The position numbers were made by a program, and so were the translations under genes. Below the pieces are notes generated by a model. That model saw only the letters and a list, made by a program, of their open reading frames with translations. It was not told where the DNA came from and did not search any database. From contig NZ_CP117768.1 in the NCBI RefSeq assembly GCF_028623165.1, positions 3,844,001-3,908,000 of the forward strand: a stretch of 64,000 nt of DNA. Direction: 5' to 3'. The stretch is from Nostoc sp. UHCC 0926 (GTDB lineage Bacteria; Cyanobacteriota; Cyanobacteriia; Cyanobacteriales; Nostocaceae). Below, piece by piece: positions 1 to 64,000 of the stretch. Position 1 is the stretch's first letter. The number at the start of each line of letters is the position of its first letter.

Positions 1-537
1 GGTGAAGACAGCCCGGTAAGCCTTGGCATCTTCAGGTAGGTCGAATGCAGTTGCATAGTCGTATTTGTTGCTGTGTACTGCCCAAAGTTGGTCGGCGAGA
101 TTACGCAGATGGGTAGGTAAATCTTGGTAGGCAGTTACTGAGTTTGCCCAGATTGTGTCGCCACCAGTCGGGGGAATGTCAAGCGATCGTAAGATAGAGC
201 CGAGAGGAGGACGGTCTACGAATGTCACATCGGTATGCCAGCTATTGGCGCGGGAAGTGGTGCGGCCATAATTCAGGTCTAAGATTTCTGGATTTTCTGG
301 CAGCGCTGGTACAGTGGGGTGGGCTGTAGTAACTTCACCGAAACGACGAGCGAAGGCGACCTGTCCAGCAGCATCGAGTTGTTGCTGACCACGGAAAAAG
401 ATCACTTTATATTTGACTAGAGTCTTGCGAATATCGCTGATGATGTCATCGCTGAGGTTAGAACTCAGATTAACACCGATGATTTCAGCACCGATACGTC
501 CTGCAACTGGTTTGATATCAAAGTATTGAGAACCCAT
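1..537 (-). CDS. TauD/TfdA-family Fe(II)/2-oxoglutarate dioxygenase (3'-truncated by window edge)
   Basis: The reading frame begins at an ATG at 537 and stays open to base 1, so 179 residues are visible and the C-terminus lies outside the window. The N-terminus (MGSQYFDIKPVAGRIGAEI) and the block RGQQQLDAAGQVAFARRFG are typical of the TauD/TfdA superfamily. WHTDVTF carries the HxD pair that binds Fe(II), so the visible part looks catalytically intact; the distal His and the Arg that binds 2-oxoglutarate are not in view. Family members hydroxylate small substrates such as taurine, alkyl sulfates or chloro-aromatics with O2 and 2-oxoglutarate in the cytosol. The substrate cannot be read here, since no sulfonate transporter gene is visible nearby. 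It lies downstream of the SDR gene on the same strand across a 368-base repeat-rich gap, so an independent promoter is likely. Confidence 0.88.
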   Translation of the reverse strand, partial: MGSQYFDIKPVAGRIGAEIIGVNLSSNLSDDIISDIRKTLVKYKVIFFRGQQQLDAAGQVAFARRFGEVTTAHPTVPALPENPEILDLNYGRTTSRANSWHTDVTFVDRPPLGSILRSLDIPPTGGDTIWANSVTAYQDLPTHLRNLADQLWAVHSNKYDYATAFDLPEDAKAYRAVFT

Positions 538-905
538 GTTTTTTATCTCCAAGAAGGTTATGTTTAGGACTAGCCTTTTTAAGGTGGGTGAAAATTTGGA
601 TCAAAAAACTCCTCTTTAACTTCTTAACTCTGTGTCGCGCCAGTTGCTACCCTGCGGGAACGCTAAAAGCGAACAAGTCGGGGAACCCGCCCAACGCACT
701 GGCTTCTCTGTGCCTCTGTGGTTAAATAAAAGATTTTTTAACCGCAGAGACGCGGAGGGCGCAGAGAGAAAAAAGAGATTTTACAAGTCACCTTGCAAAG
801 ACTAATGTTTTTATTTAGGTAGTCAGCAGTCATTCAATTTTGGATTTTAGATTTTTCTTTCAATCCAAAATTCAAAATCTAAAATTGAATGATTCCTTTG
901 AACTG
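538..905. repeat. Repeat-rich intergenic spacer with two long inverted repeats
   Basis: No gene is visible. Around 708-765 the text 'gtgcctctgtggttaa' is followed by its near-complement 'ttaaccgcagagacgcgg', giving a hairpin of a dispersed type common in Nostoc. At 831-893 'ATTCAATTTTGGATTTTAGA' faces 'TCTAAAATTGAAT', forming a second AT-rich hairpin that could act as a bidirectional terminator for the SDR unit. Confidence 0.6.
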
Positions 906-1706
906 CTAAACACCAGGGGTAGATCCGCCATCAACGATAATCTCTGTTCCTGTAATCGATGCAGCTAGATCAGACACCAAAAATAACGCCAGCGCAGCAA
1001 TTTCTTCTGGCTGGGCGATTCTTTTTAAAGGAATACTTTGGATGTTTTGTGCCTTCACTTGTTCGACGGTGATCCCTTGCGCTTGGGCATTCTGCTGGGC
1101 TAAAGTCTCGGCACGCTCAGTAGCTGTAGCACCGGGCGATATGGCATTAATGCGAATCTTGTACTCAGCTAACTCTTTAGAAATGCCCTTTGTGAAGTTG
1201 AGCAGAGCTGCATTGCTTGTGCCACCAGCTAGGAAGTTAGGACGAGGTGTCCGTCCTGCACCGCCGACTATATTGACAATCCGGCCATCACCCCGACTTT
1301 TTTGATGGGGGACGACGGCTCTAACTAGGCGGATGTAGCCCAATAATTTTAAGTTCCAAGCATCCAAAAATAAATCATCAGTCGATTCCAGGAAAGACCC
1401 AGCACGGGCTGACCCAGCATTATTAATCAAGATATCAATCTGACCAAACTGGGCCAATGTTGTTGCAACAACTTTCTCAACATCCTCTGCTTTAGTCAGG
1501 TCGGCACTGATAGCAATTACTTTCGCCCCTAGTGTGGGTAGAGACTGGATGTCAGCTACTGCATTTTCTAGTCTTTCTTGATTGCGGGCTGCGATCGCTA
1601 CATTCACACCCTCACTATAGAGTGCTTTGGCGGTGGCTAAACCAATTCCCGCACTTCCTCCGGTGACAATCGCTGTTTTACCTGATAGTTTTAGCTCTAA
1701 ACTCAT
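906..1706 (-). CDS. Short-chain dehydrogenase/reductase (SDR) lacking the canonical YxxxK pair
   Basis: This 266-residue protein has a Rossmann fold: TGGSAGIG near residue 16 binds NAD(P), NNAG near residue 95 is the structural motif, and the C-terminal SPGATATE and VDGGSTPG blocks are typical of SDRs. The segment that should hold the catalytic Tyr and Lys (YxASK) reads GGTSNAALLNF, so Tyr is replaced by Gly and Lys by Asn. The helix is otherwise well kept. Either the protein uses another residue or it is a binding or non-canonical member; I cannot choose. It is the last gene of a minus-strand run (MDR, pyrophosphatase-like, SDR), 25 bases after the preceding gene, which suggests co-transcription. 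The ATG start gives a normal family length. Confidence 0.88.
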   Translation of the reverse strand: MSLELKLSGKTAIVTGGSAGIGLATAKALYSEGVNVAIAARNQERLENAVADIQSLPTLGAKVIAISADLTKAEDVEKVVATTLAQFGQIDILINNAGSARAGSFLESTDDLFLDAWNLKLLGYIRLVRAVVPHQKSRGDGRIVNIVGGAGRTPRPNFLAGGTSNAALLNFTKGISKELAEYKIRINAISPGATATERAETLAQQNAQAQGITVEQVKAQNIQSIPLKRIAQPEEIAALALFLVSDLAASITGTEIIVDGGSTPGV

Positions 1707-1731
1707 ACACAGTTACGCTCAAAAATGTAAT

Positions 1732-2085
1732 TTACTTGCGAACCAATAACATTGCCGATTGAGAGCCTGTATTGTGGATATCCAAGATGACTTGGCTTTC
1801 CCCTGATGTACAACCCAGAAGTATTTTGATTTCTGTATCCCGTTTTTCCAAGTCAACACTACAAATGACGGCAGTTACTGTCTGACTAGATAAGCTACCT
1901 ATCCAGACATCAATATCAAATCCATCTCCAGAGTGAGTGTCTTCCAAGTATCCATAGTCCAGTGGATAAACAAAGGATGGATAATGTGGATGTGATGTCC
2001 CTTTTGGGCGATCTATCTTGAGATTACTAGCGGCTACAAGCTGATCTAGTTTGAACCAAAAGTCAGCATAATTCGTAATACTCAA
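1732..2085 (-). CDS. Inorganic pyrophosphatase-like small protein
   Basis: The protein has 117 residues. The segment IDRPKGTSHPHYPSFVYPLDYG followed by GDGFDIDVWIG resembles the substrate-binding and metal-binding region of family I inorganic pyrophosphatases (YPxNYG ... DGDPLDVLV). The second acidic cluster of active enzymes is not evident and the protein is much shorter than the usual 160-180 residues, so catalysis is doubtful. No ATG is available. The start is a TTG (2083-2085) whose last two bases are the first two of the upstream reductase's TGA stop, an arrangement typical of translational coupling. It lies between an MDR reductase and an SDR, so its role is probably tied to theirs. Function is inference from one motif region. 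Confidence 0.6.
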   Translation of the reverse strand: MSITNYADFWFKLDQLVAASNLKIDRPKGTSHPHYPSFVYPLDYGYLEDTHSGDGFDIDVWIGSLSSQTVTAVICSVDLEKRDTEIKILLGCTSGESQVILDIHNTGSQSAMLLVRK

Positions 2086-3029
2086 TTGGAAATGTGCAAT
2101 ACAGCCTTGCCAGGAAAACGTCTGTCGAGTAGTTGTTGCGCTACATCAGCTATTTGTGTCCAAGAAGCTTCTAAATCAATGTGAGGACGCAACTGACCTG
2201 CTTCTACTAGACTCAAAAGCCGTTTTAGACCGACTGCGGCTGATTCAAATCTCAGTTCATCGAAAAGACGTAAACCATACAGGCTTACACTACCAGTCCC
2301 AAAGAATTGGGCAGCGTTGAATGTCACTTCATCTCCCCCAGACACTCCATACAACACAGTTTTTCCATCCTGTGCCAGTAAGCTAAGGGCTACCCCCAAA
2401 GTCTTACCACCCACTGACTCTATAATTAGATGATAGGGGCCATACTCGCTTGCGGGTGAGAGGTCTTCGCTAATTACCACCGATTGTGCCCCTGCTTCCT
2501 TGACCAGAGTCTCATAGCCAGCTTGCCGAATGTGTGCCACGACGTGCGCCCCTGACAGCCGCGCCAATTGGATAGCAAAGTAACCAACACCTCCTGATGC
2601 ACCTGTAATCAGAACTGGGCGACCTAACAGCGAACCGCCTTTAAGCACAGCATGATAAGCGGTTAAACCTGCTACAGGCAGTGTGGCAGCTTGAGCAAAG
2701 GATACCGATGGCGGCAGTTCTGCTAAGGCGTTGGTGGGAACAGACACGAGTTCTGCCCAAGCACCGGAACGGCGAAAGCCAACTACACGCGCCCCTTGGG
2801 GAGGCCCTGAACCATCGGCAGCGGGGGTTTCCACTACACCTGCCAAGTCCCAACCAGGCTGCCAACCAGCCTCAGCAGAAGTTGAACGTTTCACCTCTCC
2901 CCGATTCAGGGAAATTGCTGCTACGCGCACTAAAGCTTCATCTGGAGCAGGCTTTGGTGCAGTCACTTCACTCAGTGCCAAACGCCCCGGCACATTGGGA
3001 TCAACAATCACAGCACGTATTTTGCTCAT
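2082..3029 (-). CDS. Zinc-type/quinone oxidoreductase family protein (MDR superfamily)
   Basis: This 315-residue medium-chain dehydrogenase/reductase has an N-terminal GroES-like domain (about residues 1-120, with AISLNRGEVKR and PGWDLAGVV) and a Rossmann domain whose nucleotide-binding loop reads ITGASGGVGYFAIQLA near residue 140. No clear zinc-binding cysteines are present, which points to the NADPH:quinone reductase branch rather than zinc alcohol dehydrogenases. It is first in a minus-strand unit with a pyrophosphatase-like gene (overlapping stop/start) and an SDR. The ATG start lies 215 bases from the divergently oriented acetolactate decarboxylase locus, so promoters for both directions are expected in that gap. 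Substrate unknown. Confidence 0.88.
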   Translation of the reverse strand: MSKIRAVIVDPNVPGRLALSEVTAPKPAPDEALVRVAAISLNRGEVKRSTSAEAGWQPGWDLAGVVETPAADGSGPPQGARVVGFRRSGAWAELVSVPTNALAELPPSVSFAQAATLPVAGLTAYHAVLKGGSLLGRPVLITGASGGVGYFAIQLARLSGAHVVAHIRQAGYETLVKEAGAQSVVISEDLSPASEYGPYHLIIESVGGKTLGVALSLLAQDGKTVLYGVSGGDEVTFNAAQFFGTGSVSLYGLRLFDELRFESAAVGLKRLLSLVEAGQLRPHIDLEASWTQIADVAQQLLDRRFPGKAVLHISN

Positions 3030-3409
3030 AAGGTTGCCCTGGCTTAGAGATTAATTTCTAGTTCGTTGGTTTGCAATGTACTGCCTGCAATAGATAAGCT
3101 CGATAGATTAACTATTTCTTCTTAACTGCAAATCCTGTAACTAGGTTAACGAAATTTCACAAACTACGGTAACTCAATAGGTTTATAGTATTTTATAGAA
3201 TGTAAAAAGAAAGGTATCACAGACAGCCAAAATAATCAAGCACCTTGGGAAAATATTTGTTTCATGAATGGTTGCATCTATTGCTGTGTTGTAAGCTAGT
3301 CGCTCTCAACCTCCTACCTGACTACGAGAAGTCGCCCTTTAGGCGTCTATGGATTCTGGTGTGCAGTATGAGAGAATTTAGAATTAATAAATTTTATCTG
3401 TTTTATCTT

Positions 3410-4204
3410 ATGAAACTCAAGCGTTATTTATGGATAACTATTTTAACCATAACTGCATTATTAGGTATTATTCTTCCAGGAAGAACTCAGGAAGATACCT
3501 CATCAAAGACCCTATTTAAAATATCTACGATTAGTGCTTTATCAATAGGTATTTATGAGGGAGATACTAATTTTAAGGAATTGAAGAGATCCGGTAATTT
3601 TGGTTTGGGAGCAGTCAATTATCTGGATGGAGAAATGATTGGATTAGATGGCAAATTTTACCAGGTCAAATCTGATGGAGTTGCCTCTGTCATTCCTGAT
3701 TCGATGAAAAGCCCTTTTGCGGCAGTCACCTTTTTTAAACCACAAAGATTAATTAATCTAGAAGGGCAGATTAATTATCAACAATTGCAGCAATCGTTAG
3801 ATCAGCAATTACTGACTAAAAATTATCCTTATGCTATTCGCATTCAAGGTAATTTTCCTTATCTCAAATTTAGAAGTGTCCCCAAACAAAACCCACCCTA
3901 TCGTCCTTTGGCAGAGGCACTTAAAGAACAATTAATTTTTGAGTTAAGGAACGTCAATGGTACCTTAGTGGGTTTTCGGACACCCAAATATATGCAAGCA
4001 GTAAATGCTAATGGCTATCACTTTCATTTCATAACTGCAAATCGGAAAACTGGAGGACATATTTTAGATGGACAATTTCAAAATGCTAAAGTAGAAGTTG
4101 ATACTCTATCAAAGGTTGAGATAAATTTGCCCAAAACTGCCGAATTTGACCAAGCTGATTTGGGAGATGGCAAACCTACTAAAATCAACAGAGTTGAACG
4201 GTAA
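3410..4204 (+). CDS. budA: Alpha-acetolactate decarboxylase, exported form
   Basis: The enzyme converts acetolactate to acetoin and CO2. The zinc ligands are visible as GYHFHFIT (HxH) and GGHILDG (third His), the spacing known for the family, with the conserved N-terminal region DGEMIGLDGKFYQ. I place the start at the ATG at 3410 (MKLKRYLWI), because it yields a basic N-terminus followed by a hydrophobic stretch ending near PGRTQ, i.e. a signal peptide or anchor, and a mature length close to the family's. The frame is open upstream to 3245, but that extension has no family similarity and runs through repeat-like sequence. An exported location is inferred from the signal. A VOC gene follows after 23 bases and may be co-transcribed. 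Confidence 0.88.
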   Translation: MKLKRYLWITILTITALLGIILPGRTQEDTSSKTLFKISTISALSIGIYEGDTNFKELKRSGNFGLGAVNYLDGEMIGLDGKFYQVKSDGVASVIPDSMKSPFAAVTFFKPQRLINLEGQINYQQLQQSLDQQLLTKNYPYAIRIQGNFPYLKFRSVPKQNPPYRPLAEALKEQLIFELRNVNGTLVGFRTPKYMQAVNANGYHFHFITANRKTGGHILDGQFQNAKVEVDTLSKVEINLPKTAEFDQADLGDGKPTKINRVER

Positions 4205-4227
4205 CTAAATATTTTTGGATTAAACCT

Positions 4228-4629
4228 ATGTCCCTACCAGAAACTATTGCAAAAGAAAAGGATACCCGTCCCCCTGTGGCGATTGGTCATGTGAGATTAT
4301 ATGTGAGTAATGTACCGGAGGCTAGCGATTTTTTCATCAAGATAGGGCTGCGGCTAATCACCCAATCAGAACAATTAGCTGTTTTAGAATTACGGGGAGG
4401 AACGCACTTAGTTTTGAGAACAACTTCAGAGGCGATCGCTCCTGGAATGAATGCGCCTTTTGATCTGATGGTAGATGATGTTTCCGTCACCAGAGATACT
4501 TTTAGGAAGTGGGGACTAACTGTTTCTGAGATTGAACCAGGCAGAATCCACAGTTCATTTACCTTGACCGGGCCGGACGGCTATCTATTGACCTTAACTT
4601 CCTCACATACAGGCGGTAGAGAAGTTTAA
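4228..4629 (+). CDS. VOC-superfamily (glyoxalase/bleomycin-resistance-like) protein
   Basis: The protein has 133 residues with the paired beta-alpha-beta-beta-beta pattern of the vicinal oxygen chelate fold: IGHVRLYVSNVPEASDFFIK at the start of module one and FDLMVDDVSVTRDTFRKWG at module two, ending in LTGPDGYLLTLTS. VOC proteins are metal-dependent lyases, isomerases, dioxygenases or antibiotic-binding proteins; length and motif do not fix which. It starts 23 bases after the acetolactate decarboxylase and lies 28 bases before a GNAT gene, suggesting a three-gene transcript. Function otherwise unknown. Confidence 0.82.
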   Translation: MSLPETIAKEKDTRPPVAIGHVRLYVSNVPEASDFFIKIGLRLITQSEQLAVLELRGGTHLVLRTTSEAIAPGMNAPFDLMVDDVSVTRDTFRKWGLTVSEIEPGRIHSSFTLTGPDGYLLTLTSSHTGGREV

Positions 4630-4657
4630 CAATGTTAGTCCAGGGTTAGATCACAAG

Positions 4658-5176
4658 ATGAAAATATACTCTCAACGACTCTGTTTAGAACCACTAAAAC
4701 CGGATCATGCCGAACTGCTTTTTGATGGATTACAGAGTACGAGTATATACGATTTTATTGAAGATGTGCCGCCACAAAGTGTTGAATCGCTTCGCGATCG
4801 CTACATGGTGTTGGCACGTCGTCAATCACCAGATGGAACAGAGATTTGGTTGAATTGGGCTGTCTGGTCTTTTGTAGAGAAATGCTACGTTGGATATGTT
4901 CAAGCAACAATTACTGTAGATAACAGTGCAATCCTTGGATATGTGTTTTTCCCTAATTCATGGGGAAAAGGTTATGCACGCGAAGCAGTGAAGTGGATGA
5001 TTAATTATTTAGTTGAGACATACCAAAATCTTAATTTTTGCGCTGACGTTAATGTTCAAAATCACCGTTCTATTGCTTTATTGCATAATCTGGGATTTGT
5101 CCGCTCGACATTTTTTGAAAATATTCAGTCTAACCAAGATGAATTTAACCACGAAGTACAGTATCAAAAACGCTGA
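4658..5176 (+). CDS. GNAT-family N-acetyltransferase (RimJ/RimL type)
   Basis: This 172-residue protein opens with SQRLCLEPLKPDHAELLFD, a hallmark of the Acetyltransf_3 (RimJ/RimL-like) branch. The acetyl-CoA-binding loop appears as FFPNSWGKGYAREAVKWMI (the Q/RxxGxG/A equivalent is WGKGYA), followed by NVQNHRSIALLHNLGFVRS, the C-terminal helix-strand block. Family members acetylate protein N-termini, antibiotics or small amines using acetyl-CoA; the substrate here is unknown. It is the last gene of the plus-strand group beginning with acetolactate decarboxylase and is convergent with the dihydroorotase homologue. Confidence 0.85.
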   Translation: MKIYSQRLCLEPLKPDHAELLFDGLQSTSIYDFIEDVPPQSVESLRDRYMVLARRQSPDGTEIWLNWAVWSFVEKCYVGYVQATITVDNSAILGYVFFPNSWGKGYAREAVKWMINYLVETYQNLNFCADVNVQNHRSIALLHNLGFVRSTFFENIQSNQDEFNHEVQYQKR

Positions 5177-5224
5177 TAGATAATTAAATTCAGATTAGAT
5201 GAATCTCAGAGTGTTTTGCATTTT

Positions 5225-6520
5225 TCAACACCAGGTTTGCACAACATGACCCTTCAACTGTTGTTCTAACCAAGGTGTATTTTGTGAAAGTGTATAAAGA
5301 CTTTTCCGTTCGACTTTCCAGGTTTGCTGGGGATCAAATAAAGTAAGTTCCGCTGCTTGATGAGGTAGAATCGCACTGACTTTCTGCCCCAAACACTCCG
5401 CTGGACTGCTACTCAATGCCCGCCATAATTCTAAAGCTGTAAATTCCTCAGTTTCAACGAGATACTGCCACAGCAAGGGTAATGCTAACTCGAAACCAAT
5501 TGCTCCTGGAGGTGCTTCGGCAAAGGCTTGGACTTTTTCTTCGTAGCTGTAGGGTGTGTGGTCAATAGCGATCGCATCTATCACACCCGCACGCACCCCT
5601 GCACGCAACGCCACAACATCACTGGGATTACCTAAAGGCGGGTCTAAATGCAAGCTGGTGTTATAACTCTTAACTGCTTTTGTATCAAGTAAAAGGTGCA
5701 TCCAGGTGGTGCTGGCGGTGATCGGTAAACCAGCAGCCTTGGCTGAGGCGATTAATTCCACGCTGCGAGATGTGGAGACACGCATGATATGGACTGGTGT
5801 ACCGATGGCTGCAACTAATTCAAGCATTGCTGCGATCGCAGTGGTTTCAGCGCTGGCGGGTATTGGAGGTAAACCGAAACGCAGAGCATCTGGCCCTTCT
5901 CTGATTACACCATTTGCTGCTAATTGGCGATCGCTAGGCCAAAATGCTACTCGTTTACCCAACGGCTGGACATACTCTAACACTCCCCGCAGCAGCGCCA
6001 AATTTTCTAAGGGCTTACCATCGCTAAAACCAACAACTCCAGCAGACGCTAAATCTGCCAATTCCGTCATTTGCTTCCCAGCAATATTTAGGGTGATAGC
6101 GCCCCAGATATGAAGCAGGGGGAGAGGAGAAGCAGGGGCAGCCAAATTAATTTTCTCCTTCTCCCTCATCTTTCCATGTCTTTTTTGCTGCAACTGTGCC
6201 ACAAGCGCAGGGTTATCAATAACTGGGGATGTATCGGGTAAAATGCTAACTCTGGTAAAGCCACCAGCCGCAGCAGCTTGTAAAAGAGATAACAGGGTTT
6301 CCCGTTCTTCAAACCCTGGTTCACCAGAGTGGCTGTATAAATCCACTAACCCAGGCCCAAGAACTAATCCCTGACAATCTCTAATTTGAGTATCAGAATT
6401 GATTTCAGAAATGTGCGAAGCCACTGCTTGGATATAACCATCAGCAATCAACACATCAAAGAGTTCGTCGATTTCAGAAACTGGGTCGATTACCCGTACT
6501 TTTTGCAGCAGTTCAGTCAT
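5225..6520 (-). CDS. Dihydroorotase-like protein, metal ligands lost (PyrC' type)
   Basis: The 431-residue protein has the length and order of class I dihydroorotases: a small N-terminal beta-domain, GLVDLYSHSGEPGFEERET, and a barrel ending near ECLGQKVSAILPHQAAEL. The active-site signature is degraded. The usual DxHxHxREPG reads DLYSHSGEPG (first His to Tyr, Arg to Gly), the TPHHL block reads TWMHLLL, and the DHAPH block reads DHTPYSYEEK. Several ligands for the two zincs and for dihydroorotate are therefore missing. Non-catalytic dihydroorotase homologues are known as structural partners of aspartate transcarbamoylase; by analogy this may play that role. A catalytic enzyme would have to be encoded elsewhere. 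The ATG at 6520 fits the family start. Confidence 0.85.
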   Translation of the reverse strand: MTELLQKVRVIDPVSEIDELFDVLIADGYIQAVASHISEINSDTQIRDCQGLVLGPGLVDLYSHSGEPGFEERETLLSLLQAAAAGGFTRVSILPDTSPVIDNPALVAQLQQKRHGKMREKEKINLAAPASPLPLLHIWGAITLNIAGKQMTELADLASAGVVGFSDGKPLENLALLRGVLEYVQPLGKRVAFWPSDRQLAANGVIREGPDALRFGLPPIPASAETTAIAAMLELVAAIGTPVHIMRVSTSRSVELIASAKAAGLPITASTTWMHLLLDTKAVKSYNTSLHLDPPLGNPSDVVALRAGVRAGVIDAIAIDHTPYSYEEKVQAFAEAPPGAIGFELALPLLWQYLVETEEFTALELWRALSSSPAECLGQKVSAILPHQAAELTLFDPQQTWKVERKSLYTLSQNTPWLEQQLKGHVVQTWC

Positions 6521-6911
6521 AAAAGTTTTTAGTTATGAGTTATATAGCGGCTCTCGTTTATATGCAATACACTCTGACCTCACTTCCATTCCTCTGCCCT
6601 TTTAGGCTACCGTGTACATACCCTCATCCACATTGGCTATCTGGTAGGGTGCGTTATGGACATTAGTCCTAACGCACCAAATATCTGGGATGATGCCCTA
6701 CCCTCAGCAATAACACACCCGACAAAACTAGGATTTTAAGGCTTTCAATCTTACTCCCCTACGCTACAAGGGTTGGGGCTGTTCTTGTTAGGTCTGTATT
6801 GGACTTAACCCAGAAGCGCTATAAGTTATTTGTTCCTCAGTAATTGCTTCTAACTTTATTCCTCACTCCTGTACAGACGCGATTAATCGCGTCTCTTCAC
6901 TCAGCACTTTT
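6521..6911. other. Intergenic spacer with dispersed repeats
   Basis: No gene is seen. The spacer holds 'gtagggtgcgttatggac...ctaacgcacc' (around 6645-6680), whose ends are complementary, and 'acagacgcgattaatcgcgtctc' (around 6875-6897), a short palindrome of a type scattered in Nostoc genomes. The latter lies about 10 bases past the histidine phosphatase stop and could serve as its terminator. Confidence 0.5.
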
Positions 6912-8264
6912 TTACAATGCCCCAGCTGCTGTTTTATCTAGTACCCCTCCACCCAAGTGAGTAGTGATGTTCATCGCTTGCAGTACTGGTAAACCATCTA
7001 TTCCACAAGGGTAGTCGATAACACTGACTGCGCCATTACCCTGGCGAAAATTCCAGAAATTTTCCAGCGATAAACCCAGAATATGACAAAGCAAGGTTTT
7101 GTTAGTAGCGTCATGAGCTACTACTAATACAGTTTTGAGTTGATTAGTTAATGCTGCTTGCACAATTGATTCCCAAGCTGCAACGCTGCGTTCCCACACC
7201 TCTTGCAAATTTTCCCCTTCAGGCATTTGCACTTGGGCCGGCACTAACCGCCAGCGTTGCAACTCTCCCGGAAACTCTTGCTCTATCTCTGCTTCTAATT
7301 TTCCTTCCCAGAGTCCGTGGCTGATTTCTCTTAAATCATCTTGCAATTCTAACTTTAGATTAGGATGGTGTTTTAAAATAATCTCTGCTGTTTCTTTGGG
7401 GCGCAGCATTGAGCTACTGCAAGCATTATCAATCGCTACCTCTTTGAGAAATTCGCCTGCTTTTTGCGATTGTTGTCTACCGTTGTCGTTGAGGGGGACA
7501 TCAATTTGTCCTTGAAACCTGGTTTGGCGATTCCAGTCGGTTTCGCCGTGACGCACCAATAACAACCTTACTCCTTGATGATCCGGTCGCAATGAGGGTA
7601 GACTTTCCCCAGTATGTTGCGTCTGATTTAAGGATTCTAGCTGGACTGGTTCCCCCAATCCCCCAGAAAAATTTAGTACTGTGATGCCACAGTTAGATTG
7701 CTGTATTGAATGGTAGCGACTTGCAGGGATTCCTAGCGCTGTGCTAATCAGGGCGCGATTAATGCCGTTATGCCCCACTATGAGAATAGTTTCGCCTTGA
7801 TGGTGGGACAAAATTTCTTGCCAAAACTGCCGTGCTTGTTCGTATAAAGCAAGAACAGGAAAATGTTCTCTTGTTCCTTGTGCATCATTCAGCAGCATCC
7901 GCAGTTCGTCAGGGCGTTGATGCCAAGTGCGGTAGTCTTCGGCAAACTTTTGCTTGACTTCGGCAGTCAGCAGTGCTTCCCATAAAGGCAAGTCGATTTC
8001 CAGCAGTAAATCAGAAACTTGGAGTACAGCAGACTGTTCACGATGAGTAGCTAACTCACTATAAATAATATCTGCTGTGTGTTTCGCTCTTTGCAGCGGA
8101 CTGCTGTAAATCGCATTAAATAAAATATTACTGAGGGCTTTGCCAACTTTACTGGCATCGTTACGACCTTTTTCGGTTAATGTTGACGCATCAGTGCGCC
8201 CCTGAATACGCCGTTCGGTGTTATAACCGCTTTGACCGTGGCGCACAATGATGACACGAGTCAT
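6912..8264 (-). CDS. Tandem-domain histidine phosphatase (phosphoglycerate mutase family)
   Basis: The 450-residue protein holds two histidine-phosphatase domains in tandem. The first opens with VIIVRHGQSGYNTE at residue 4, the second with LLLVRHGETDWNRQTRFQGQ near residue 234. Both contain the RHG phospho-acceptor motif and a distal His (VGHNG and VAHDA). Both domains therefore look catalytic, unlike many tandem family members in which one is degenerate. Such proteins dephosphorylate small phospho-metabolites; annotation as phosphoglycerate mutase is usually wrong for the cofactor-independent activity. Tandem versions are common in cyanobacteria. It is a monocistronic minus-strand gene and the ATG at 8264 gives the expected N-terminal beta strand. 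Confidence 0.9.
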   Translation of the reverse strand: MTRVIIVRHGQSGYNTERRIQGRTDASTLTEKGRNDASKVGKALSNILFNAIYSSPLQRAKHTADIIYSELATHREQSAVLQVSDLLLEIDLPLWEALLTAEVKQKFAEDYRTWHQRPDELRMLLNDAQGTREHFPVLALYEQARQFWQEILSHHQGETILIVGHNGINRALISTALGIPASRYHSIQQSNCGITVLNFSGGLGEPVQLESLNQTQHTGESLPSLRPDHQGVRLLLVRHGETDWNRQTRFQGQIDVPLNDNGRQQSQKAGEFLKEVAIDNACSSSMLRPKETAEIILKHHPNLKLELQDDLREISHGLWEGKLEAEIEQEFPGELQRWRLVPAQVQMPEGENLQEVWERSVAAWESIVQAALTNQLKTVLVVAHDATNKTLLCHILGLSLENFWNFRQGNGAVSVIDYPCGIDGLPVLQAMNITTHLGGGVLDKTAAGAL

Positions 8265-8740
8265 CTACAAAGCCCTCCTCTATCTAGACGATTAATTCTA
8301 CTGCAAAATGATTGAAGAATTATCGACTCAGGAAGGCGGATTTCGTAAAATGCAACACTTTATACTTGTATAAAAGGTAGGATGAGCAACAAAAACCGCC
8401 GTTGTGTTAACGATGCTTCCCAACAAAACTGTTTTTATCTAAACATAAATATCCGCTCTAACTCTAGTACAGCAAGGCGTCAATCCAGCTACCATCCATC
8501 AGTGATAGGTTAAGGTCATGAATAATTTGTCAATAAATGAAACCAAAAGTAATAGTGCTTCAAATCCGGTTTGAAAACACAATTTTCGCTCCTGCGATCG
8601 CCTAATGTTTAAACCGAGCATTCGTGTGGTAACTCTAGCTTCTCATGTCACTCTGCCTCAATTCTTGCAAAGCTTTGTCTAATCTCGATTTCACCGATTT
8701 CTGTCAGGCAGTCAGGGTGTAGTGAAGGACATGCAGCAGA
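8265..8740. other. Intergenic region next to an integron cassette; cassette-head duplicate
   Basis: No convincing gene is seen. Near 8467 lies 'ctagtacagcaaggcgt', which recurs as 'ctagtacagcacggcgt' near 49234, so it is a dispersed repeat. The end adjoining the attC (about 8715-8740) is a diverged copy of the cassette's own 5' head found at about 9215-9240. It looks like the remnant of a second, mostly deleted, cassette copy. Confidence 0.45.
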
Positions 8741-8833
8741 ACCTAACGGCTGGAAGCTCAACGGCGGCGGGAGGAAAAGCAACCTCTCTGCCTCAGATAC
8801 TACCTCGCCGTTCGTTGTAGCGCCTTGTTAGGC
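8741..8833 (-). other. attC recombination site of an integron-type gene cassette
   Basis: Read on the minus strand this 93-base stretch opens with GCCTAAC and closes with GTTAGGT. These fit the integron R'' (RYYYAAC) and R' (GTTRRRY) core sites. Inside, AACGGCG near the R'' side pairs with CGCCGTT near the R' side, with unpaired bases and a variable loop between, the folded-hairpin layout used by integron integrases. It begins at the base after the stop codon of the SnoaL-like gene, as in standard cassettes. No integrase gene lies in the window. The call rests on motif and geometry; a covariance-model search would settle it. Confidence 0.75.
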
Positions 8834-9232
8834 TCAGTGGCCCGACAATGGAAGTGGACAGATTTCCATGGTTTGAATCAAGCCATGCTCAATGGTATAA
8901 CGATGACCAACGTGCTCATCGGAAAGAACTGTTCCAGCTAGGTCGCGCACGACCTGATGCACATCGACTAAGATACGCCCCGAATCTTCCCGGTCAAAGG
9001 AAATCGGCTCAACGTGCGGATTGATGCCGGACCATTGCCTCGTCCAGTAAGCGCGGACTGCTTGATGTCCATGGACATAACCGCCTTCAAACGCTTTCGG
9101 CCAAGCCACGTCAGGAGTCGTTGTGGCGAGCGCGGCGTCAATATCTCGCGCGTTGAAGGCAGCGTACGCCGCGCGTATCAGTTCAATTTCTGGTGCAGAT
9201 TTCTCTGGCATAAGAGGTGTGGTGAAGGGCAT
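8834..9232 (-). CDS. SnoaL/NTF2-like protein encoded on a gene cassette
   Basis: The product has about 130 residues. IELIRAAYAAFNARDIDAAL, then DVAWPKAFEGG, then VRAYWTRQW and VDVHQVVRDLAG give the cone-shaped SnoaL/NTF2 fold of small polyketide cyclases, isomerases and many proteins of unknown role. I start at the ATG at 9232; an ATG at 9211 (MPEKSAPEIEL) is equally good, while the upstream open stretch to 9322 lies outside the cassette boundary. The gene is clearly GC-richer than its neighbours. It is bounded on its 3' side by an attC and on its 5' side by GTTAAGC (9241-9247), which fits an R' core site. The structure and base composition indicate horizontal acquisition as an integron cassette. 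Cellular function unknown. Confidence 0.8.
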   Translation of the reverse strand: MPFTTPLMPEKSAPEIELIRAAYAAFNARDIDAALATTTPDVAWPKAFEGGYVHGHQAVRAYWTRQWSGINPHVEPISFDREDSGRILVDVHQVVRDLAGTVLSDEHVGHRYTIEHGLIQTMEICPLPLSGH

Positions 9233-9339
9233 GCAGCAGGGCTTAACAATTCTTATGTAGAACGCTTCCGCATAATATCCCGCAGCGGGTGGATTAAGCC
9301 GAATAATTCTGTATAACACCATAACACCTTACATCACCT

Positions 9340-9424
9340 CGACATTCCGACACGGCTTTTAGGGCATGGTTGGGGCAGTGGCAGTGTCGGAATGTCGTTG
9401 GGTCTGTGGCGAGTCTTTCGCCAC
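9340..9424. repeat. Perfect 14-nt inverted repeat plus second hairpin
   Basis: CGACATTCCGACAC (9340-9353) and its exact complement (9384-9397) flank a 30-base loop. A second hairpin follows directly (GTGGCG 9406-9411, CGCCAC 9419-9424). The region lies upstream of the cassette gene and contains no convincing coding sequence. It may be the remnant of an insertion sequence end or an exported DNA structure; nothing in the sequence decides. Confidence 0.55.
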
Positions 9425-9551
9425 AATGTACTAGCTTTGTTCCATTCTGAAGGTGTGCCCTGCACATGGACTGCTGACTAGAAGCTGAAAAAGGCGTCTG
9501 CACTCGTAGGGTATCTACAGTAAAAATTACAGCGTCAACCTTGATACCTGA

Positions 9552-9905
9552 TTATTTTCTGTCGATATCTAACTGTACTTCCAATCCATCATTGTCACTC
9601 CCAGACTGAGCAGGTGTTAAGAAAACAGAAGTGTCTGGCAGTGATAATGATTCGTTAAAGCGGATTTTAGCTGGGGTTTTATTGCCTCTTCTATGATTGT
9701 TGGAGATGCTTGCTGGATTAGTTCGCTCAAAAAACCTTCCAAAGTCATCTTGGGCTGTTCTATTATCAATTCCAACTAGAGAATCACCAGTTAATCTGTA
9801 TTGTTCTAGATTTGATCTTGATGTCGGTGACTGGGCGTACACCTGGCTTCCTAAGCTTGCAAAGGCTGCGGTAATTCCCAACAAAGCAATAATTTTGGTG
9901 TTCAT
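9552..9905 (-). CDS. Small secreted protein of unknown function
   Basis: The 117-residue protein starts with MNTKIIALLGITAAFASLG and has a likely signal-peptidase site at VYAQS near residue 25, so it is probably exported. The mature part is hydrophilic, with no cysteines and no motif I recognise (SNLEQYRLTGDSLVGIDNRT, later NNHRRGNKTPAKIRF). It stands alone on the minus strand with about 400 bases of AT-rich leader upstream. I do not recognise the family. Confidence 0.6.
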   Translation of the reverse strand: MNTKIIALLGITAAFASLGSQVYAQSPTSRSNLEQYRLTGDSLVGIDNRTAQDDFGRFFERTNPASISNNHRRGNKTPAKIRFNESLSLPDTSVFLTPAQSGSDNDGLEVQLDIDRK

Positions 9906-10320
9906 TTGTTTTATCCCAATTATCTTTGATATTGCTTGTCTTTATTCTCTGGGTAAATTATTTTAATTAACTCTATCGTTAGGTTATACTACAATAATTA
10001 TATTGCGTATATACTTAGCTCGTCAATGATTCCTGCTCTATGTTGCGTAAAATAAACAGAAGAAATATTAGCCAAGCTATAACCTTGGCATTCTTTTAGA
10101 CAGTGCGATTATTTAGTTTAGTTTCCAAACGATCGCGGTTGAGTTCGTTGAGATATGCCAGGATTAAATCAGGGATATTTAAGAGTCGCAGTAGGGCGAT
10201 CGCCCTCAGTAATAAAAGCGATCAAAGATAGTAAAGTCATCAACAGATAAAAGTTAAGATTTGTTTAAGCGATCGCTACAGTAGATAAAGCAGTAAAATT
10301 GCGACACCGATAGCGTAGCG
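9906..10320. other. AT-rich and HIP1-rich spacer, no gene seen
   Basis: The first part is AT-rich and probably carries the promoter of the small secreted protein. From about 10120 the spacer has several GCGATCGC or near-HIP1 octamers in about 170 bases. No open frame with coding character is visible. Confidence 0.5.
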
Positions 10321-10440
10321 TTAGCGACGCAGGAGCGTCATAGCCCGCACAACTCTTGGAGACGCTCTTGTTAGCAAGATCCCCGTAGGGGTACGACATG
10401 GTTCGACTGCGCTCACCAGCCGCTCAGTGACCATCGTAGA
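10321..10440 (-). repeat. Dispersed repeat (copy 1, minus orientation)
   Basis: On the minus strand this segment reads TGGTCACTGAGCGG...GTCGAACCATG..., then CTACGGGGATCTTGCTA and AAGAGCGTCTCCAAGAGTTG. The same blocks in the same order occur on the plus strand at about 11870-12000, and shorter parts recur near 32795 and 45275-45355. It supplies the last codons of the adjoining decayed TPR frame. Confidence 0.7.
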
Positions 10441-10644
10441 CATCGCTAACAAGATTTGGACAAACTGACCTAACCGACGTTTCCAGATAGCACGGGAAGT
10501 AGACTGACGTTGCAGGATTACTAGATTTTCTCGAATTGTCGCTGTAGTGGGATGATTAACCCCTAAAATGCGATCGCACATTGCCAAGGCTTGAGTGTAG
10601 AGGGGTTCGGCTTCGCTGTAGCGCCCAAAGCTATAACCAAGCCT
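10441..10644 (-). pseudogene. Remnant of a kinesin-light-chain-type TPR protein
   Basis: The minus-strand translation contains GRYSEAEPLYTQALAMCDRI followed by LGVNHPTTATIRENLVILQR, the typical 42-residue tetratricopeptide unit of cyanobacterial TPR_12 proteins. Only about one and a half repeats remain. There is no start, and the 3' end runs into a dispersed repeat. This is a fragment of a larger gene, not a functional 88-residue protein. The neighbouring bestrophin gene is intact and separated by about 20 bases. Confidence 0.7.
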
Positions 10645-10662
10645 TGGAAATTTTTCCCAATC

Positions 10663-11583
10663 TCAACTTTTATCATAGGTCAAATTACCTGGATGCGATC
10701 GCGCATTTGGAGTCAGAGTAATTAAATCGTCAATATTGCGTTTCATTGTGTCGCAAATCGTATCTAGAGGTAAGTCGTTAGGGTCATAACCAAAGGGGTT
10801 TTCTATCTCCAAGCCGATGGCTTCAATGCCAAATACTGTAAAACCAACCAAAGCAGCAATTAAACCTGTCCACCAACCCAAACTATCCACTATTTGAAAA
10901 GGTAATAGGAAACAATACAATAATAATAATTGCTTAAGATGAATGGCATAAGCTAATGGCATAGGTGTTTTTAAAATCCGTTCACAAGCACCTAAATTAT
11001 CAACTAGATTATTCAATAATTCTTGCATAGATGTTAACTGGTAGCTATTAAGGCAATTGCGATGATACTGCTCCTGTAAATAATCTCCTATCCAAAAGGC
11101 AACCTCTATGGGAGGATTATTCATAATCTTTAGTTTTATATACTTAGTAGATGGCATTAAATCTTCTAACTCGCTATTGACTGCTTCTCCCCGCAAATGT
11201 AATTTGGTTGTCACAGCAAAAGCTACCAATAAATTTAATGCTGTAATTTTATTGTCTTTATCTTCTGGTGATATTTCATCAATTGATACCCAAATCTGCC
11301 GGGCCAGATTTCGGATGTTATTTACTAAAGATCCCCAGCATTTTCTCCCTTCCCAAAATCGCTCATAAGCAGTATTTGTGCGAAATACAAGTAACAAACC
11401 TAAAACAATACTAGGAATGACACTTCCCAAAATAGGTTGGGATACAGGCATCTCAAAATGGTCAAGTAGAGAAATCAAAAATCCGAAAGCTCCGCACCAT
11501 AAAATATGTTTGTAAATTGCTTTCATCACCGAACCTTTAAGTTGTAATTTGGTGCGTAGCCATGTGAATTTTTCGGCTGTCAT
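10663..11583 (-). CDS. Bestrophin-family anion channel
   Basis: The 306-residue membrane protein matches bestrophin/YneE-type (UPF0187) channels. The signature is LVFRTNTAYERFWEGRKCWG, followed by NNIRNLARQIWVS, with hydrophobic segments near residues 24-42, 50-67, about 215-233 and 237-257, and a C-terminal EIENPFGYDPNDLPLD block conserved in the family. Bestrophins form pentameric anion or cation channels; in photosynthetic organisms some conduct chloride or bicarbonate across membranes. The location here (plasma or thylakoid membrane) cannot be decided. It is monocistronic, and the ATG at 11583 gives the usual N-terminal amphipathic stretch. Dispersed repeats of one family flank it in opposite orientation. 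Confidence 0.9.
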   Translation of the reverse strand: MTAEKFTWLRTKLQLKGSVMKAIYKHILWCGAFGFLISLLDHFEMPVSQPILGSVIPSIVLGLLLVFRTNTAYERFWEGRKCWGSLVNNIRNLARQIWVSIDEISPEDKDNKITALNLLVAFAVTTKLHLRGEAVNSELEDLMPSTKYIKLKIMNNPPIEVAFWIGDYLQEQYHRNCLNSYQLTSMQELLNNLVDNLGACERILKTPMPLAYAIHLKQLLLLYCFLLPFQIVDSLGWWTGLIAALVGFTVFGIEAIGLEIENPFGYDPNDLPLDTICDTMKRNIDDLITLTPNARSHPGNLTYDKS

Positions 11584-12180
11584 GCAGTCACCCTGAATAT
11601 TTAGTGAACCGATAGATTAAACATCGATACTTTAAAAATAATAACTATAGAAATAGCACAATTGGCAAAGAGGATACTGTAATAAGTAGTGTTGGGAAGA
11701 TCACAGGATATGCTGGCGGCAATGACTGTATCCTACCTTCTGTGACAATCCACTGAGGTCGGAAGGGGGAGCAGGGGAGGCAAGTGCGTTGCGCGGGTTC
11801 CCCGCGTTGTAGCAACTGCCGTGAGGCAGGGGAAGGATTATTATATAAAAGTCAAAAGCGATGCCTACGGTGGTCACTGACTTGTACTGAGCGCACTTGT
11901 ACTGAGCGCAGCCTAAGTAGTCGAACCATGCCGTACTCCTACGGGGATCTTGCTAGCAAGAGCGTCTCCAAGAGTTGTGCTGGCTACGCCTACGCAGCAA
12001 TTGTAAATAAATGTCAAGATTTCTCGGTGGCTGCATAAATCCCGTGCCTCATCCCGATAAATCAATAGAACAAAAAGTACATGGCTATCGATGATGGTTA
12101 TACAACATTAGTCTCTATCATGTATGCCAGTAAATTAAAAAGTTCTAACCTGTACAAATCCTGCCCTGTAAATTGAATGT
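11584..12180. repeat. Intergenic spacer with dispersed repeat (copy 2, plus orientation, about 11857-12001)
   Basis: From 11857 the spacer reads 'gcgatgcctacggtggtcac', passes through two copies of 'ttgtactgagcgca' and ends 'aagagttgtgctggctacgc'. It matches copy 1 (10321-10440) in opposite orientation. Upstream (11780-11830) is a palindromic 'gcgcgggttccccgcg' block. No real gene is visible; the open frame across it is repeat sequence. Confidence 0.6.
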
Positions 12181-12597
12181 TTAGACATAACTAAATAAGT
12201 TATGTCTTTTTTTGTAGTTAGTCTCAAAACGTTGAATTTCAATCAAATAACCACTGGGATCACGGAAAAAACAGTGGTAAATGTTGTACTTTTCATTTAG
12301 TGTAGGTGGCTTTTCAAATTTGACGCCACGTTCTTTGAGATATTCAAACCACTCATCCACCTGCTGTGTTACCAAGGTAAAAATGACACTTGATTGCTTG
12401 TCGGCTGGAGGATCTGATGTTTTGGTTGCTTGACACAATCCCAAATATCCAGAGCCACTAACAGTATAAATTCGACAGGTTCCTTGATCAAGCCACAATT
12501 CCAAGCCCAGCTTTTGTTGGTAGAATTCTGTGGATGCATCGAGATCATGAGTATAAAAGAAAGTAACCTGCTGTTCAATTGGCGGATGATCAGACAT
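12181..12597 (-). CDS. VOC-superfamily protein (glyoxalase/dioxygenase-like)
   Basis: The 138-residue protein (start ATG 12597, MSDHPPIEQQVTFFYTHDL) shows a VOC module: FFYTHDLDASTEFYQQKLGL, GYLGLCQ, then FTLVTQQVDEWFEYLKERG and FFRDPSGYLIEIQRF. The terminal Glu in YLIEIQ is the usual second metal ligand of the fold. A start 45 bases upstream is possible but lacks family similarity and lies in a repeated segment. Substrate unknown. The 3' end of the gene coincides with a plus-strand terminator-like hairpin. Confidence 0.82.
   Translation of the reverse strand: MSDHPPIEQQVTFFYTHDLDASTEFYQQKLGLELWLDQGTCRIYTVSGSGYLGLCQATKTSDPPADKQSSVIFTLVTQQVDEWFEYLKERGVKFEKPPTLNEKYNIYHCFFRDPSGYLIEIQRFETNYKKRHNLFSYV
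12183..12213 (+). terminator. Intrinsic terminator hairpin overlapping the 3' end of the VOC gene
   Basis: AGACATAAC (12183-12191) and GTTATGTCT (12199-12207) form a perfect 9-bp stem with a 7-base loop, followed by six T residues on the plus strand. It would stop transcription arriving from the left against the VOC gene. Its left arm encodes the last codons of that gene. Confidence 0.65.
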
Positions 12598-12604
12598 AAA
12601 ATAC

Positions 12605-12715
12605 ATTTGAGTATATACCCCAACGACATCTGGCGATCGCATAGGTAAAAATTGATTGATGTTAGAAACCTGTTACTGCTCCAGAATGCCTTAAGGGCGT
12701 CTGGAGTTTCTTTTT
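12605..12715 (+). ncRNA. Candidate small RNA unit A with terminator
   Basis: The unit begins ATTTGAGTATATACCCC and ends with a CTCCAGA...TCTGGAG hairpin (12679-12706) followed by TTTCTTTTT. A homologous unit with the same head and the same terminator stem lies at 12971-13082. No open frame spans it. Duplication plus terminators suggests small RNA genes, but no promoter is clearly visible, so this is tentative. Confidence 0.35.
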
Positions 12716-12867
12716 GGAAAAAGCGATGTCTACGACGGGCTGCGCCTACGAAATTTTCTAAATCATCCGCATATGCCAGAACACGGCTGAATAGGGATAC
12801 ATACTGAATTATTTATATCTAATACAGGGCATCACTGTTGATGTACCCCTGCTACCAAACAACTCTC

Positions 12868-12902
12868 GCAAAACAGCTTCAGATGATCTGGGGCTGTTTT
12901 GC
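12868..12902. repeat. Perfect 10-bp hairpin between the two units
   Basis: GCAAAACAGC (12868-12877) and GCTGTTTTGC (12893-12902) form a perfect stem with a 15-base loop. No T-tract follows on the plus strand. It lies between units A and C in a region without genes; a role as processing site or bidirectional terminator is possible. Confidence 0.5.
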
Positions 12903-12970
12903 GTTACTTCCAACAGAAAAGGTGTGTAAACGAGAAGCACAGCAGTTGATCCTCAGACATCCTTAACTTT

Positions 12971-13082
12971 ATTTGAGTGTATACCCTGATGACGTAGGAT
13001 GCTATCACGGTGAAAATTTGATATAGGTAAATGCGTATCTTTCCTGGCTCCAGATTTGTCACAAATATTTCTGGAGTTTTTT
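12971..13082 (+). ncRNA. Candidate small RNA unit C with terminator
   Basis: The head ATTTGAGTGTATACCC matches unit A. The tail is a CTCCAGA...TCTGGAG hairpin (13048-13076) followed by six T residues, a good intrinsic terminator. The middle has diverged between the two units, with a conserved GGTRAAAATT-like block. This is a tentative RNA gene call from duplication and terminators only. Confidence 0.35.
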
Positions 13083-13211
13083 CATTATTGGAGTTTAAAA
13101 ATTACCCATCTAGGTCTAAACTCCAGTGAATATTTTATCTTTGCGAATAAATGCTATTAATATTATGAAACCATAGACTGTAGTTCAAGTGCAGGTACAG
13201 ATTTAGCACCT

Positions 13212-13523
13212 TTATGCAAGATGTGTTACACACTCAGCGATAAGCTTATTCATAGGGCTAGCTTTAGAGAAATACGAAAGAATATGATTCCGATTAATAG
13301 TTGTTTCACGGCGGCAACCAACTGCTGAGGCCCAAGCTAACCAATCAGATTTCCCAATACGTATATGCTCTCTTCGGAGATCATCCATACCAAATCTATT
13401 CTCCGGTATTTCAAGAATCTTAGCGCGAGAAATATCCGTAGCATTCTGATGATAATATAATGCTGATATAATTTCAGCATAATTAGGTGTTTTAGATAAG
13501 AAATCTTCAGATATTTTTGCCAT
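13212..13523 (-). pseudogene. C-terminal part of the reverse transcriptase, separated by frameshift
   Basis: The 103 codons from an internal ATG at 13523 continue an open frame that reaches back to about 13600 without a stop (..SGKNVTEDQLFWMAKISED..). There is no start codon with a ribosome-binding site. The sequence is helical and charged, resembling the C-terminal alpha-repeat region of defence-type reverse transcriptases. It is in the -1 frame relative to the RT gene. Adding one A to the A5 run at 13600-13604 (minus-strand sense) joins both frames into one protein of about 492 residues. I read it as the detached end of the RT gene rather than a separate gene. Confidence 0.6.
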
Positions 13524-13576
13524 CCAGAATAGCTGATCTTCAGTTACATTTTTACCACTTTTTAAAAAGTTTATAA

Positions 13577-14692
13577 TTAAAACTGATAGTTGATTAACAT
13601 TTTTACCTCTTTACAGAAGTTATATATATTTCTATTTAAGCTTGGGAAACGTTCTAAAAATATGTACATTTTTTCAAGTACGTCTTCCTCATAATCGCGA
13701 AGCAAAATTAAAACCAGTTCAGCATCTGATTCATCAATATCTGGCTCTTTTAGTAAGCTGAGTAAATAGTCAATTTGTTCTTCAGTTAATTGTTCATCCT
13801 CATCATGATCATCTTCAGTGAATAGACCAGATACCTCTATAATCTTGCGACGCAAGTGCAAGAGACTTAATTTTATACCATCTATTGTGCGTGGAAAGTG
13901 AGTATCAAGTATTTCACCATAAATAGTTTTTGCAGAATTGAGAGATAATCCCTTCTCACCTAACATCTTCTGTATCGTTATAAAATCTGATGCTAGCTTA
14001 CCTTCATCATCAGAAAAGAGATAAAAATCATCCATAAAGCGTAGTAGTAATTCGCACTGGATCTTCATAGAATTATCTACGAATTTTAGAAATTCTGCTC
14101 CAATCACTTTACATGGATGAATGCCCTGAGGAAGACAGTCAATGGATCTACCACCATTTGCCTCACGTAAAAATAGTCCAAAGGATTCTATATCGTCTTG
14201 ACTTCTACTGCCTTCACTAAACCAAGCTACTAGATCGTGCTGATATATTGAGTTAAAATAGGCGGAAATATCAAACTTCATATTAAATTTATACTGTTGC
14301 ATAGCCTGAGCAATTGCTGCTTTAAAATTTGCATAACTTTTGGTAGGTGAAATTGGTCGACCATCTTGAAAACGATAGCCAAAACTGCGGCGATTATTAT
14401 TAAAGTCTTTACGGAAGGTTGTGCGATTTCTGTATATTAAATCGTAGATAAATAAATCGGCAACTGGATCAAGCTTCACCGTTCGTCTAAGATGCAGATC
14501 ATGTTTTGAGGAATAACACCTTACTTGTGAGAGGAAAGAATAATCTTTCTCATTTTTATTCAGAACTTTTTCGTATATATACTCAAAGAGTGATTCTGCA
14601 TTATTTTCTACAACAACTTTAGTGGTAGATAAAGGAAACAGTGTTTTAGGATAATCTTCTAAAAGATATCGCACACTATTAGAATTAGTCAT
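13577..14692 (-). CDS. Defence-type (UG/Abi-like) reverse transcriptase, C-terminus cut off by frameshift
   Basis: The 371-residue product has a complete RT catalytic core. Motif A is KFDISAYFNSIY with Asp141, the segment LPQGIHPCKVIGAEFL is motif B, and FMDDFYLFSDDE holds the catalytic Asp221-Asp222 (an FxDD variant of YxDD). There is no maturase X domain, no HNH and no intron RNA around it, so it is not a group II intron protein. The compact RT followed by an acidic helical C-terminus is like the chromosomal UG/Abi/DRT reverse transcriptases implicated in phage defence; the subgroup is not decided here. The frame ends early (..VKMLINYQF) at an A5 run. The ATG at 14692 has about 130 bases of AT-rich leader before the SIMPL gene. 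Confidence 0.75.
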   Translation of the reverse strand: MTNSNSVRYLLEDYPKTLFPLSTTKVVVENNAESLFEYIYEKVLNKNEKDYSFLSQVRCYSSKHDLHLRRTVKLDPVADLFIYDLIYRNRTTFRKDFNNNRRSFGYRFQDGRPISPTKSYANFKAAIAQAMQQYKFNMKFDISAYFNSIYQHDLVAWFSEGSRSQDDIESFGLFLREANGGRSIDCLPQGIHPCKVIGAEFLKFVDNSMKIQCELLLRFMDDFYLFSDDEGKLASDFITIQKMLGEKGLSLNSAKTIYGEILDTHFPRTIDGIKLSLLHLRRKIIEVSGLFTEDDHDEDEQLTEEQIDYLLSLLKEPDIDESDAELVLILLRDYEEDVLEKMYIFLERFPSLNRNIYNFCKEVKMLINYQF

Positions 14693-14820
14693 TCAATTTG
14701 CTATTTTAGATAGTAAAATATTATACTAAAATTGGCAGTTAGTGGCAAGGCACAATAGTTAAGCGATCGCACTTCCAAATTCGACGCATATTCAAGCGCG
14801 ATCGCACCGAATATAAATGT

Positions 14821-15642
14821 TTATTTTGTTGTATATGTCACAAAAATATCCTTTTTCATCTCTACTTCCGCCGTAGCGTCTGGATTATAAGTCGGTGATA
14901 ATAAAAAACCTGCAAAAGACGGTAAAGTAACTCCAGTTTTGGAACTACATGAGGGATAAAATAATGTGTAAAATGGCTCGGCTACAGAAGGAGTCCCAAG
15001 TTTAACACCCATAGCAGTTGCTAAAGCCTGAGCACGACTTTGAGCGTCTTTCATAGCTGATTGGTAAACTGAACTCTGCAAAGCTTGACAGTCATTGACT
15101 GCGTACTCAACGCCCACACTCTTGACAGAAAGATTTTCAATTTCGCTCGTGGACTTGTTCGCTGTAGCAACAATTTCCTGGACGCGATCGCGTGTTGGTT
15201 TTTCCAGTCTCACCAATATCTTGGCGTTATTTTCACTGGAATTAGTGTTAAGTTGCACTTGAATTTTATCAGCACTAATCCCTTTGGCAACTAGGCTATT
15301 AACTACAGGCTGGAGAGTTGCTTTAGTTAGTGATTTTTTGCTTGGTAAAGATTCTGCTGCTGTTTTGTAATTTAAGAGTAGAATTGGTGAGGATATGCGG
15401 CGGACTGACCCTAAAGATGACGGTTGCGTTTCTAAGTTATTATTGCTACCTCCGCTACTGAATACCAATTCAATATCTGCTGTATCTGCTGGCACTCTCA
15501 CCACCCCTTGACCGATTACCATTAATGAATGGCGATCGCTTGCTGGTGGGTAAAATAATTGGGCATTAGTGACTTTGGGTGTTAACGCTCCCACCCCGAC
15601 AGTCACCGAAATACTTAGGATTAGAGCAGTTATTTTTCTCAT
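14821..15642 (-). CDS. SIMPL domain (DUF541) periplasmic protein
   Basis: From the ATG at 15642 (MRKITALILSISVTVGVGAL) the protein has a signal peptide with a likely cleavage after TNAQ, then the SIMPL/DUF541 fold: LMVIGQGVVRVPADTADIEL at the N-terminus, AMKDAQSRAQALATAMGV in the middle, and TAEVEMKKDIFVTYTTK at the end. The family includes the oxidative-stress proteins OMP26/YggE; biochemical function is unsettled. The frame is open 36 bases upstream to 15678, but the extension lacks signal-peptide character. Two cysteines (near residues 185 and 230) could form a disulfide. Confidence 0.85.
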   Translation of the reverse strand: MRKITALILSISVTVGVGALTPKVTNAQLFYPPASDRHSLMVIGQGVVRVPADTADIELVFSSGGSNNNLETQPSSLGSVRRISSPILLLNYKTAAESLPSKKSLTKATLQPVVNSLVAKGISADKIQVQLNTNSSENNAKILVRLEKPTRDRVQEIVATANKSTSEIENLSVKSVGVEYAVNDCQALQSSVYQSAMKDAQSRAQALATAMGVKLGTPSVAEPFYTLFYPSCSSKTGVTLPSFAGFLLSPTYNPDATAEVEMKKDIFVTYTTK

Positions 15643-15678
15643 GTCCTGGGAATGTCCTTTGAACTTAGTAATTGTCAA

Positions 15679-16009
15679 AGTTTACACCTCAAGAGCAATA
15701 TACTGAATCCTTTATCCAAATAATTCAGGACTTACGCACTCAAAACCTGAAACCTCGTTCGCGTCGCGTGCACGAAGCGCAATCTCCCCTATACCCCACT
15801 AAAAAAAGGCGGATCTCTTATCAATACGGTTCACTTAAGAAAATTGTAGGTTACGTAAAACGAAGTGAAACTCAACAAAGTCACGGAAGTGTTGGGTTTC
15901 GTTCCTCAAACGCCACTTGCTTCAAGTCGGGAAACCCGCCCAACGCAGTGGCTCCCCAACCTACGCAGAAGTTGAGTTTTAGGCTTAACTGAACTGTATT
16001 GGATCTCTT
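15679..16009. repeat. Dispersed repeats in intergenic region
   Basis: From about 15845 to 15985 the spacer reads 'tgtaggttacgtaaaacg', 'gtgttgggtttcgttcctca', 'aacgccacttgc' and 'ccaacctacgcagaag'. Its two ends are complementary, and a related copy in opposite orientation lies at about 34444-34605. No gene is visible; open frames across it are repeat sequence. Confidence 0.6.
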
Positions 16010-16139
16010 ATCTGACTTTTCACGGTATCTGAAAAATCTCTCTCCTACAAGAAGAGAGACTTTGAATTTTCCCCCTTCCCAATGCAGGAAGGGGGTTAGG
16101 TTTTTCATGGGCCTTTCTATACAACGTGAAAAGTCAGAT
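16010..16139. mobile_element. 130-bp MITE-like element with perfect 15-nt terminal inverted repeats
   Basis: ATCTGACTTTTCACG (16010-16024) and its exact complement (16125-16139) bound a 130-base element with no coding capacity. The interior has smaller hairpins. A target-site duplication is not obvious. The structure fits a non-autonomous transposable element. Confidence 0.65.
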
Positions 16140-16168
16140 CAGCAGAAAGCCAAATCTTGTTAGAACTA

Positions 16169-16546
16169 TTAACCAAACCAGTGAGAAGGTTCACAAGCTG
16201 GTTCAACTGTTTCACAAAGATGATTGCTAATCCAATCTGACTTTTCTTGAATAATTAAACAAATGCCTTGGTGAATCAAATTTTGTAAATGTAGTTGCTG
16301 TTCAAAGGGTTTACTAGGCAACTTATAATAAGCCAAGCTTCCTTGTTCAGCCTCTGCTAGGGGAATCTGTCCGTCAGACATCACGCTATCAAAGGAGGGA
16401 ATGCGGTTGAGGACAAAAGCAATTAGCTCTTGGCGTAAGTCAGGAATCGCAAAGGCTTGTTGATATGGATGGGATGGATATGTATCCAAAACGCTTTCAA
16501 TCTCTCCTACTACTGATTGCTGTGTTAAATTGACTACCGTTTTCAT
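16169..16546 (-). CDS. ComFB-like (late competence) small protein
   Basis: This 125-residue soluble protein has the segment PDLRQELIAFVLNRIPSFDS, which resembles the (A/V)LNRLPP core of ComFB-family proteins, preceded by an N-terminal helix (VVGEIESVLDTYPSHPYQQA). Cyanobacterial ComFB homologues are implicated in cyclic-dinucleotide signalling and motility or competence. The cysteines of zinc-binding ComFB versions are not in the usual place here, so the assignment is tentative. It is monocistronic. The ATG at 16546 is preceded by 'aaggag' (minus strand, with a few bases spacing), a good ribosome-binding site. Confidence 0.5.
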   Translation of the reverse strand: MKTVVNLTQQSVVGEIESVLDTYPSHPYQQAFAIPDLRQELIAFVLNRIPSFDSVMSDGQIPLAEAEQGSLAYYKLPSKPFEQQLHLQNLIHQGICLIIQEKSDWISNHLCETVEPACEPSHWFG

Positions 16547-17055
16547 AATTTTTAAACTCCTTTTTTAATCTAGTCAATGGTTGGTGGAGAAAACAACTTT
16601 TTTAGATGCCAACGTCGTCATGACAATCAGTTAGAAGTAATTCAACTGATAGATACAATAGACTCTGAAACTAACCTTTTATCTTGGTAGAATATCAGAC
16701 ATTTGGCTTTGCTTATTTTAGTTAAGGTTTATACTGGTTCACAGCATGACTTATTAAAACAGCGTCCAATAAGCTGGTAAGTTACCGACATTTTATATTT
16801 ATAATCCTAATTATTTCAAACTTCTGCCTTTTTGGCAGAAATCTACATAAAACGCAGCATCAAGGCTAGGGGATCAAGATTAACAGCAATAAAAAAACTT
16901 GAATTAGGAACAACTTTTTAATGAAGTTAAGCTTTTTTGGTAATTTACATCACTTTTTCAGGTCTGCTGCAAAATTTGCTGTTTCATCTAAAAAACTTAT
17001 TTGTTGCACGTTCGTTTAGTAAGTCATAAAAATAACAACTCACTATAGTGCAAAA
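16547..17055. other. AT-rich spacer, no gene seen
   Basis: The 509-base spacer lies upstream of the ComFB-like gene and downstream of the FAD oxidoreductase gene. It has one short hairpin (TTCTGCC 16822-16828 with GGCAGAA 16834-16840) and otherwise AT-rich sequence. No coding frame or known RNA was recognised. Confidence 0.5.
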
Positions 17056-18144
17056 TCAGTCTAGCGACAGATGAACTGAACTGGTAAAAACGTTTAGAAA
17101 GTTCACATTATCTAAAGGTAGATGATGCAATTGATGATTAATTTCATCAGCCGCAGCTAATCCAGAAAGCATCGCACCTTCCACAAGATTGCCGCCACAC
17201 CAATCACCACAACAAATTAAAGGTAGGGGAGTTCCGGCAGACAAAAATGCTTCGTGCCAAGGACGGCTAGGAAAGGCATAACGCCAACGATGTACTTGCA
17301 TCCATTCAGGAGTATTCAGCCAAGGAAGTGACAGAGATTCAGCTGCTCGTTGCAACATATACTGTCCGGCAGGTTGTAAATCCTGTGATTCTAAATGACG
17401 TTGAGCAAAATCAGCGCTACTTTGCACCACAAAATGTGGTTGTTGAGGGTTAGGACGCTTGCTACTGTCCAAACCAATCCATGCTAAATCGGCATCATCC
17501 ACAAAAGTTAGAGCTTTCCACTGAGGGAGTGGTTGGGATGTGGGAGAATATCCAGCGATCGCACTAATCGAAGGATAAAATTCTACAGAACGCAGATTGT
17601 CAAGAAAGACTGCATCCAATACACTTTCACCCAAAGGTGACAACAGCATCACAGCTTGGGGTGCAGGAATGGCGACGACTAAAGCTTTTGCAGATAATTC
17701 TTCGTTGCTAGATTCGAGAGTCAGACGCCAACTATTTTCGGGAGTTGGGGTAATAGCAATAACACGCTGATTCAGTAATATTTCTAAACCTGGAGCGAGA
17801 GATTTAGCGATCGCACTCATTCCCTCAGGTGCAGCATAACGCGGACTGCGGTTTTTTGGTTCAGATAAAAAAGCATCTGCTGTGAGTTCGTAAACTTCCT
17901 CTGTCCAAACTTCAAGGATATGGCGCGATCGCAATATCTCCACAAAACGTCCCAACAATTCACCCTTTGGCTTCAGGTAACAAGCCCCATGATCCGCCCA
18001 AGTTCCATGCAAGCGACGTGTAGCCAGTCTTCCTCCCAAACCACGAGACTTTTCCACCACTAGCACCGAATATCCAGCTTGACTTAACTGCTGGGCGCAA
18101 ACTAAACCAGCTATTCCGGCACCAATCACTGCAATATCAGTCAT
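17056..18144 (-). CDS. FAD-dependent NAD(P)-binding oxidoreductase (renalase-like)
   Basis: The 362-residue protein opens with the dinucleotide-binding fold IAVIGAGIAGLVCAQQL (GxGxxG), then VVEKSRGLGGRLATRR, the FAD-stabilising RxGGR-type block. A C-terminal CCGDWCGGNLVEGAMLSGL closes the FAD site. This order is that of cyanobacterial renalase-like or amine-oxidase-like flavoproteins (NAD(P)-binding Rossmann, DUF-type). The substrate is unknown. It is monocistronic on the minus strand, divergent from yaaW, with a 'ggtcattagt' type direct repeat in the 144-base gap. Confidence 0.88.
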   Translation of the reverse strand: MTDIAVIGAGIAGLVCAQQLSQAGYSVLVVEKSRGLGGRLATRRLHGTWADHGACYLKPKGELLGRFVEILRSRHILEVWTEEVYELTADAFLSEPKNRSPRYAAPEGMSAIAKSLAPGLEILLNQRVIAITPTPENSWRLTLESSNEELSAKALVVAIPAPQAVMLLSPLGESVLDAVFLDNLRSVEFYPSISAIAGYSPTSQPLPQWKALTFVDDADLAWIGLDSSKRPNPQQPHFVVQSSADFAQRHLESQDLQPAGQYMLQRAAESLSLPWLNTPEWMQVHRWRYAFPSRPWHEAFLSAGTPLPLICCGDWCGGNLVEGAMLSGLAAADEINHQLHHLPLDNVNFLNVFTSSVHLSLD

Positions 18145-18288
18145 GAGTCAATAGTCCTTGGTCATTGGTTATTAGTCATTGGTCATTAGTTATTGGTTAT
18201 TATCAAAGGACAAAATTACTACTAATGACTGCTGAAAGCTAATAGTAGAATAAGGTACAGAAAGCTGCACGGAAGGGAGGAAGGGAAA

Positions 18289-19131
18289 TTGGATGAAATG
18301 AGGGCGGCGCTAGAGTTAGCGACCGAAGAAGAATTGCAAGACTTAACGGCAATTCTATTTAGTCGTAAGTTCAATCCCTTAGACTATGTACACACACCCG
18401 AACCCATCGAAGTACAAAGCCAAGACCGTAAAGCTTGGTTAGACGCACTAGAGGGTCGCTTTCGTTTTTTAGCGGCAGATGGGATGACAGTATTACGGGG
18501 ACGCACAGGCCAGGTAACTTACCGACAAGCCTTAGTTCAAGTATGTAAGTATCTAAAAATTTCCTATTCTAATCAGCTGGCAACTATTGATTTAGAAGCA
18601 GAAGTATTTTTGCATCTGCTAGGACAGGTGTGGAAAAAATTACCTGAACAGGAAAAGCAAAAATTGACTGTACGGGTGCAGCATCAGCTGTTCAAATCAG
18701 AACTAAAACAACCGCTACCACTTTTATTACAACGTGACCCCTTGGGGTTACTTTTCAAGGGCGGTAGTGCGATCGCTGTTACTTCCATGCTCCAGCCACT
18801 TGTACTTAAGCAAATTGCCCGTCAATTTGCCATCCACTTTGCTACCTATGAAGTAGCCAAACAAGCGGTAATTACAGGTTCAGAAGCAGCTACAACCCAA
18901 TTCCAAAGCTATGTCGCTATGCAAATGGCTCGACGGGGTATGACTGTGAGTGCAGCTCGTTATGGGGCAACCCGCAGTATGTTTGCTGTGATTGGGCCGA
19001 TGATGTGGGCTTGGTTTTTTGCGGATTTAGGGTGGAGAGCGATCGCCACTAACTATGGTCGGATCATCCCTACCATCTTTGCCTTAGCTCAAATTCGCCT
19101 CACTCGTGAGGAATATTGGGAGCCAGCTTGA
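18289..19131 (+). CDS. YaaW-family (UPF0174) protein
   Basis: The 280-residue protein begins DEMRAALELATEEELQDLT and contains FNPLDYV, as in YaaW/UPF0174 proteins, with two hydrophobic segments in the C-terminal third (about residues 165-180 and 235-250). Function of the family is unknown. The start is a TTG at 18289, eight bases after a strong GGAGG (18276-18280); an in-frame ATG at 18298 is too far from that site, so TTG is favoured. The gene overlaps or abuts the following membrane protein gene, implying co-transcription and coupling. Confidence 0.8.
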   Translation: MDEMRAALELATEEELQDLTAILFSRKFNPLDYVHTPEPIEVQSQDRKAWLDALEGRFRFLAADGMTVLRGRTGQVTYRQALVQVCKYLKISYSNQLATIDLEAEVFLHLLGQVWKKLPEQEKQKLTVRVQHQLFKSELKQPLPLLLQRDPLGLLFKGGSAIAVTSMLQPLVLKQIARQFAIHFATYEVAKQAVITGSEAATTQFQSYVAMQMARRGMTVSAARYGATRSMFAVIGPMMWAWFFADLGWRAIATNYGRIIPTIFALAQIRLTREEYWEPA

Positions 19132-20471
19132 ACAAAGCTTTTTACTATTTCAAATCTCGTTGGCAATCTTGCTGGAACTACTCTCTATGGGCACTGTTAA
19201 TCTTCCCATTGAGTCCTTTATTGGGGGCTGTGACTATAGTTGTTGTATCATTAATAACTTTACTGAAACAGTACCGGAAAATTAGTCGCCGCCCCCTCAA
19301 CTGGGGATTTGCCCTTTTGAGTCTGTTGCTGGTCATAAGTGCTGGGTTTGCCGATGACAAGACCGCAGCTTTCCTCGGCTTATTTAATTTATTACCATTC
19401 TTTTTAGTTTTTGCTGCCCATAGCACTCTGATTCAAACATTTGGCCAATTGCGGCAAATGGCTTGGATTTTGGTGATCGGTTCCATACCAGTGGTAATTA
19501 TCGGCTTGGGACAGTTATTTTTAGGCTGGAGTTTGAAGTTCGAGATTTTGTGGATTGTCTTAGCTTGGACGATCAGACCAGGAGGAAATCCACCAGGTCG
19601 CATAGCCTCACTCTTCTTGCACGCTAACACCTTCGCTGCTTATCTAGCGATAGTTTTCATCTTGGGCTTAGGGTTGTGGCTCGAACAATGGCGATTGGGG
19701 ATTAGGTATCGAAGATTGGGTATTGGCAAGAATTCAGTTCCCAGTTCCCAGTCCCCAGTCCCCTTTCTGTTTTTAACCGTGGCGATGATTATAAATTTCA
19801 TTGCTTTGGTTTTTACCAGTTCGCGCAATGGATGGACGATCGCTATTTTCGCCTGTTTAGCTTATGCACTCTACCAAGGTTGGCGCATTCTTGTAGGTAG
19901 CGTTGCTGCGATCGTCTCTAGTGTGCTTTTGGCAGCTTTTGCTCCCTCACCAGTCGCTCAATTTTTTCGTCAGTACGTTCCTGCTTTCTTTTGGGCAAGG
20001 TTAAATGACGATATGTATCCAGATAGACCAGTCGCTTTAATGCGAAAAACTCAGTGGGAGTTTGCCTGGTCTTTAGCTCAGGAACATCCTTGGACTGGTT
20101 GGGGGTTACGCAGTTTTAGTAGACTCTACAAAGCCCAGATGCAGATTCCCTTGGGTCATCCCCATAACTTTTTTTTGATGTTATCTGCTGAAACTGGTTT
20201 TCCCACTACTTTTTTATTTTGTAGCTTACTCGCTTGGATTTTGATTACAGGCGTTCAATTATTGCGAAAGTCAAAATATATAAATACAGAAAACAGACTG
20301 ATATTTTTCAGTTATCTTCTGGCTTTTGTTGCGTGGGTTCTATTTAATACAGTAGATGTAACCCTCTTCGATATTCGTTTGAATGCGCTCTCATGGTTAA
20401 TTTTGGCTGCCATTTGTGGAGTAGTACATCGTTATAACCAAGAAGACAGGTTTGCATCTCATCCAAATTAG
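19116..20471 (+). CDS. O-antigen ligase/polymerase-type membrane protein
   Basis: The protein of about 450 residues has around ten predicted membrane segments and the O-antigen ligase domain signature: TSSRNGWTIAIFACLAYAL (conserved SRxxW-type), a large periplasmic loop holding PDRPVALMRKTQWEFAWSLA, and WGLRSFSRLY...GHPHNFFLMLSAETG (H-x-N-xxL). Such proteins join or polymerise surface glycans. Starts at TTG 19116 or 19128 are possible; both overlap or abut yaaW's stop. A cytoplasmic loop after residue 190 carries an in-frame low-complexity insert (GIRYRRLGIGKNSVPSSQSP) that matches a dispersed repeat rather than family sequence. No other glycan genes are adjacent. Confidence 0.8.
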   Translation: MGASLNKAFYYFKSRWQSCWNYSLWALLIFPLSPLLGAVTIVVVSLITLLKQYRKISRRPLNWGFALLSLLLVISAGFADDKTAAFLGLFNLLPFFLVFAAHSTLIQTFGQLRQMAWILVIGSIPVVIIGLGQLFLGWSLKFEILWIVLAWTIRPGGNPPGRIASLFLHANTFAAYLAIVFILGLGLWLEQWRLGIRYRRLGIGKNSVPSSQSPVPFLFLTVAMIINFIALVFTSSRNGWTIAIFACLAYALYQGWRILVGSVAAIVSSVLLAAFAPSPVAQFFRQYVPAFFWARLNDDMYPDRPVALMRKTQWEFAWSLAQEHPWTGWGLRSFSRLYKAQMQIPLGHPHNFFLMLSAETGFPTTFLFCSLLAWILITGVQLLRKSKYINTENRLIFFSYLLAFVAWVLFNTVDVTLFDIRLNALSWLILAAICGVVHRYNQEDRFASHPN

Positions 20472-20590
20472 TCAGTTAGGAAATAGCGATCAGTAACTTA
20501 AAATTGCCATCAATTTCCGTGTATGCACTGGGGACATTTAGAGTTTTAAATTCATAAGATTACTATATTCACGTCTGTGACTGTGAGAGT

Positions 20591-20692
20591 GACTAATTAG
20601 GTATTAGTCGCTGTTGCTGATTGTTGGGAAGGTGTAGGAACAACCCTTTGCGATTTTCCTGCATGACGGGCATCTCTTGTAGATGCCCTTTT
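20591..20692 (+). terminator. Hairpin pair ending in an intrinsic terminator (possible small RNA)
   Basis: GACTAAT (20591-20597) pairs with ATTAGTC (20603-20609). Farther on, GGGCATCT (20668-20675) pairs with AGATGCCC (20681-20688), followed by TTTT. The second hairpin is a strong intrinsic terminator on the plus strand. It lies about 200 bases after the O-antigen ligase gene, so it may end that transcript or belong to a separate small RNA. The rest of the 20472-20829 gap shows no gene. Confidence 0.6.
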
Positions 20693-20829
20693 GTATATTT
20701 ATTATTTTATTCTTTAAAAAATATTTAATTTGACGGAATATCTGAAAAAATTTTATCTTTCATCAAAGAAAATAAAACATAATTACTGAAATTAAACTAG
20801 GTCTTTGTAACCCGCCATAACCTATTTAT

Positions 20830-21039
20830 TTGCATGTAAAAAACGGAGAATTAAATGGGGAATCCTACCTGTGGTATAACTACGATATCAATAATGATCA
20901 AACTATTCCTGTCCACAAAACAGGGCTAACGGGGTATATATCGGAACTGAAATTAAAACCGGGAGAATTTAAGGGAAATGTCAACAATAAATTACACATT
21001 GTTGTGAGAGCGGATGAAATTTATGTTGTGAGGACTGGG
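20830..21039 (+). pseudogene. 5' exon of a small gene interrupted by a group II intron
   Basis: The frame (first stop-free codon 20821, likely TTG start 20830) encodes about 70 residues with coding character, including TGLTGYISELKLKPGEF and KLHIVVRADEIYVVRTG, and then meets the intron's GTGCG. The second exon begins after the intron at about 23478 (IETNFAKTFLLAVSLVEDF). Splicing out the intron would give about 155 residues. I do not recognise the family. The start is weak, so expression even before intron insertion is uncertain. Confidence 0.55.
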
Positions 21040-23476
21040 GTGCGATTCGTTAAGCCTAAATCCGTAAGGAGAGACGGCTTGCGTTGGTAAAGTAACCCGA
21101 AAGGGTAGAGTTCGCACTTTAAAAATCCTTTACCAATGATAACTGAATGACCATGAGGGTGACTTTAAGTACAACTTTAAGAAATCCCTCCCCGTAGGTG
21201 CAACGGTGACAGCATCACCCCCAGGTTTGCGACTAGTCATCAAAGCCTGAAGCGGGGTGAAATGGAGAAGGACTGGCAGCCTAAAGCTGGTTTCCTCCTA
21301 GCAAGAACCCATGAGCAGCGCAAGCGAAGATACGTCTGAATCATCGTAATCACGAACCAGCGAAATAAGGCTGAATGCGCTGGAGCCAAAAGGCAAAGGA
21401 TAAGGGACTAGCAAATCCCAGGCTGACTAGTAAGCACTCCCTGTAAACCCGGTGAATAGTATCGCTCTAAAGGTTTCTATTATGGTCAATCGGAACGAAG
21501 TAACCTATCACTTGCCCTTGGTCGGTCGATACCAAGTAGGTGCTAACCGTATGCAGTGAATAGGAGAGATTGGGTCAGAAGCGAATGCCTTGTCGTAACG
21601 ACAAGGATATGCTGACGGACTCACGATGAATTGGATTGAATAGGTACGAGTAGCAATGAAAAAGTCTAAAACACGGCACGAGCCGATGGTGGAATGGAGT
21701 CAGCTTAACTGGTGCAAGCTGGAAAAGGCTGTATTCAAGTTGCAAAAGCGCATATTCAAAGCTTCTCAACGTGGTGATGTTAAAGCAACGCGCAGACTCC
21801 AGAAGACGCTGATGAAGTCCTGGTACGCAAAGTGTTTAGCGGTGCGACGGGTAACCCAAGACAATTCCGGCAAAAATACAGCAGGAGTGGATGGGGTTAA
21901 ATCCTTGTCCCCAGCAGCACGGTTTAGGCTGGTAAATAATCTGAAACTTGGGGCAAAGGTAAAACCGACACGTCGGGTTTGGATTCCCAAACCAGGAACG
22001 GAAGAGAAAAGACCTTTGGGAATACCCGTAATTAACGACCGAGCCTTGCAAGCGCTGGTCAAACTGGCATTAGAGCCAGAATGGGAAGCGCGATTTGAAC
22101 CCAACTCATACGGGTTCAGAGCCGGACGCTCATGCCATGATGCGATTGAAGCAATATTTCTCAGTATCAAAAAGAAGCCCAAATTTGTGCTAGATGCTGA
22201 TATTGCCAAATGTTTCGACCGCATCGACCATGAAGCACTGCTAAGAAAATTAAATACATCCCCCACCATTCGCCGACAAGTTCGTGCTTGGTTAAAAGCG
22301 GGGGTGATGGATGGTAAGCAGTTGTTTCCAACATCTGAGGGTACGCCGCAGGGTGGGGTTATTTCTCCACTACTAGCCAATATAGCTCTCCACGGGATGG
22401 AAGAACGGATAAAGGAATTTGCCAAGACTATAGAGTTGCGTAACCACAAAGGATATCAAGTAAGTTGGCAATCAAAAGCAAAAAGCCTAAGCCTAATCCG
22501 ATATGCCGATGACTTTGTGATTCTCCACGAAGACATAACCGTAGTCCAAAGATGCAGAGAAATAATCTCTGAATGGTTAAAAGACATGGGACTAGAATTG
22601 AAGCCCTCAAAGACAAGACTAATACACACCCTTAATGGGTATGGGGAGGAAAAACCGGGGTTTCACTTTCTCGGTTTTAACATACGTCAGCATCTGGTGG
22701 GTAAATACCACTCAAAACAGGGTTTCAAGACAATCATCACCCCAAGCAAGGAAAAGCAAAAGATACATTATGAGCGAGTGGCTAGTATCATCGAAGACCA
22801 TAAAGCAGCGCCTCAAGTGGCGTTAATAATCCGATTAAACCCGGTAATCACAGGATGGTCAAACTACTACTCAACAGTGGTAAGTAAGGCTGCTTACTCT
22901 GGCTTAGATAATCTCATATATCCAAAGCTGAAGGCTTGGGCGCAACGCCGCCACCCCAATAAATCCGGGGTATGGGTGTCAAATAAATATTGGCAAACCA
23001 TAGGTGGTGATAATTGGGCATTCGTAACCAGGCAAAAGGGTCAAAACCCGATGCGGTTACGGTCACACGCCGAAACTTTAATAGTTAGGCATGTGAAAGT
23101 TAAAGGCGACGCCAGTCCCTACGACGGCAACCTAATTTACTGGAGTTCTAGAATGGGAGAACACCCAGAAGTATCAACAAGAGTTGCAACGCTTTTGAAG
23201 GCTCAGAAAGGGAAATGTACCCACTGCCAATTGTACTTCCGAGAAGAAGATGTACTGGAGGTTGACCATAAAATCCCCCGCAGTAAAGGGGGAAAAGACG
23301 AATACAAAAACCTTCAGATATTACACAAACATTGCCATGACAGCAAAACAGCCGAAGACGGTTCGGTTGCGAAGTGCGTTTGACAAACGCCGATTCATTG
23401 AGGAGCCGGATGAGGTGAAAGTCTCACGTCCGGTTTTGAAGACCAACGGGGTTGGTGACAACCTCGTTGAGTTTAC
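21040..23476 (+). mobile_element. Group II intron, complete, with maturase gene
   Basis: The 5' end GTGCG at 21040 and a domain V hairpin (GAGCCGGATGAGG...CCTCACGTCCGG-like, about 23403-23437) followed by an 11-bp domain VI stem (CAACGGGGTTG ... CAACCTCGTTG) with a bulged A and an AC or ACT end near 23476 define the intron of about 2.4 kb. CCCAG at 21417-21421 can pair as EBS1 with CTGGG in the 5' exon (21035-21039). The maturase lies in domain IV. The exact 3' junction (23476 or 23477) is uncertain: the host frame is kept only if the exon restarts at ATC 23478. Confidence 0.85.
21656..23383 (+). CDS. ltrA: Group II intron reverse transcriptase/maturase with HNH endonuclease
   Basis: The 575-residue intron-encoded protein has an RT domain with GTPQGGVISPLLANI and RYADDFVIL (Asp285-Asp286), a maturase (X) domain (HFLGFNIRQ through the ITGWSNYYSTVV block), and a C-terminal HNH endonuclease from about residue 521: CTHCQ, LEVDHKIPRSKGGKD and LQILHKHCHD. 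All key residues are present, so the intron should be both splicing- and mobility-competent. The ATG at 21656 is preceded by 'gagtagcaatg', with weak Shine-Dalgarno. It lies wholly within the intron. Confidence 0.93.
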   Translation: MKKSKTRHEPMVEWSQLNWCKLEKAVFKLQKRIFKASQRGDVKATRRLQKTLMKSWYAKCLAVRRVTQDNSGKNTAGVDGVKSLSPAARFRLVNNLKLGAKVKPTRRVWIPKPGTEEKRPLGIPVINDRALQALVKLALEPEWEARFEPNSYGFRAGRSCHDAIEAIFLSIKKKPKFVLDADIAKCFDRIDHEALLRKLNTSPTIRRQVRAWLKAGVMDGKQLFPTSEGTPQGGVISPLLANIALHGMEERIKEFAKTIELRNHKGYQVSWQSKAKSLSLIRYADDFVILHEDITVVQRCREIISEWLKDMGLELKPSKTRLIHTLNGYGEEKPGFHFLGFNIRQHLVGKYHSKQGFKTIITPSKEKQKIHYERVASIIEDHKAAPQVALIIRLNPVITGWSNYYSTVVSKAAYSGLDNLIYPKLKAWAQRRHPNKSGVWVSNKYWQTIGGDNWAFVTRQKGQNPMRLRSHAETLIVRHVKVKGDASPYDGNLIYWSSRMGEHPEVSTRVATLLKAQKGKCTHCQLYFREEDVLEVDHKIPRSKGGKDEYKNLQILHKHCHDSKTAEDGSVAKCV

Positions 23477-23477
23477 T

Positions 23478-23735
23478 ATCGAAACGAACTTTGCTAAAAC
23501 TTTCCTTTTAGCTGTATCACTAGTCGAGGACTTTTCTAAGCCCCTGATTATCGCTGCAATTGTTGGAAAAGAGAATGTGGTTTTTTGTAACCTCTACGAC
23601 GCGGCGACTAAAACCAGGATTCGCTCTGAATGGAACAGAGATGCTGATTGGCTGGCAATCATTGATAGTGTTCAAACTAAGTTGCAGACATCTAAAAATT
23701 CCCATATCGTCTCTGGTGAACCAATACTGTTCTGA
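23478..23735 (+). pseudogene. 3' exon of the intron-interrupted gene
   Basis: The frame from 23478 encodes about 85 residues (IETNFAKTFLLAVSLVEDF, later FCNLYDAATKTRIRSEWNRD) and ends at 23735. It continues the frame of the 5' exon when the intron is removed with a junction after 23477. The family is not recognised. The frame is also open upstream through domain VI, but that part is intron sequence. Confidence 0.5.
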
Positions 23736-23803
23736 AAGATTGGCGAGGCTGGGGAAGTGAGGCAGACGGAGAACAACAAATGACCAATAATCACTCAGAC
23801 AAA

Positions 23804-23945
23804 TAAGTAAGTGGGCAAGAATAAATCAAACAATATTACGCAATGTAAAATTAATTAAATTGGCTGATAGTAAGTGGCTCCAGCCCTATTATAAAGGCTG
23901 AAGCCGCTTACTATAAACCTTTAATTATTCACGCCCACTTACTTA
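23804..23945. mobile_element. 142-bp nested-palindrome MITE-like element
   Basis: TAAGTAAGTGGGC (23804-23816) and its exact complement (23933-23945) bound the element. An internal second hairpin (TAGTAAGTGGCT ... AGCCGCTTACTA) repeats part of the terminal motif. There is no coding frame. It lies between the intron-split gene and ycf51. This is a candidate non-autonomous element or structured RNA. Confidence 0.6.
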
Positions 23946-24046
23946 ACTTTCTCTCACTGAACCGGATTGCAATAACCTTTATGGTGTAAGCTCTCGGTAA
24001 AATGGGTGTGTCGGTAACGAAAAAAGACGCCTCCATAACTAATTTT

Positions 24047-24568
24047 ATGCTTACAACAGCTGACTTTCTTCAGTACACCCAATGGTCGGGTATAGCCACC
24101 TTGGTATTTGCTGCCTTAGCAGTTTTGGCTTTTATTCTCAAATGGGGCATCCGCTTTCGGCTGGTGGGTACGACTGGCTTTATGCTGGTGCTGACAGCTG
24201 GTTTATTTGCACTCTCAATAGTCCCCTTGAGTCGGACTGTGATTCCCGGAGCAGTCCGGTACACTTTAGTTTATGACAATGGGTCAACACAAGCGGTGAT
24301 TGCCACATCACCCCAAATTACACCCACACAATTAGAAGCAACTTTACGTCAAGCAGCTAGTAATCTCTTCTCTTATGGTCGCTCAGGTACACGCGAAGAC
24401 GACAAGTTGACAGTTCGCGCCCGTACCATTATCCACCCGGAACAAGGGGCTTCTGTACCAGTTTACTTGGGTGAGGTGAAGCGATCGCTCGTTTCGCATC
24501 AAAATTCCCCAATCACAGTCGAAATTTACACAGACAAATTCGCCCAATTGCCAAAACCTACTGCTTAA
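24047..24568 (+). CDS. ycf51: Ycf51-family protein (DUF2518)
   Basis: From the ATG at 24047 (MLTTADFLQYTQWSGIATL) the protein of about 173 residues has two membrane helices (about residues 13-33 and 43-62) and a soluble C-terminal domain with AVRYTLVYDNGSTQAVI and VRARTIIHPEQGASVPVYL, as in the Ycf51 family shared by cyanobacteria and red-algal plastids. Function is unknown. An upstream in-frame ATG at 24002 adds 15 residues without family similarity. It is monocistronic. Confidence 0.82.
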   Translation: MLTTADFLQYTQWSGIATLVFAALAVLAFILKWGIRFRLVGTTGFMLVLTAGLFALSIVPLSRTVIPGAVRYTLVYDNGSTQAVIATSPQITPTQLEATLRQAASNLFSYGRSGTREDDKLTVRARTIIHPEQGASVPVYLGEVKRSLVSHQNSPITVEIYTDKFAQLPKPTA

Positions 24569-25262
24569 GAGGAGCAGGGGGGCAGAGAGGCAGGGGGGAA
24601 TTGGACAATTTTTTCTTCAGCCCTCATTCTCTTTTCCCTCATCCTCCCAGAGGACAAAATAATTTACCTGTTATCAGAATGACAAAATTTATTTTGTATT
24701 TACTGATACATTAATAGTTATTTTTAGATTAAGATATTCACACTTTAGTGCTTCCACTGTAAGAAAAGGTCAAACAATTTTGGATTTTGGATTTTGGATT
24801 TTGGATTAACCCCGTGCCTCTTGGGTACGGGGCTTGAAGATTTTAGATTGACGATTTTGAATTTATTCCGCCCACCAGGGGCGGGGCATGAACCGAAGTA
24901 ATTCTTGGTTTTTTAATCTAAAATCTAAAATCTAAAATCTAAAATTCGTAGTCAATCAGCGTGCAGGTAATGGGTACTGAGATTTCCTGAGAATCTGAGA
25001 GTGGTAATGTTAATTAATTATACGGTTATTCAAAACTTTGATAGTTCGGAATTTCAGGCTAATGGACATCACAGATTCAAGCAACGTCGTTAAATTGCTT
25101 AACCAGTTGGCGATGGGCTTTGTGTTTTTCATTACATCGGTTAAAACTTAGTTGAGTCAGATGCTTTGTTTGTAGCCATTCTGAAAACAGCGTGGCAACA
25201 AGTATTCCTGACTGCAAGTCTATTAGATTAAGAAATATCAAGGTTTTGGCAAACTAGATTAT
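24569..25262. repeat. Long spacer with heptameric repeats forming a large palindrome
   Basis: At about 24776-24810 'ttttgga' is repeated in tandem. At about 24913-24945 'atctaaa' is repeated four times in complementary orientation. Together with 'gaagattttagattg' between them they form an extended imperfect palindrome around a 'ccccgtgcctcttgggtacgg' hairpin. These are typical heptamer repeats of heterocystous cyanobacteria. From 24960 to 25262 I see only the probable promoter region of the following dehydrogenase. Confidence 0.65.
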
Positions 25263-26453
25263 ATGTCTAATCAACTTTCTACTCAACGTTCTTTGTCTAC
25301 TCAAACCTCTAGTTCATTATTTACGCTCACAGTTGCCCCAGCAAAAGTAATCCGTGGTTGTGGGGTGTTGCAAGCAGCCGCAGCAGAGATCGCCTGTTTG
25401 GGAAGTCGTCCCTTAATTGTGGCAGGTGAATCTACTCTCGCCATCAGCCGAAAAAATTTGCAACCAGTTTTAGAAACGCAACAGTTACATACTGCCCAAG
25501 CTACCTATGGTGCAGATTGCTGCGAAGCTAGCCTGAAATCTTTACAGAAGACGGCAAAAGAACATAAAGCTGATGTAATTATCGGTGTCGGTGGCGGCAA
25601 AGCCCTAGATACAGCTAAATTAGTCGCGCAGCAGTTACAGTTACCAGTGGTAACAATTCCGACATCAGCGGCTACCTGTGCAGCTTGGAGTGCCTTGTCG
25701 AATGTTTATTCAAAAGACGGGGCATTTCTCTACGATGTGGGGCTGTCTCGTTGTCCCGATTTACTGATACTTGATTATGACTTGATTAATACTGCACCAC
25801 AACGGACTTTAGTAGCTGGAATTGGTGATGCGATCGCTAAATGGTACGAAGCCTCAGTTAGTAGTGGGCATTTGCAAGACACTTTAATTATTGCTGCGGT
25901 ACAACAAGCACGAGTTTTGCGAGATATCCTGTTGCAAAAGTCAGCCGCAGCCTTGAAAGAACCAGGTAGTGAGGTTTGGCGAGAAGTCGTAGACGCAAGT
26001 GTTTTATTAGCTGGGGTAGTTGGGGGACTTGGAGGGGCGCAGTGTCGAACAGTTGCTGCCCATGCCGTGCATAATGGTTTAACTCATATTTCAGGACATG
26101 GCAGTATTCATGGCGAAAAAGTTGCTTTTGGAATTTTAGTGCAACTGCGTTTAGAAGAAATGCTACAAGGCAATCAACTAGCAGGATCGGCACGACAACA
26201 GTTGTTAAAGTTCTACACAGAAATTGGACTACCCCAAAAATTAAGTGATTTGGGATTGGGCAATATTACATTAGGCGAGTTGCAAACAGCCGCTGAAATT
26301 GCTCTGGTTCCTAATTCTGACATCCATCGACTACCATTTAAAGTCGCGCCAGAACAGTTGATGGCGGCAATGGTTTCCACCACTGCACCTATAGATAGTA
26401 GAGACATGAATCGAGTTTCGCCCAAGGGAATGAGTGACGAGGTTGAAGAATGA
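25263..26453 (+). CDS. gldA: Iron-containing alcohol (glycerol) dehydrogenase family protein
   Basis: The 396-residue protein has the group III metal-dependent dehydrogenase fold. ADVIIGVGGGKALDTAKLVA is the NAD-binding loop, IPTSAATCAAWSALS follows, and metal-ligand positions appear as GIGDAIAKWYEA (Asp) and VAHAVHNGLTHI and GHGSIHGEKVAFGILVQL (two His). This is the architecture of glycerol dehydrogenase and related polyol oxidoreductases; the true substrate in cyanobacteria is not established. The stop overlaps the ATG of the following aminotransferase by four bases (ATGA), a tightly coupled pair. The start ATG 25263 precedes a Ser/Thr-rich N-terminal extension. Confidence 0.85.
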   Translation: MSNQLSTQRSLSTQTSSSLFTLTVAPAKVIRGCGVLQAAAAEIACLGSRPLIVAGESTLAISRKNLQPVLETQQLHTAQATYGADCCEASLKSLQKTAKEHKADVIIGVGGGKALDTAKLVAQQLQLPVVTIPTSAATCAAWSALSNVYSKDGAFLYDVGLSRCPDLLILDYDLINTAPQRTLVAGIGDAIAKWYEASVSSGHLQDTLIIAAVQQARVLRDILLQKSAAALKEPGSEVWREVVDASVLLAGVVGGLGGAQCRTVAAHAVHNGLTHISGHGSIHGEKVAFGILVQLRLEEMLQGNQLAGSARQQLLKFYTEIGLPQKLSDLGLGNITLGELQTAAEIALVPNSDIHRLPFKVAPEQLMAAMVSTTAPIDSRDMNRVSPKGMSDEVEE

Positions 26454-27661
26454 GTTTAAATTGGATTGTCCCAGCAGAACGTATACAAAAACTGCCACCT
26501 TATGTATTTGCCCGTTTAGATGAACTGAAAGCTAAAGCACGGGAACAAGGGCTGGATTTAATTGATTTGGGTATGGGAAACCCGGATGGTGCAACGCCAG
26601 CACCAGTTGTAGAAGCAGCGATCGCCGCCTTGAAAGATCCCGCTAATCACGGTTATCCTCCTTTTGAGGGGACTGCTAGTTTCCGCCGGGCGATCACCAA
26701 CTGGTATCATCGCCGTTATGGTGTGGTTCTCGATCCCGATAGCGAAGCCTTACCACTGCTGGGTTCTAAAGAAGGATTAACCCATCTAGCGATCGCCTAC
26801 GTTAACCCAGGTGATGTTGTTCTAGTTCCTTCCCCAGCTTATCCCGCCCATTTCCGCGGCCCAGCGATCGCAGGCGGGAAAATCCACAGCTTGATTCTTA
26901 AACCAGAGAATGACTGGTTAATCGATTTAGCTGCAATTCCTGACGAGGTTGCTAAACAAGCTAAAATTCTCTATTTCAACTATCCCAGTAATCCCACCGC
27001 CGCCACCGCCCCCCGCGAATTCTTTGAAGAAATCGTCGCCTTCGCCCGCAAATATGAAATTTTGCTAGTACATGACTTGTGTTATGCCGAGTTAGCTTTT
27101 GATGGTTATCAACCCACTAGCTTGCTAGAAATTCCTGGTGCGAAAGATATTGGTGTGGAATTTCACACCTTATCTAAAACCTACAATATGGCTGGTTGGC
27201 GCGTTGGGTTTGTGGTGGGTAATCGCCATGTAATTCAAGGTTTACGGACGCTGAAAACTAACTTAGATTACGGCATTTTTGCAGCATTACAAACAGCAGC
27301 TGAAACCGCCTTGCAACTACCAGATGTGTATTTGCACGAGGTACAACAACGCTACCGCACCCGCCGCGATTTCCTCATTCAAGGATTAGGAGAGTTGGGT
27401 TGGGATATCCCCAAAACCAAGGCGACAATGTATCTTTGGATGAAGTGTCCCGTTGGCGTTGGTTCCACAGATTTTGCCCTGAACGTGTTGCAGCAAACTG
27501 GTGTTGTTCTTACCCCAGGTAATGCCTTTGGGGTTGCAGGTGAAGGTTATGTAAGGATAAGTTTAATTGCCGACTGCGATCGCTTGGGTGAAGCTTTACA
27601 TCGCTTTAAGCAAGCTGGCATCCGCTATCAACCTGAAGCCGTAGTCTCTGCTTCACAATAG
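26450..27661 (+). CDS. Class I PLP-dependent aminotransferase (aspartate/alanine type)
   Basis: The 403-residue protein is a fold-type I aminotransferase. DLGMGNPDGATPAPVVEA is the N-terminal substrate region, YFNYPSNPT the Asn-containing block, and LSKTYNMAGWRVGFVVG holds the PLP-binding Lys. RISLIADCDRLGEALHR provides the C-terminal Arg for the substrate carboxylate. It could be an aspartate, alanine or diaminopimelate-type enzyme; sequence alone does not settle this. It is translated from an ATG overlapping the dehydrogenase stop, so both enzymes are likely made together. A decayed ArsR gene follows. Confidence 0.88.
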   Translation: MSLNWIVPAERIQKLPPYVFARLDELKAKAREQGLDLIDLGMGNPDGATPAPVVEAAIAALKDPANHGYPPFEGTASFRRAITNWYHRRYGVVLDPDSEALPLLGSKEGLTHLAIAYVNPGDVVLVPSPAYPAHFRGPAIAGGKIHSLILKPENDWLIDLAAIPDEVAKQAKILYFNYPSNPTAATAPREFFEEIVAFARKYEILLVHDLCYAELAFDGYQPTSLLEIPGAKDIGVEFHTLSKTYNMAGWRVGFVVGNRHVIQGLRTLKTNLDYGIFAALQTAAETALQLPDVYLHEVQQRYRTRRDFLIQGLGELGWDIPKTKATMYLWMKCPVGVGSTDFALNVLQQTGVVLTPGNAFGVAGEGYVRISLIADCDRLGEALHRFKQAGIRYQPEAVVSASQ

Positions 27662-27691
27662 AGGTAGCGTCCCCTTCTCGAAATCTAATTC

Positions 27692-27915
27692 ATGCAAACC
27701 CCCGCTACCAATACTCCTCATTTAATTGCTGCGGGCTTTCACGCCCTTTGTGATCCACTAAGGATTAGCGTATTGGAATTGTTACCAGAGCGAGAACTAT
27801 GTGTATGTAGATTTGTGCAAGGTCTTGGGGGTAAGTCAGTCGAAATTATCTTTTCACCTGAAAACCCTCAAGGATGTTGGCTTAGTAAAGTTTTGCGTGA
27901 AAACGTAGCGTTTTT
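27692..27915 (+). pseudogene. Frameshifted ArsR-family regulator remnant
   Basis: The frame starts like an ArsR/SmtB repressor (FHALCDPLRISVLELLPERE, then LCVC). After that the annotated frame turns to nonsense. In the next frame the sequence continues CKVLGVSQSKLSFHLKTLKD, then VGLVKFC, which is the recognition helix and wing. Removing one A in TGTAGATTTG (near 27809) restores CVCDLCKVLG. The remaining wing and dimerisation region are lost into tandem repeats. It is therefore a dead gene with at least one frameshift and a lost 3' end. Confidence 0.75.
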
Positions 27916-28110
27916 AATGCAAGCCGACGCATTAACAATGCAGGCCGACGCATTAACAATACAGCCGACGCATTAACAATGCAGGCCGACGCATTAACAA
28001 TACAGCCGACGCATTAACAATGCAAGCCGATGCATTAACAATGCAAGCCGATGCATTAACAATGCAGCCGACGCATTAACAATGTAAGCCGACGCATTGG
28101 CATTGCAGAA
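27916..28110. repeat. Tandem repeat, about nine units of about 20-22 nt
   Basis: The unit AATGCAGCCGACGCATTAAC (with variants aatgcaagccgatgc and aatacagccg) repeats about nine times from about 27916 to 28110. Each unit is itself partly palindromic (AATGC ... GCATT). It has replaced the 3' part of the ArsR gene. The function is unknown; copy number should vary among strains. Confidence 0.75.
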
Positions 28111-28254
28111 TATTGCCAAATTTAATTCGCTACGAATTAATGAAATGCTGCACAACAGCTATAGCTGTCAATGAACCTGCTTTTTACTTTCACACTGACT
28201 GTAGCTGAATCTGCACAGGTATTCCCGGAACATCGTCCTTAAATGGTACGATTA

Positions 28255-28506
28255 CTAAATCTGACGAGATTGTGCGCCTACATCACCCTTTACAACCTGC
28301 CCAATTGGCCCCACTGTCGTCACAATTACAGAAACATAGTCTTCTCCCCGCACTGTTACCCAAACTTCACTACCATCAGGAGTGAATAAGGCCTCGTGAG
28401 GCGATCGCCCCTTGGTGATGTGGAATCATCATCGCCGCAAACTCAGTATCTGTATCACCAGTCATTTGCACACGTTCCATCGCAGTGTGCATAGCGGTCA
28501 ATCCAA
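28255..28506 (-). pseudogene. Chimeric pseudogene: DUF305-type fragment joined to beta-propeller fragment
   Basis: On the minus strand the first part reads MHTAMERVQMTGDTDTEFA and AAMMIPHHQGAI, typical of DUF305 copper-associated proteins. In another frame the second part reads SPHEALFTPDGSEVWVTVRG then EDYVSVIV, typical of YVTN beta-propeller proteins. The two frames meet at a GCGATCGC octamer at 28401-28408. It has no valid start or end. It lies between the tandem repeat and the histidine kinase gene. Confidence 0.65.
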
Positions 28507-28509
28507 TAT

Positions 28510-31500
28510 TTATAGATAGCAAAAATTTCCGTAAATCAGGTTTGCGATCGCTCGAATTAATTTAGCAGGCTCTACTGGTTTGGTGATATGCTGCTCAAAT
28601 CCGGCAGCAATTGCTTGTTGATAATCAACCTCAGCTGCGTAAGCTGTGAGAGCGATCGCTGGAATTGTCCCTCCCATCTCTGGTGACATGGCTCTGATTT
28701 GACGTATCAGCATATAGCCGTCTACTTCCGGCATTCCAATGTCGCTTAAGAGCAGATTTGGCTGGAACTGAGGCATGACTTGTAGTGCTTCCACAGCCGA
28801 TGCTGCCTGAGTTACTACCGCACCAGACTGCTCCAGAATGAAAGCAATTAACTCTCGCGTATCACGCTCATCATCCACAAGCAGAACTTTTACCCCATTT
28901 AGATCAGGCAAATCATTAGGTTGTTGCTCACTCTCGTGGCTATTTAGATAAATCTTGATCAGCGGTAGCAGGACTGTAAAGGTTGCTCCCTGTTCTTCGC
29001 CCAAACTTTCTGCCTGAACTGTGCCCCCATGTAACTCTACAATGTGACGAACAATAGCTAATCCTAATCCCAGTCCGCCGAATTTCCTGGTAGTTGCACC
29101 ATCAGCTTGTCGAAAGTAGTCAAATACATAGGGTAAAAAATCTGGGCTAATCCCCTTACCTGTATCACTAACTCGAAGTTGAGCCTGAGAACCAAGTGAC
29201 TGTAAACTGATTTCTACCTGTCCACCTTGGGGTGTAAACTTAATCGCATTAAAAAGTAGATTCCAGATAACTTGCTGCAAGCGACCTGAATCACCAGTTA
29301 CTTGGCCGATGTTTGGTTCAAGGACAGTGTTAATCTGAATCAATTTGGCTTCAGCCGCTAAACGTACAGTTTCTATTGCTGCTGCGATCGCACTTTCCAG
29401 ATTCACAGGAGCAATATTTAGGCTAAGTTTACCTTGCAAAATGCGAGAGACATCCAGCAAATCTTCAATTAATTGCGTCTGAAGCTTGGCATTGCGCTCA
29501 ATAGTTTCGAGGGCGCGAGTGGTGGTTGCTTGATCATACTTTTTAGTTTGCAGTAACTTCGACCATCCCAGGATCGGGTTTAGCGGCGTGCGAAGTTCGT
29601 GGGAAAGAACCGCCAAAAATTCATCTTTGATCCGGTTAGCTTGGACTAACTGCTCTTTTTGCTGCTGTAACGAAGCCATCAACTGAGCGCGTTCCAGAGC
29701 AACCGCCACCTGATCGGAGGTTGCTTGCAGCAGGGCAATTTCCCCAGAAGTGAAGTGGGTACGGGTGCGGCTGGCAAAGGAGAGGACACCAAGCAGCTTT
29801 CCCTGAGCAATTAACGGTTGACCAGCATAGGCTGTGATTCCAAAAGGATGAAGGATTTGGGCATTTGGATGGCTAGAGTGCAGCACATCATTGACGATAA
29901 TTTGATGGCGTTCTTGCGCCACTAGTCCGCACATCCCTTGATTAAATTCTAGGTATTCAATTGTTTGAAATACTTCATCAGTAATGCCGTTCCAAGCTAC
30001 TAACCGAAATTTCTGTTTATTTTCATGTGTATCGATTAGATAGTGGAAGTAAAAATGCAAATCCATCTGCGCCGAGAGTTTGCTGAACAAGCTGTTCATT
30101 AGATCCAAGGGGCGCTCGGTTGAAAGCAAATCACTGGTTGTTTCAGAAAGCAGTTTGAGTCGTTCACTGCGCTCTTGCAGGGCAAGTTCAGCAAGCTGGC
30201 GTTCACGAAGGGCGCGTTCGCGTTCGGTGATGTCAACTGCAACCCCTCCTACCAGGCGTTGCCCAGATGGATCGGCAATGGGAAACTTATATACTAAAAA
30301 TTCGCCGAGGGTGCCATCTGTGCGTGGCGTAGACTCAATCGTTTCAACAACCTGATTTGTCTCGGCAACCATTCTAATGTTATCAAGCAGGGGTTGAGCG
30401 ATTTCGGCTGGGTATAGGTCAAAAATATTTTTATTAATCGCCTTATTTGTTGCTAAATCAAATGTGTTCAGATAAGTTGGACTGAGGTAAAGTACACGTC
30501 CGTCTGCATTCGTAATCCATGCGGCGGCTGGAATATTGTCCATAAAAGCTTGAAATTGCTCTTGACTCTGACTCAGCGCTTTTTTAGCTTGTTTGAGATC
30601 ACTAATATCGAGAATGAATGCAACTGATTTGTGCCGAGATTCTCCTAAAAGGGAGTAGCCAACTACAACTGGGACACTCGAACCATCCTTGCGAATGCAC
30701 TCTTTCTCATAGGGAGTACAGGTTCCCTTCGCTGTTGCTTCGGCAATAGCCAGTTCATCTAAATATTGGTACTCAGGGGGCGTGATATCAGTCCAGCATA
30801 GTCTGCCAGCCTGGATATCTTCCTGGGTATAGCCCACAATTCGCAAGAACTCGTCATTAGCTTCAGTGATGCTACCATTCACATCACCAAAGAGAATGCC
30901 AACTATATTCGCTTTGACAAAACTCCTGAGGCGTTCATCACTTGCTTGGACTGCCTTCTCTGCTTGCTTGCGATCGCTGATGTCACGGAAGAAAATGTTA
31001 AGACCATCCTCACAAGGGTAGACGTGAATCTCCAGCCACAGGTCATACTTGGACGGGAAGTAGTAGTGATGCTGGAAGTGAATCGGAATCTGTTCTGCCA
31101 TCGCCCGTCGGTATTGGCGTTCTACATTAGTGCCTACTGATGCAGACCACTCCTCCCAGTGCGACTTACCGATAACTTCTGTCCGCAGTTTGCCGTTAAT
31201 TCGCTCTGCTTCAGCATTTTGGTAGATGATTCGCCAGTCCCGGTCTAAAGTAATAAATGCATCACTCATGTTTTCCAGAGTGCGTGTATTCCGCTGATTG
31301 GCTTGCTGTAATGCCGCTTCTGCTTGTTTGCGTTCGCTCAAATCAACAACGAAGCCAATGACTGTTTCTTGAGTATCTCCCACAAGCACAGAACCGAGCA
31401 AAACGGGAATGCGATCGCCATCTTTACGAATGTATTCCTTTTCAAAGGGTTTACATACTCCGGTAGTTCTAAGTTCTTCCACTGAATACTCACTCAATTG

Positions 31501-32070
31501 AAGATACTCAGGTGGGGTGATCTCGCGCCATTTCATTTGGTTAGCGGACAAATCTTCTCGCGTATAGCCTACCATCTTCAGAAAAGCATCATTGGCTTCG
31601 ATGATCGAGCCATTTTTTATCTCAGTTAGGATGACTCCAATGATGTTGGATTCTGCTAGTCGGCTAAACCGCATTTCGCTATTTTGCAACAATTTCAGGC
31701 TTGTCTCTGCCGAAAGTCTAGCAGTTCGCAACTCTGAAGAGAGGGCAGTAATTAAGAAGGATACTAGTGAGAATGTGGTTAATCGTACCAAGACGTTCAG
31801 GCTGAAGAAATCGAACGAGTAGACTGGCTCGATCAAAAAATAAACAACAGTTGTAATAGATAGAGCGATCGCCACTACTCCAAGTCCCATGCCGCCATAC
31901 CAGGCACTGATTGCCACGGCAGCATAAAATAATGTAAATACGCTCGGATCGAAGACTGGCACCAACAGTCGCGTCAGCAGCAGCGCCGCTATGACTGCCA
32001 GAATCATCACACTATAGTTTAGTAACCAAGAGCGCATCATCAAAATCTTTTCCGGTTCTTTCACCATCAT
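28510..32070 (-). CDS. Hybrid sensor histidine kinase (membrane, four PAS, GAF, kinase, receiver)
   Basis: The 1186-residue protein has in order: several N-terminal membrane helices (about residues 15-110, DUF4118-like), four PAS/PAC domains (about 130-250, 265-370, 380-500 and 510-635, three ending in 'D(I/L)(S/T)(D/E)(R/L)'), a GAF domain (about 655-800, with IVNDVLHSSHPN), a dimerisation domain with phospho-acceptor His824 (SHELRTPLNPI), an ATPase domain with NLLFNAIKFTP and DTGKGIS, and a C-terminal receiver with Asp1110 (SDIGMPEVDG) and Lys at TKPVEP. All catalytic residues are present. The signal is unknown. It starts one base after the stop of an XRE regulator, so both are one transcript. 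Confidence 0.92.
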   Translation of the reverse strand: MMVKEPEKILMMRSWLLNYSVMILAVIAALLLTRLLVPVFDPSVFTLFYAAVAISAWYGGMGLGVVAIALSITTVVYFLIEPVYSFDFFSLNVLVRLTTFSLVSFLITALSSELRTARLSAETSLKLLQNSEMRFSRLAESNIIGVILTEIKNGSIIEANDAFLKMVGYTREDLSANQMKWREITPPEYLQLSEYSVEELRTTGVCKPFEKEYIRKDGDRIPVLLGSVLVGDTQETVIGFVVDLSERKQAEAALQQANQRNTRTLENMSDAFITLDRDWRIIYQNAEAERINGKLRTEVIGKSHWEEWSASVGTNVERQYRRAMAEQIPIHFQHHYYFPSKYDLWLEIHVYPCEDGLNIFFRDISDRKQAEKAVQASDERLRSFVKANIVGILFGDVNGSITEANDEFLRIVGYTQEDIQAGRLCWTDITPPEYQYLDELAIAEATAKGTCTPYEKECIRKDGSSVPVVVGYSLLGESRHKSVAFILDISDLKQAKKALSQSQEQFQAFMDNIPAAAWITNADGRVLYLSPTYLNTFDLATNKAINKNIFDLYPAEIAQPLLDNIRMVAETNQVVETIESTPRTDGTLGEFLVYKFPIADPSGQRLVGGVAVDITERERALRERQLAELALQERSERLKLLSETTSDLLSTERPLDLMNSLFSKLSAQMDLHFYFHYLIDTHENKQKFRLVAWNGITDEVFQTIEYLEFNQGMCGLVAQERHQIIVNDVLHSSHPNAQILHPFGITAYAGQPLIAQGKLLGVLSFASRTRTHFTSGEIALLQATSDQVAVALERAQLMASLQQQKEQLVQANRIKDEFLAVLSHELRTPLNPILGWSKLLQTKKYDQATTTRALETIERNAKLQTQLIEDLLDVSRILQGKLSLNIAPVNLESAIAAAIETVRLAAEAKLIQINTVLEPNIGQVTGDSGRLQQVIWNLLFNAIKFTPQGGQVEISLQSLGSQAQLRVSDTGKGISPDFLPYVFDYFRQADGATTRKFGGLGLGLAIVRHIVELHGGTVQAESLGEEQGATFTVLLPLIKIYLNSHESEQQPNDLPDLNGVKVLLVDDERDTRELIAFILEQSGAVVTQAASAVEALQVMPQFQPNLLLSDIGMPEVDGYMLIRQIRAMSPEMGGTIPAIALTAYAAEVDYQQAIAAGFEQHITKPVEPAKLIRAIANLIYGNFCYL

Positions 32071-32071
32071 C

Positions 32072-32392
32072 TTAGGAGTCCTCTCGCTGCTCTGCTATTA
32101 GGAGATACTCGTCCAGTAGTCTTTTGCCTGATTCGCCCATCTTCTGTAACATTTCTTCAATTAGTTTTAGTCCCATCTGTGAAGGCACTGTAGATCGGTT
32201 CTCCCAGCGATTGACTGTTCGCAGGGAAACTCCCAACTTAGCTGCAAACTTTTCCTGAGAGAGATTGAGTTGCTGCCGAAGTTCACGGATGAAATCTGAA
32301 ATTTTTAATAGCTTTCCTAGTTCCATAATAGGAAGATTAAGACAGTTGTCTCGCCATTTGTCTCGAACTTGAGGAAGAATTTGAACAGTCAT
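32072..32392 (-). CDS. XRE-family helix-turn-helix regulator
   Basis: The product has 106 residues. IRELRQQLNLSQEKFAAKLG and VSLRTVNRWENRSTVPS form a classic Cro/CI-type helix-turn-helix. An in-frame ATG at 32326 (MELGKLLKISDF) would give a compact 84-residue protein and is a possible start; the upstream ATG 32392 adds 22 residues with no known domain. The stop TAA lies one base before the hybrid kinase ATG, and GAGG just before its end can serve as the kinase's ribosome-binding site. Pairing of an XRE protein with a hybrid kinase suggests autoregulation or a shared pathway, which is inference. Confidence 0.82.
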   Translation of the reverse strand: MTVQILPQVRDKWRDNCLNLPIMELGKLLKISDFIRELRQQLNLSQEKFAAKLGVSLRTVNRWENRSTVPSQMGLKLIEEMLQKMGESGKRLLDEYLLIAEQREDS

Positions 32393-33276
32393 TAGTCGTT
32401 ATCAATTTCATCTTTTGGCAAAATACTGATATCAGTTCTCAGCCTTGATTGGTTACTGTTAACTGGGGAAAGTATCTATATAAACATTAAATTTTGTCAG
32501 GTGTGTGAAGATAAAATAGTATTATTTTAAGTGATTTGATGAGTTTCAAGCATTACGCAGTGCCAAAAATCTATGGGTAGTGGATTACATTGTTACGGTT
32601 CGTACCCTACTTAATATTTTATATATTATATAGGACTCCGATTTGATTTCTGAAAACATACTGAGACTGAAAAGCCCGTTTTATCAAGTTTTTATTTGAA
32701 ATCTTGTTCAAAAATCAGATATGAGTCCTATAGCAATCCTATTTTATTTGTGAAAACTATCGAACCGCCATCTCTGCCAGAGGCTTCAGTTAACGCGCAG
32801 CGTCTCCAAGAGTTGCCGCCAAGAGGGCCTTTCCAACTCTATGAGACACTGGCGCCAACGGAACGCTTCGTGTTCGCGTTGGCGAAGCCTCTTGAAGAAA
32901 AGCGTCTCGTTGGCACAGCCTCTCTAAGAGTTGAGAAGAAAAGAAATAGAGAATTTCATAAATCATTTAGGACTGCTATAGCAATCCTATTTGATTTGTG
33001 AGAATTGTAATCCCCAGATCCACGACAACTTTTACGAAGTCGGGGATCTTGTTTTTGTGCATTTGATTTAGGATTGCTATAGATAGCCTTGATACATAAG
33101 TTTTCTCTAAGAGGTTGCATATATAAATTTTTCCAAATTATCGTTAATTTTGGTAACCAAATCTGAAATATATTTCCAAACCTGTAATTAATTTTAAATA
33201 TAGTAAGATTGCCAATAGCAAAACTATAAAGCTATAATTTGCATTTAATCAAATTTTTGCCTGAACTTTAACTGTT
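32393..33276. repeat. Long repeat-rich spacer
   Basis: No real gene is seen; the open frame at 32696-33001 is made of repeats. 'ctatagcaatcctattt' occurs at 32731 and 32978 as a direct repeat and in inverted form ('aggattgctatag') near 33067. Between them lie 'gcgcagcgtctccaagagttg' type blocks shared with the repeats at 10321 and 11857. A hairpin with a T-rich tail (about 33011-33058, GATCC...GGATC) could terminate transcripts. The last 200 bases are AT-rich, probably the promoter of the acyltransferase. Confidence 0.6.
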
Positions 33277-34302
33277 TTGATTAATCAACACTCCGAAAAC
33301 CTCCTCAACACTCAACTGGAAAATACACCAGGTGAAGGCTATATATTTAGCTGGTTTGATTGGTTTTGTCTTTGGTATCCTCCAGGCTGGCTAATTTTAT
33401 TCAACCGCCATTGGCAACACTATCACACCGATTCAGATGGTTGGAATTGGCTGGAATATGGATTATTTTTAATTCCTGGCGGATTTTATCTGGCGTTGCT
33501 AAGTCGTTGGTTGCGTCTTGGTTTTCGTTCACCCCAAAAAGAAGTTGGTGAATTTGATCCCAAATATCAACAAGCTTTTGGTGAAGAAGTTCTTGGCCCC
33601 ATCGTTAAATACTATTTTCAGGGAGAATTGCAACAAGTCGAAAACTTGCCGCAAACAGGGCCATTAATTGTGGCAATGAATCACGCAGGGATGTGTTTTC
33701 CTTGGGATTTTTTGACTTTGGGTTATTTATTAAGTGAAGCTAGAGGATGGGTGGTACAACCCGTAGCAAGTCCAGTATTATTTGAGCATCCTTGGGTGAT
33801 TTGCTGCTTACCACCTAAATGGTCACAGGTTTTGGGTGGTGTGCGAGCCGAATTAGATTATTTTGAGGCAGCTATCGCCCAAGATAAAATTCTCTTATAT
33901 GCACCCGAAGGTATCCGCGGTCCTCTGAAAGGTTGGAAAAGACGCTATCAACTAGAAAAGTTTGATGTGAGTTTTATTAAGTTGAGCGATCGCTATCAAA
34001 TTCCCATTCTCCCAGTAGTTTGCATCGGCAGTGAATCTTTACATCCTTGGACTGTTAATTTAGAGAAATTGCAACGACTAGTCAAATTACCCTTCTTGCC
34101 TTTCTCGCCTTTGATGTTTGTCTTACTTCTGTTTCCTTCAATGGGAATTTGGGCAATGAGAACTCGCCTACGTTACTTTATTCAGCCTCTGGAACCAGCA
34201 GAATTGCACAACTATTCAAACAAAGAGCGTACAGTAGCTTATCGGCAGGCACAACAATTACGCGAAAAAGTGCAAAATAAAATTAATCACTTATTGAGAT
34301 AA
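33277..34302 (+). CDS. Lysophospholipid acyltransferase-family protein (PlsC/DGAT2-like)
   Basis: The protein of about 341 residues has MNHAGMCFPWDFLTLG, an HAG...D block equivalent to the HX4D acyltransferase motif, and LLYAPEGIRGPLKGWKRRYQ, the PEG motif that binds the acceptor phosphate. Hydrophobic segments lie near residues 55-75 and 275-292. It probably transfers an acyl group to a glycerolipid or other alcohol at the membrane; the acceptor is unknown. No in-frame ATG precedes the core. A TTG at 33277 is the best start in the open frame (in-frame stop at 33262). Confidence 0.82.
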   Translation: MINQHSENLLNTQLENTPGEGYIFSWFDWFCLWYPPGWLILFNRHWQHYHTDSDGWNWLEYGLFLIPGGFYLALLSRWLRLGFRSPQKEVGEFDPKYQQAFGEEVLGPIVKYYFQGELQQVENLPQTGPLIVAMNHAGMCFPWDFLTLGYLLSEARGWVVQPVASPVLFEHPWVICCLPPKWSQVLGGVRAELDYFEAAIAQDKILLYAPEGIRGPLKGWKRRYQLEKFDVSFIKLSDRYQIPILPVVCIGSESLHPWTVNLEKLQRLVKLPFLPFSPLMFVLLLFPSMGIWAMRTRLRYFIQPLEPAELHNYSNKERTVAYRQAQQLREKVQNKINHLLR

Positions 34303-34618
34303 ATTTAATCTCTACCAGTGGATTCAAGTCAATCTTTTAAAAGGGGACTTTAGACGTTCCTCCCTTAAAAACCTTGTGATTACCAATATTTTTTAAATTT
34401 TCCGCTTCGTTACCATTTCGCCTCAGTATCAATCAAAAAATATATTGCGTAGGTTGGGGAGCCACTGCGCCCTTGCGGTTTCCCGACTTGTTCGCGCAGC
34501 GTCTCCCTTAGGAGAAGCAAGTGGCGTTTGAGGAACGAAACAGAATATTTTTGGGCATTTGTTGGGTTTCACTTAGTTCAACCCAACCTACAATTATCCT
34601 TCAATTAACTGTATTGTC
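34303..34618. repeat. Intergenic dispersed repeat (about 34444-34605)
   Basis: The segment contains 'gcgtaggttggggagccact', 'aagtggcgtttgaggaacg' and 'gttcaacccaacctac'. Its ends are complementary. A related copy lies at about 15845-15985 in opposite orientation. No gene seen. Confidence 0.6.
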
Positions 34619-36508
34619 TTATACCCCTACTGGCTGTCTGACTTGCGATTTCACCGCTTCAACAATGGCATCGGCGTCAATTTTGGCAGCATGGAGTAGT
34701 TCTTCTGGGGTGCCAGAACCTGGCATATCAAGCACTGCCAACTTAATTAGCCGCAGTTGAGGCCCATTGTAAGTAGGAATACTACTAGTACCAGCAAAGG
34801 CATCAAGCACAGCCGCACCTAGTCCGCCTTCCATCCAGTGGTCTTCAACCACGACTAAATTCCCCTTGGTATCGCGTGCAGCTTGATGAAGTGTTTCTAC
34901 ATCAATAGGTTTGACGGAGTAGGCATCTATGATCCGCACCGTGATCCCTTCGTTTTTTAAACGATCGCTAGCCTTAAGTGCTTCATGTAAAGTAATACCA
35001 GCCGCAATCACTGTGGCTTGATCTCGCTCAGAGCTACGGATTACTTTGCTACCACCAATGGGGAATTCTTCATCAGAGCCATAGATTACAGGTGTGCTTT
35101 CCCTGGTGGTACGGAGGTAAACAATGCCATTGCGATCGCTCATTTGCGCCACTAGTTTAGCCGTCTGATTGCCATCACTGGGATAAAGTACAGTACTACT
35201 CCACACCGCCCGGAAGGCTGCTAAGTCCTCCAGTGCCATCTGTGAAGGGCCATCCTGACCTATGGATATCCCAGCATGGGAACCCACTAATTTAATGTTG
35301 GCACGAGAGATAGCCGCCATCCGTACAAAGTCGTAACCTCTACTCAAGAAAGCTGCGAAGCTGGAAGCAAAGGGTTTGTATTTTCGCACCTGCAAACCCA
35401 CCGCTGCTGCAATCAGTTGTTGTTCAGCAATGTACATCTCAAAGTAGCGCTCAGGATAGGCTTTGGCAAAATCTTCGGCATAAGTGGAATTACTCACCTC
35501 GCCATCAAGGACAACTACATCGGGTTGAGCGGCTCCCAATGCAACTAAAGCGTCACCATATGCTTTACGTGTTGCGACCTTTGCACCTTTTTCATAAGTG
35601 GGAAGTTGCAGGGGTTGAGCATTCCCTGTTGCAGCAGGTTGGCTTTGTGCTTCGGGTTTGTTGACTTCAATTATCATGTGGCGTTCACCACCTAACTCTG
35701 CGATCGCCTCTTTCTCTTGGTCGGGTTTGAATGCTTTACCATGCCAACCACCTATATCTTCCACAGCAGCCACACCTTTGCCTTTCTTTGTACGGGCGAT
35801 AATTACCGTGGGGCGATCGTTGATGCTCAAAGCGGCGCTAAAGGCTTGGTCAATCTCTGTCAAGTTGTGACCATCAATTTCAATTGCGTGCCAGCCAAAG
35901 CCTCTAGCACGCGCTGCATATGCTTGTGTGTTCCAACCCAGTTCAGTCTCACCGCGTTGCCCTAGTCGATTGACATCGATTATGGCGATCAGATTGTTTA
36001 GTTTGGAGTGTGAGGCATGATCAAAAGCCTCCCATACTGACCCCTCAGCTGTTTCGCTATCACCCAGTAATACCCAGACATGGTATGGAAGTTGATCTAG
36101 ATATTTACCTGCTAAAGCCACCCCCACACCAATTGGTAATCCTTGTCCCAATGAGCCAGTTGCCACATCAACCCAAGGTAAAACTGGTGTGGGATGTCCT
36201 TGTAGACGACTACCAAATTGCCGTAGCGATAATAACTCCTCATCAGTAATTGCCCCCGCTGCTTTATACATGGCATAGAGCAGAGGTGCAGCGTGTCCTT
36301 TAGAGAGAAGGAAGTGATCGTTATTAGGGTTATGTGGATTATCAAAGTCGTAGCGGAGATATTTGGAGAGTAAAACCGCCATCAGATCAGCGGCTGACAT
36401 GGACGAGGTAGGATGACCTGAACCAGCAACGGTTGTAGCGCGAATACTATCGATACGCAACTGTTGTGCTAGTTCATGCCATTGGTCTAGTTGTTCCTGT
36501 GTGGTCAT
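34619..36508 (-). CDS. tkt: Transketolase, short (eukaryote-like) form
   Basis: The 629-residue protein has the thiamine-diphosphate motif GDSETAEGSVWEAFDHA followed by IIDVN, the N-terminal GSGHPTSSMSAADLMAVL, and a pyrimidine domain with EQQLIAAAVGL and SHAGISIGQDGPSQMALED, ending in a C-terminal domain. It moves two-carbon units between sugar phosphates in the Calvin-Benson and pentose phosphate pathways. It is shorter than the usual bacterial transketolase (about 660-670 residues) and aligns better with the animal type of about 620 residues. A canonical cyanobacterial transketolase is presumably elsewhere. The ATG at 36508 lies upstream of the conserved HELAQQLRIDSIRAT. Confidence 0.9.
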   Translation of the reverse strand: MTTQEQLDQWHELAQQLRIDSIRATTVAGSGHPTSSMSAADLMAVLLSKYLRYDFDNPHNPNNDHFLLSKGHAAPLLYAMYKAAGAITDEELLSLRQFGSRLQGHPTPVLPWVDVATGSLGQGLPIGVGVALAGKYLDQLPYHVWVLLGDSETAEGSVWEAFDHASHSKLNNLIAIIDVNRLGQRGETELGWNTQAYAARARGFGWHAIEIDGHNLTEIDQAFSAALSINDRPTVIIARTKKGKGVAAVEDIGGWHGKAFKPDQEKEAIAELGGERHMIIEVNKPEAQSQPAATGNAQPLQLPTYEKGAKVATRKAYGDALVALGAAQPDVVVLDGEVSNSTYAEDFAKAYPERYFEMYIAEQQLIAAAVGLQVRKYKPFASSFAAFLSRGYDFVRMAAISRANIKLVGSHAGISIGQDGPSQMALEDLAAFRAVWSSTVLYPSDGNQTAKLVAQMSDRNGIVYLRTTRESTPVIYGSDEEFPIGGSKVIRSSERDQATVIAAGITLHEALKASDRLKNEGITVRIIDAYSVKPIDVETLHQAARDTKGNLVVVEDHWMEGGLGAAVLDAFAGTSSIPTYNGPQLRLIKLAVLDMPGSGTPEELLHAAKIDADAIVEAVKSQVRQPVGV

Positions 36509-37070
36509 AGTAATATTCCTAAATGAAAATCAAGGGTATTGTGGCGAATCCTTTGTTTCATCACTCGTGTTTTAGCTAGACTTGGGTATTTTTCCGAAAA
36601 AAATGCTAATACACTCTAGGTAAAAGGAAAGATTATTCTTTTTGAATTTGACTTTGTTATGAATAGTGTCTTTTTTAACCAGAAGCAGACACAAATCCAA
36701 CTAAACACTTGTTCAGAGATTTATTTCAATATCCCTAAGTTTACTTTAGATAGTAAGAGCTACATTGGCTTCTTTCTAATGGAATAACTAAGCTTTATTT
36801 CTTAGGGTATACAAGACTTATTACACTAGATTCAGTATTTTGTTTATTAATCAATAAAAAAATCGAGATTACAGCGACACAAAAAGTCGTCTTTGTTTAA
36901 AATATTTAACTTTTTTTGACAAATAATGGCTGAATAAGCTGTGATTTACTTTTCTAGAATAATTCACTTTTAGTCAGCGCATATAGCTCTCATTATATGC
37001 AGCTTAAATGCTCTTTATTGGATTGTATCAGTTGAAAATACTGTTTCAAATAAAACTAATATAGTAATTA
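36509..37070. other. AT-rich spacer, no gene seen
   Basis: The spacer lies upstream of the transketolase and downstream of the GNAT pseudogene. It is AT-rich with one small hairpin (CTAAG ... CTTAG near 36788). No frame with coding character was found. Confidence 0.5.
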
Positions 37071-37532
37071 TTAAATTGATTTTTCCATGACGAAGTTTAT
37101 CAGCTTTTACCCTCTCCGCTCTACCTCTTGCTATTTCACAACAATATAGTTTTACCTTTCAAAAAAAGGTTTAGCTGTAATACTGGCTTCTGTAAATAAC
37201 TTTTCAATTCCTAAAACCTTTGCTTTTGATTCAAGCTGTTCTAAGATTTTCTTACCAATCCCTTTTCTTTGAAAATCTTGATGACAGTAAAAACGGTCAA
37301 TATGGCCATTAGCCTCTAATTCCCCAAAACCAATAATTTTGCCCTGTTCCTCTGCTACATAAGTAAACTTACTTTCTAAACCTTTAATCCAAACGTCAAT
37401 ATCCATATTTGCTGGTGCCCAAGCATCTACTTGTTCTTCTGTGTAATCATGAATATTCACCTCATGAACAGTGTCGTATAACAATTTCATAATTTCTTTG
37501 GCATCAGCTATTTCATATATTCTTAATCTCAT
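37071..37532 (-). pseudogene. GNAT acetyltransferase with three in-frame stop codons in its C-terminus
   Basis: From the ATG at 37532 (MRLRIYEIADAKEIMKLLYD) the frame is a normal GNAT protein: GKIIGFGELEANGHIDRFYC, then QRKGIGKKILEQLE (acetyl-CoA loop) and ITAKPFFER. There it meets TAA, yet the same frame continues as NYIVVK, TAG, QEVERRG, TAA, KLINFVMEKSI and a final stop at 37071. These pieces match the expected C-terminal strand and tail of the family without any frameshift. Three single-base changes to stop codons thus truncate the last 25 or so residues. It is probably a young pseudogene; readthrough is possible but not indicated. Confidence 0.75.
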
Positions 37533-37733
37533 CAGGAAGGTAATTAATGACAAATAGCTCTACTAGAAATATTATCAGCGCTAGCGGGACTACTTCAGCT
37601 TTCGAGTGCAGTCCTTTCCACTTATACAGCAGAATTGATCAGATTAAATCTCATATAGACAATTTCTATAGTACAAATATACTAAATTACTGCTAAAATG
37701 CCTTAAAAGTCAGCTAGCCTTGCTTGAGGTAGT

Positions 37734-38219
37734 ATGAAAAAAATCGAAGACACGGACAAAAAGCCCATTTTGCTCAAAGTTTCGCTGTTGCAGCCTACTG
37801 CTATAGTGCCACTGCAACCCCAAGATGAAAAAATCATCAGTGAACGGGAGCGTTTTCTAGCACAAGTCGAACGCATCAATCAGATGGCGGGAGAGTTAGA
37901 AGCAGCGATATTAGAGTTGAAAGCGATCGCCAACACACTTAATACTCAAAAACGTTACCCAGTTCTAAAATGCAAAAATATTTGTATTTGGCAGTCAATT
38001 AGCGTCCCTTGGGTGAAACGAAAGCCAGACGAATCATTTATTCTGACGACGCGAAGAGTTGATTTATTCCGAGCAGAAAGAGAAGCAACGCTACTAGCAC
38101 GGCAACTTCGTCAGCAAACCAAAAAAAGATTAGCATCGCAGCGACACAGAAAAAACAAGAGTGGGGCTGAGACTGACACAAAACGCTTCCTTAAAAAGGT
38201 ATTAGTCAACAAATCTTAA
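37734..38219 (+). CDS. Hypothetical basic protein with coiled coil
   Basis: The 161-residue protein has an N-terminal region KPILLKVSLLQPTAIVPLQP, a coiled-coil-like helix ERERFLAQVERINQMAGELE, and a very basic C-terminus (LRQQTKKRLASQRHRKNKSG). No enzymatic motif is visible. The basic tail suggests nucleic-acid or membrane association, which is inference. I do not recognise the family. The ATG at 37734 is preceded by 'gaggtagt', an acceptable ribosome-binding site. Confidence 0.55.
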   Translation: MKKIEDTDKKPILLKVSLLQPTAIVPLQPQDEKIISERERFLAQVERINQMAGELEAAILELKAIANTLNTQKRYPVLKCKNICIWQSISVPWVKRKPDESFILTTRRVDLFRAEREATLLARQLRQQTKKRLASQRHRKNKSGAETDTKRFLKKVLVNKS

Positions 38220-38444
38220 TAATTATCAACATTCAACGGCAGCTGACCCATGAGATTTAACAGTTATGCTGATTGAAGTGGCAGAAGGAACTTCTTTTTC
38301 AAAATTGCTATATACCACACTGCCATTGCTAATTGCAGCCACAGTTGGTGGCAAATAGGCAAAGCTGCCCTAATATTTGCACTTCCGTAAAACCAGGTGC
38401 AACATCAGGGATAATCAATCAGCGCACAGAAGAGGTAAAAAAAG

Positions 38445-38771
38445 GTGTTAAAGACACTTTTAGTGATTGCCGTTGGTTTTTTACCGTCCCTGTTTTCCCT
38501 GTGGATGATCCGCAAAAACTTTGTGCGATCGCGCTTACGGATGAGGCAAGCAGCGATGAATTTTCCAATGGTGCGGGGACGGCACAACATTAGACCTGTT
38601 GAAGGCGATCGCTATTATTTAGAAGGGGTGGGTTATCTGATTGGCGATATCAGCTGCAAATTTAATGCCCGATCTGGCTATATCCGCTGTGCTGTCAATC
38701 CCGACGGGCCATGTAACGTTTGCCTTCACTACGAACCTAAGGGATCAGCTGGTAGTGAAAAAAAGACTTAA
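38445..38771 (+). CDS. DUF6464-like protein with N-terminal membrane helix
   Basis: The 108-residue protein starts at a GTG (38445) nine bases after AGAGG. It has one hydrophobic N-terminal helix (LKTLLVIAVGFLPSLFSLWM) and a compact C-terminal domain: YYLEGVGYLIGDISCKFNAR, then IRCAVNPDGPCNVCLHYEP, with four cysteines (ISC, IRC, PCNVC) that look like a metal or disulfide site. This is the pattern I associate with the cyanobacterial DUF6464 family; function unknown. It stands alone between two gene-free regions. Confidence 0.65.
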   Translation: MLKTLLVIAVGFLPSLFSLWMIRKNFVRSRLRMRQAAMNFPMVRGRHNIRPVEGDRYYLEGVGYLIGDISCKFNARSGYIRCAVNPDGPCNVCLHYEPKGSAGSEKKT

Positions 38772-39288
38772 TAAGTTTTACCTGACTAATACTTAATCAA
38801 TCTCAAATTACCGAAGAAGGGCAAAAAGAGGCTGGCGAAGCAAGAGAGTTACTGAACAGTATAGTATCTTTGTTTTCCTGAAAGCGTCCTAGCGCATCTA
38901 ATACCAATTTGAAAAATGATTGTGACTAGATATTCAACAGGAGCGGTATTTCGCTTGGTATCAACGCAAATACCGTCGTCTTGTCGTTAGATGAGAGCGT
39001 CTAAAGGTTTATTTCTACACATTTATTGATCTCGCTACCATCCACATCTGGATTCAGAAAATCTTATTAGTGGGATAGGTTCAAATTTTCTTGTTTTGTG
39101 GCTACCCTGACAGAGGGGTTTGAATCCCCTTCTAAATGGAACCTTCAGCAAGAACTGCCTTCTTCAATGGGTCTTTCTATATATTAAAAAATAATCACCC
39201 TGTTCAAGTCCCCAACTTTCCCTGCTAAAGAATAGCCTTTCCACCTCCTTAATCAGAAGCTCACCGCTTCGCATTAAGTGTGAGTAGT
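38772..39288. other. Spacer, no gene seen
   Basis: The 517-base spacer has no coding frame. A 'gaggggtttgaatccccttc' stretch near 39113 resembles a tRNA T-arm, but no acceptor, D or anticodon arms surround it. Nothing else was recognised. Confidence 0.45.
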
Positions 39289-39591
39289 TCAGCCTTCAAG
39301 ATCAAATGCGATGACATCATCAATACACGATAAGATTTCAACTTTGACTTTTTCATGAATAGGATCGGGTAAATAGGCATCGCGGGCAGCAGCGGTCTCA
39401 AAAGTCATTAAAAATCCGTGCGTATAACCCTGATTCAAGCCTTCGTTGCTGGAATATGTACCACCTGTAAAGTAGGTGATACCAGGAATCAATTTCGTGA
39501 TTTCTTGAAGATGTCTAAATATATCTGCAATCTTTTCAGCAGGGGTTTGTGGTTGAAATTTTAACAAAACTATATGTTGAATTAGAGGCAT
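39289..39591 (-). CDS. Dabb-family (stress-responsive A/B barrel) protein
   Basis: The 100-residue protein begins MPLIQHIVLLKFQPQTPAEK, with GITYFTGGTYSSNEGLNQGY and THGFLMTFETAAARDAYL. This is the dimeric alpha/beta barrel (Dabb) pattern: N-terminal HIVLLKF and central HGF...F.....RD.YL. Family members include stress-induced plant proteins and small monooxygenase-like or cyclase-like enzymes. Its function here is unknown. It is monocistronic on the minus strand. Confidence 0.85.
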   Translation of the reverse strand: MPLIQHIVLLKFQPQTPAEKIADIFRHLQEITKLIPGITYFTGGTYSSNEGLNQGYTHGFLMTFETAAARDAYLPDPIHEKVKVEILSCIDDVIAFDLEG

Positions 39592-40193
39592 CTAAAATTT
39601 CCTTGTTTATACTTGTACAATTATTAATGGTATACTGCTCAAATCTTGTCAATGGGGAGTCAGTCGTTGAGAAACTAACGCTAAACTCGACTTGATCCAT
39701 TTTAGGCTATGTGTTGATGGAAATTAGCAAGAAGATGATGGGACAAGTTGACCAGAGAAAATGAGAGATTTGCCTCGTTAGTCACCGCCGTTTGATTCTT
39801 GGTCATGGAATCTCTTCCAAACCCCAAAATTACTTGGGATCACCGAAGTTAAACTCAATCTGGAAACGCAATTTGTAGTAGTCGATGACTTGGACGGGTC
39901 TTTTTACCCCTGGCTGATAGAACTGCTATTATCAGCCGTTGCATGAACACAGGTTGAATTAAACTCTACCAAAGTAAATTTTAGGTAAAAATTTGTTTTA
40001 CCTGGGATGGTAAAATCACGGCTAATTATAATTTGTATTGACAAACACTTGGAAAATTTGCCTTTGCATGGTCAAATAAGAATGATTTAATAGAATTCGT
40101 GCAAAAGTGTGAATCTGCGTCATTTTGTTTGCAGATTATGAAATTTACTATTAGCTTTTGCTGAATATCTAATAACTAGATGATTATTTAACG
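39592..40193. promoter_or_regulatory. Spacer upstream of ABC transporter with GGTAAAA half-sites; possible gene remnant
   Basis: GGTAAAA (39984-39990) and TTTTACC (39996-40002) form a perfect palindrome with a 5-base gap, and another GGTAAAA follows at 40009-40015. TTGACA near 40039 could be a -35 box, about 155 bases before the transporter ATG. This looks like an operator region. Farther left (about 39785-39945) a 46-codon plus-strand stretch (WSWNLFQTPKLLGITEV...) has coding character but no start and is probably a remnant. Confidence 0.4.
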
Positions 40194-41456
40194 ATGAACA
40201 ACGCGATCGTTCGGACAACAGCATTATTATCAACTTGCGCTTTGCTACTAACAGGCTGTGGTGGTGGCACTAGCACTGTGACAAATTCTCCAAATAATAG
40301 TCCAAATAGTACCCCAAATAACACTGCAACCAATACAGCAGCGACAACGGGTACATTGTCGGGTGCTATTCCCATCGGTATTGCCGTTGCCCAAACTAGC
40401 AATGTAGCATTACTAGGTCAAGAGCAAGTTGCTGGAGCCAAACTTGCCGAGAAGTATTTCAATAGTAAAGGTGGTGTTAATGGGACTCCAATTAAATTAG
40501 TGTTTCAAGATACTAGCGGTGATGAAGCAGGGGCAATTAATGCTTTTCAAACTTTAATTAACAAAGATAAAGTTATTGGGATTGTGGGACCAACTTTGTC
40601 ACAGCAAGCTTTTAGTGCTGATCCGATTGGCGAACGGGCAAAAGTACCAATTCTTGGGCCATCGAATACTGCTAAAAACATTCCCGAAATTGGAGATTAC
40701 ATTGCTCGTGTTTCTGCACCAGTTTCCATCGTCGCGCCTAATTCGGTGAAGGCTGCACTTAAGCAAAACCCCCAACTGAAAAAAGTCGCAGTTTTCTATG
40801 CTCAAAATGATGCATTTAGCAAGTCAGAAACAGAAATTTTTCAGCAAACAGTTAAGGATCAAGGGCTGGAATTGGTAACAGTGCAAAAGTTCCAAACCAG
40901 TGATACAGATTTTCAAAGCCAAGCTACCAATGCAATTAATCTCAAACCAGATTTAATCATTATTTCTGGTTTGGCTGCTGATGGTGGTAATTTAGTGCGA
41001 CAATTGCGGGAACTGGGTTATAAAGGCTTAATTGTTGGTGGAAATGGTCTAAACACATCGAATCTATTGACAGTTTGTAAGGCACTTTGTGATGGCGTAT
41101 TGATTGCTCAAGCCTACAGTCCAGAACATCCAGGTGAAATTAACGCAGCATTTCATAAAGCCTATACTGACGAATACAAAAAAGAACCACCCCAATTTAG
41201 CGCTCAAGCTTTTGCAGCAGTGCAGGTTTATGTCGAAGCACTCCAAGCTTTAGATAAAAATAGCAAAGTTAACAAATTACAGCTACCAGAATTGCGGACG
41301 CAATTAAACAAACAGATACTTGTTGGAACATACAATACACCACTGGGTGAAATTGGTTTTACTCCTCTAGGTGAAGTTGTTCAAAAAGATTTCTATGTCG
41401 CCCAAATAAAAATGGCAAAAGACGGGAGTCAAGGTAAATTCACATTCCTAAAATAG
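40194..41456 (+). CDS. Branched-chain amino-acid-type ABC transporter, substrate-binding lipoprotein
   Basis: The 420-residue protein has a lipoprotein signal (LLSTCALLLTGCGGG, lipobox LTGC with Cys near residue 23), a low-complexity Asn/Thr-rich linker, and a type I periplasmic binding fold: IPIGIAVAQTSNVALLGQEQ, then KLVFQDTSGDEAGAINAFQ and VIGIVGPTLSQQAF. These motifs are those of LivK/NatB-type amino-acid receptors. The ligand cannot be deduced (amino acids or urea-like compounds). It heads a cluster with two permeases and one ATPase, seven bases before the first permease. Confidence 0.9.
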   Translation: MNNAIVRTTALLSTCALLLTGCGGGTSTVTNSPNNSPNSTPNNTATNTAATTGTLSGAIPIGIAVAQTSNVALLGQEQVAGAKLAEKYFNSKGGVNGTPIKLVFQDTSGDEAGAINAFQTLINKDKVIGIVGPTLSQQAFSADPIGERAKVPILGPSNTAKNIPEIGDYIARVSAPVSIVAPNSVKAALKQNPQLKKVAVFYAQNDAFSKSETEIFQQTVKDQGLELVTVQKFQTSDTDFQSQATNAINLKPDLIIISGLAADGGNLVRQLRELGYKGLIVGGNGLNTSNLLTVCKALCDGVLIAQAYSPEHPGEINAAFHKAYTDEYKKEPPQFSAQAFAAVQVYVEALQALDKNSKVNKLQLPELRTQLNKQILVGTYNTPLGEIGFTPLGEVVQKDFYVAQIKMAKDGSQGKFTFLK

Positions 41457-41463
41457 TTGCTAC

Positions 41464-42414
41464 ATGAATATCAATATATTTTTACAGCAATTATTAAATG
41501 GTTTATCCATCGGCAGCGTCTATGCAATTTTTGCCTTAGGATATACCTTGGTTTATTCTATTTTGGGCATCATTAATTTAGCTCATGGTGCGATTTTTAC
41601 CTTGGGTGCATATTTCACTTATGCACTCATGGGTGGTAACTTTGGATTTAACGGCTTGTTGGCTAATGCAGCCCTGCCAATAAAATTACCATTTGCTATA
41701 TCCTTGATTTTAGGAAGTACCCTGGCGGGATTGGTAGGGGTAGTTATGGAACGTATTGCTTTTCAACCTTTGCGCCGTCGAGGATCTGACCCTTTACTAA
41801 CTGTTGTTTCCAGTTTAGGGGTAGCAGTGGTAATTGTGAATTTAATCCAGTATTTAGTAGGCGCAGAAAGTTACACATATCCCGCTAATACTTACGGAAA
41901 TTTGCCACCTGCTATTAACTTTGGTAGTTCAGAAAACCCAATTCCTATTCGCAGTGTTCAGGTGGTAATTTTTACTGTATCAGTTGTGATTGTGGCAATT
42001 CTTACCTATTTTATCAATCGAACTAAATATGGTAAGGCAATGCAGGCGATCGCAGAAGATGCAACTACAGCTAGTTTGTTAGGAATTAATAGCGATCGCT
42101 TTATCATCCTAACATTCTTTATCAGCAGTTTTTTAGCAGGATTAGCAGGAACTTTAGTCGCCTCTAGTGTTAGTATTGCTGGGCCATATTTCGGCATTGC
42201 TTTTGGATTGCGGGGTTTAGCGGTAATTGTCTTAGGTGGTTTGGGTAGTATTCCTGGTGCAGTGTTGGGAGGCTTGGTAATTGGATTAGTGGAGGCATTT
42301 GTTCCTGCTGAATTCTCTGGATATAAAGACGCAGTAGCCTTTGGAATTTTGTTTATCATGCTATTAGTTAGACCCCAAGGTTTACTAGGACGGCGGTTTA
42401 TTCAGAAAGTTTAA
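41464..42414 (+). CDS. ABC transporter permease, LivH type
   Basis: The 316-residue membrane protein begins with INIFLQQLLNGLSIGSVYAI and has the LivH hallmarks ALGYTLVYSILGIINLAHGA, EDATTASLLGINSDRFI (the EAA-type loop contacting the ATPase) and FGLRGLAVIVLGGLGSIPGA. About eight membrane helices are predicted. It forms the channel with the LivM-type partner encoded downstream. The gene starts seven bases after the binding-protein stop. Confidence 0.9.
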   Translation: MNINIFLQQLLNGLSIGSVYAIFALGYTLVYSILGIINLAHGAIFTLGAYFTYALMGGNFGFNGLLANAALPIKLPFAISLILGSTLAGLVGVVMERIAFQPLRRRGSDPLLTVVSSLGVAVVIVNLIQYLVGAESYTYPANTYGNLPPAINFGSSENPIPIRSVQVVIFTVSVVIVAILTYFINRTKYGKAMQAIAEDATTASLLGINSDRFIILTFFISSFLAGLAGTLVASSVSIAGPYFGIAFGLRGLAVIVLGGLGSIPGAVLGGLVIGLVEAFVPAEFSGYKDAVAFGILFIMLLVRPQGLLGRRFIQKV

Positions 42415-42497
42415 GGAGACGTAGCGCCATGAAAATCTACACCAAACAAAAATTAACTTTTGATCAGTTTTATTAATCTTAATCAATATATTTTAAA

Positions 42498-43421
42498 ATG
42501 GCTGATTTTTTCAATACTTACGGTTCTTTAATTGTCTCTATGGTATTGGGGGCGCTACTAGGATTATCACTTTACTTACCGCTAATGACAGGGCAATTGT
42601 CTTTAGCCAGTCCAGGATTTTATGCTTTAGGTGGGTATATTGCAGCAATTCTCTCCACAAAAGTTTTGACATCTAGTAGTAGTTTATATCCAATTCCATT
42701 ATTATTATTGGAGATGTTAATTGCTGGTGTAATTTCTGGTTTATTGGGTGTATTAGTGGGAATTCCAGCGTTGAGGTTGCGAGGAATTTATTTAGCGATC
42801 GCTACTATTGCTTTTGTAGAAGTTCTGCGCGTCATCTCTCTCAATCTGGATATTACAGGCGGTGCTGTCGGGATTTTTGGCATTCCTCAACCTTTCCAAA
42901 CACAACTTGAATATTTATGGATTGTTTTGCCCTTACTATTAATTAGTATGGTGTTACTTTACCGTTTAGAACGCATCCGAGTAGGAAGGGCATTTATAGC
43001 TATCCGTGAAGATGAATTAGCAGCGGGTGCAATGGGAATCAATCCCACTTATTACAAAGTTTTGGCATTTACACTAGGGGCTATGCTTGCAGGGGTTGTA
43101 GGTGCAATTAGCGCCCACTTCCTGAATACTTGGAATGCTCGTCAAGGTACTTTTGATGCCAGTATTATATATTTAACTTTTGTTTTGATTGGTGGTTCGA
43201 GAACTTTTTTAGGGCCGGTAGTCGGAGGTATAGTATTTACAGCCTTACCAGAGATTCTGCGAAGCCTAGCTGATACTGGTGGTTTACCTAATTGGTTAGC
43301 ACAATTTTTACGCGATGGAAGATTAATTATTTTTGGCTTACTAGTAGTAATAGGTACAATATTTTTCCCCCAAGGGCTAATTACTCCAGATATTTTCAAA
43401 AAACGTAAAATCCCAAAGTGA
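42498..43421 (+). CDS. ABC transporter permease, LivM type
   Basis: The 307-residue membrane protein has the LivM pattern: LSLYLPLMTGQLSLASPGFY and ALGGYIAAIL, the EAA-like loop AIREDELAAGAMGINPTYYK, and FVLIGGSRTFLGPVVGGIVF. It pairs with the LivH-type permease 83 bases upstream. Twenty-three bases separate it from the ATPase gene. The order and motifs leave no doubt on the role; the substrate is unknown. Confidence 0.9.
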   Translation: MADFFNTYGSLIVSMVLGALLGLSLYLPLMTGQLSLASPGFYALGGYIAAILSTKVLTSSSSLYPIPLLLLEMLIAGVISGLLGVLVGIPALRLRGIYLAIATIAFVEVLRVISLNLDITGGAVGIFGIPQPFQTQLEYLWIVLPLLLISMVLLYRLERIRVGRAFIAIREDELAAGAMGINPTYYKVLAFTLGAMLAGVVGAISAHFLNTWNARQGTFDASIIYLTFVLIGGSRTFLGPVVGGIVFTALPEILRSLADTGGLPNWLAQFLRDGRLIIFGLLVVIGTIFFPQGLITPDIFKKRKIPK

Positions 43422-43444
43422 ATTATTCATAATAATATGTAAAA

Positions 43445-44236
43445 ATGTCACATAGTATTCCAGCAGCTAACAGCAGTATTGTCTTAGAAGCACGAGCATT
43501 GACTCGCCGCTTTGGTGGTCTAGTAGCAGTTAATAATGTATCTTTTAGTGTAAATAAATATGAGATTTTTGGACTGATTGGCCCTAATGGTGCTGGCAAA
43601 ACAACACTGTTTAATTTGATTACTGCTTTCATTCCACCTTCTAGCGGTCAATTAATTTATCAAGGTGGAGAAATTTCCCAACTGCGTCCTCATCAAATTG
43701 CTGCTTTAGGTATCGCCCGTACCTTCCAAAATATCCGCTTGTTTGGGGAATTATCGGCATTAGAAAATGTGATCATTGCCCGACATTTATACACTAAAAG
43801 TAATATGATTGCAGGAGTTTTAGGATTACCACCAGCGCCTAGTGAAGAACTTAAAACTAAGCAAAAAGCTTTAGATTTATTAGATATGATTGGCTTGAGC
43901 GATCGCGCTGACCAAAAAGCTAAAAACTTTGCCTACGGTGATCAGCGTCGCTTAGAAATTGCCCGCGCTTTAGCATTAAAACCGCAAATCTTACTTCTCG
44001 ACGAACCGGCGGCGGGGATGAACCCCAACGAAAAGCAGCAACTCAGTGCATTTATTCGCAGCCTGCGCGATCGCTTCAATTTGACGATCATCCTGATTGA
44101 ACACCATGTACCTTTGGTTATGGGTTTGTGCGATCGCATTGCGGTATTAGATTTCGGTCAATTAATTGCTTTGGGTGAACCATCTTTAGTCAGAAATAAT
44201 CCGGCGGTGATTGAGGCTTATTTAGGCAATGAATGA
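43445..44236 (+). CDS. ABC transporter ATP-binding protein, LivG type
   Basis: The 263-residue ATPase has Walker A ([16 protein letters not shown]), a Q-loop, the signature [15 protein letters not shown] (a variation of LSGGQ), Walker [14 protein letters not shown] and the switch His (LIEHHVP). [18 protein letters not shown] is characteristic of LivG. LivG-type transporters normally work with a second ATPase (LivF); none is encoded here, so it is either elsewhere in the genome or the system uses a LivG homodimer. The gene is convergent with the Rpn-family nuclease gene, 14 bases apart. Confidence 0.92.
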
Positions 44237-44250
44237 CTATCTGTCTCAAA

Positions 44251-45096
44251 TTACAAAACCTGTTGCAATTCCTCAATATTATTTGCAGTTACAACATTCC
44301 GTAAAATTGTCTTCAAACGCTCTAAATCATTAATTTGGTTGATTTGTGGCATTAACTGTAAGCCGTTATCACCGAATTTCAACTCTAAATTAATTTCAAT
44401 ACTAGAAAGTATTCCTCGCAGTTCCCCGCGTGCTTCTCCTTCGCGTAAAATTTCCTGATACCAAGGCGACTCACGTAATACAGTCATATCCCACCTCATG
44501 ATTTCTTGAATTAGGGCACTCTCTAAAACAAACGTAGCAAAAAAAGCCAAGACTGTTTCGAGTTGGTTTAGTTGTTTATCAGCACGGAGAATTTGCAATG
44601 CTTCTCTAATAGTAGATTCATTTTCACCACCTTTGAGAATGGGTACAAACGGCAGCAAGGAAGGTAAAGGTTGTTCAAAAGCAATGTTAACATCGACTTC
44701 CCACAGGTTAATTACCCGATAATCTTGTATTGCCCGTAATCCAGCAATATTTGATGTAAAGCTTGTGGGTATTTCGTTGTTACCGGTTTTAAGAATGTTG
44801 ATGAGAACGGGGTATGTTGGTAAGTTATATTTTTCTTCTGCAAGTGCAGCGTATGCACGCATCCGACGTGGCATTTTGGATTGATAGCGTAATTGCAATT
44901 CGTTGAGAACCAGAAATTCTCCGTGTTGGGGACTTGTGACACGGATTAATACATCACTTTCTCGGCTAATCCACTGAAATTCACTGGTGAGAATTTCCCC
45001 AGCAACAAGATTTAGAATCTGCGTTACCCATCTTACCCAGTTATCGGGTGCGAGACTGATTAATTTTTTGGTACTGACATCGGCAGGTTTTGCCAT
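44251..45096 (-). CDS. Rpn/PD-(D/E)XK-type nuclease-related protein
   Basis: The 281-residue protein resembles cyanobacterial Rpn/YhgA-like proteins (recombination-promoting nuclease/putative transposase family). FQWISRESDVLIRVTSPQHG, then FLVLNELQLRYQSKMPRRMR, provides an (D)...ExQ nuclease-like core, and the C-terminal LELKFGDNGLQLMPQINQI is the usual dimerisation tail. These proteins are dispersed in many copies in filamentous cyanobacteria and are not autonomous transposases. It is monocistronic and convergent with the ABC cluster. Confidence 0.7.
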   Translation of the reverse strand: MAKPADVSTKKLISLAPDNWVRWVTQILNLVAGEILTSEFQWISRESDVLIRVTSPQHGEFLVLNELQLRYQSKMPRRMRAYAALAEEKYNLPTYPVLINILKTGNNEIPTSFTSNIAGLRAIQDYRVINLWEVDVNIAFEQPLPSLLPFVPILKGGENESTIREALQILRADKQLNQLETVLAFFATFVLESALIQEIMRWDMTVLRESPWYQEILREGEARGELRGILSSIEINLELKFGDNGLQLMPQINQINDLERLKTILRNVVTANNIEELQQVL

Positions 45097-45429
45097 CGGA
45101 GTGTAGATGCTCTCAAGAAGTGAGATTTATCGTAACTTGAAGTGTGGTATTACATCTAAAGAATATTTATCAAGTAAGCTTTTAGCTGCTTTATTCGTCC
45201 GCAATGTTGGTAACGTCTAGTGATGGGGTTGCATGATCGCCAGCTATCAAGAATGAGTTACGAAAAAACTTGAGCGATGCCTACGGTGGTCACTGAGCTT
45301 TGCTTTGTCGTTGGCGCAGCCTCTCGTAGAGAAGTGCTGGCTACGCCTACGCGTGGCTTATGTGGTGACTGAAAACTGCCATGAGCGATACCGACCATAA
45401 GCTCTGCTAACGCCATACTAACCTATAAT
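45097..45429. repeat. Spacer with dispersed repeat (about 45270-45355)
   Basis: The stretch 'gcgatgcctacggtggtcac' ... 'gctggctacgcctacgcg' matches the family at 10321 and 11857 in shorter form, with an internal 'gcgcagcctctcgtagag' block. No gene is visible. Confidence 0.6.
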
Positions 45430-45456
45430 TAATGATAAATTTTATTATTATCATTA
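45430..45456. promoter_or_regulatory. Fur-box-like palindrome upstream of AraC regulator
   Basis: TAATGATAA (45430-45438) and TTATCATTA (45448-45456) form a perfect palindrome around a 9-base AT spacer. Together they resemble the Fur consensus (GATAATGATAATCATTATC). It ends three bases before the regulator's ATG at 45460, so bound repressor would block transcription or translation initiation. This fits the neighbouring siderophore receptor. Confidence 0.6.
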
Positions 45457-45459
45457 ACC

Positions 45460-46470
45460 ATGACCATTACCCTAACGCCGGAACAGGAAAGAGACTTTTG
45501 GGCAGAAGCTAGACAAAATAGCCAGCAAAACTTGTCAGAGCCTTATGAATCTTATTCTCAAATACCCAGGCAACTGGGCAAAGGATATAGCCGAAGCATA
45601 GAAGTGCATCCCCAAGTGTGGCTGGGGATTGGTAACTACGAATACTACGATGACATAGTGGAACCAGGCTGTGAATGCGTTCACCCTTTGGAATTTGCTG
45701 TTAGTATTTCAGGAACAACTATAGATGAATTTGGAGGGCAATTAGGAGAAGGATACACACTCATTTCAGGTGGCGGCATTCAACGAAATATGACTTTTTT
45801 GAATTCTCAAGCACAGGTGGGTATTGGCTTCAGTATGCCTGTTGAGTTGTTGGCAACCTTTTTTCCTACAGGGGACGAAGAAATTCCACCGCAACTACGT
45901 TTTTTGGTAAAAGGTGACGAGTGGCAGACATTGCTCTACCCAAAAACTACAACAGCAATACAGACAGTGGCACAGCAAGTAGTCAACTGTCCCTATCACG
46001 GGATGACCAAGCGTTTGTATTTACAGGCGAAGGTGCTAGAGTTGATGTCGCTGCAACTTGCCCCCTTCTTAGCTGAACAAGGTGGACTGCAATCACAACC
46101 ACGATTTAGAGCCGGAACTGTCGAGCGGATATACCAAGCAAGAGAAATTTTACTCTCCCGCCTAGAGAATCCACCATCATTATTAGAATTAGCACAACTT
46201 GTGGGAGTAAGCGATGCCTGCGGCGGGCTACGCCTACGCACCCTTCAACGTGGTTTTCAGAAACTCTTCGGTACTACCGTATTTGGTTACGTGACAGATA
46301 AACGCATGGAGCGAGCAAAACGCTGGCTCAGAGAAGGAAATCGCACAGTGCTGCAAGTGGCAATTATGACTGGTTACTCCAATCCCACACACTTTAGTGT
46401 TGCTTTTAAACGTAAGTTTGATATCTCTCCGAGTCAGTGTTTGTTGGGAGAAAAGTCTGTTTGGCGATGA
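45460..46470 (+). CDS. AraC-family regulator (PchR-like) with a 21-nt repeat insertion in its HTH domain
   Basis: The 336-residue protein has the PchR-like N-terminal region (PQVWLGIGNYEYYDDIVEPG, later TLISGGGIQRNMTF) and a C-terminal double helix-turn-helix (ILLSRLENPPSLLELAQLVG, then RTLQRGFQKLFGTTVFGYVT and VAIMTGYSNPTHFSVAFKRK). PchR homologues sense siderophores and switch on their receptors. Between VGVSD (Asp252) and RTLQRGF (Arg260) lie seven extra residues (ACGGLRL) encoded by a 21-base repeat inserted into a GCGAT/CGC site. The frame is kept, but the insert sits in the first HTH just before its recognition helix, so DNA binding may be weakened. Confidence 0.85.
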   Translation: MTITLTPEQERDFWAEARQNSQQNLSEPYESYSQIPRQLGKGYSRSIEVHPQVWLGIGNYEYYDDIVEPGCECVHPLEFAVSISGTTIDEFGGQLGEGYTLISGGGIQRNMTFLNSQAQVGIGFSMPVELLATFFPTGDEEIPPQLRFLVKGDEWQTLLYPKTTTAIQTVAQQVVNCPYHGMTKRLYLQAKVLELMSLQLAPFLAEQGGLQSQPRFRAGTVERIYQAREILLSRLENPPSLLELAQLVGVSDACGGLRLRTLQRGFQKLFGTTVFGYVTDKRMERAKRWLREGNRTVLQVAIMTGYSNPTHFSVAFKRKFDISPSQCLLGEKSVWR

Positions 46471-46586
46471 TTAGTTCTGTATTGGGGTAGACGTGAGTCA
46501 TCCAATTCCTGTAATCTACATTTCGAGTTTATTCAGAAATCTTCTCAACAAAGAGGGTTTTGGTTACTGGAGTGTGGGGAATTGTG

Positions 46587-49226
46587 ATGAGAATTCAGCG
46601 GTTGTCGTCTATTATTTGGCTATGGTTGGTGATGAGTTTTCTGCCAATGTTTATGGCACAATCTGTACGGGCAGAAGTGAAACAAAATTCGCCAACAGTA
46701 ATTACAAAAATTAAGTCACTGAGCGAGATTGAACGCCCAGCCACCAATGTTAGTGGGTTGTTTTCTCAATCGTCAACCCCACAAGCACCTTCATCAGAAG
46801 TTGTGCAAGTGAGGGCAGTGAAGGCAAATCCCACCACACTAGGTGTGGAGGTGATTCTACAAACTAGCAAAGGGGAACAATTACAAGTTACTAATCGCAG
46901 TGCTGGTAATAGTTTTATTGCTGATATTCCCAATGCCCAGCTGCGTTTACCCAATGGTGATGCATTCATATTCCGTTCAGAAAAACCACTTGCGGGAATT
47001 ACTGAAATAACAGTAACAAATTTGGATGCTAACACCATCCGGGTGACGGTGATCGGTGAGGCAAGCTCACCAACAGTCGAGTTATTTGACAGTGATGAAG
47101 GTTTGATTTTTGGGTTGACAACTGCTGCATCTACTGCACAGCAGCCACCCCAAACACAACCAACACCTGAACAACAGCAGCCAACAAACCAAACCCAACC
47201 ACAGCAACCATCGGCTTCTAGTGATCAGCCAATTGAATTGGTGGTGACAGGAGAACAAGATGGATACAGTGTACCAGATGCGACCACTGCGACCAAAACC
47301 GATACACCCTTGCGCGACATCCCGCAATCAATTCAAGTTGTACCCCAACAGGTACTCCGCGACCAACAAGTCACCCGCTTGAACGATGCTTTGAGGAATG
47401 TTTCCGGTGTGATTTCAGCATCTGGATCACCTGGCAATACCGAATCAAGTGGATTTACCATTCGGGGCTTTGATGCTGGGCCTTCGCTCAGGAATGGTCT
47501 GAGTGATCCTCTGGGCGATCGCTCACTGGAACTCTCCAATATAGAGCGAGTGGAAGTCCTCAAGGGGCCGGCTTCAGCTCTATTTGGTAATGGTAGTCCC
47601 GGTGGCACAATCAACTTGATTACCAAGCAGCCCCTCGCCACTCCTTACTATGCCCTTGAAGCAACGGTTGGCAGTTACAGCTATTATCGGGGTGCTGTGG
47701 ATCTGTCTGGGCCTTTAAACGATGACAAAACAGGGCTGTATCGACTGAATGTGTCTTATAAAGATGCAGGCAGTTTTATCGATTTTGCTCATGATAAAAA
47801 TCTACTCATTGCGCCAGTTTTGAGTTTTGCAATTGGTGAGCGCACAAAGCTAACTCTGGAAGGAGAGTATATCAGTGCAGATACCAATCGATTGTTCCTA
47901 CCAGCCGTCGGCACTGTACTACCTAACCCAAATGGGAAAATACCACGCAACCTGAACACTAGTGGACCTGACAGGAATGACAATTATGTTCATGAGGATA
48001 TTGGTAGAATTGGATATAGTTTAGAACACAAATTCAGTGATAACTGGTCATTAAAAAACGCTTTTCGGGCAATATTTTATCATTTTGAAACCAGTGGTTT
48101 TCTACGTGATGGTACTCCTCTCGTGGATAACCGAATACTAAATCGAGAATTTGGTGAAGGACAGTTTGATGACGAGGCTTACAATCTGTTAACAGACATC
48201 GTTGGCAAATTCTCAACTGGCTCCATTCAGCATCAGTTGCTATTTGGATTTGACCTAAGTAGATTCTCTTATGAATCTTTATTTAGGAATGCTAATGCAG
48301 CACCCATTGACCTGTTTAACCCAGTGTATGACCAATCCATTGGTGAAACTACCAGTACTCCAAATAATTCCTCTCTAACAGAGGCACTTGGTATTTATGT
48401 CCAAGATCAGATCGCGCTGAGTGAAAATTTGAAGCTGCTGTTGGGTGTACGGTTTGATGCCTTTAAACAGACGGATGGAGATTTGGTAGCAAATACCGAA
48501 AGCAGCCAGTCAGGAGATGCGTTTAGCCCTCGTTTCGGTATTGTCTACCAACCCATAAAGCCAATTTCACTCTATGCCAGCTATAGTCGCTCGTTTACCC
48601 CAGCGATTGGAATTAGCTTTGATGGCAACCTTTTTGAACCAGAACGTTCCACGCAGTATGAAGTCGGGGTGAAGGCAGATTTGAATCAGAGAATTTCTAC
48701 AACACTTGCTTTCTATAATCTGACTCGCTCGAATGTCTTGACTGAAGACCCAAATAATCAAGATTATTCGATTCAAACAGGTGAGCAGCGCAGCCGGGGT
48801 ATCGAATTCAACATTGGGGGTGAAATCTTACCCGGTTTGAATGTGATTGCAGGTTATGCTTACACGGATGCCAAAATCACCGAGGACGAGACTTACAAAC
48901 CAGGTAATTACCTGAACAATGTACCAAAAAATAGTTTCAATTTGTGGACGAAGTATGAAATTCAATCTGGTAGTCTCAAAGGACTCGGCTTTGGTTTGGG
49001 ATTATTCTATGTAGGCGATCGCCAGGCAGATTTAGACAATTCCTTTGAATTGCCGAGCTATTTCCGTACTGATGCTGCCATTTTCTATAAACAAGGACAG
49101 CTTCGCGCACAGGTGAATTTCAGAAATCTGTTTGGTGTGGATTATTTTGATTCTGCTCGTGACCTTTTGCGTGTTTTTCCTGGCGAACCGTTCACCGTGC
49201 AGGGCACGATTTCGTGGGAGTTTTGA
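46587..49226 (+). CDS. TonB-dependent siderophore receptor with N-terminal AMIN-like domain
   Basis: The protein from ATG 46587 (MRIQRLSSIIWLWLVMSF) has a signal peptide cut near SVRAE, an AMIN-type domain (about residues 60-170, including AGITEITVTNLDANTIRVTV), a Gln/Pro-rich linker, a plug domain (DIPQSIQVVPQQVLRDQQ, then VERVEVLKGPASALFGNG-type block) and a 22-strand barrel ending in TISWEF with terminal Phe. It imports ferric siderophores across the outer membrane with TonB energy. It follows the AraC regulator by about 115 bases. The frame opens at TTG 46560, but ATG 46587 gives the better signal peptide. Confidence 0.92.
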   Translation: MRIQRLSSIIWLWLVMSFLPMFMAQSVRAEVKQNSPTVITKIKSLSEIERPATNVSGLFSQSSTPQAPSSEVVQVRAVKANPTTLGVEVILQTSKGEQLQVTNRSAGNSFIADIPNAQLRLPNGDAFIFRSEKPLAGITEITVTNLDANTIRVTVIGEASSPTVELFDSDEGLIFGLTTAASTAQQPPQTQPTPEQQQPTNQTQPQQPSASSDQPIELVVTGEQDGYSVPDATTATKTDTPLRDIPQSIQVVPQQVLRDQQVTRLNDALRNVSGVISASGSPGNTESSGFTIRGFDAGPSLRNGLSDPLGDRSLELSNIERVEVLKGPASALFGNGSPGGTINLITKQPLATPYYALEATVGSYSYYRGAVDLSGPLNDDKTGLYRLNVSYKDAGSFIDFAHDKNLLIAPVLSFAIGERTKLTLEGEYISADTNRLFLPAVGTVLPNPNGKIPRNLNTSGPDRNDNYVHEDIGRIGYSLEHKFSDNWSLKNAFRAIFYHFETSGFLRDGTPLVDNRILNREFGEGQFDDEAYNLLTDIVGKFSTGSIQHQLLFGFDLSRFSYESLFRNANAAPIDLFNPVYDQSIGETTSTPNNSSLTEALGIYVQDQIALSENLKLLLGVRFDAFKQTDGDLVANTESSQSGDAFSPRFGIVYQPIKPISLYASYSRSFTPAIGISFDGNLFEPERSTQYEVGVKADLNQRISTTLAFYNLTRSNVLTEDPNNQDYSIQTGEQRSRGIEFNIGGEILPGLNVIAGYAYTDAKITEDETYKPGNYLNNVPKNSFNLWTKYEIQSGSLKGLGFGLGLFYVGDRQADLDNSFELPSYFRTDAAIFYKQGQLRAQVNFRNLFGVDYFDSARDLLRVFPGEPFTVQGTISWEF

Positions 49227-49369
49227 CCTTCCCTAGTACAGCACGGCGTAAATAAGCAGACCATTGAAAAGCCCTAAAGAGCTTATTCCATAATACTTTT
49301 GACTTTTGACCCTTCGACTGCGCTCAGGGTCAACTTTTGAATGAGTGACTTCCGCCTTGCGGTACTAGC
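49227..49369. other. Spacer with short dispersed repeat
   Basis: The stretch 'ctagtacagcacggcgt' near 49234 matches a segment near 8467. The stretch 'cccttcgactgcgctcaggg' near 49310-49331 is palindromic. Both are dispersed repeats. No gene seen. Confidence 0.5.
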
Positions 49370-49548
49370 GGGACTTAAACATTTTTTCGGGAGAAACAAG
49401 CCTCAAACCCATGCAAAGTAAGGGGAATACACCAAATGCTCAAAAATAGCCCAAACCCAGATATATCAAGAAACTAAGCAAAACGATGTCAAAGTCTTTC
49501 TTTATATAGATTTGAGGCTCTTTTTTGGGTGTTTTTTGTCTAAGTCCC
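49370..49548. mobile_element. 179-bp MITE-like element with GGGACTT termini
   Basis: The left end reads GGGACTTAAACA and farther in 'aagcctcaaacc'. The right end, on the opposite strand, reads GGGACTTAGACA and 'gagcctcaaatc'. The two ends thus form imperfect inverted repeats of about 35-40 bases with no gene between. Such ends fit an insertion-sequence-derived MITE. No clear target duplication was seen. Confidence 0.6.
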
Positions 49549-49758
49549 ATTAATAAAGCTCTTGTGATGTAATCCCATCCACTCTCTTGATGCGTAGTTT
49601 ACCGCCATAGGCATCGCTTGCGTGGAAATAAAATCAAGAACCTGTTTGAGCTTGTGTCTTAATTGATCAGTTACATATAGTATCTGAGGTGTAGTGCGGT
49701 GAGTCAGCTTTTAAGCTTGAAATTACAGCAGAATTCAAGTATTTGAACCACATCTGTC

Positions 49759-49786
49759 GTAGGGGCGCAAGGCCTTGCGCCCCTAC
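49759..49786. repeat. 28-nt perfect palindrome
   Basis: GTAGGGGCGCAAGG and its exact complement are joined without a loop. It lies 16 bases before the first codon of the antitoxin-like gene and probably inserted into its leader. It is a type of short palindromic repeat seen often in Nostoc. Confidence 0.75.
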
Positions 49787-49802
49787 CGCGTGGTCTATTT
49801 AC

Positions 49803-50093
49803 CTGAAAATAGCTGTAAGTGATGAATTCTACGCGGTATTGCAGCAACAAGCTGAGGTTGCAGGCGTATCTATTGCAGAATTGGTAGCTACCTCTATAGA
49901 ACAGCAGTATGGTTCTCTAAGACGTGAAAAATCGCAAGCCGAAACAGAGAAAGAAGCAGCTCGCCAACGCTTCCGAAGTGATCCTGGAAGTATTAACCTC
50001 GGTTACGCTACAGGAGCAGACAATGAAAGTATTGATGCTGATTTGGTCAAAGCACATAGTGATACCTCTAAGGAAACCCGATCGCCATTTTGA
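49803..50093 (+). CDS. Ribbon-helix-helix antitoxin-like protein, start codon altered
   Basis: The 96-codon protein (KIAVSDEFYAVLQQQAEVAG, then VSIAELVATSIEQQYGSLRR) has the arrangement of cyanobacterial RHH/antitoxin-like small proteins, with a charged middle and a GSINLGYATGADNESIDADL tail. The family start corresponds to codon 49803, which is CTG, not ATG, and no good ribosome-binding site precedes it because a palindromic repeat sits 16 bases upstream. No toxin gene follows; a methylase comes 52 bases later. It could be expressed from CTG or be silenced. Confidence 0.5.
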   Translation: MKIAVSDEFYAVLQQQAEVAGVSIAELVATSIEQQYGSLRREKSQAETEKEAARQRFRSDPGSINLGYATGADNESIDADLVKAHSDTSKETRSPF

Positions 50094-50145
50094 TCAGGAG
50101 GGCTTTCGACGTTTATTATTACCCCAAGTATGACGATTTATAATT

Positions 50146-51033
50146 ATGCTCAAAAGCCCACTCCGTTATCCTGGTGGTAAGTCAAAAGCAATAAATCAAA
50201 TAATTGAATACTTACCAGAGAGCTTTTCGGAATTTCGAGAACCTTTTGTAGGTGGTGGTTCTGTCTTTATTTATTTAAGACAAAAGTTTCCTCATCTCAA
50301 AATTTGGATTAACGATTTAAACTGCGAACTTTTCTTATTCTGGAAGTTGGCTCAATCTGATCTAGCTCAGTTAGTTAAAGAAATTAGACATATTAAAGTC
50401 AAATATACAGATGGTAAATTACTCTTTGCAGAATTTACTACTGTCGATGTCAATAATTTATCTGATTTAGAAAGAGCTATTCGCTTTTTCATCCTTAATA
50501 GAATTACTTTTTCAGGAACTGTAGAATCAGGTGGTTTTTCCCAAGAAGCTTTTCATAAAAGATTTACTGATTCTTCAATAGAACGATTAGAAAAATTAGA
50601 ATATATCTTATCAGAAAATGTCAATATTACCAATTTGGATTACAGCCACCTATTAAAACCAGAGGGAGAAGATGTATTTTTATTTTTAGATCCACCATAT
50701 TTTAGTGCTACTAAATCAAAGTTATATGGTAAAGACGGTGACTTGCACACCTCTTTTGAGCATCAGAGATTTGCTGAAATTTTGCAACAATGCCATCATC
50801 GCTGGCTAATTACCTACGACGACTCACCGCAAATTAGAGAGAATTTTCAATGGGCTAATATCTCAGCATGGGAATTGCAGTATGGGATGAATAACTATAA
50901 GCAGAGTGGTGCAGCTAAAGGAAAAGAGTTATTCATTACTAATTACGAAGTAAAACTTTATTTGGATAAAAAAGCAAAAAATCAGAAGCTTGTTAATCCA
51001 GCTTTGCAGTTGAGCCTTGATATTTCACTTTAA
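50146..51033 (+). CDS. dam: D12-class DNA adenine methylase (Dam-like)
   Basis: The 295-residue methylase has motif X/I elements LRYPGGKSKAI and REPFVGGGSVFIYLRQ, and motif IV LFLDPPYFSATKSKL, as in the D12 (Dam/MboIA) class that methylates GATC adenines. HRWLITYDDSPQIRENF follows as motif VI-VIII. No restriction endonuclease is adjacent, so it is an orphan methylase. The abundant HIP1 octamer GCGATCGC contains GATC, so this enzyme could methylate those sites; target specificity is inference from class. The ATG is 50146. Confidence 0.85.
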   Translation: MLKSPLRYPGGKSKAINQIIEYLPESFSEFREPFVGGGSVFIYLRQKFPHLKIWINDLNCELFLFWKLAQSDLAQLVKEIRHIKVKYTDGKLLFAEFTTVDVNNLSDLERAIRFFILNRITFSGTVESGGFSQEAFHKRFTDSSIERLEKLEYILSENVNITNLDYSHLLKPEGEDVFLFLDPPYFSATKSKLYGKDGDLHTSFEHQRFAEILQQCHHRWLITYDDSPQIRENFQWANISAWELQYGMNNYKQSGAAKGKELFITNYEVKLYLDKKAKNQKLVNPALQLSLDISL

Positions 51034-51115
51034 CTTTGATAACTCCCAATTTTCCGGTAGGATAGCTCCCATACCCTTCAACGTAGCTACACCTACAACA
51101 CCATAAACCTTAGCG

Positions 51116-52207
51116 ATGACAACTTCCCCAATCCCTGCTCAAGAATCCTCTGTTAGCTGGTATATCCTGCTGCAACAATTAATAGATGGCCAATCCTTGT
51201 CCCGTACTCAAGCTGCTGAATTGATGCAAGGTTGGCTGAGTGAAGCGGTTCCCCCAGAGTTATCAGGGGCTATTTTAACAGCGCTGAACTTTAGAGGCAT
51301 TTCTGCCGACGAGTTGACCGGCATGGCTGAAGTATTACAATCTCAGTGTTCCCCACTCAATACTCAGCACTTACCACGGGCTAAACGCCCCGCTACCGCT
51401 AACACTACTGTAATAGATACCTGTGGCACTGGTGGAGATGGTTCATCAACCTTTAATATTTCCACAGCGGTTGCTTTTGTCGCCGCAGCATCTGGCGTAC
51501 CCGTCGCTAAACACGGCAATCGTTCAGCTTCCAGTCTCACCGGGAGTGCAGATGTATTGGAAGCCTTGGGTGTAAACTTGAGTGCCTCTAGTGACAAGGT
51601 GCAAGCAGCACTACAAGAGGTGGGGATCACTTTCTTGTTTGCCCCTGGTTGGCATCCAGCCCTCAAGGCAGTTGCCTCATTACGGCGGACTTTGAAAGTG
51701 CGAACAGTTTTTAATTTGCTTGGGCCGTTAGTAAATCCCTTGCGTCCAACTGGGCAAGTGGTAGGGTTATTTACTCCCAAACTTTTGGCAACTGTTGCTG
51801 AAGCTTTACAGAATTTGGGCAAGGAAAAGGCGATTGTGCTGCACGGGCGAGAAAAACTCGATGAGGCTGGGTTAGGAGATGAAACTGACTTGGCAGTGTT
51901 ATCAGATGGAGAAGTGCAGTTAACTACCATTAATCCCCTGGATTTGGATTTAACGCCTGCTACCATAGGTATGCTTCGGGGTGGGGATGTCCAAGAGAAT
52001 GCGGTGATTCTCAAGGCGGTACTCCAAGGTAAGGGAACTCAGGCGCAACAAGATGCAGTTGCCTTAAATGCGTCGTTGGCGCTGCAAGTAGCGGGTACGA
52101 TCGCATTGCTGGATCACGCCCAAGGGATTAAAGTAGCTAAGGATATCCTAGAAAGTGGCGCGGCTTGGACAAAGTTGGAGCAGTTAGTTGAGTTTCTGGG
52201 GAATTGA
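51116..52207 (+). CDS. trpD: Anthranilate phosphoribosyltransferase
   Basis: The 363-residue enzyme transfers phosphoribose from PRPP to anthranilate, the second step of tryptophan synthesis. [20 protein letters not shown] is the PRPP-binding block, [20 protein letters not shown] the anthranilate site, and [17 protein letters not shown] a further conserved block. The ATG at 51116 starts a short extension before the conserved [20 protein letters not shown]. No other trp genes are adjacent, as is usual in cyanobacteria where the pathway genes are scattered. The 3' end overlaps the convergent aspartic protease gene by 71 bases. Confidence 0.95.
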
Positions 52208-53186
52208 TTTGCGATCGCAATTGCGGGCGAAATTCTACCACATTACGTTTGATGGTAACATCGTAGTTACCAAAAAAGTCATGTCCTAAAAGTCCAGTTT
52301 CTAGTTCTGCCCCTGCGATCGCTACTGCTACTTTATTCACTATTACCCCGCCAACTGCCATCGAATTAACGTAGCCCACAGGAAATTCTACAGATCTAGA
52401 ACTAGCGGTGTTTGCCTTAGCTCTCCCTACTGGCACTATTCCCAAAGCATTAGCCATTTCTTGGGTGATCACAGTGCCACTGGCTCCTGTATCCACAATC
52501 ATCTCAAATTGTCGCTGGTCATTGAAGGTAACTTCGATAATTGGCGTTCCACCAATTCGCCTTTTAATTGGGGCTGTAAATACTGCTTCATCTGGAATCA
52601 GCACTACTGATGAGGGCAAACGTGGCTCTGGTGGTAAGGGTTTAGTTTCTTGTAGTGGCGATAGAGGTGAGGTATACTTTGGTGTGATTGCTGTGTGGGG
52701 AACAAGAACTACTATCCTCTTCGGTTCGGCAACGCGCACAGGGCGAGGATTAACTTGCCGTTTGGCATATTTGATTTGGCGTCGATATTCAGTAATCTTG
52801 GTTTGAGCGATCGCAAATTCTGGGCTTTGTCGCCGTACTCTTTGCATCAGCGCGATCGCATCCTGGTACTGATTCGCCACCAAAGTCCAATCACCTGGGG
52901 ATTGAGCAGATTGGCTGATACTCCAAGCGCCAACGGCTTTGTCTAGCCCCATCTCAAAAAGACTTGGTTCAGTTTCAGACGGCTCTAGCGGCTGTGCTTC
53001 TGGGGTAGCTGTTGGTGTTGCTGGTTCGACGGCAGGCTGTATTGATGGCAGATCCACAATTGGCGCGGGTTGCTCATTGCCACCAGTCGCAATGTTCCGT
53101 TTGTCTTCACTACAGGCAACACACAAAACCGCGAGAGCGCTTGAGAGAAAAATTAGGGTTGCACGGGATAAAAAGGACTGAAGCAT
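52137..53186 (-). CDS. Retropepsin-like aspartic protease, lipoprotein
   Basis: The protein of about 349 residues (ATG 53186, [20 protein letters not shown]) has a lipoprotein signal ending CVAC, a Pro/Thr-rich linker, a helical region ([20 protein letters not shown]) and a C-terminal retropepsin-like domain with the catalytic triad [19 protein letters not shown]. One such Asp per chain implies a dimer. TIGR02281-type cyanobacterial proteases have this layout. An alternative GTG start at 53222 adds 12 residues. It is convergent with trpD, with a 71-base overlap of coding ends. Confidence 0.85.
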
Positions 53187-53411
53187 AATTAATTTTAACT
53201 GCCCAAGCTTTGCCAAATCCACTCCAGCTACTTAAATTCCCTTTTAATTTTAATTAACTATTCTAAAAACTCCCAATTGCTCAACTCATGGGATAATTAA
53301 CAATCGCAGTATTAGGGCATGGGGCATAGAGAATGGGGAATAGGGAAGAGTTTTCCCAATGCCTAATGCTTAATGCCCAATGCCCGATCCCCCGTACCCA
53401 ATTTATCGCCT

Positions 53412-54578
53412 ATGCCCCTGTCTGACGCAATACCAGCTTTACTTGTCCTGGCAGATGGAACCATCTATCGCGGTTGGTCTTTTGGTGCGACGGGAACCGC
53501 GATCGGAGAAGTGGTGTTTAACACTGGCATGACCGGCTACCAAGAAGTACTGACTGACCCTAGTTACTGCGGTCAGATTGTCATTTTTACCTATCCTGAA
53601 TTAGGGAATACTGGCGTCAATCCTGAAGATGAGGAATCAGATGGCCCCCAAGTGCGGGGTGCGATCGCGCGCAATATTTGTCACCGACCAAGTAACTGGC
53701 GATCGACACAATCCTTACCTGACTACCTTAAACAAAACCAAGTACCAGGGATATACGGCATCGATACCCGCGCCCTCACCCGCAAAATTCGGATGTTTGG
53801 AGCGATGAACGGTGGCATTTCCACAGCTATTCTTGATGAGGGGGAATTGCTAGAGCAGGTACAGGCGGTTCCCAACATGGCGGGATTGAATCTGGTTCGT
53901 GAAGTCACCACCCCAACGGCTTATGAATGGTCAGATCCCACAATTCCAGCTTGGGAATTCAACTCTGAGGCTGCGGAAAATCTTGGGGAACCCTTTACCG
54001 TTGTTGCCCTTGACTTTGGCGTAAAACGCAATATTTTGCGTCGCTTAGTAAGTTACGGTTGTCGGGTGATTGTTGTGCCTGCTGATACGCCACCAGAGGA
54101 AATCCTCAACTACAATCCAGATGGTGTGTTTCTTTCTAATGGGCCTGGCGACCCTGCTGCTGTCACCGAAGGGATTGCAACTGCCAAAGCCCTCCTGTTA
54201 AGTAAAAAACCCATCTTTGGGATTTGTATGGGACACCAAATTTTAGGTCATGCATTAGGGGCAGAAACCTATAAACTCAAATTTGGTCACCGTGGTTTAA
54301 ATCAGCCTGCCGGCTTACAACAACGGGTAGAAATTACCAGCCAAAACCACAGTTTTGCTATTGACCCAGATTCTTTACCTACGGCAGTTGTGGAAATCAG
54401 CCACCTGAACTTAAACGATCGCACCATTGCCGGGGTACGTCACAAATCTCTGCCTGTATTCTCCGTACAGTATCACCCAGAAGCCAGTCCTGGCCCTCAC
54501 GATGCTGATTACTTGTTTGAGCAATTTGTTCAAGTCATGCGAACAGCACGTCAAGCCGTTGCAGCCGAGGTGAGGTAA
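53412..54578 (+). CDS. carA: Carbamoyl-phosphate synthase small subunit
   Basis: The 388-residue subunit hydrolyses glutamine and passes ammonia to the large subunit, for arginine and pyrimidine synthesis. The glutaminase signature [18 protein letters not shown] contains the nucleophilic Cys, and [15 protein letters not shown] the His and Glu. The N-terminal domain has [21 protein letters not shown] start at ATG 53412 ([16 protein letters not shown]); the open frame upstream is a repeat of 'atgcccaatgcc' type and not family sequence. It stands alone; a carB gene is not in the window. Confidence 0.96.
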
Positions 54579-54811
54579 AAATAGGGAATGCGGCATGGAG
54601 CATGGGGCATAGGGCATAGGGATTAGAAAAGAATTTTCCAATGCCCAATGACGCCACTTGCTCCACTTGAGGATACCCCTTGGCGCTAGCCTCTCCCTTT
54701 GGGAGAAGACCGCAGTGGCTCCCCAATGCCCAATGCCCCAGAAGATTGTAGACAACTTGCTCAAAAACCATCTATACTTGAGCGTTCACTTTAACTCATG
54801 AGGAGGGAATT
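54579..54811. repeat. Spacer with low-complexity 'gcccaatgcc' repeats
   Basis: Alternating 'atggggcataggg' and 'cccaatgcccaatg' blocks are dispersed heptamer-type repeats, interrupted by 'ttggcgctagcctctcc' type sequence. The only further signal is GAGGAGGG at 54800-54807, the ribosome-binding site of the STAS gene. Confidence 0.55.
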
Positions 54812-55180
54812 ATTGCTGAACCACTGAATCTAACCGTTAGCCTGAGGGGCACTCGTGAAGTCCGGGATAACTGCCAGCTATTCCGCCTCACAGGTTTGTT
54901 AGATGCCTTTTCTGAACCAACATTTCGCAAAGTACTTGGCAGCAAGATTGACGAGGGCCCTAAGCACATTATTTTGGATCTCTCACAAATCGACTTTATT
55001 GATAGCTCTGGCTTGGGTGCTCTGGTGCAGCTAGCCAAGCAGGCTCAAACTGCTGAAGGCACTTTGCAAATTGTCACGAATGCCCGCGTAACTCAAACGG
55101 TCAAGCTTGTTCGCCTAGAGAAGTTTCTCTCCCTGCAAAAATCAGTTGAAGACGCTCTAGAAAACGTTAAGCAATCTTGA
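54812..55180 (+). CDS. STAS-domain anti-sigma factor antagonist, probable ATT start
   Basis: The product has about 122 residues. NLTVSLRGTREVRDNCQLFR, GLLDAFSEPTFRKVLGSKID and LDLSQIDFIDSSGLGALVQL identify a STAS domain with the phosphorylatable Ser in DSSGLGAL, as in SpoIIAA/RsbV. Such proteins bind anti-sigma factors according to phosphorylation. The frame is open back to 54782 and family-like sequence extends well upstream of the only common alternatives (TTG 54896). No ATG, GTG or TTG lies in the proper place; GAGGAGGG at 54800-54807 points to an ATT codon at 54812 as the start. A short gene-free region and terminator follow. Confidence 0.75.
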   Translation: MAEPLNLTVSLRGTREVRDNCQLFRLTGLLDAFSEPTFRKVLGSKIDEGPKHIILDLSQIDFIDSSGLGALVQLAKQAQTAEGTLQIVTNARVTQTVKLVRLEKFLSLQKSVEDALENVKQS

Positions 55181-55204
55181 TTGCTTGAACCGAGAGATCA
55201 ATTC

Positions 55205-55240
55205 AGCTATCCAGATTCAACATTGGATAGCTTAATTTTT
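55205..55240 (+). terminator. Intrinsic terminator of the STAS gene
   Basis: AGCTATCC (55205-55212) pairs with GGATAGCT (55225-55232) through a 12-base loop, followed by TAATTTTT. It begins 25 bases after the STAS stop. Confidence 0.65.
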
Positions 55241-55714
55241 AAAACTTCTGGCAGAAAACCTCTCTCCTTGTGGGGGAGGCACAAAGCCAGTTGAGTTATT
55301 ATGTTTAAAGTTGAGTAATAACTAAAGATATAGACACCCAGTTATTAAGTATATAATAGTTGGCTAGAATATTCGGATAAACAATCAAGTCTGAAAAAGC
55401 TCTAGCAAATACAAAGCCAGCAGATTTGTCTATATGTAAACTTGACTTGATACTGTATAGTTAGAAATTGTCGCTTACTAAGTAAGCCTGGCAATGCGAT
55501 CAAGTAAAAGGGTGAGTTTGATGTCAAAATTTTACCCGATCTTAGGCACAGACCACAAGAAGTAGGTGAAATTTGGTTTATAGGCGTTGACATCAGGGTG
55601 ATTTAAAATGCCAACTCTCAAGCAAAAAGATGAAATAGGAAGTAATTTTGATAGTATTGATTATGCTAAGTATACTATCATGGCATACTTCAGAAAAATC
55701 AGTCTTTGCGAAGA
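55241..55714. other. Spacer, no gene seen
   Basis: The region is mostly AT-rich. It is the probable promoter region of the mini-RNase III gene. No coding frame with family similarity or RNA signature was found. Confidence 0.5.
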
Positions 55715-56233
55715 ATGCCTGCCAAATGTAGCCTGTCAAGGAATGATCTATTTGTGAAGTCACAGGAGGAAGAGCTATTAGATGGACAAGATGAAACTCC
55801 CAAACAGAGTTTATCTTGGACTCAAGCACTCTTGGCAACCACAGGGCTATTCCAACAGATTTCCCTTTCACAAGTACAACAAATTTCTCCTACTGCTTTA
55901 GCATATTTGGGGGATGCAATTTATGAGTTGTATGTTAGAATGTTCTATCTGCTGCCATTGCAGCGGTCAGGAATTTACCATAGTCTGGTAGTGGAGCAGG
56001 TAAGAGCGGAAACACAAGCGCTACATTTGCGATCGCTGATTCCTCATCTAAGAGACACTGAATTAGAAATTGTCCGACGGGGTAGAAACGCCGCTACAGG
56101 ACGCCCAAAGCGACTTAATCCCGAAATTTATCAACAGGCAACTAGTCTAGAAACCTTAATTGGCTACTTATATCTCACCGATTACCAGCGTCTAACCGAA
56201 CTGTTGCAAATACTTCATGTAGAAAAAGAGTGA
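55715..56233 (+). CDS. mrnC: Mini-ribonuclease 3
   Basis: The protein of about 172 residues contains a single RNase III-type catalytic domain without a double-strand-binding domain. ALAYLGDAIYELYVRMFYL has the acidic metal-binding residues (Asp, Glu), and ATSLETLIGYLYLTDYQRL the second pair (Glu). RGRNAATGRPKRLNPEIYQQ is the conserved helix. Mini-III trims 23S rRNA precursors in Gram-positive bacteria and has homologues in cyanobacteria and plastids. ATG 55715 is preferred to a TTG at 55706. It lies about 90 bases before rlmB, an rRNA methyltransferase, so the pair may act in 23S maturation. Confidence 0.88.
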   Translation: MPAKCSLSRNDLFVKSQEEELLDGQDETPKQSLSWTQALLATTGLFQQISLSQVQQISPTALAYLGDAIYELYVRMFYLLPLQRSGIYHSLVVEQVRAETQALHLRSLIPHLRDTELEIVRRGRNAATGRPKRLNPEIYQQATSLETLIGYLYLTDYQRLTELLQILHVEKE

Positions 56234-56325
56234 AAACTCAATTTCACAGTAGCCACAGCAGTAGATTCGGCTCAAGAAATTGAGGTAATCGGGATGATCA
56301 ACTATACGCTATATCCATAACTCAA

Positions 56326-57453
56326 ATGCAGAATAAACCAAGAAAAGTCAAGACTTCTAGCGAACAAAATCGTGGACAACCCGTAAAAATTCAGGGTAAG
56401 CGTGTTGTTACTAATCCTACTCGTAATCCCAGAAAAATAGATAGCAATCCCATTTCTGTCGCTAATCCGACTCGCAATCCCAGGAAAATAGATAGCAACC
56501 CCATTTCTGTTGCTGATCCGACTCGCAATCCCAGGAAAATAGATAGCAACCCCATTTCTGTTGCTGATCCCACTCGCAATCCCAGGAAAATAGATAGCAA
56601 CCTCGTTTCTGGCAACTCCCGACAACGAAATAGCAACTTCTCCCAGGCGTCTGTATCTACACCGACAGAAGAAGATAGCGATCTCATTTACGGTCGTCAT
56701 CCAGTATTAAGTGCATTGCAAAATCAGCGCAATCTCAATCGGCTCTGGATTACTACCCGTCTGCGCTACGATCCCAGCTTTCACCATTTTCTCCTGCAAG
56801 CGAAGGAAAATGGCACAGTTATTGATGAGGTTGAACCCAAGCGCTTAGACCATCTCACCAACGGGGCTAATCATCAAGGTGTGGCGGCACAAATTGCTCC
56901 CTACGCCTACATCGAATTGCCGGATCTAATTGAACAGACAAAAGCTGTAACCGATCCTGTAATTGTCGTGGCTGATGGAATTACTGATCCCCACAACTTG
57001 GGAGCAATTATTCGCACCGCCGAAGCAATAGGCGCTCAAGGATTGGTGATTCCCCAGAGAAGGGCATCTGGGATCACTTCCACTGTCATGAAAGTAGCAG
57101 CAGGTGCTTTAGAAAATTTTGCTGTAGCAAGAGTTGTCAACCTCAGCCGCGCCTTAGAAGAATTAAAAGAAGCTGGCTTTTGGATTTACGGCACTGCTGC
57201 AAGTGGGAGCGAACCCGTGCATACAGTCAATTTCACTGGCCCAATCGTTTTGGTAATCGGCTCAGAAGGCGAAGGTCTGAGTATGTTAACTCAACGCTCC
57301 TGTGATTTTTTAGTATCGATTCCTCTACAGGGTAAGACTCCCAGCCTCAATGCTTCTGTAGCAGCGGGTATGGCGCTTTATGAAATTTATCGGCAGCGAT
57401 CGCTAAATACCCTGCACTTAGATAAATTACAAAAATTTTCTTTGAAAAAATAA
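56326..57453 (+). CDS. rlmB: 23S rRNA (guanosine-2'-O)-methyltransferase, TrmH/SpoU family, with repeat-rich N-terminus
   Basis: The core from about residue 125 is a SPOUT methyltransferase: [20 protein letters not shown] (substrate-binding domain), [20 protein letters not shown] (motif 1), [12 protein letters not shown] (motif 2) and [20 protein letters not shown] (motif 3, knotted SAM site). It methylates the 2'-O of a guanosine in 23S rRNA. Residues 30-97 are four tandem copies of a 17-residue unit ([17 protein letters not shown]), basic and probably disordered. Nothing like this is needed for the fold; it may bind RNA. The gene follows mini-III. Confidence 0.92.
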
Positions 57454-57540
57454 TAGTAAGAGAGTATAAAGAAATGTAAAAGATAATCAAGTAGTATATC
57501 GTTTAATACCCTGTAGCACGTTTATAAATCCGCGAAAATT

Positions 57541-57843
57541 ATGAAAACCATTTGGCATAACCTCAAGGAAGTGTTGATTAACACATTCGACTACCTCGGC
57601 TTGGCTTGGTGGGTAGAGATTGTGACGCAGAATCCCCGCTGCACGTACTACTTCGGCCCATTTCTGAATTCTTCTGAAGCAAAATTGTCAAGCACTGGAT
57701 ATATAGAAGATTTGGAAGTAGAAGGAGCGCAGGGAATTGCTGTGAATGTCAAGCGCTGCAAACCTAATACTTTAACAATCGCTGACGACTTGGGGGAAAA
57801 GATTGACCGCAAAGTACAGCCTGCCTTTGGCGGTCAATTATAA
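57541..57843 (+). CDS. DUF1816-family small protein
   Basis: The 100-residue protein has the DUF1816 pattern: LGLAWWVEIVTQNPRCTYYF, GPFLNSSEAKLSSTGYIEDL and EGAQGIAVNVKRCKPNTLTI. The family is cyanobacterial; members have been linked to phycobilisome or photosystem-related roles only by occurrence, so function is open. The ATG at 57541 has a weak ribosome-binding site. A terminator follows. Confidence 0.82.
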   Translation: MKTIWHNLKEVLINTFDYLGLAWWVEIVTQNPRCTYYFGPFLNSSEAKLSSTGYIEDLEVEGAQGIAVNVKRCKPNTLTIADDLGEKIDRKVQPAFGGQL

Positions 57844-57862
57844 GTTAGGCCAGAGAATGAAC

Positions 57863-57923
57863 ACAATTCGTAATTCGTAATTCGTAATTCGTAACTTCGG
57901 GTTCTAATTACGAATTATTTTTT
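57863..57923 (+). terminator. Heptamer-repeat stem acting as terminator
   Basis: Four tandem 'gtaattc' units (57863-57893) face 'aattacgaatt' (57906-57916), forming an AT-rich stem followed by TATTTTTTC. It probably ends the DUF1816 transcript. Confidence 0.55.
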
Positions 57924-58018
57924 CAATAGTCAAAAACCCTTGGACTTTTGACTATTGACGGGGTGGTTGGTACACACGTTTGAAAGTCTATATTGACTTT
58001 TCAAGAATCCCCCTTACT

Positions 58019-58879
58019 TTAGACATGGGCAGTATCAATACCAATTACCTGCGGATGAACTTCGAGCCAATGGTCAATGTCATTCAGCACCTGCTGGGGA
58101 ACTTCCCACGGGAAAAGATGGGCGGTGTTGGGATAGCACTGCCACTGAGAATTTTGGAGGTGTTGAGCAGTTTCTAAGCTGGAATCAGATGTGATGTGGC
58201 GGTCTTGGTCACCAGCAAGTATTAAACTAGGACATTGTATTTGTTGCAAATCTAGAAGTCGGTTGTATCCCGATTGAATTGCACTATAGAGGGCGCGAGT
58301 AGCAGCAGGAGAGGTTTGCAAATAAGCTGGTACTGCAACGGTTGCGATGTAGTTGTAAGTGGTAGATGTATGTTGTTGGATTAGGTAGCGGAAAAGCGAT
58401 CGCTTGCCAAAAGTTTCAATATTCCATTGCCAACTCGGTTTTATATAATTTAATAGGGCAGCAACACCAGTATATAAATTATCTTGCCAAGTAATGGTCG
58501 GATGACTGCCACGAGGTTTTGCGGCTGTCGCCACCAAAATCAGCCCTGTAACGCGCTCTGGCAAACGTAATGCCAATTCCATTGCCAGAATGCCCCCAAG
58601 TGACCATCCCAATACTAGACATTTTTCAATCTCAAAACGGTCTAGCAGCGCTTCTAAATCGGTCAAATGGTCATTCATATTAAAATTGCTATTGCAGCGA
58701 CTTTTGCCGTATCCACGTAAATCAGGGGCAAAAGTTTTGTAGCGTTTTGATAAATGATTGGTAAAGACAGATAGACTACGACCAGAACCAGGATGACCGT
58801 GTAAGCCCAAAATCGGGAATCCTTGACCTTGGATGTAGACATTAAGACGTGCAGCAGTGGTGGTATGGCGATCGCTCAT
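58019..58879 (-). CDS. Alpha/beta hydrolase
   Basis: The 286-residue enzyme has an alpha/beta hydrolase core: GLHGHPGSGRSLS (oxyanion region), APDLRGYGKSRCNS, the nucleophile elbow LVLGWSLGGILAM (Ser in GWSLGG), LILAGDQDRH (Asp) and a C-terminal His (NTAHLFPWE). The substrate is unknown. The start ATG at 58879 overlaps the stop of a small upstream open frame (ATGA). The gene is convergent with DUF1816. Confidence 0.88.
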   Translation of the reverse strand: MSDRHTTTAARLNVYIQGQGFPILGLHGHPGSGRSLSVFTNHLSKRYKTFAPDLRGYGKSRCNSNFNMNDHLTDLEALLDRFEIEKCLVLGWSLGGILAMELALRLPERVTGLILVATAAKPRGSHPTITWQDNLYTGVAALLNYIKPSWQWNIETFGKRSLFRYLIQQHTSTTYNYIATVAVPAYLQTSPAATRALYSAIQSGYNRLLDLQQIQCPSLILAGDQDRHITSDSSLETAQHLQNSQWQCYPNTAHLFPWEVPQQVLNDIDHWLEVHPQVIGIDTAHV

Positions 58880-58998
58880 GACTCGCCGTCCTCCTGTCTG
58901 CCGAACAAATGTTCTAGAATGGGTTGACTTTCAATTCTCAACCCTCTAATTTCTGAGCTTATTTCTCTAAGTTCGGTCCGATCTAGCCTTTGTGTCAT
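58876..58998 (-). CDS. Small 40-residue protein upstream of and overlapping the hydrolase gene
   Basis: The minus-strand frame from ATG 58998 encodes 40 residues (MTQRLDRTELREISSEIRGL, then RIESQPILEHLFGRQEDGES). It is highly charged and likely helical. Its TGA overlaps the hydrolase ATG, and AGGAGG near its end (about 58891-58896) is the hydrolase ribosome-binding site. The overlap and amphipathic composition suggest a real small gene, perhaps a coupling leader. I do not recognise it. Confidence 0.45.
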   Translation of the reverse strand: MTQRLDRTELREISSEIRGLRIESQPILEHLFGRQEDGES

Positions 58999-59363
58999 AG
59001 CAGTTTTATATTATTCTTCTAATTGTGTCACAAGGCTAGTGGCGAAGCATTCCAGTGTTTAGTTAGAGTTCAAGCTTCTGGAGATAATCTATTAAAGTTA
59101 GTACTTGGCGATTCGCTACTATAAGATTTACAAATAGTAGAGCTTATACTTACGTAATTCAGAAGCGTTTAAATATTTGCCATTCTGGTCATATTTGCTC
59201 GCTTGCAAACCAAACTAGCAAATTACTCGTTGTTTGATATGTGATATCAGATTGAATATCTGCCCAATTATTGGGTAAAGCTGCCATTTAATTTACTATT
59301 GGTGATAATTTTACAGATTGTGCCCAAATGTGTTCAAATTAAAACCTTCAATTTACCAGACTT
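58999..59363. other. Spacer, no gene seen
   Basis: The 365-base spacer between the small open frame and truB has no coding character. A 'gatatcagattgaatatc' type partial palindrome lies near 59243. It probably holds the promoter for the small gene and hydrolase pair. Confidence 0.5.
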
Positions 59364-60242
59364 TCAAGAAATAGGTTCAAAAACCATTTGGGGAATCAAT
59401 ACTTCGTCTTGTAATTGCCCAATACCTAAAAAGCGAGTCTCTTGATCATAAACTCTCACTATTCCAGAAACATCGAAAGTTAGAGAAATTCGCTGACCTT
59501 GACACCATTTTTGAGCAGATGTTGCTGGTAAAGTTACAGATGACAAATGTTTCAAGGCAGCATCAGGTACAAAAGGTTGAAATGTCTGGGCTTGCAGTTT
59601 AGTTTCTAAGTCTGTGAAAGTGAGACTATCTGTTAAATCGAAACCACTGCTTTGGGTGCGGATCAAAGCCGCAAGAGTGCCACCAGTTTCTAAAATGGCA
59701 CCTAAGTCACGAGCGATCGCTCTAATATATGTACCAGAACCACAGGCGATCGCCACATCCAATTCGGGAAAATCTCCTTCTCTCCAGTCCAAAATATCTA
59801 TCTGAAAAACTTCCACTGTTCGCACTGGAACTTCCACCGTTTTACCTTGGCGTGCTAAGTCGTAGAGACGTTTACCATCCACTTGGATTGCACTGTAAAT
59901 AGGTGGTATTTGCTCAATCTTGCCTTCAAATTGTGCCAGTGCAGTTTTCACTTCTGCCAAACTCAATCCAGCACAAGGTTGAGAAGTGATGATTTCACCT
60001 TGTAAATCATCGGTTGTAGTACGTACACCCAGCCGAATGGTGGCTTTGTAAGCTTTGTTTTCTGGCAGATACTGCAATAATCTTGTGGCTTTACCAAGGG
60101 CGATCGGTAATACCCCGGTAGCTGCTGGGTCTAAGGTTCCCGCATGTCCCACACGTTTGAGGCGCAACAATTTTCGCACCCGCGCTACACAGTCGTGGGA
60201 AGTCCAGTCAAATGGTTTGTTTAAGTTGAGAAAACCTTGCAC
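59364..60242 (-). CDS. truB: tRNA pseudouridine(55) synthase
   Basis: The 292-residue enzyme isomerises U55 of t[23 protein letters not shown] and [20 protein letters not shown] include the catalytic Asp in GTLDP, and [15 protein letters not shown] and [20 protein letters not shown] follow. Length and motif order fit the family. The ATG at 60242 precedes the conserved GFLNLNKP. It is downstream of the hydrolase gene at 60385 by about 140 bases on the same strand. Confidence 0.95.
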
Positions 60243-60384
60243 AGTGAAATTTTATAAGTTTGACAATAGGCATTCTGCTATATAAATACAAGACTTGTCT
60301 AGACATTTATGCCTACATATCAAATAAAAATCATTACATGCAGCAATGCAACACCAATATCCAACATCCAAAATCCGAAGCTGA

Positions 60385-62100
60385 CTATGGTGTTGGGAAC
60401 TTTTTTTTTAAAGGTTTTGCTCCTTCCAAATCCAGCAATTGAGCCAATTCTATTGTATTCAATGACTTGACAAGATTTAAACCAAGAGACTGACTAGAAA
60501 TGCTTTGAGTGTAGGCGGCGTTAAGGTAGGGGGTGTATTGTGATCTTCCTGAAACATAAGTTTGGAAGAAAGGTAAACTTAAAACATTCATGTAACGACG
60601 TGCTTGGGAAGCATCACCAATCATATCGGCAGGTAATGCTACTTGTTGATTTGCAGGGTTACCATTGCCAATGGTAGAAAAGTGGGTGCCACCTACAAGC
60701 ATGACGAGATACTTTTGTGAATTAGCGAACCAGGAGAAAGGTAGAATTTGTTCGGATAAAGCTGGTGCAACTGTATCATCACTACTGCTGACAATCATCA
60801 CTGGAGTTTTAATTTGACTTAAGCCAGCTTTGCCGAAAATAGAACTAGTAATGGGATTAACTGCGATCGCAGCTTTTACTCTCTCATCCCGCAGGTTATA
60901 ATCCTTGGCAGATTTGCTGATGTTCAATTCTAAAGCACGACACTGGAACAGTAAAGACATGTTCCAGGTATTTTGCAGCGCTGCTGGTTGACAGTCTTGT
61001 TTTAGCTGCTCAAAGTTGATTTTAGCGCCTGCCAGGGCCAAGGCTGTGTAACCTCCCAAAGATTGACCAAATACTCCAACTTGTTGCAGATTTAACCGAC
61101 CTTTAAATCGTGAATCAGATTGGTTACCTTTTTCCAATTGATTCAATATATATGTTATATCCAAAGGTCGGTCTTTAAATTCACTTGGTTCTGCTACATC
61201 ATTGGCGCGTCCATTCAACAGAGAATGTAATTGTTTAGCATCACTACCAGGATGATTGGGAACGGCGATGGCAAATCCGTAGGAAGCTAGGTGAGTGGCT
61301 AAATATTGAAAGTTGCTGCTGTCTAAACCCAAGCCGTGAGAAATCACAATTATCGGTGCAGGATTCTGGACATTGGGAATATAAACATCAGTTAATAAAG
61401 GCCGATTGCGGCTTGAGTCGAAAAACTTCAGGGTGTATTTTTGTGATTTAAACTTTCCCGGAACCTGTAAATCAGACAATTGCGAGAAAATTGGTTGTTT
61501 TATGGAAGCAGCTTCAATCTTAGACTCTTGGGAAACTGCTGCGATCGCTCGATGGGTTTTATTAACAAGTTTCTCCAATTCTGTAGCTATTTCCAAAGTC
61601 TGCACTACATCAAGGTTAATCCTGTTGGTGGGATATTTACGCAACACATTCAAAAGTGTCAAGCCTCCTGATTCAGCAGAGGCTAAAATTACCGCCGAAC
61701 GCAAAGTATGAAATTCTGGTTCGGGTTGAGGAGATTTGGTTTTAATCACTTGCGCCAACCGATGCAGCAAAAATTCTCCTTGTGGTGTGTAGAGAAATTG
61801 CGAAAGTACTACCGGACTAACTTTCACACGATTAAGTAAAATCTGCCGCAATTCTTGAAGCTGTTGAAGAGGCAGATATTGCTGATAGGCTGCCAAATCG
61901 TCGTCAATTACACCTGTTTTCGCGTAGTTTTCTAAAGTAGTGACTGAAATGGAAAGCTCTAAAGCTGAATAAGATGCATAAATCCGCTCTGCTGCCAAGA
62001 CAGAATTACTAATTCCAAACGTTGGCAGCATCATTGAAAGAACCAGCAACAGGAAATTTTTTCTCAGGGTGCTGGCCCAATTACCAAACAAACTATTCAT
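60385..62100 (-). CDS. Secreted alpha/beta hydrolase with DUF1400 N-terminal domain
   Basis: The 571-residue protein has an N-terminal signal (LLLVLSMMLPTFGISNSVLA), a DUF1400 region (YASYSALELSISVTTLENYA, later RVKVSPVVLSQFLYTPQGE) and a hydrolase domain: IVISHGLGLDSSNFQYLATH, nucleophile in VGVFGQSLGGYTALALAG, Asp in IVSSSDDTVAP and His in GGTHFSTIGNG. The layout matches cyanobacterial PAF-acetylhydrolase-like lipases. It is probably periplasmic or outer-membrane-associated; the substrate is unknown. The ATG at 62100 is supported by the signal sequence. Confidence 0.88.
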   Translation of the reverse strand: MNSLFGNWASTLRKNFLLLVLSMMLPTFGISNSVLAAERIYASYSALELSISVTTLENYAKTGVIDDDLAAYQQYLPLQQLQELRQILLNRVKVSPVVLSQFLYTPQGEFLLHRLAQVIKTKSPQPEPEFHTLRSAVILASAESGGLTLLNVLRKYPTNRINLDVVQTLEIATELEKLVNKTHRAIAAVSQESKIEAASIKQPIFSQLSDLQVPGKFKSQKYTLKFFDSSRNRPLLTDVYIPNVQNPAPIIVISHGLGLDSSNFQYLATHLASYGFAIAVPNHPGSDAKQLHSLLNGRANDVAEPSEFKDRPLDITYILNQLEKGNQSDSRFKGRLNLQQVGVFGQSLGGYTALALAGAKINFEQLKQDCQPAALQNTWNMSLLFQCRALELNISKSAKDYNLRDERVKAAIAVNPITSSIFGKAGLSQIKTPVMIVSSSDDTVAPALSEQILPFSWFANSQKYLVMLVGGTHFSTIGNGNPANQQVALPADMIGDASQARRYMNVLSLPFFQTYVSGRSQYTPYLNAAYTQSISSQSLGLNLVKSLNTIELAQLLDLEGAKPLKKKFPTP

Positions 62101-62529
62101 CGCTCAACTGTTTCGGTAGTCTGGTTTTATTAGGTGTTGGCTTTGGTAGTTATTCGGACACCCTGCTTGGTTTACTTAAATTATTAGCCTCAATTTTATC
62201 AAAACAGAATTTAGGAGTCAGTCGTTATAATTCAGGATGAATTATGTATGACTGGCGAATGGAGAAAGCTTTATCTGACTCCTGAATTCTGATTTTTGAA
62301 TTCTTATTCAAGAATTTTTCTCTTGGCTATAAAGTCAAAATCAGATACTACGGAGTCGCACAGATGAGTAAAATATCCATCTTACAAGAGGCTGACTCCA
62401 GTAGTTTTCCTTCACCATCAAATCATAACAAATAAAAAATCTTCTGCCTCAGTACTTATATTGTAGCTTTGAATATGGCACGAATTCACTAAATGAAAAA
62501 CCCAGTAAAAATCCAGAAAATCCTTTCTA
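62101..62529. repeat. Spacer with inverted 'aggagtcag' repeat
   Basis: 'AGGAGTCAG' near 62212 and its complement 'CTGACTCCT' near 62276 enclose about 60 bases, a dispersed type common in Nostoc. No gene is visible in the spacer. Confidence 0.5.
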
Positions 62530-63453
62530 TTAATCAGCTTTTACCAAAGCGATCGCTACTGAGCCTGTGACTACTAAAGCCGCTCCTAATATTGCGATCA
62601 AAGTGAAGTGTTCTGCTGGTATCAAAGAAGGTGCAATAACTGATACAACTCCGACTGATATTAATGTCACAATGGGAGCTAAAGCTAATACTGCACTCAC
62701 TCGTGATGCTTCCCAATGTTCTAATGATTCGGCAAAAGCACTGTAAGCGATTAAAGTATTCAAAGCACAGAAAAGCAACATTCCTAAGTGTAAAGTATCA
62801 AGTATAAAAAGCGATTTTACTCTGGCTAGAGGAGTGAATAATAAAGCACAGCCCCCGTAAATAATCAGCATGATACTAGAAGAAGATAAAGATTGTAATA
62901 ACTGCTTTTGTGCCAAAGCATAAATAGCCCATGCTGCGGCTCCTAGCACAATCAAAACACTACCTAGTATATATGTGCCATGCGCTGTAATTAAATTCCT
63001 TAGTTGTTCACCAAAAAATAAAAGGTAACCGCAAGTTAGTACACTTGTACCAATCCATTGATACAGTCGATAACGTTCTTTAAAAATTACTAACCCTCCT
63101 AAACCTAATAAAAGGGTAGATAATTGAATGAGAACTTCAGCGTTAGCAGGCGATGTTAGTGCTAAACCTTGCATGAAGAAAAAGTAATTAATCCCTAAAA
63201 AGATTGTAGTGATCGCTAATAATTTCCCAGAAGCAAAAAACAATTGTTCTAACTTTGGTAATTTACCGCGTATTCCTAAATACACAGCAAGTAGGAAAAA
63301 AGATACCAAAAAACGAAACCAAATGACGGTATATACATCAAGCACTTGCAAAGTTACCGTCAGAGCAATAGGTAAAATTCCCCACAATAAGACCGTCAAT
63401 AGCGATAGCGCTAGCCCTAAGCGCCACCGACCAGAACTTTGATGTAGTAACAT
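62530..63453 (-). CDS. EamA/DMT-family transporter
   Basis: The 307-residue membrane protein has about ten helices in two EamA repeats. It starts LGLALSLLTVLLWGILPIAL, contains ANAEVLIQLSTLLLGLGGLV, and the second repeat opens ILGSVLIVLGAAAWAIYALA. The drug/metabolite transporter superfamily includes exporters of amino acids, purines and other small molecules; the substrate is unknown. It is monocistronic and divergent from the partial gene at the window end. ATG 63453 precedes a short polar N-terminus. Confidence 0.88.
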   Translation of the reverse strand: MLLHQSSGRWRLGLALSLLTVLLWGILPIALTVTLQVLDVYTVIWFRFLVSFFLLAVYLGIRGKLPKLEQLFFASGKLLAITTIFLGINYFFFMQGLALTSPANAEVLIQLSTLLLGLGGLVIFKERYRLYQWIGTSVLTCGYLLFFGEQLRNLITAHGTYILGSVLIVLGAAAWAIYALAQKQLLQSLSSSSIMLIIYGGCALLFTPLARVKSLFILDTLHLGMLLFCALNTLIAYSAFAESLEHWEASRVSAVLALAPIVTLISVGVVSVIAPSLIPAEHFTLIAILGAALVVTGSVAIALVKAD

Positions 63454-63733
63454 TCAAATATCCTACTCAAAGTAGGGCTAATAACAAGCTAAAACACATC
63501 TAATTTGCATATCTACATTTTATCAAACTCTTGTGGAGAAAGGATGTTAGCAGCCTAGCTAATGCAAATTAAAATAGAACAGCTTACCTCTCCTACTCAA
63601 TTTATTGGTAGCCCTATGGCGTTTTTTATTCACATAAAATTCGTAAATTGTGTAGTTACTTTACATGAATATTAAATTTAAAACTTTTACGTAAGTATAT
63701 AATTTATCCATTGTTATTTTATTACAAAAAACT

Positions 63734-64000
63734 ATGGGGTTTATACCCTTTATAGGCTTAGTAGTCTTTATTACAGGCTTATCAATTTACTTGCTACTGA
63801 CTTCAAAAGGTCGATTTTTGCTCAAATCTTTAGTGACAAAAATAAAGCCCCAAGAGTGGAGATTCAGATATAGCAAGATTAATTACCTGAGATCAAGATT
63901 TTTAAAGACTATAACAATTGCTGCGATTATTCTGGCAGCAGTAATAGCTGGAAATACTGTATCAGCCCAGGTTACGCCGCCTCTAGCTTCGCTCAAGAAC
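63734..64000 (+). CDS. Probable cytochrome c peroxidase-like protein, N-terminal part (truncated at window edge)
   Basis: The frame from ATG 63734 (MGFIPFIGLVVFITGLSIYL) is open to the end of the window, 89 residues. A second hydrophobic segment (TIAAIILAAVIAGNTVSAQ) looks like a signal with cleavage after SAQ, then VTPPLASLKN. That last motif resembles the mature start of cyanobacterial cytochrome c peroxidases, but no heme motif is yet in view, so the call is tentative. An internal start nearer the signal sequence is possible. Confidence 0.5.
   Translation, partial: MGFIPFIGLVVFITGLSIYLLLTSKGRFLLKSLVTKIKPQEWRFRYSKINYLRSRFLKTITIAAIILAAVIAGNTVSAQVTPPLASLKN

Follow-up and report, generated by a model that had tools for sequence, protein, structure and literature searches.

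A probable attI-proximal integron end without its integrase gene in Nostoc sp. UHCC 0926

The cassette gene and its attC site

The window, i.e., the whole stretch of 64,000 nucleotides (64 kb) of Nostoc sp. UHCC 0926 DNA that was analysed, carries a small gene on its minus strand, which is preceded by a leader and a GTT core and followed by an attC site. An 84-bp element adjoins the core on the other side, and behind the attC the start of a second cassette copy is present (Table 1; loci are designated by L numbers).

Table 1. Features of the locus and their positions in the window
Feature	Position	Strand	Basis
Cassette gene, 125 aa, SnoaL_2 (PF12680) / NTF2-like	8834..9211	(-)	Pfam E 1.3e-9; dN/dS
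Conserved cassette leader, crossover to start codon	9212..9240	(-)	Aligned 5' flanks of homologues; partly within the direct repeat
attC, 93 nt	8741..8833	(-)	Covariance models R1 and R2, neither trained on the site; fold z -2.9
GTTAAGC, putative attI crossover / first-cassette start	9241..9247	(-)	Spacing to the last repeat about that of the GTT cores at intI loci
Putative truncated attI, 84 bp	9248..9331	(-)	Six-sequence intI-adjacent profile matches 9252-9320, E 7.5e-13
attI palindromic repeat nearest the crossover, TTATGCGGAAGCGTTCTACATAA	9253..9275	(-)	Pattern TTATRCNGAANNNTTCNNNNTAA
Second attI palindromic repeat, 41 bp further, TTATACAGAATTATTCGGCTTAA	9294..9316	(-)	Repeat alignment and pattern
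Start of second, truncated cassette copy (TTAGGT, leader and ~20 nt resembling the gene start)	8699..8747	(-)	Direct repeat; L023 homology ends at 8699
Dispersed Nostoc repeat, ~105 bp, sharp end CACTGATG	8497..8600	(-)	That end is the end of the L022-shared block
Block common with the L022/L172 copy (inserted at another locus, clean empty site in relatives)	8497..9372	(-)	Locus comparison

The product of the gene passes the gathering cut-off of its Pfam family with 39 bits versus 27. The GC content of the gene is 54% compared to 42.5% for the window, a value reached by 4 of 509 slices. A consensus scan revealed no promoter-like site upstream of the gene on its strand, and 29 nt separate the GTTAAGC core from the ATG. 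The four nearest homologues share 82-98% identity with the protein, and dN/dS ranges from 0.10 to 0.33 (10 pairs, 5 sequences). This indicates that the SnoaL gene is kept by purifying selection. A likeness exists to Bal32a, reportedly described by Robinson and colleagues in 2005 as a cassette-encoded alpha+beta barrel protein; the likeness lies in an NTF2/SnoaL-like fold coming from an integron cassette. A sequence search of the PDB at E<=0.01 yielded three matches, and Bal32a was not named among them.

Directly after the TGA stop codon (8836-8834) lies the R'' box GCCTAAC (8833-8827), and the R' box GTTAGGT occupies 8747-8741, both on the minus strand. With R'' starting at 8833 and R' ending at 8741 the site is 93 bases long. 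Its inner arms are complementary with unpaired bases, and as single-stranded DNA (97 nt folded) it forms a long imperfect hairpin in which R''/R' as well as the inner arms are paired; none of 200 shuffles was equally stable. By these cores and folding inner arms, and by holding one promoterless gene in the orientation of the attC that starts shortly after the crossover, the unit has the make-up of a gene cassette.

Two covariance models, whose E-values are rough, recognize the site. Model 1 (R1) was built from ten attCs that lie close to integron integrases or belong to one cassette array (L144, L135, L134, L046, L159, L161); the window attC was left out, and the training locus L046 does carry a homologue of the window gene. 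It matches 8741-8833 with 36.8 bits (E 1.5e-7). Model 2 (R2) comprises 39 attCs from 10 of 25 loci searched, including the ten of model 1 and none of the window family, and gives 45.1 bits (E 1.3e-9). For both models this is the sole match in the 64 kb at E<=10. Model 2 found no match at E<=10 in 88 control loci fetched for other reasons (297 kb), and in the whole genome the window attC is the best of three model 1 matches, with 150 of 940 first-look candidates scored. The window attC is therefore real. An earlier note, made from the sequence, had described this 93-base site with its cores and arms, abutting a GC-rich SnoaL-like gene, as a one-gene cassette, and had proposed a covariance model as a check; the bases are as described, the gene lies between GTTAAGC and the attC, and the check came out in favor of the site.

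The homologues of the gene point in the same direction. Of 80 homologue loci fetched, 65 were inspected and 61 were testable; 28 of the 61 have the R'' motif RYYYAAC at the stop codon, versus 0-3 of 60-61 in control stretches, and the strict R' motif is only weakly enriched on the 5' side (8/54, controls 0-2). In the following, papers are cited by PMC number. Within cassette transcripts, attC hairpins have been hypothesised to serve as terminators (PMC8876359), which would fit the idea that an ordinary Nostoc gene is followed here by a transcription terminator or by a hairpin formed by chance. The E-values of both models, the empty controls and the R'' at the stop codon of many homologues speak against this, and its probability is next to negligible.

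By record titles, the family of the SnoaL product occurs in at least eight phyla. In two loci (L024, L030) a homologue lies between two attC matches (E 5.5e-5 to 0.006). In L299 and L300, taken as the same places, model 2 gives 58.4 and 40.8 bits and 56.3 and 39.5 bits, respectively. These Nostoc loci (L024 2885-3605, L030 2882-3605, L299, L300) have the flanking attC cores GTTCGGC / GCCGAAC. In L046, from a Verrucomicrobia bin, three attC matches precede the homologue; the upstream attC match in L075 is not significant (E 1.9). Homologues of 75-76% identity are present in a Verrucomicrobia and a Gemmatimonadota bin, where bins can hold stray contigs. In the protein tree of 66 rows (65 of 80 loci and the window) 38 of 63 inner branches are open. 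A transfer of the cassette gene between phyla is suggested by these two bins, not proven.

The probable attI element and the movement of the piece

On the 5' side of the gene, the earlier note had taken GTTAAGC as the R' site of a preceding attC. The heptamer is present; a preceding attC was tried and rejected, since neither covariance model matches there, and by homology GTTAAGC corresponds to the crossover of an attI. Search and alignment revealed that the 84 bp past the core match stretches just upstream of intI genes and intI relics. The attI profile rests on six such stretches (L287, L288, L152, L122, L283, L281), each next to an intI that is split, partial or a relic, and with the window family excluded. 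At E<=0.01 it matches none of 89 control loci and 24 of 62 intI loci, 18 of these outside the training set (some being near-copies or overlapping). Among 29 intI loci with a noted start, 18 have matches at E<=0.05 and 11 have none, so not all intI loci have this type of attI. In 17 of the 18 matching loci, among them the training locus L122, every match lies within 420 nt upstream of intI; the exception is L118 at 497 nt.

The shared structure is a palindrome of 22-23 bp, about TTATACGGAAANTTTCCGTATAA. The repeats are often 40-41 bp apart, and three to five of them are present in several loci. A permissive scan of 15 intI loci placed 28 of 74 spacings at 39-42 bp and 35 of 74 at 11-32 bp, some of the latter being half overlaps of the repeats. 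The last repeat is followed by TAATA..A and then by the GTT core. In the window, the two repeats are followed by the crossover at about the same distance as in the intI loci. The repeat pattern occurs twice in the window and in none of 100 shuffles; the crossover pattern has an exact match at 9241-9268 and, with one mismatch allowed, matches in 5 of 100 shuffles. The crossover core reads GTTAGGC in L105 and L107, GTTAGAC in L150, GTTAGCC or GTTAGCT in L102, L104 and L109, GTTATGC in L152 and L286, and GTTGTGC in L106; L102, L104, L105, L107 and L109 have an open intI, and L150, L152 and L286 a split or relic one. The cores GTTAGCC, GTTAGCT, GTTATGC and GTTGTGC deviate from strict GTTRRRY, which counts against the attI reading.

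A repeat directly before a SnoaL gene is also found in the cyanobacterial loci L036, L044 and L050, and a test for this arrangement was positive at p<=0.01 in 7 of 53 testable loci, 4 of them from the window family. The three loci imply either repeated formation of attI-SnoaL junctions or an old age for them. Repeats of the attI type are also present farther upstream in L030, L299 and L300.

The name attI is given to the site from homology and position: its homologues adjoin the 5' end of intI and end in a GTT crossover, and the window copy itself stands without a neighboring intI. The palindromes are predicted IntI binding sites, and binding as well as recombination at the 84 bp are putative. 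The same palindromes might instead be operators of an intI regulator, making the 84 bp a promoter fragment. They lie where regulation would be expected, with intI on one side and the first cassette on the other, and their symmetry suits a dimeric repressor; both would fit such operators. However, the last repeat keeps a near-constant distance from the crossover, and the repeat halves begin with a GTTATRC-like core that resembles the crossover core. Cyanobacterial LexA is said to recognise divergent motifs (PMC3108266), which may also count against operators; these we consider rather unlikely.

A direct repeat of 32 nt (8716-8747 / 9216-9247, 84%) at both ends of the unit represents two cassette starts. 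This bears on the question whether a lone cassette was inserted by IntI at a non-classical attG site, which would make the locus a plain SALIN with the 84 bp as ordinary flank. Insertion at attG has been reported (PMC12444791, PMC12901181), and single attCs prevail in the genus (107 of 127 clusters at 4-kb linkage, among 150 matches listed from 44 genomes). Against this, the 84 bp show homology to attI and have moved together with the cassette to unrelated loci, and a second cassette starts after the attC, so that a lone attG cassette appears very unlikely.

The same piece is found in four unrelated contexts: at the locus shared by the window, L020 and L171; beside a cobW gene (L021, L173, L174); between an aldo/keto reductase gene and a presumably DNA methylase-like gene (L022, L172); and at yet another place in L023. 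Homology with L021 and L023 starts at 9330/9331, and L022 shares 41 bp more, to 9372. At the L022 locus the flanks are 14 bp apart in 10 of 59 genomes including the own genome (three checked). As a further check the earlier note had named a comparison with related strains, and at the window locus both flanks do lie on one contig and less than 1.2 kb apart without the piece in 29 of 118 relatives (among those listed); in L177 they are 4 nt apart and the piece is absent. An exact empty site at the cassette's own borders was not found in this comparison.

At the L022 insertion no target duplication is present and 14 bp of the target are missing. Since, in addition, the shared block is larger than the cassette, the last move of the piece was probably not made by IntI. 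A non-autonomous MITE-like unit carrying an old integron cassette might have made it, so that the unit ends, not attI and attC, would explain the present places. The block from 8497 to 9372, common to the window and L022 at two different loci, would suit this, as would the coincidence of one block end with the end of the dispersed Nostoc repeat. On the contrary, an alignment of the two ends of the 633-bp core (8699-9331) was equalled by 983 of 2000 shuffles, a repeat scan of 8000-10500 found no inverted pair of at least 12 nt at 8497/9372, and the target is not duplicated. A MITE with terminal inverted repeats was rejected by the same core alignment and, for the ends of the 876-bp block, by the repeat scan. 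A MITE-like unit, which we hold to be somewhat unlikely, would account for the last move and not for the attI/attC anatomy; it can therefore hold beside an integron origin.

Further elements were observed around the piece. The dispersed repeat has further copies in the own genome and in relatives. A sequence of ~513 bp truncates the attC of the cassette in L021 (from about 3443) and L174 (from about 2066); one relative, G427, has five copies of this sequence. Just outside the left border, at 9340-9397, lies a 17-nt inverted repeat (94%) around 24 nt, of which only the inner arm is common with L022. Elsewhere in the window a group II intron match (Rfam, 23400-23485) and an NsiR9 RNA (20567-20688) are present.

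Integrase relics and the reading of the locus

No IntI remnant was found at E<=1e-3 in positions 3001-15000 of the window, in agreement with the earlier note, which had seen no integrase and had suggested a genome search for intI and further attCs. This search revealed intI relics only and, with model 2, five attC matches. In the own genome no match to the integrase family exceeds the cut-off, and the two best are fragments with stops, C3:4714634-4714864(-) and C7:903808-904089(-). To the IntI of L106, which is intact, they are 75% and 68% identical. Six further recombinase loci of this genome were compared: the C-terminal fragment is matched by three, at 28-32%, and the N-terminal fragment by none. 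Just upstream of the N-terminal relic are attI repeats, and 4.6 kb away on the expected cassette side lies an attC (38.2 bits) preceded by two small ORFs without Pfam match. Beside the relic lie what are presumably transposase-like remains.

Together, this N-terminal relic, its attI repeats, the presumed transposase-like remains, the two ORFs and the attC form a degraded integron (G000:C7:903808-908743; L296 6809-11744). Two single attC-like sites were also observed, 26 nt behind an alpha/beta hydrolase gene (L168 1501-1558(-), C3:2950288-2950345) and 23 nt behind a GAF-domain gene (L169 1501-1566(-), C3:6316480-6316545). The two other model 1 candidates of the genome fold no better than shuffles (z 0.62 and -0.20) and reach 34-35 bits with model 2.

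Throughout the genus, attC matches at E<=0.05 are present in 46 of 53 genomes, own included, a lower bound with 83 candidates scored per genome under strict filters. Matches to intI at E<=1e-17 occur in 17 of 53 genomes, with one above the cut-off, whose longest ORF is a 205-aa internal piece. Thus, no intact intI was found in the 53 genomes (up to 34 candidates scored per genome; genes may be missing from drafts). A draw of 386 genomes from the phylum gave 22 with an intI match above the cut-off, some with internal stops (up to five candidates scored per listed genome). An orientation test on 31 genus attC matches in 20 loci placed the stop of an ORF (>=50 aa) near R'' in 17 of 31 versus 14 of 31 in the mirrored control, and therefore does not discriminate. 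Across the genus the relics are mostly single attCs among those listed, with intI broken or not found.

Since a profile from intI-adjacent stretches matches the window and none of the 89 control loci, the feature is very probably the attI-proximal end of a chromosomal integron without intI, consisting of attI, first cassette, attC and the start of a second cassette. With GTTAAGC as the insertion point of attI, the piece would be such an end cut off from its intI rather than a free-standing cassette. The isolated cassette of the earlier note has to be replaced accordingly, the two attI repeats lying next to its 5' end.

Here, with the bottom strand of the attC folded, an integron integrase would have excised the SnoaL cassette in circular form, and the cassette would then have been inserted by IntI at attI (G^TTAAGC). 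Both steps are putative for this cassette. Later, intI would have decayed within the Nostoc lineage, and the attI-cassette piece would have been copied or moved to several chromosomal places. The piece of today would be inherited, with a SnoaL gene still under selection, and its attC could still be usable by an incoming IntI.

The window would thereby display what remains after a lineage loses its integron, one cassette frozen at attI and under selection. The reuse of such relics by an incoming integrase and the recognition of an attI built of palindromic repeats become testable questions. Furthermore, the attI motif offers a means to spot integron remains without intI and without a strong attC. 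A more far-reaching proposal would be that attI sites in cyanobacteria consist of palindromic repeats that are arrayed at distances of about four helical turns and bound by the integrase, and that a truncated attI with its first cassette is mobile as its own unit in Nostoc, cassettes thus still spreading in the genus without intact integrases. As a whole, we regard this proposal as speculative and quite unlikely.

Comparison with known integron systems

Clustered attCs lacking integron-integrase (CALIN; PMC9024848), single attCs lacking integron-integrase (SALIN; PMC12690207) and truncated integrons are already known, and the authors of IntegronFinder state that single-attC cases can be true (PMC9024848). 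New here are an attI built as a repeat array, an orphan piece of attI plus cassette, and the dispersal of that piece; a literature search largely outside the subscription journals gave no title or abstract opening on a repeat-array attI or on a Nostoc-wide relic set. The window has no intI adjoining attI as in a complete integron, and a single attC in 64 kb instead of the two or more close together without intI that define a CALIN. One attC without intI is what defines a SALIN, and the attI comes as an extra feature. The window shares with SALIN and CALIN a gene with one attC that lacks an integrase in its vicinity. Unlike these, the cassette is probably still at its attI with a second-cassette start behind it, and the piece recurs in unrelated loci.

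For cyanobacteria, enough is known of attCs to build a taxon model (PMC8352920), and integrons in this phylum as well as intI pseudogenes in bacteria have been described (PMC2426708, PMC9668308). The window resembles cyanobacterial chromosomal integrons, since attC type, attI type and intI relics match loci with a complete IntI. In contrast to these, intI is gone here, and the search of 53 genus genomes gave broken intI or no match.

A truncated attI joined to a cassette is also known from the Delta-attI-type cassettes of mobile integrons (PMC12901181). There, the truncated attI is part of the cassette and is recombined by IntI1, whereas in the window the putative attI, known from sequence alone, stands before the first cassette. 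In class 1 integrons, attI1 has two direct repeats upstream of the L-R boxes and spans about 65 bp (PMC4792948). Common to attI1 and the cyanobacterial sites are repeats on the intI side of the GTT crossover. In contrast to attI1, the cyanobacterial repeats are palindromic and recur every 40-41 bp, with three to five of them in several loci.
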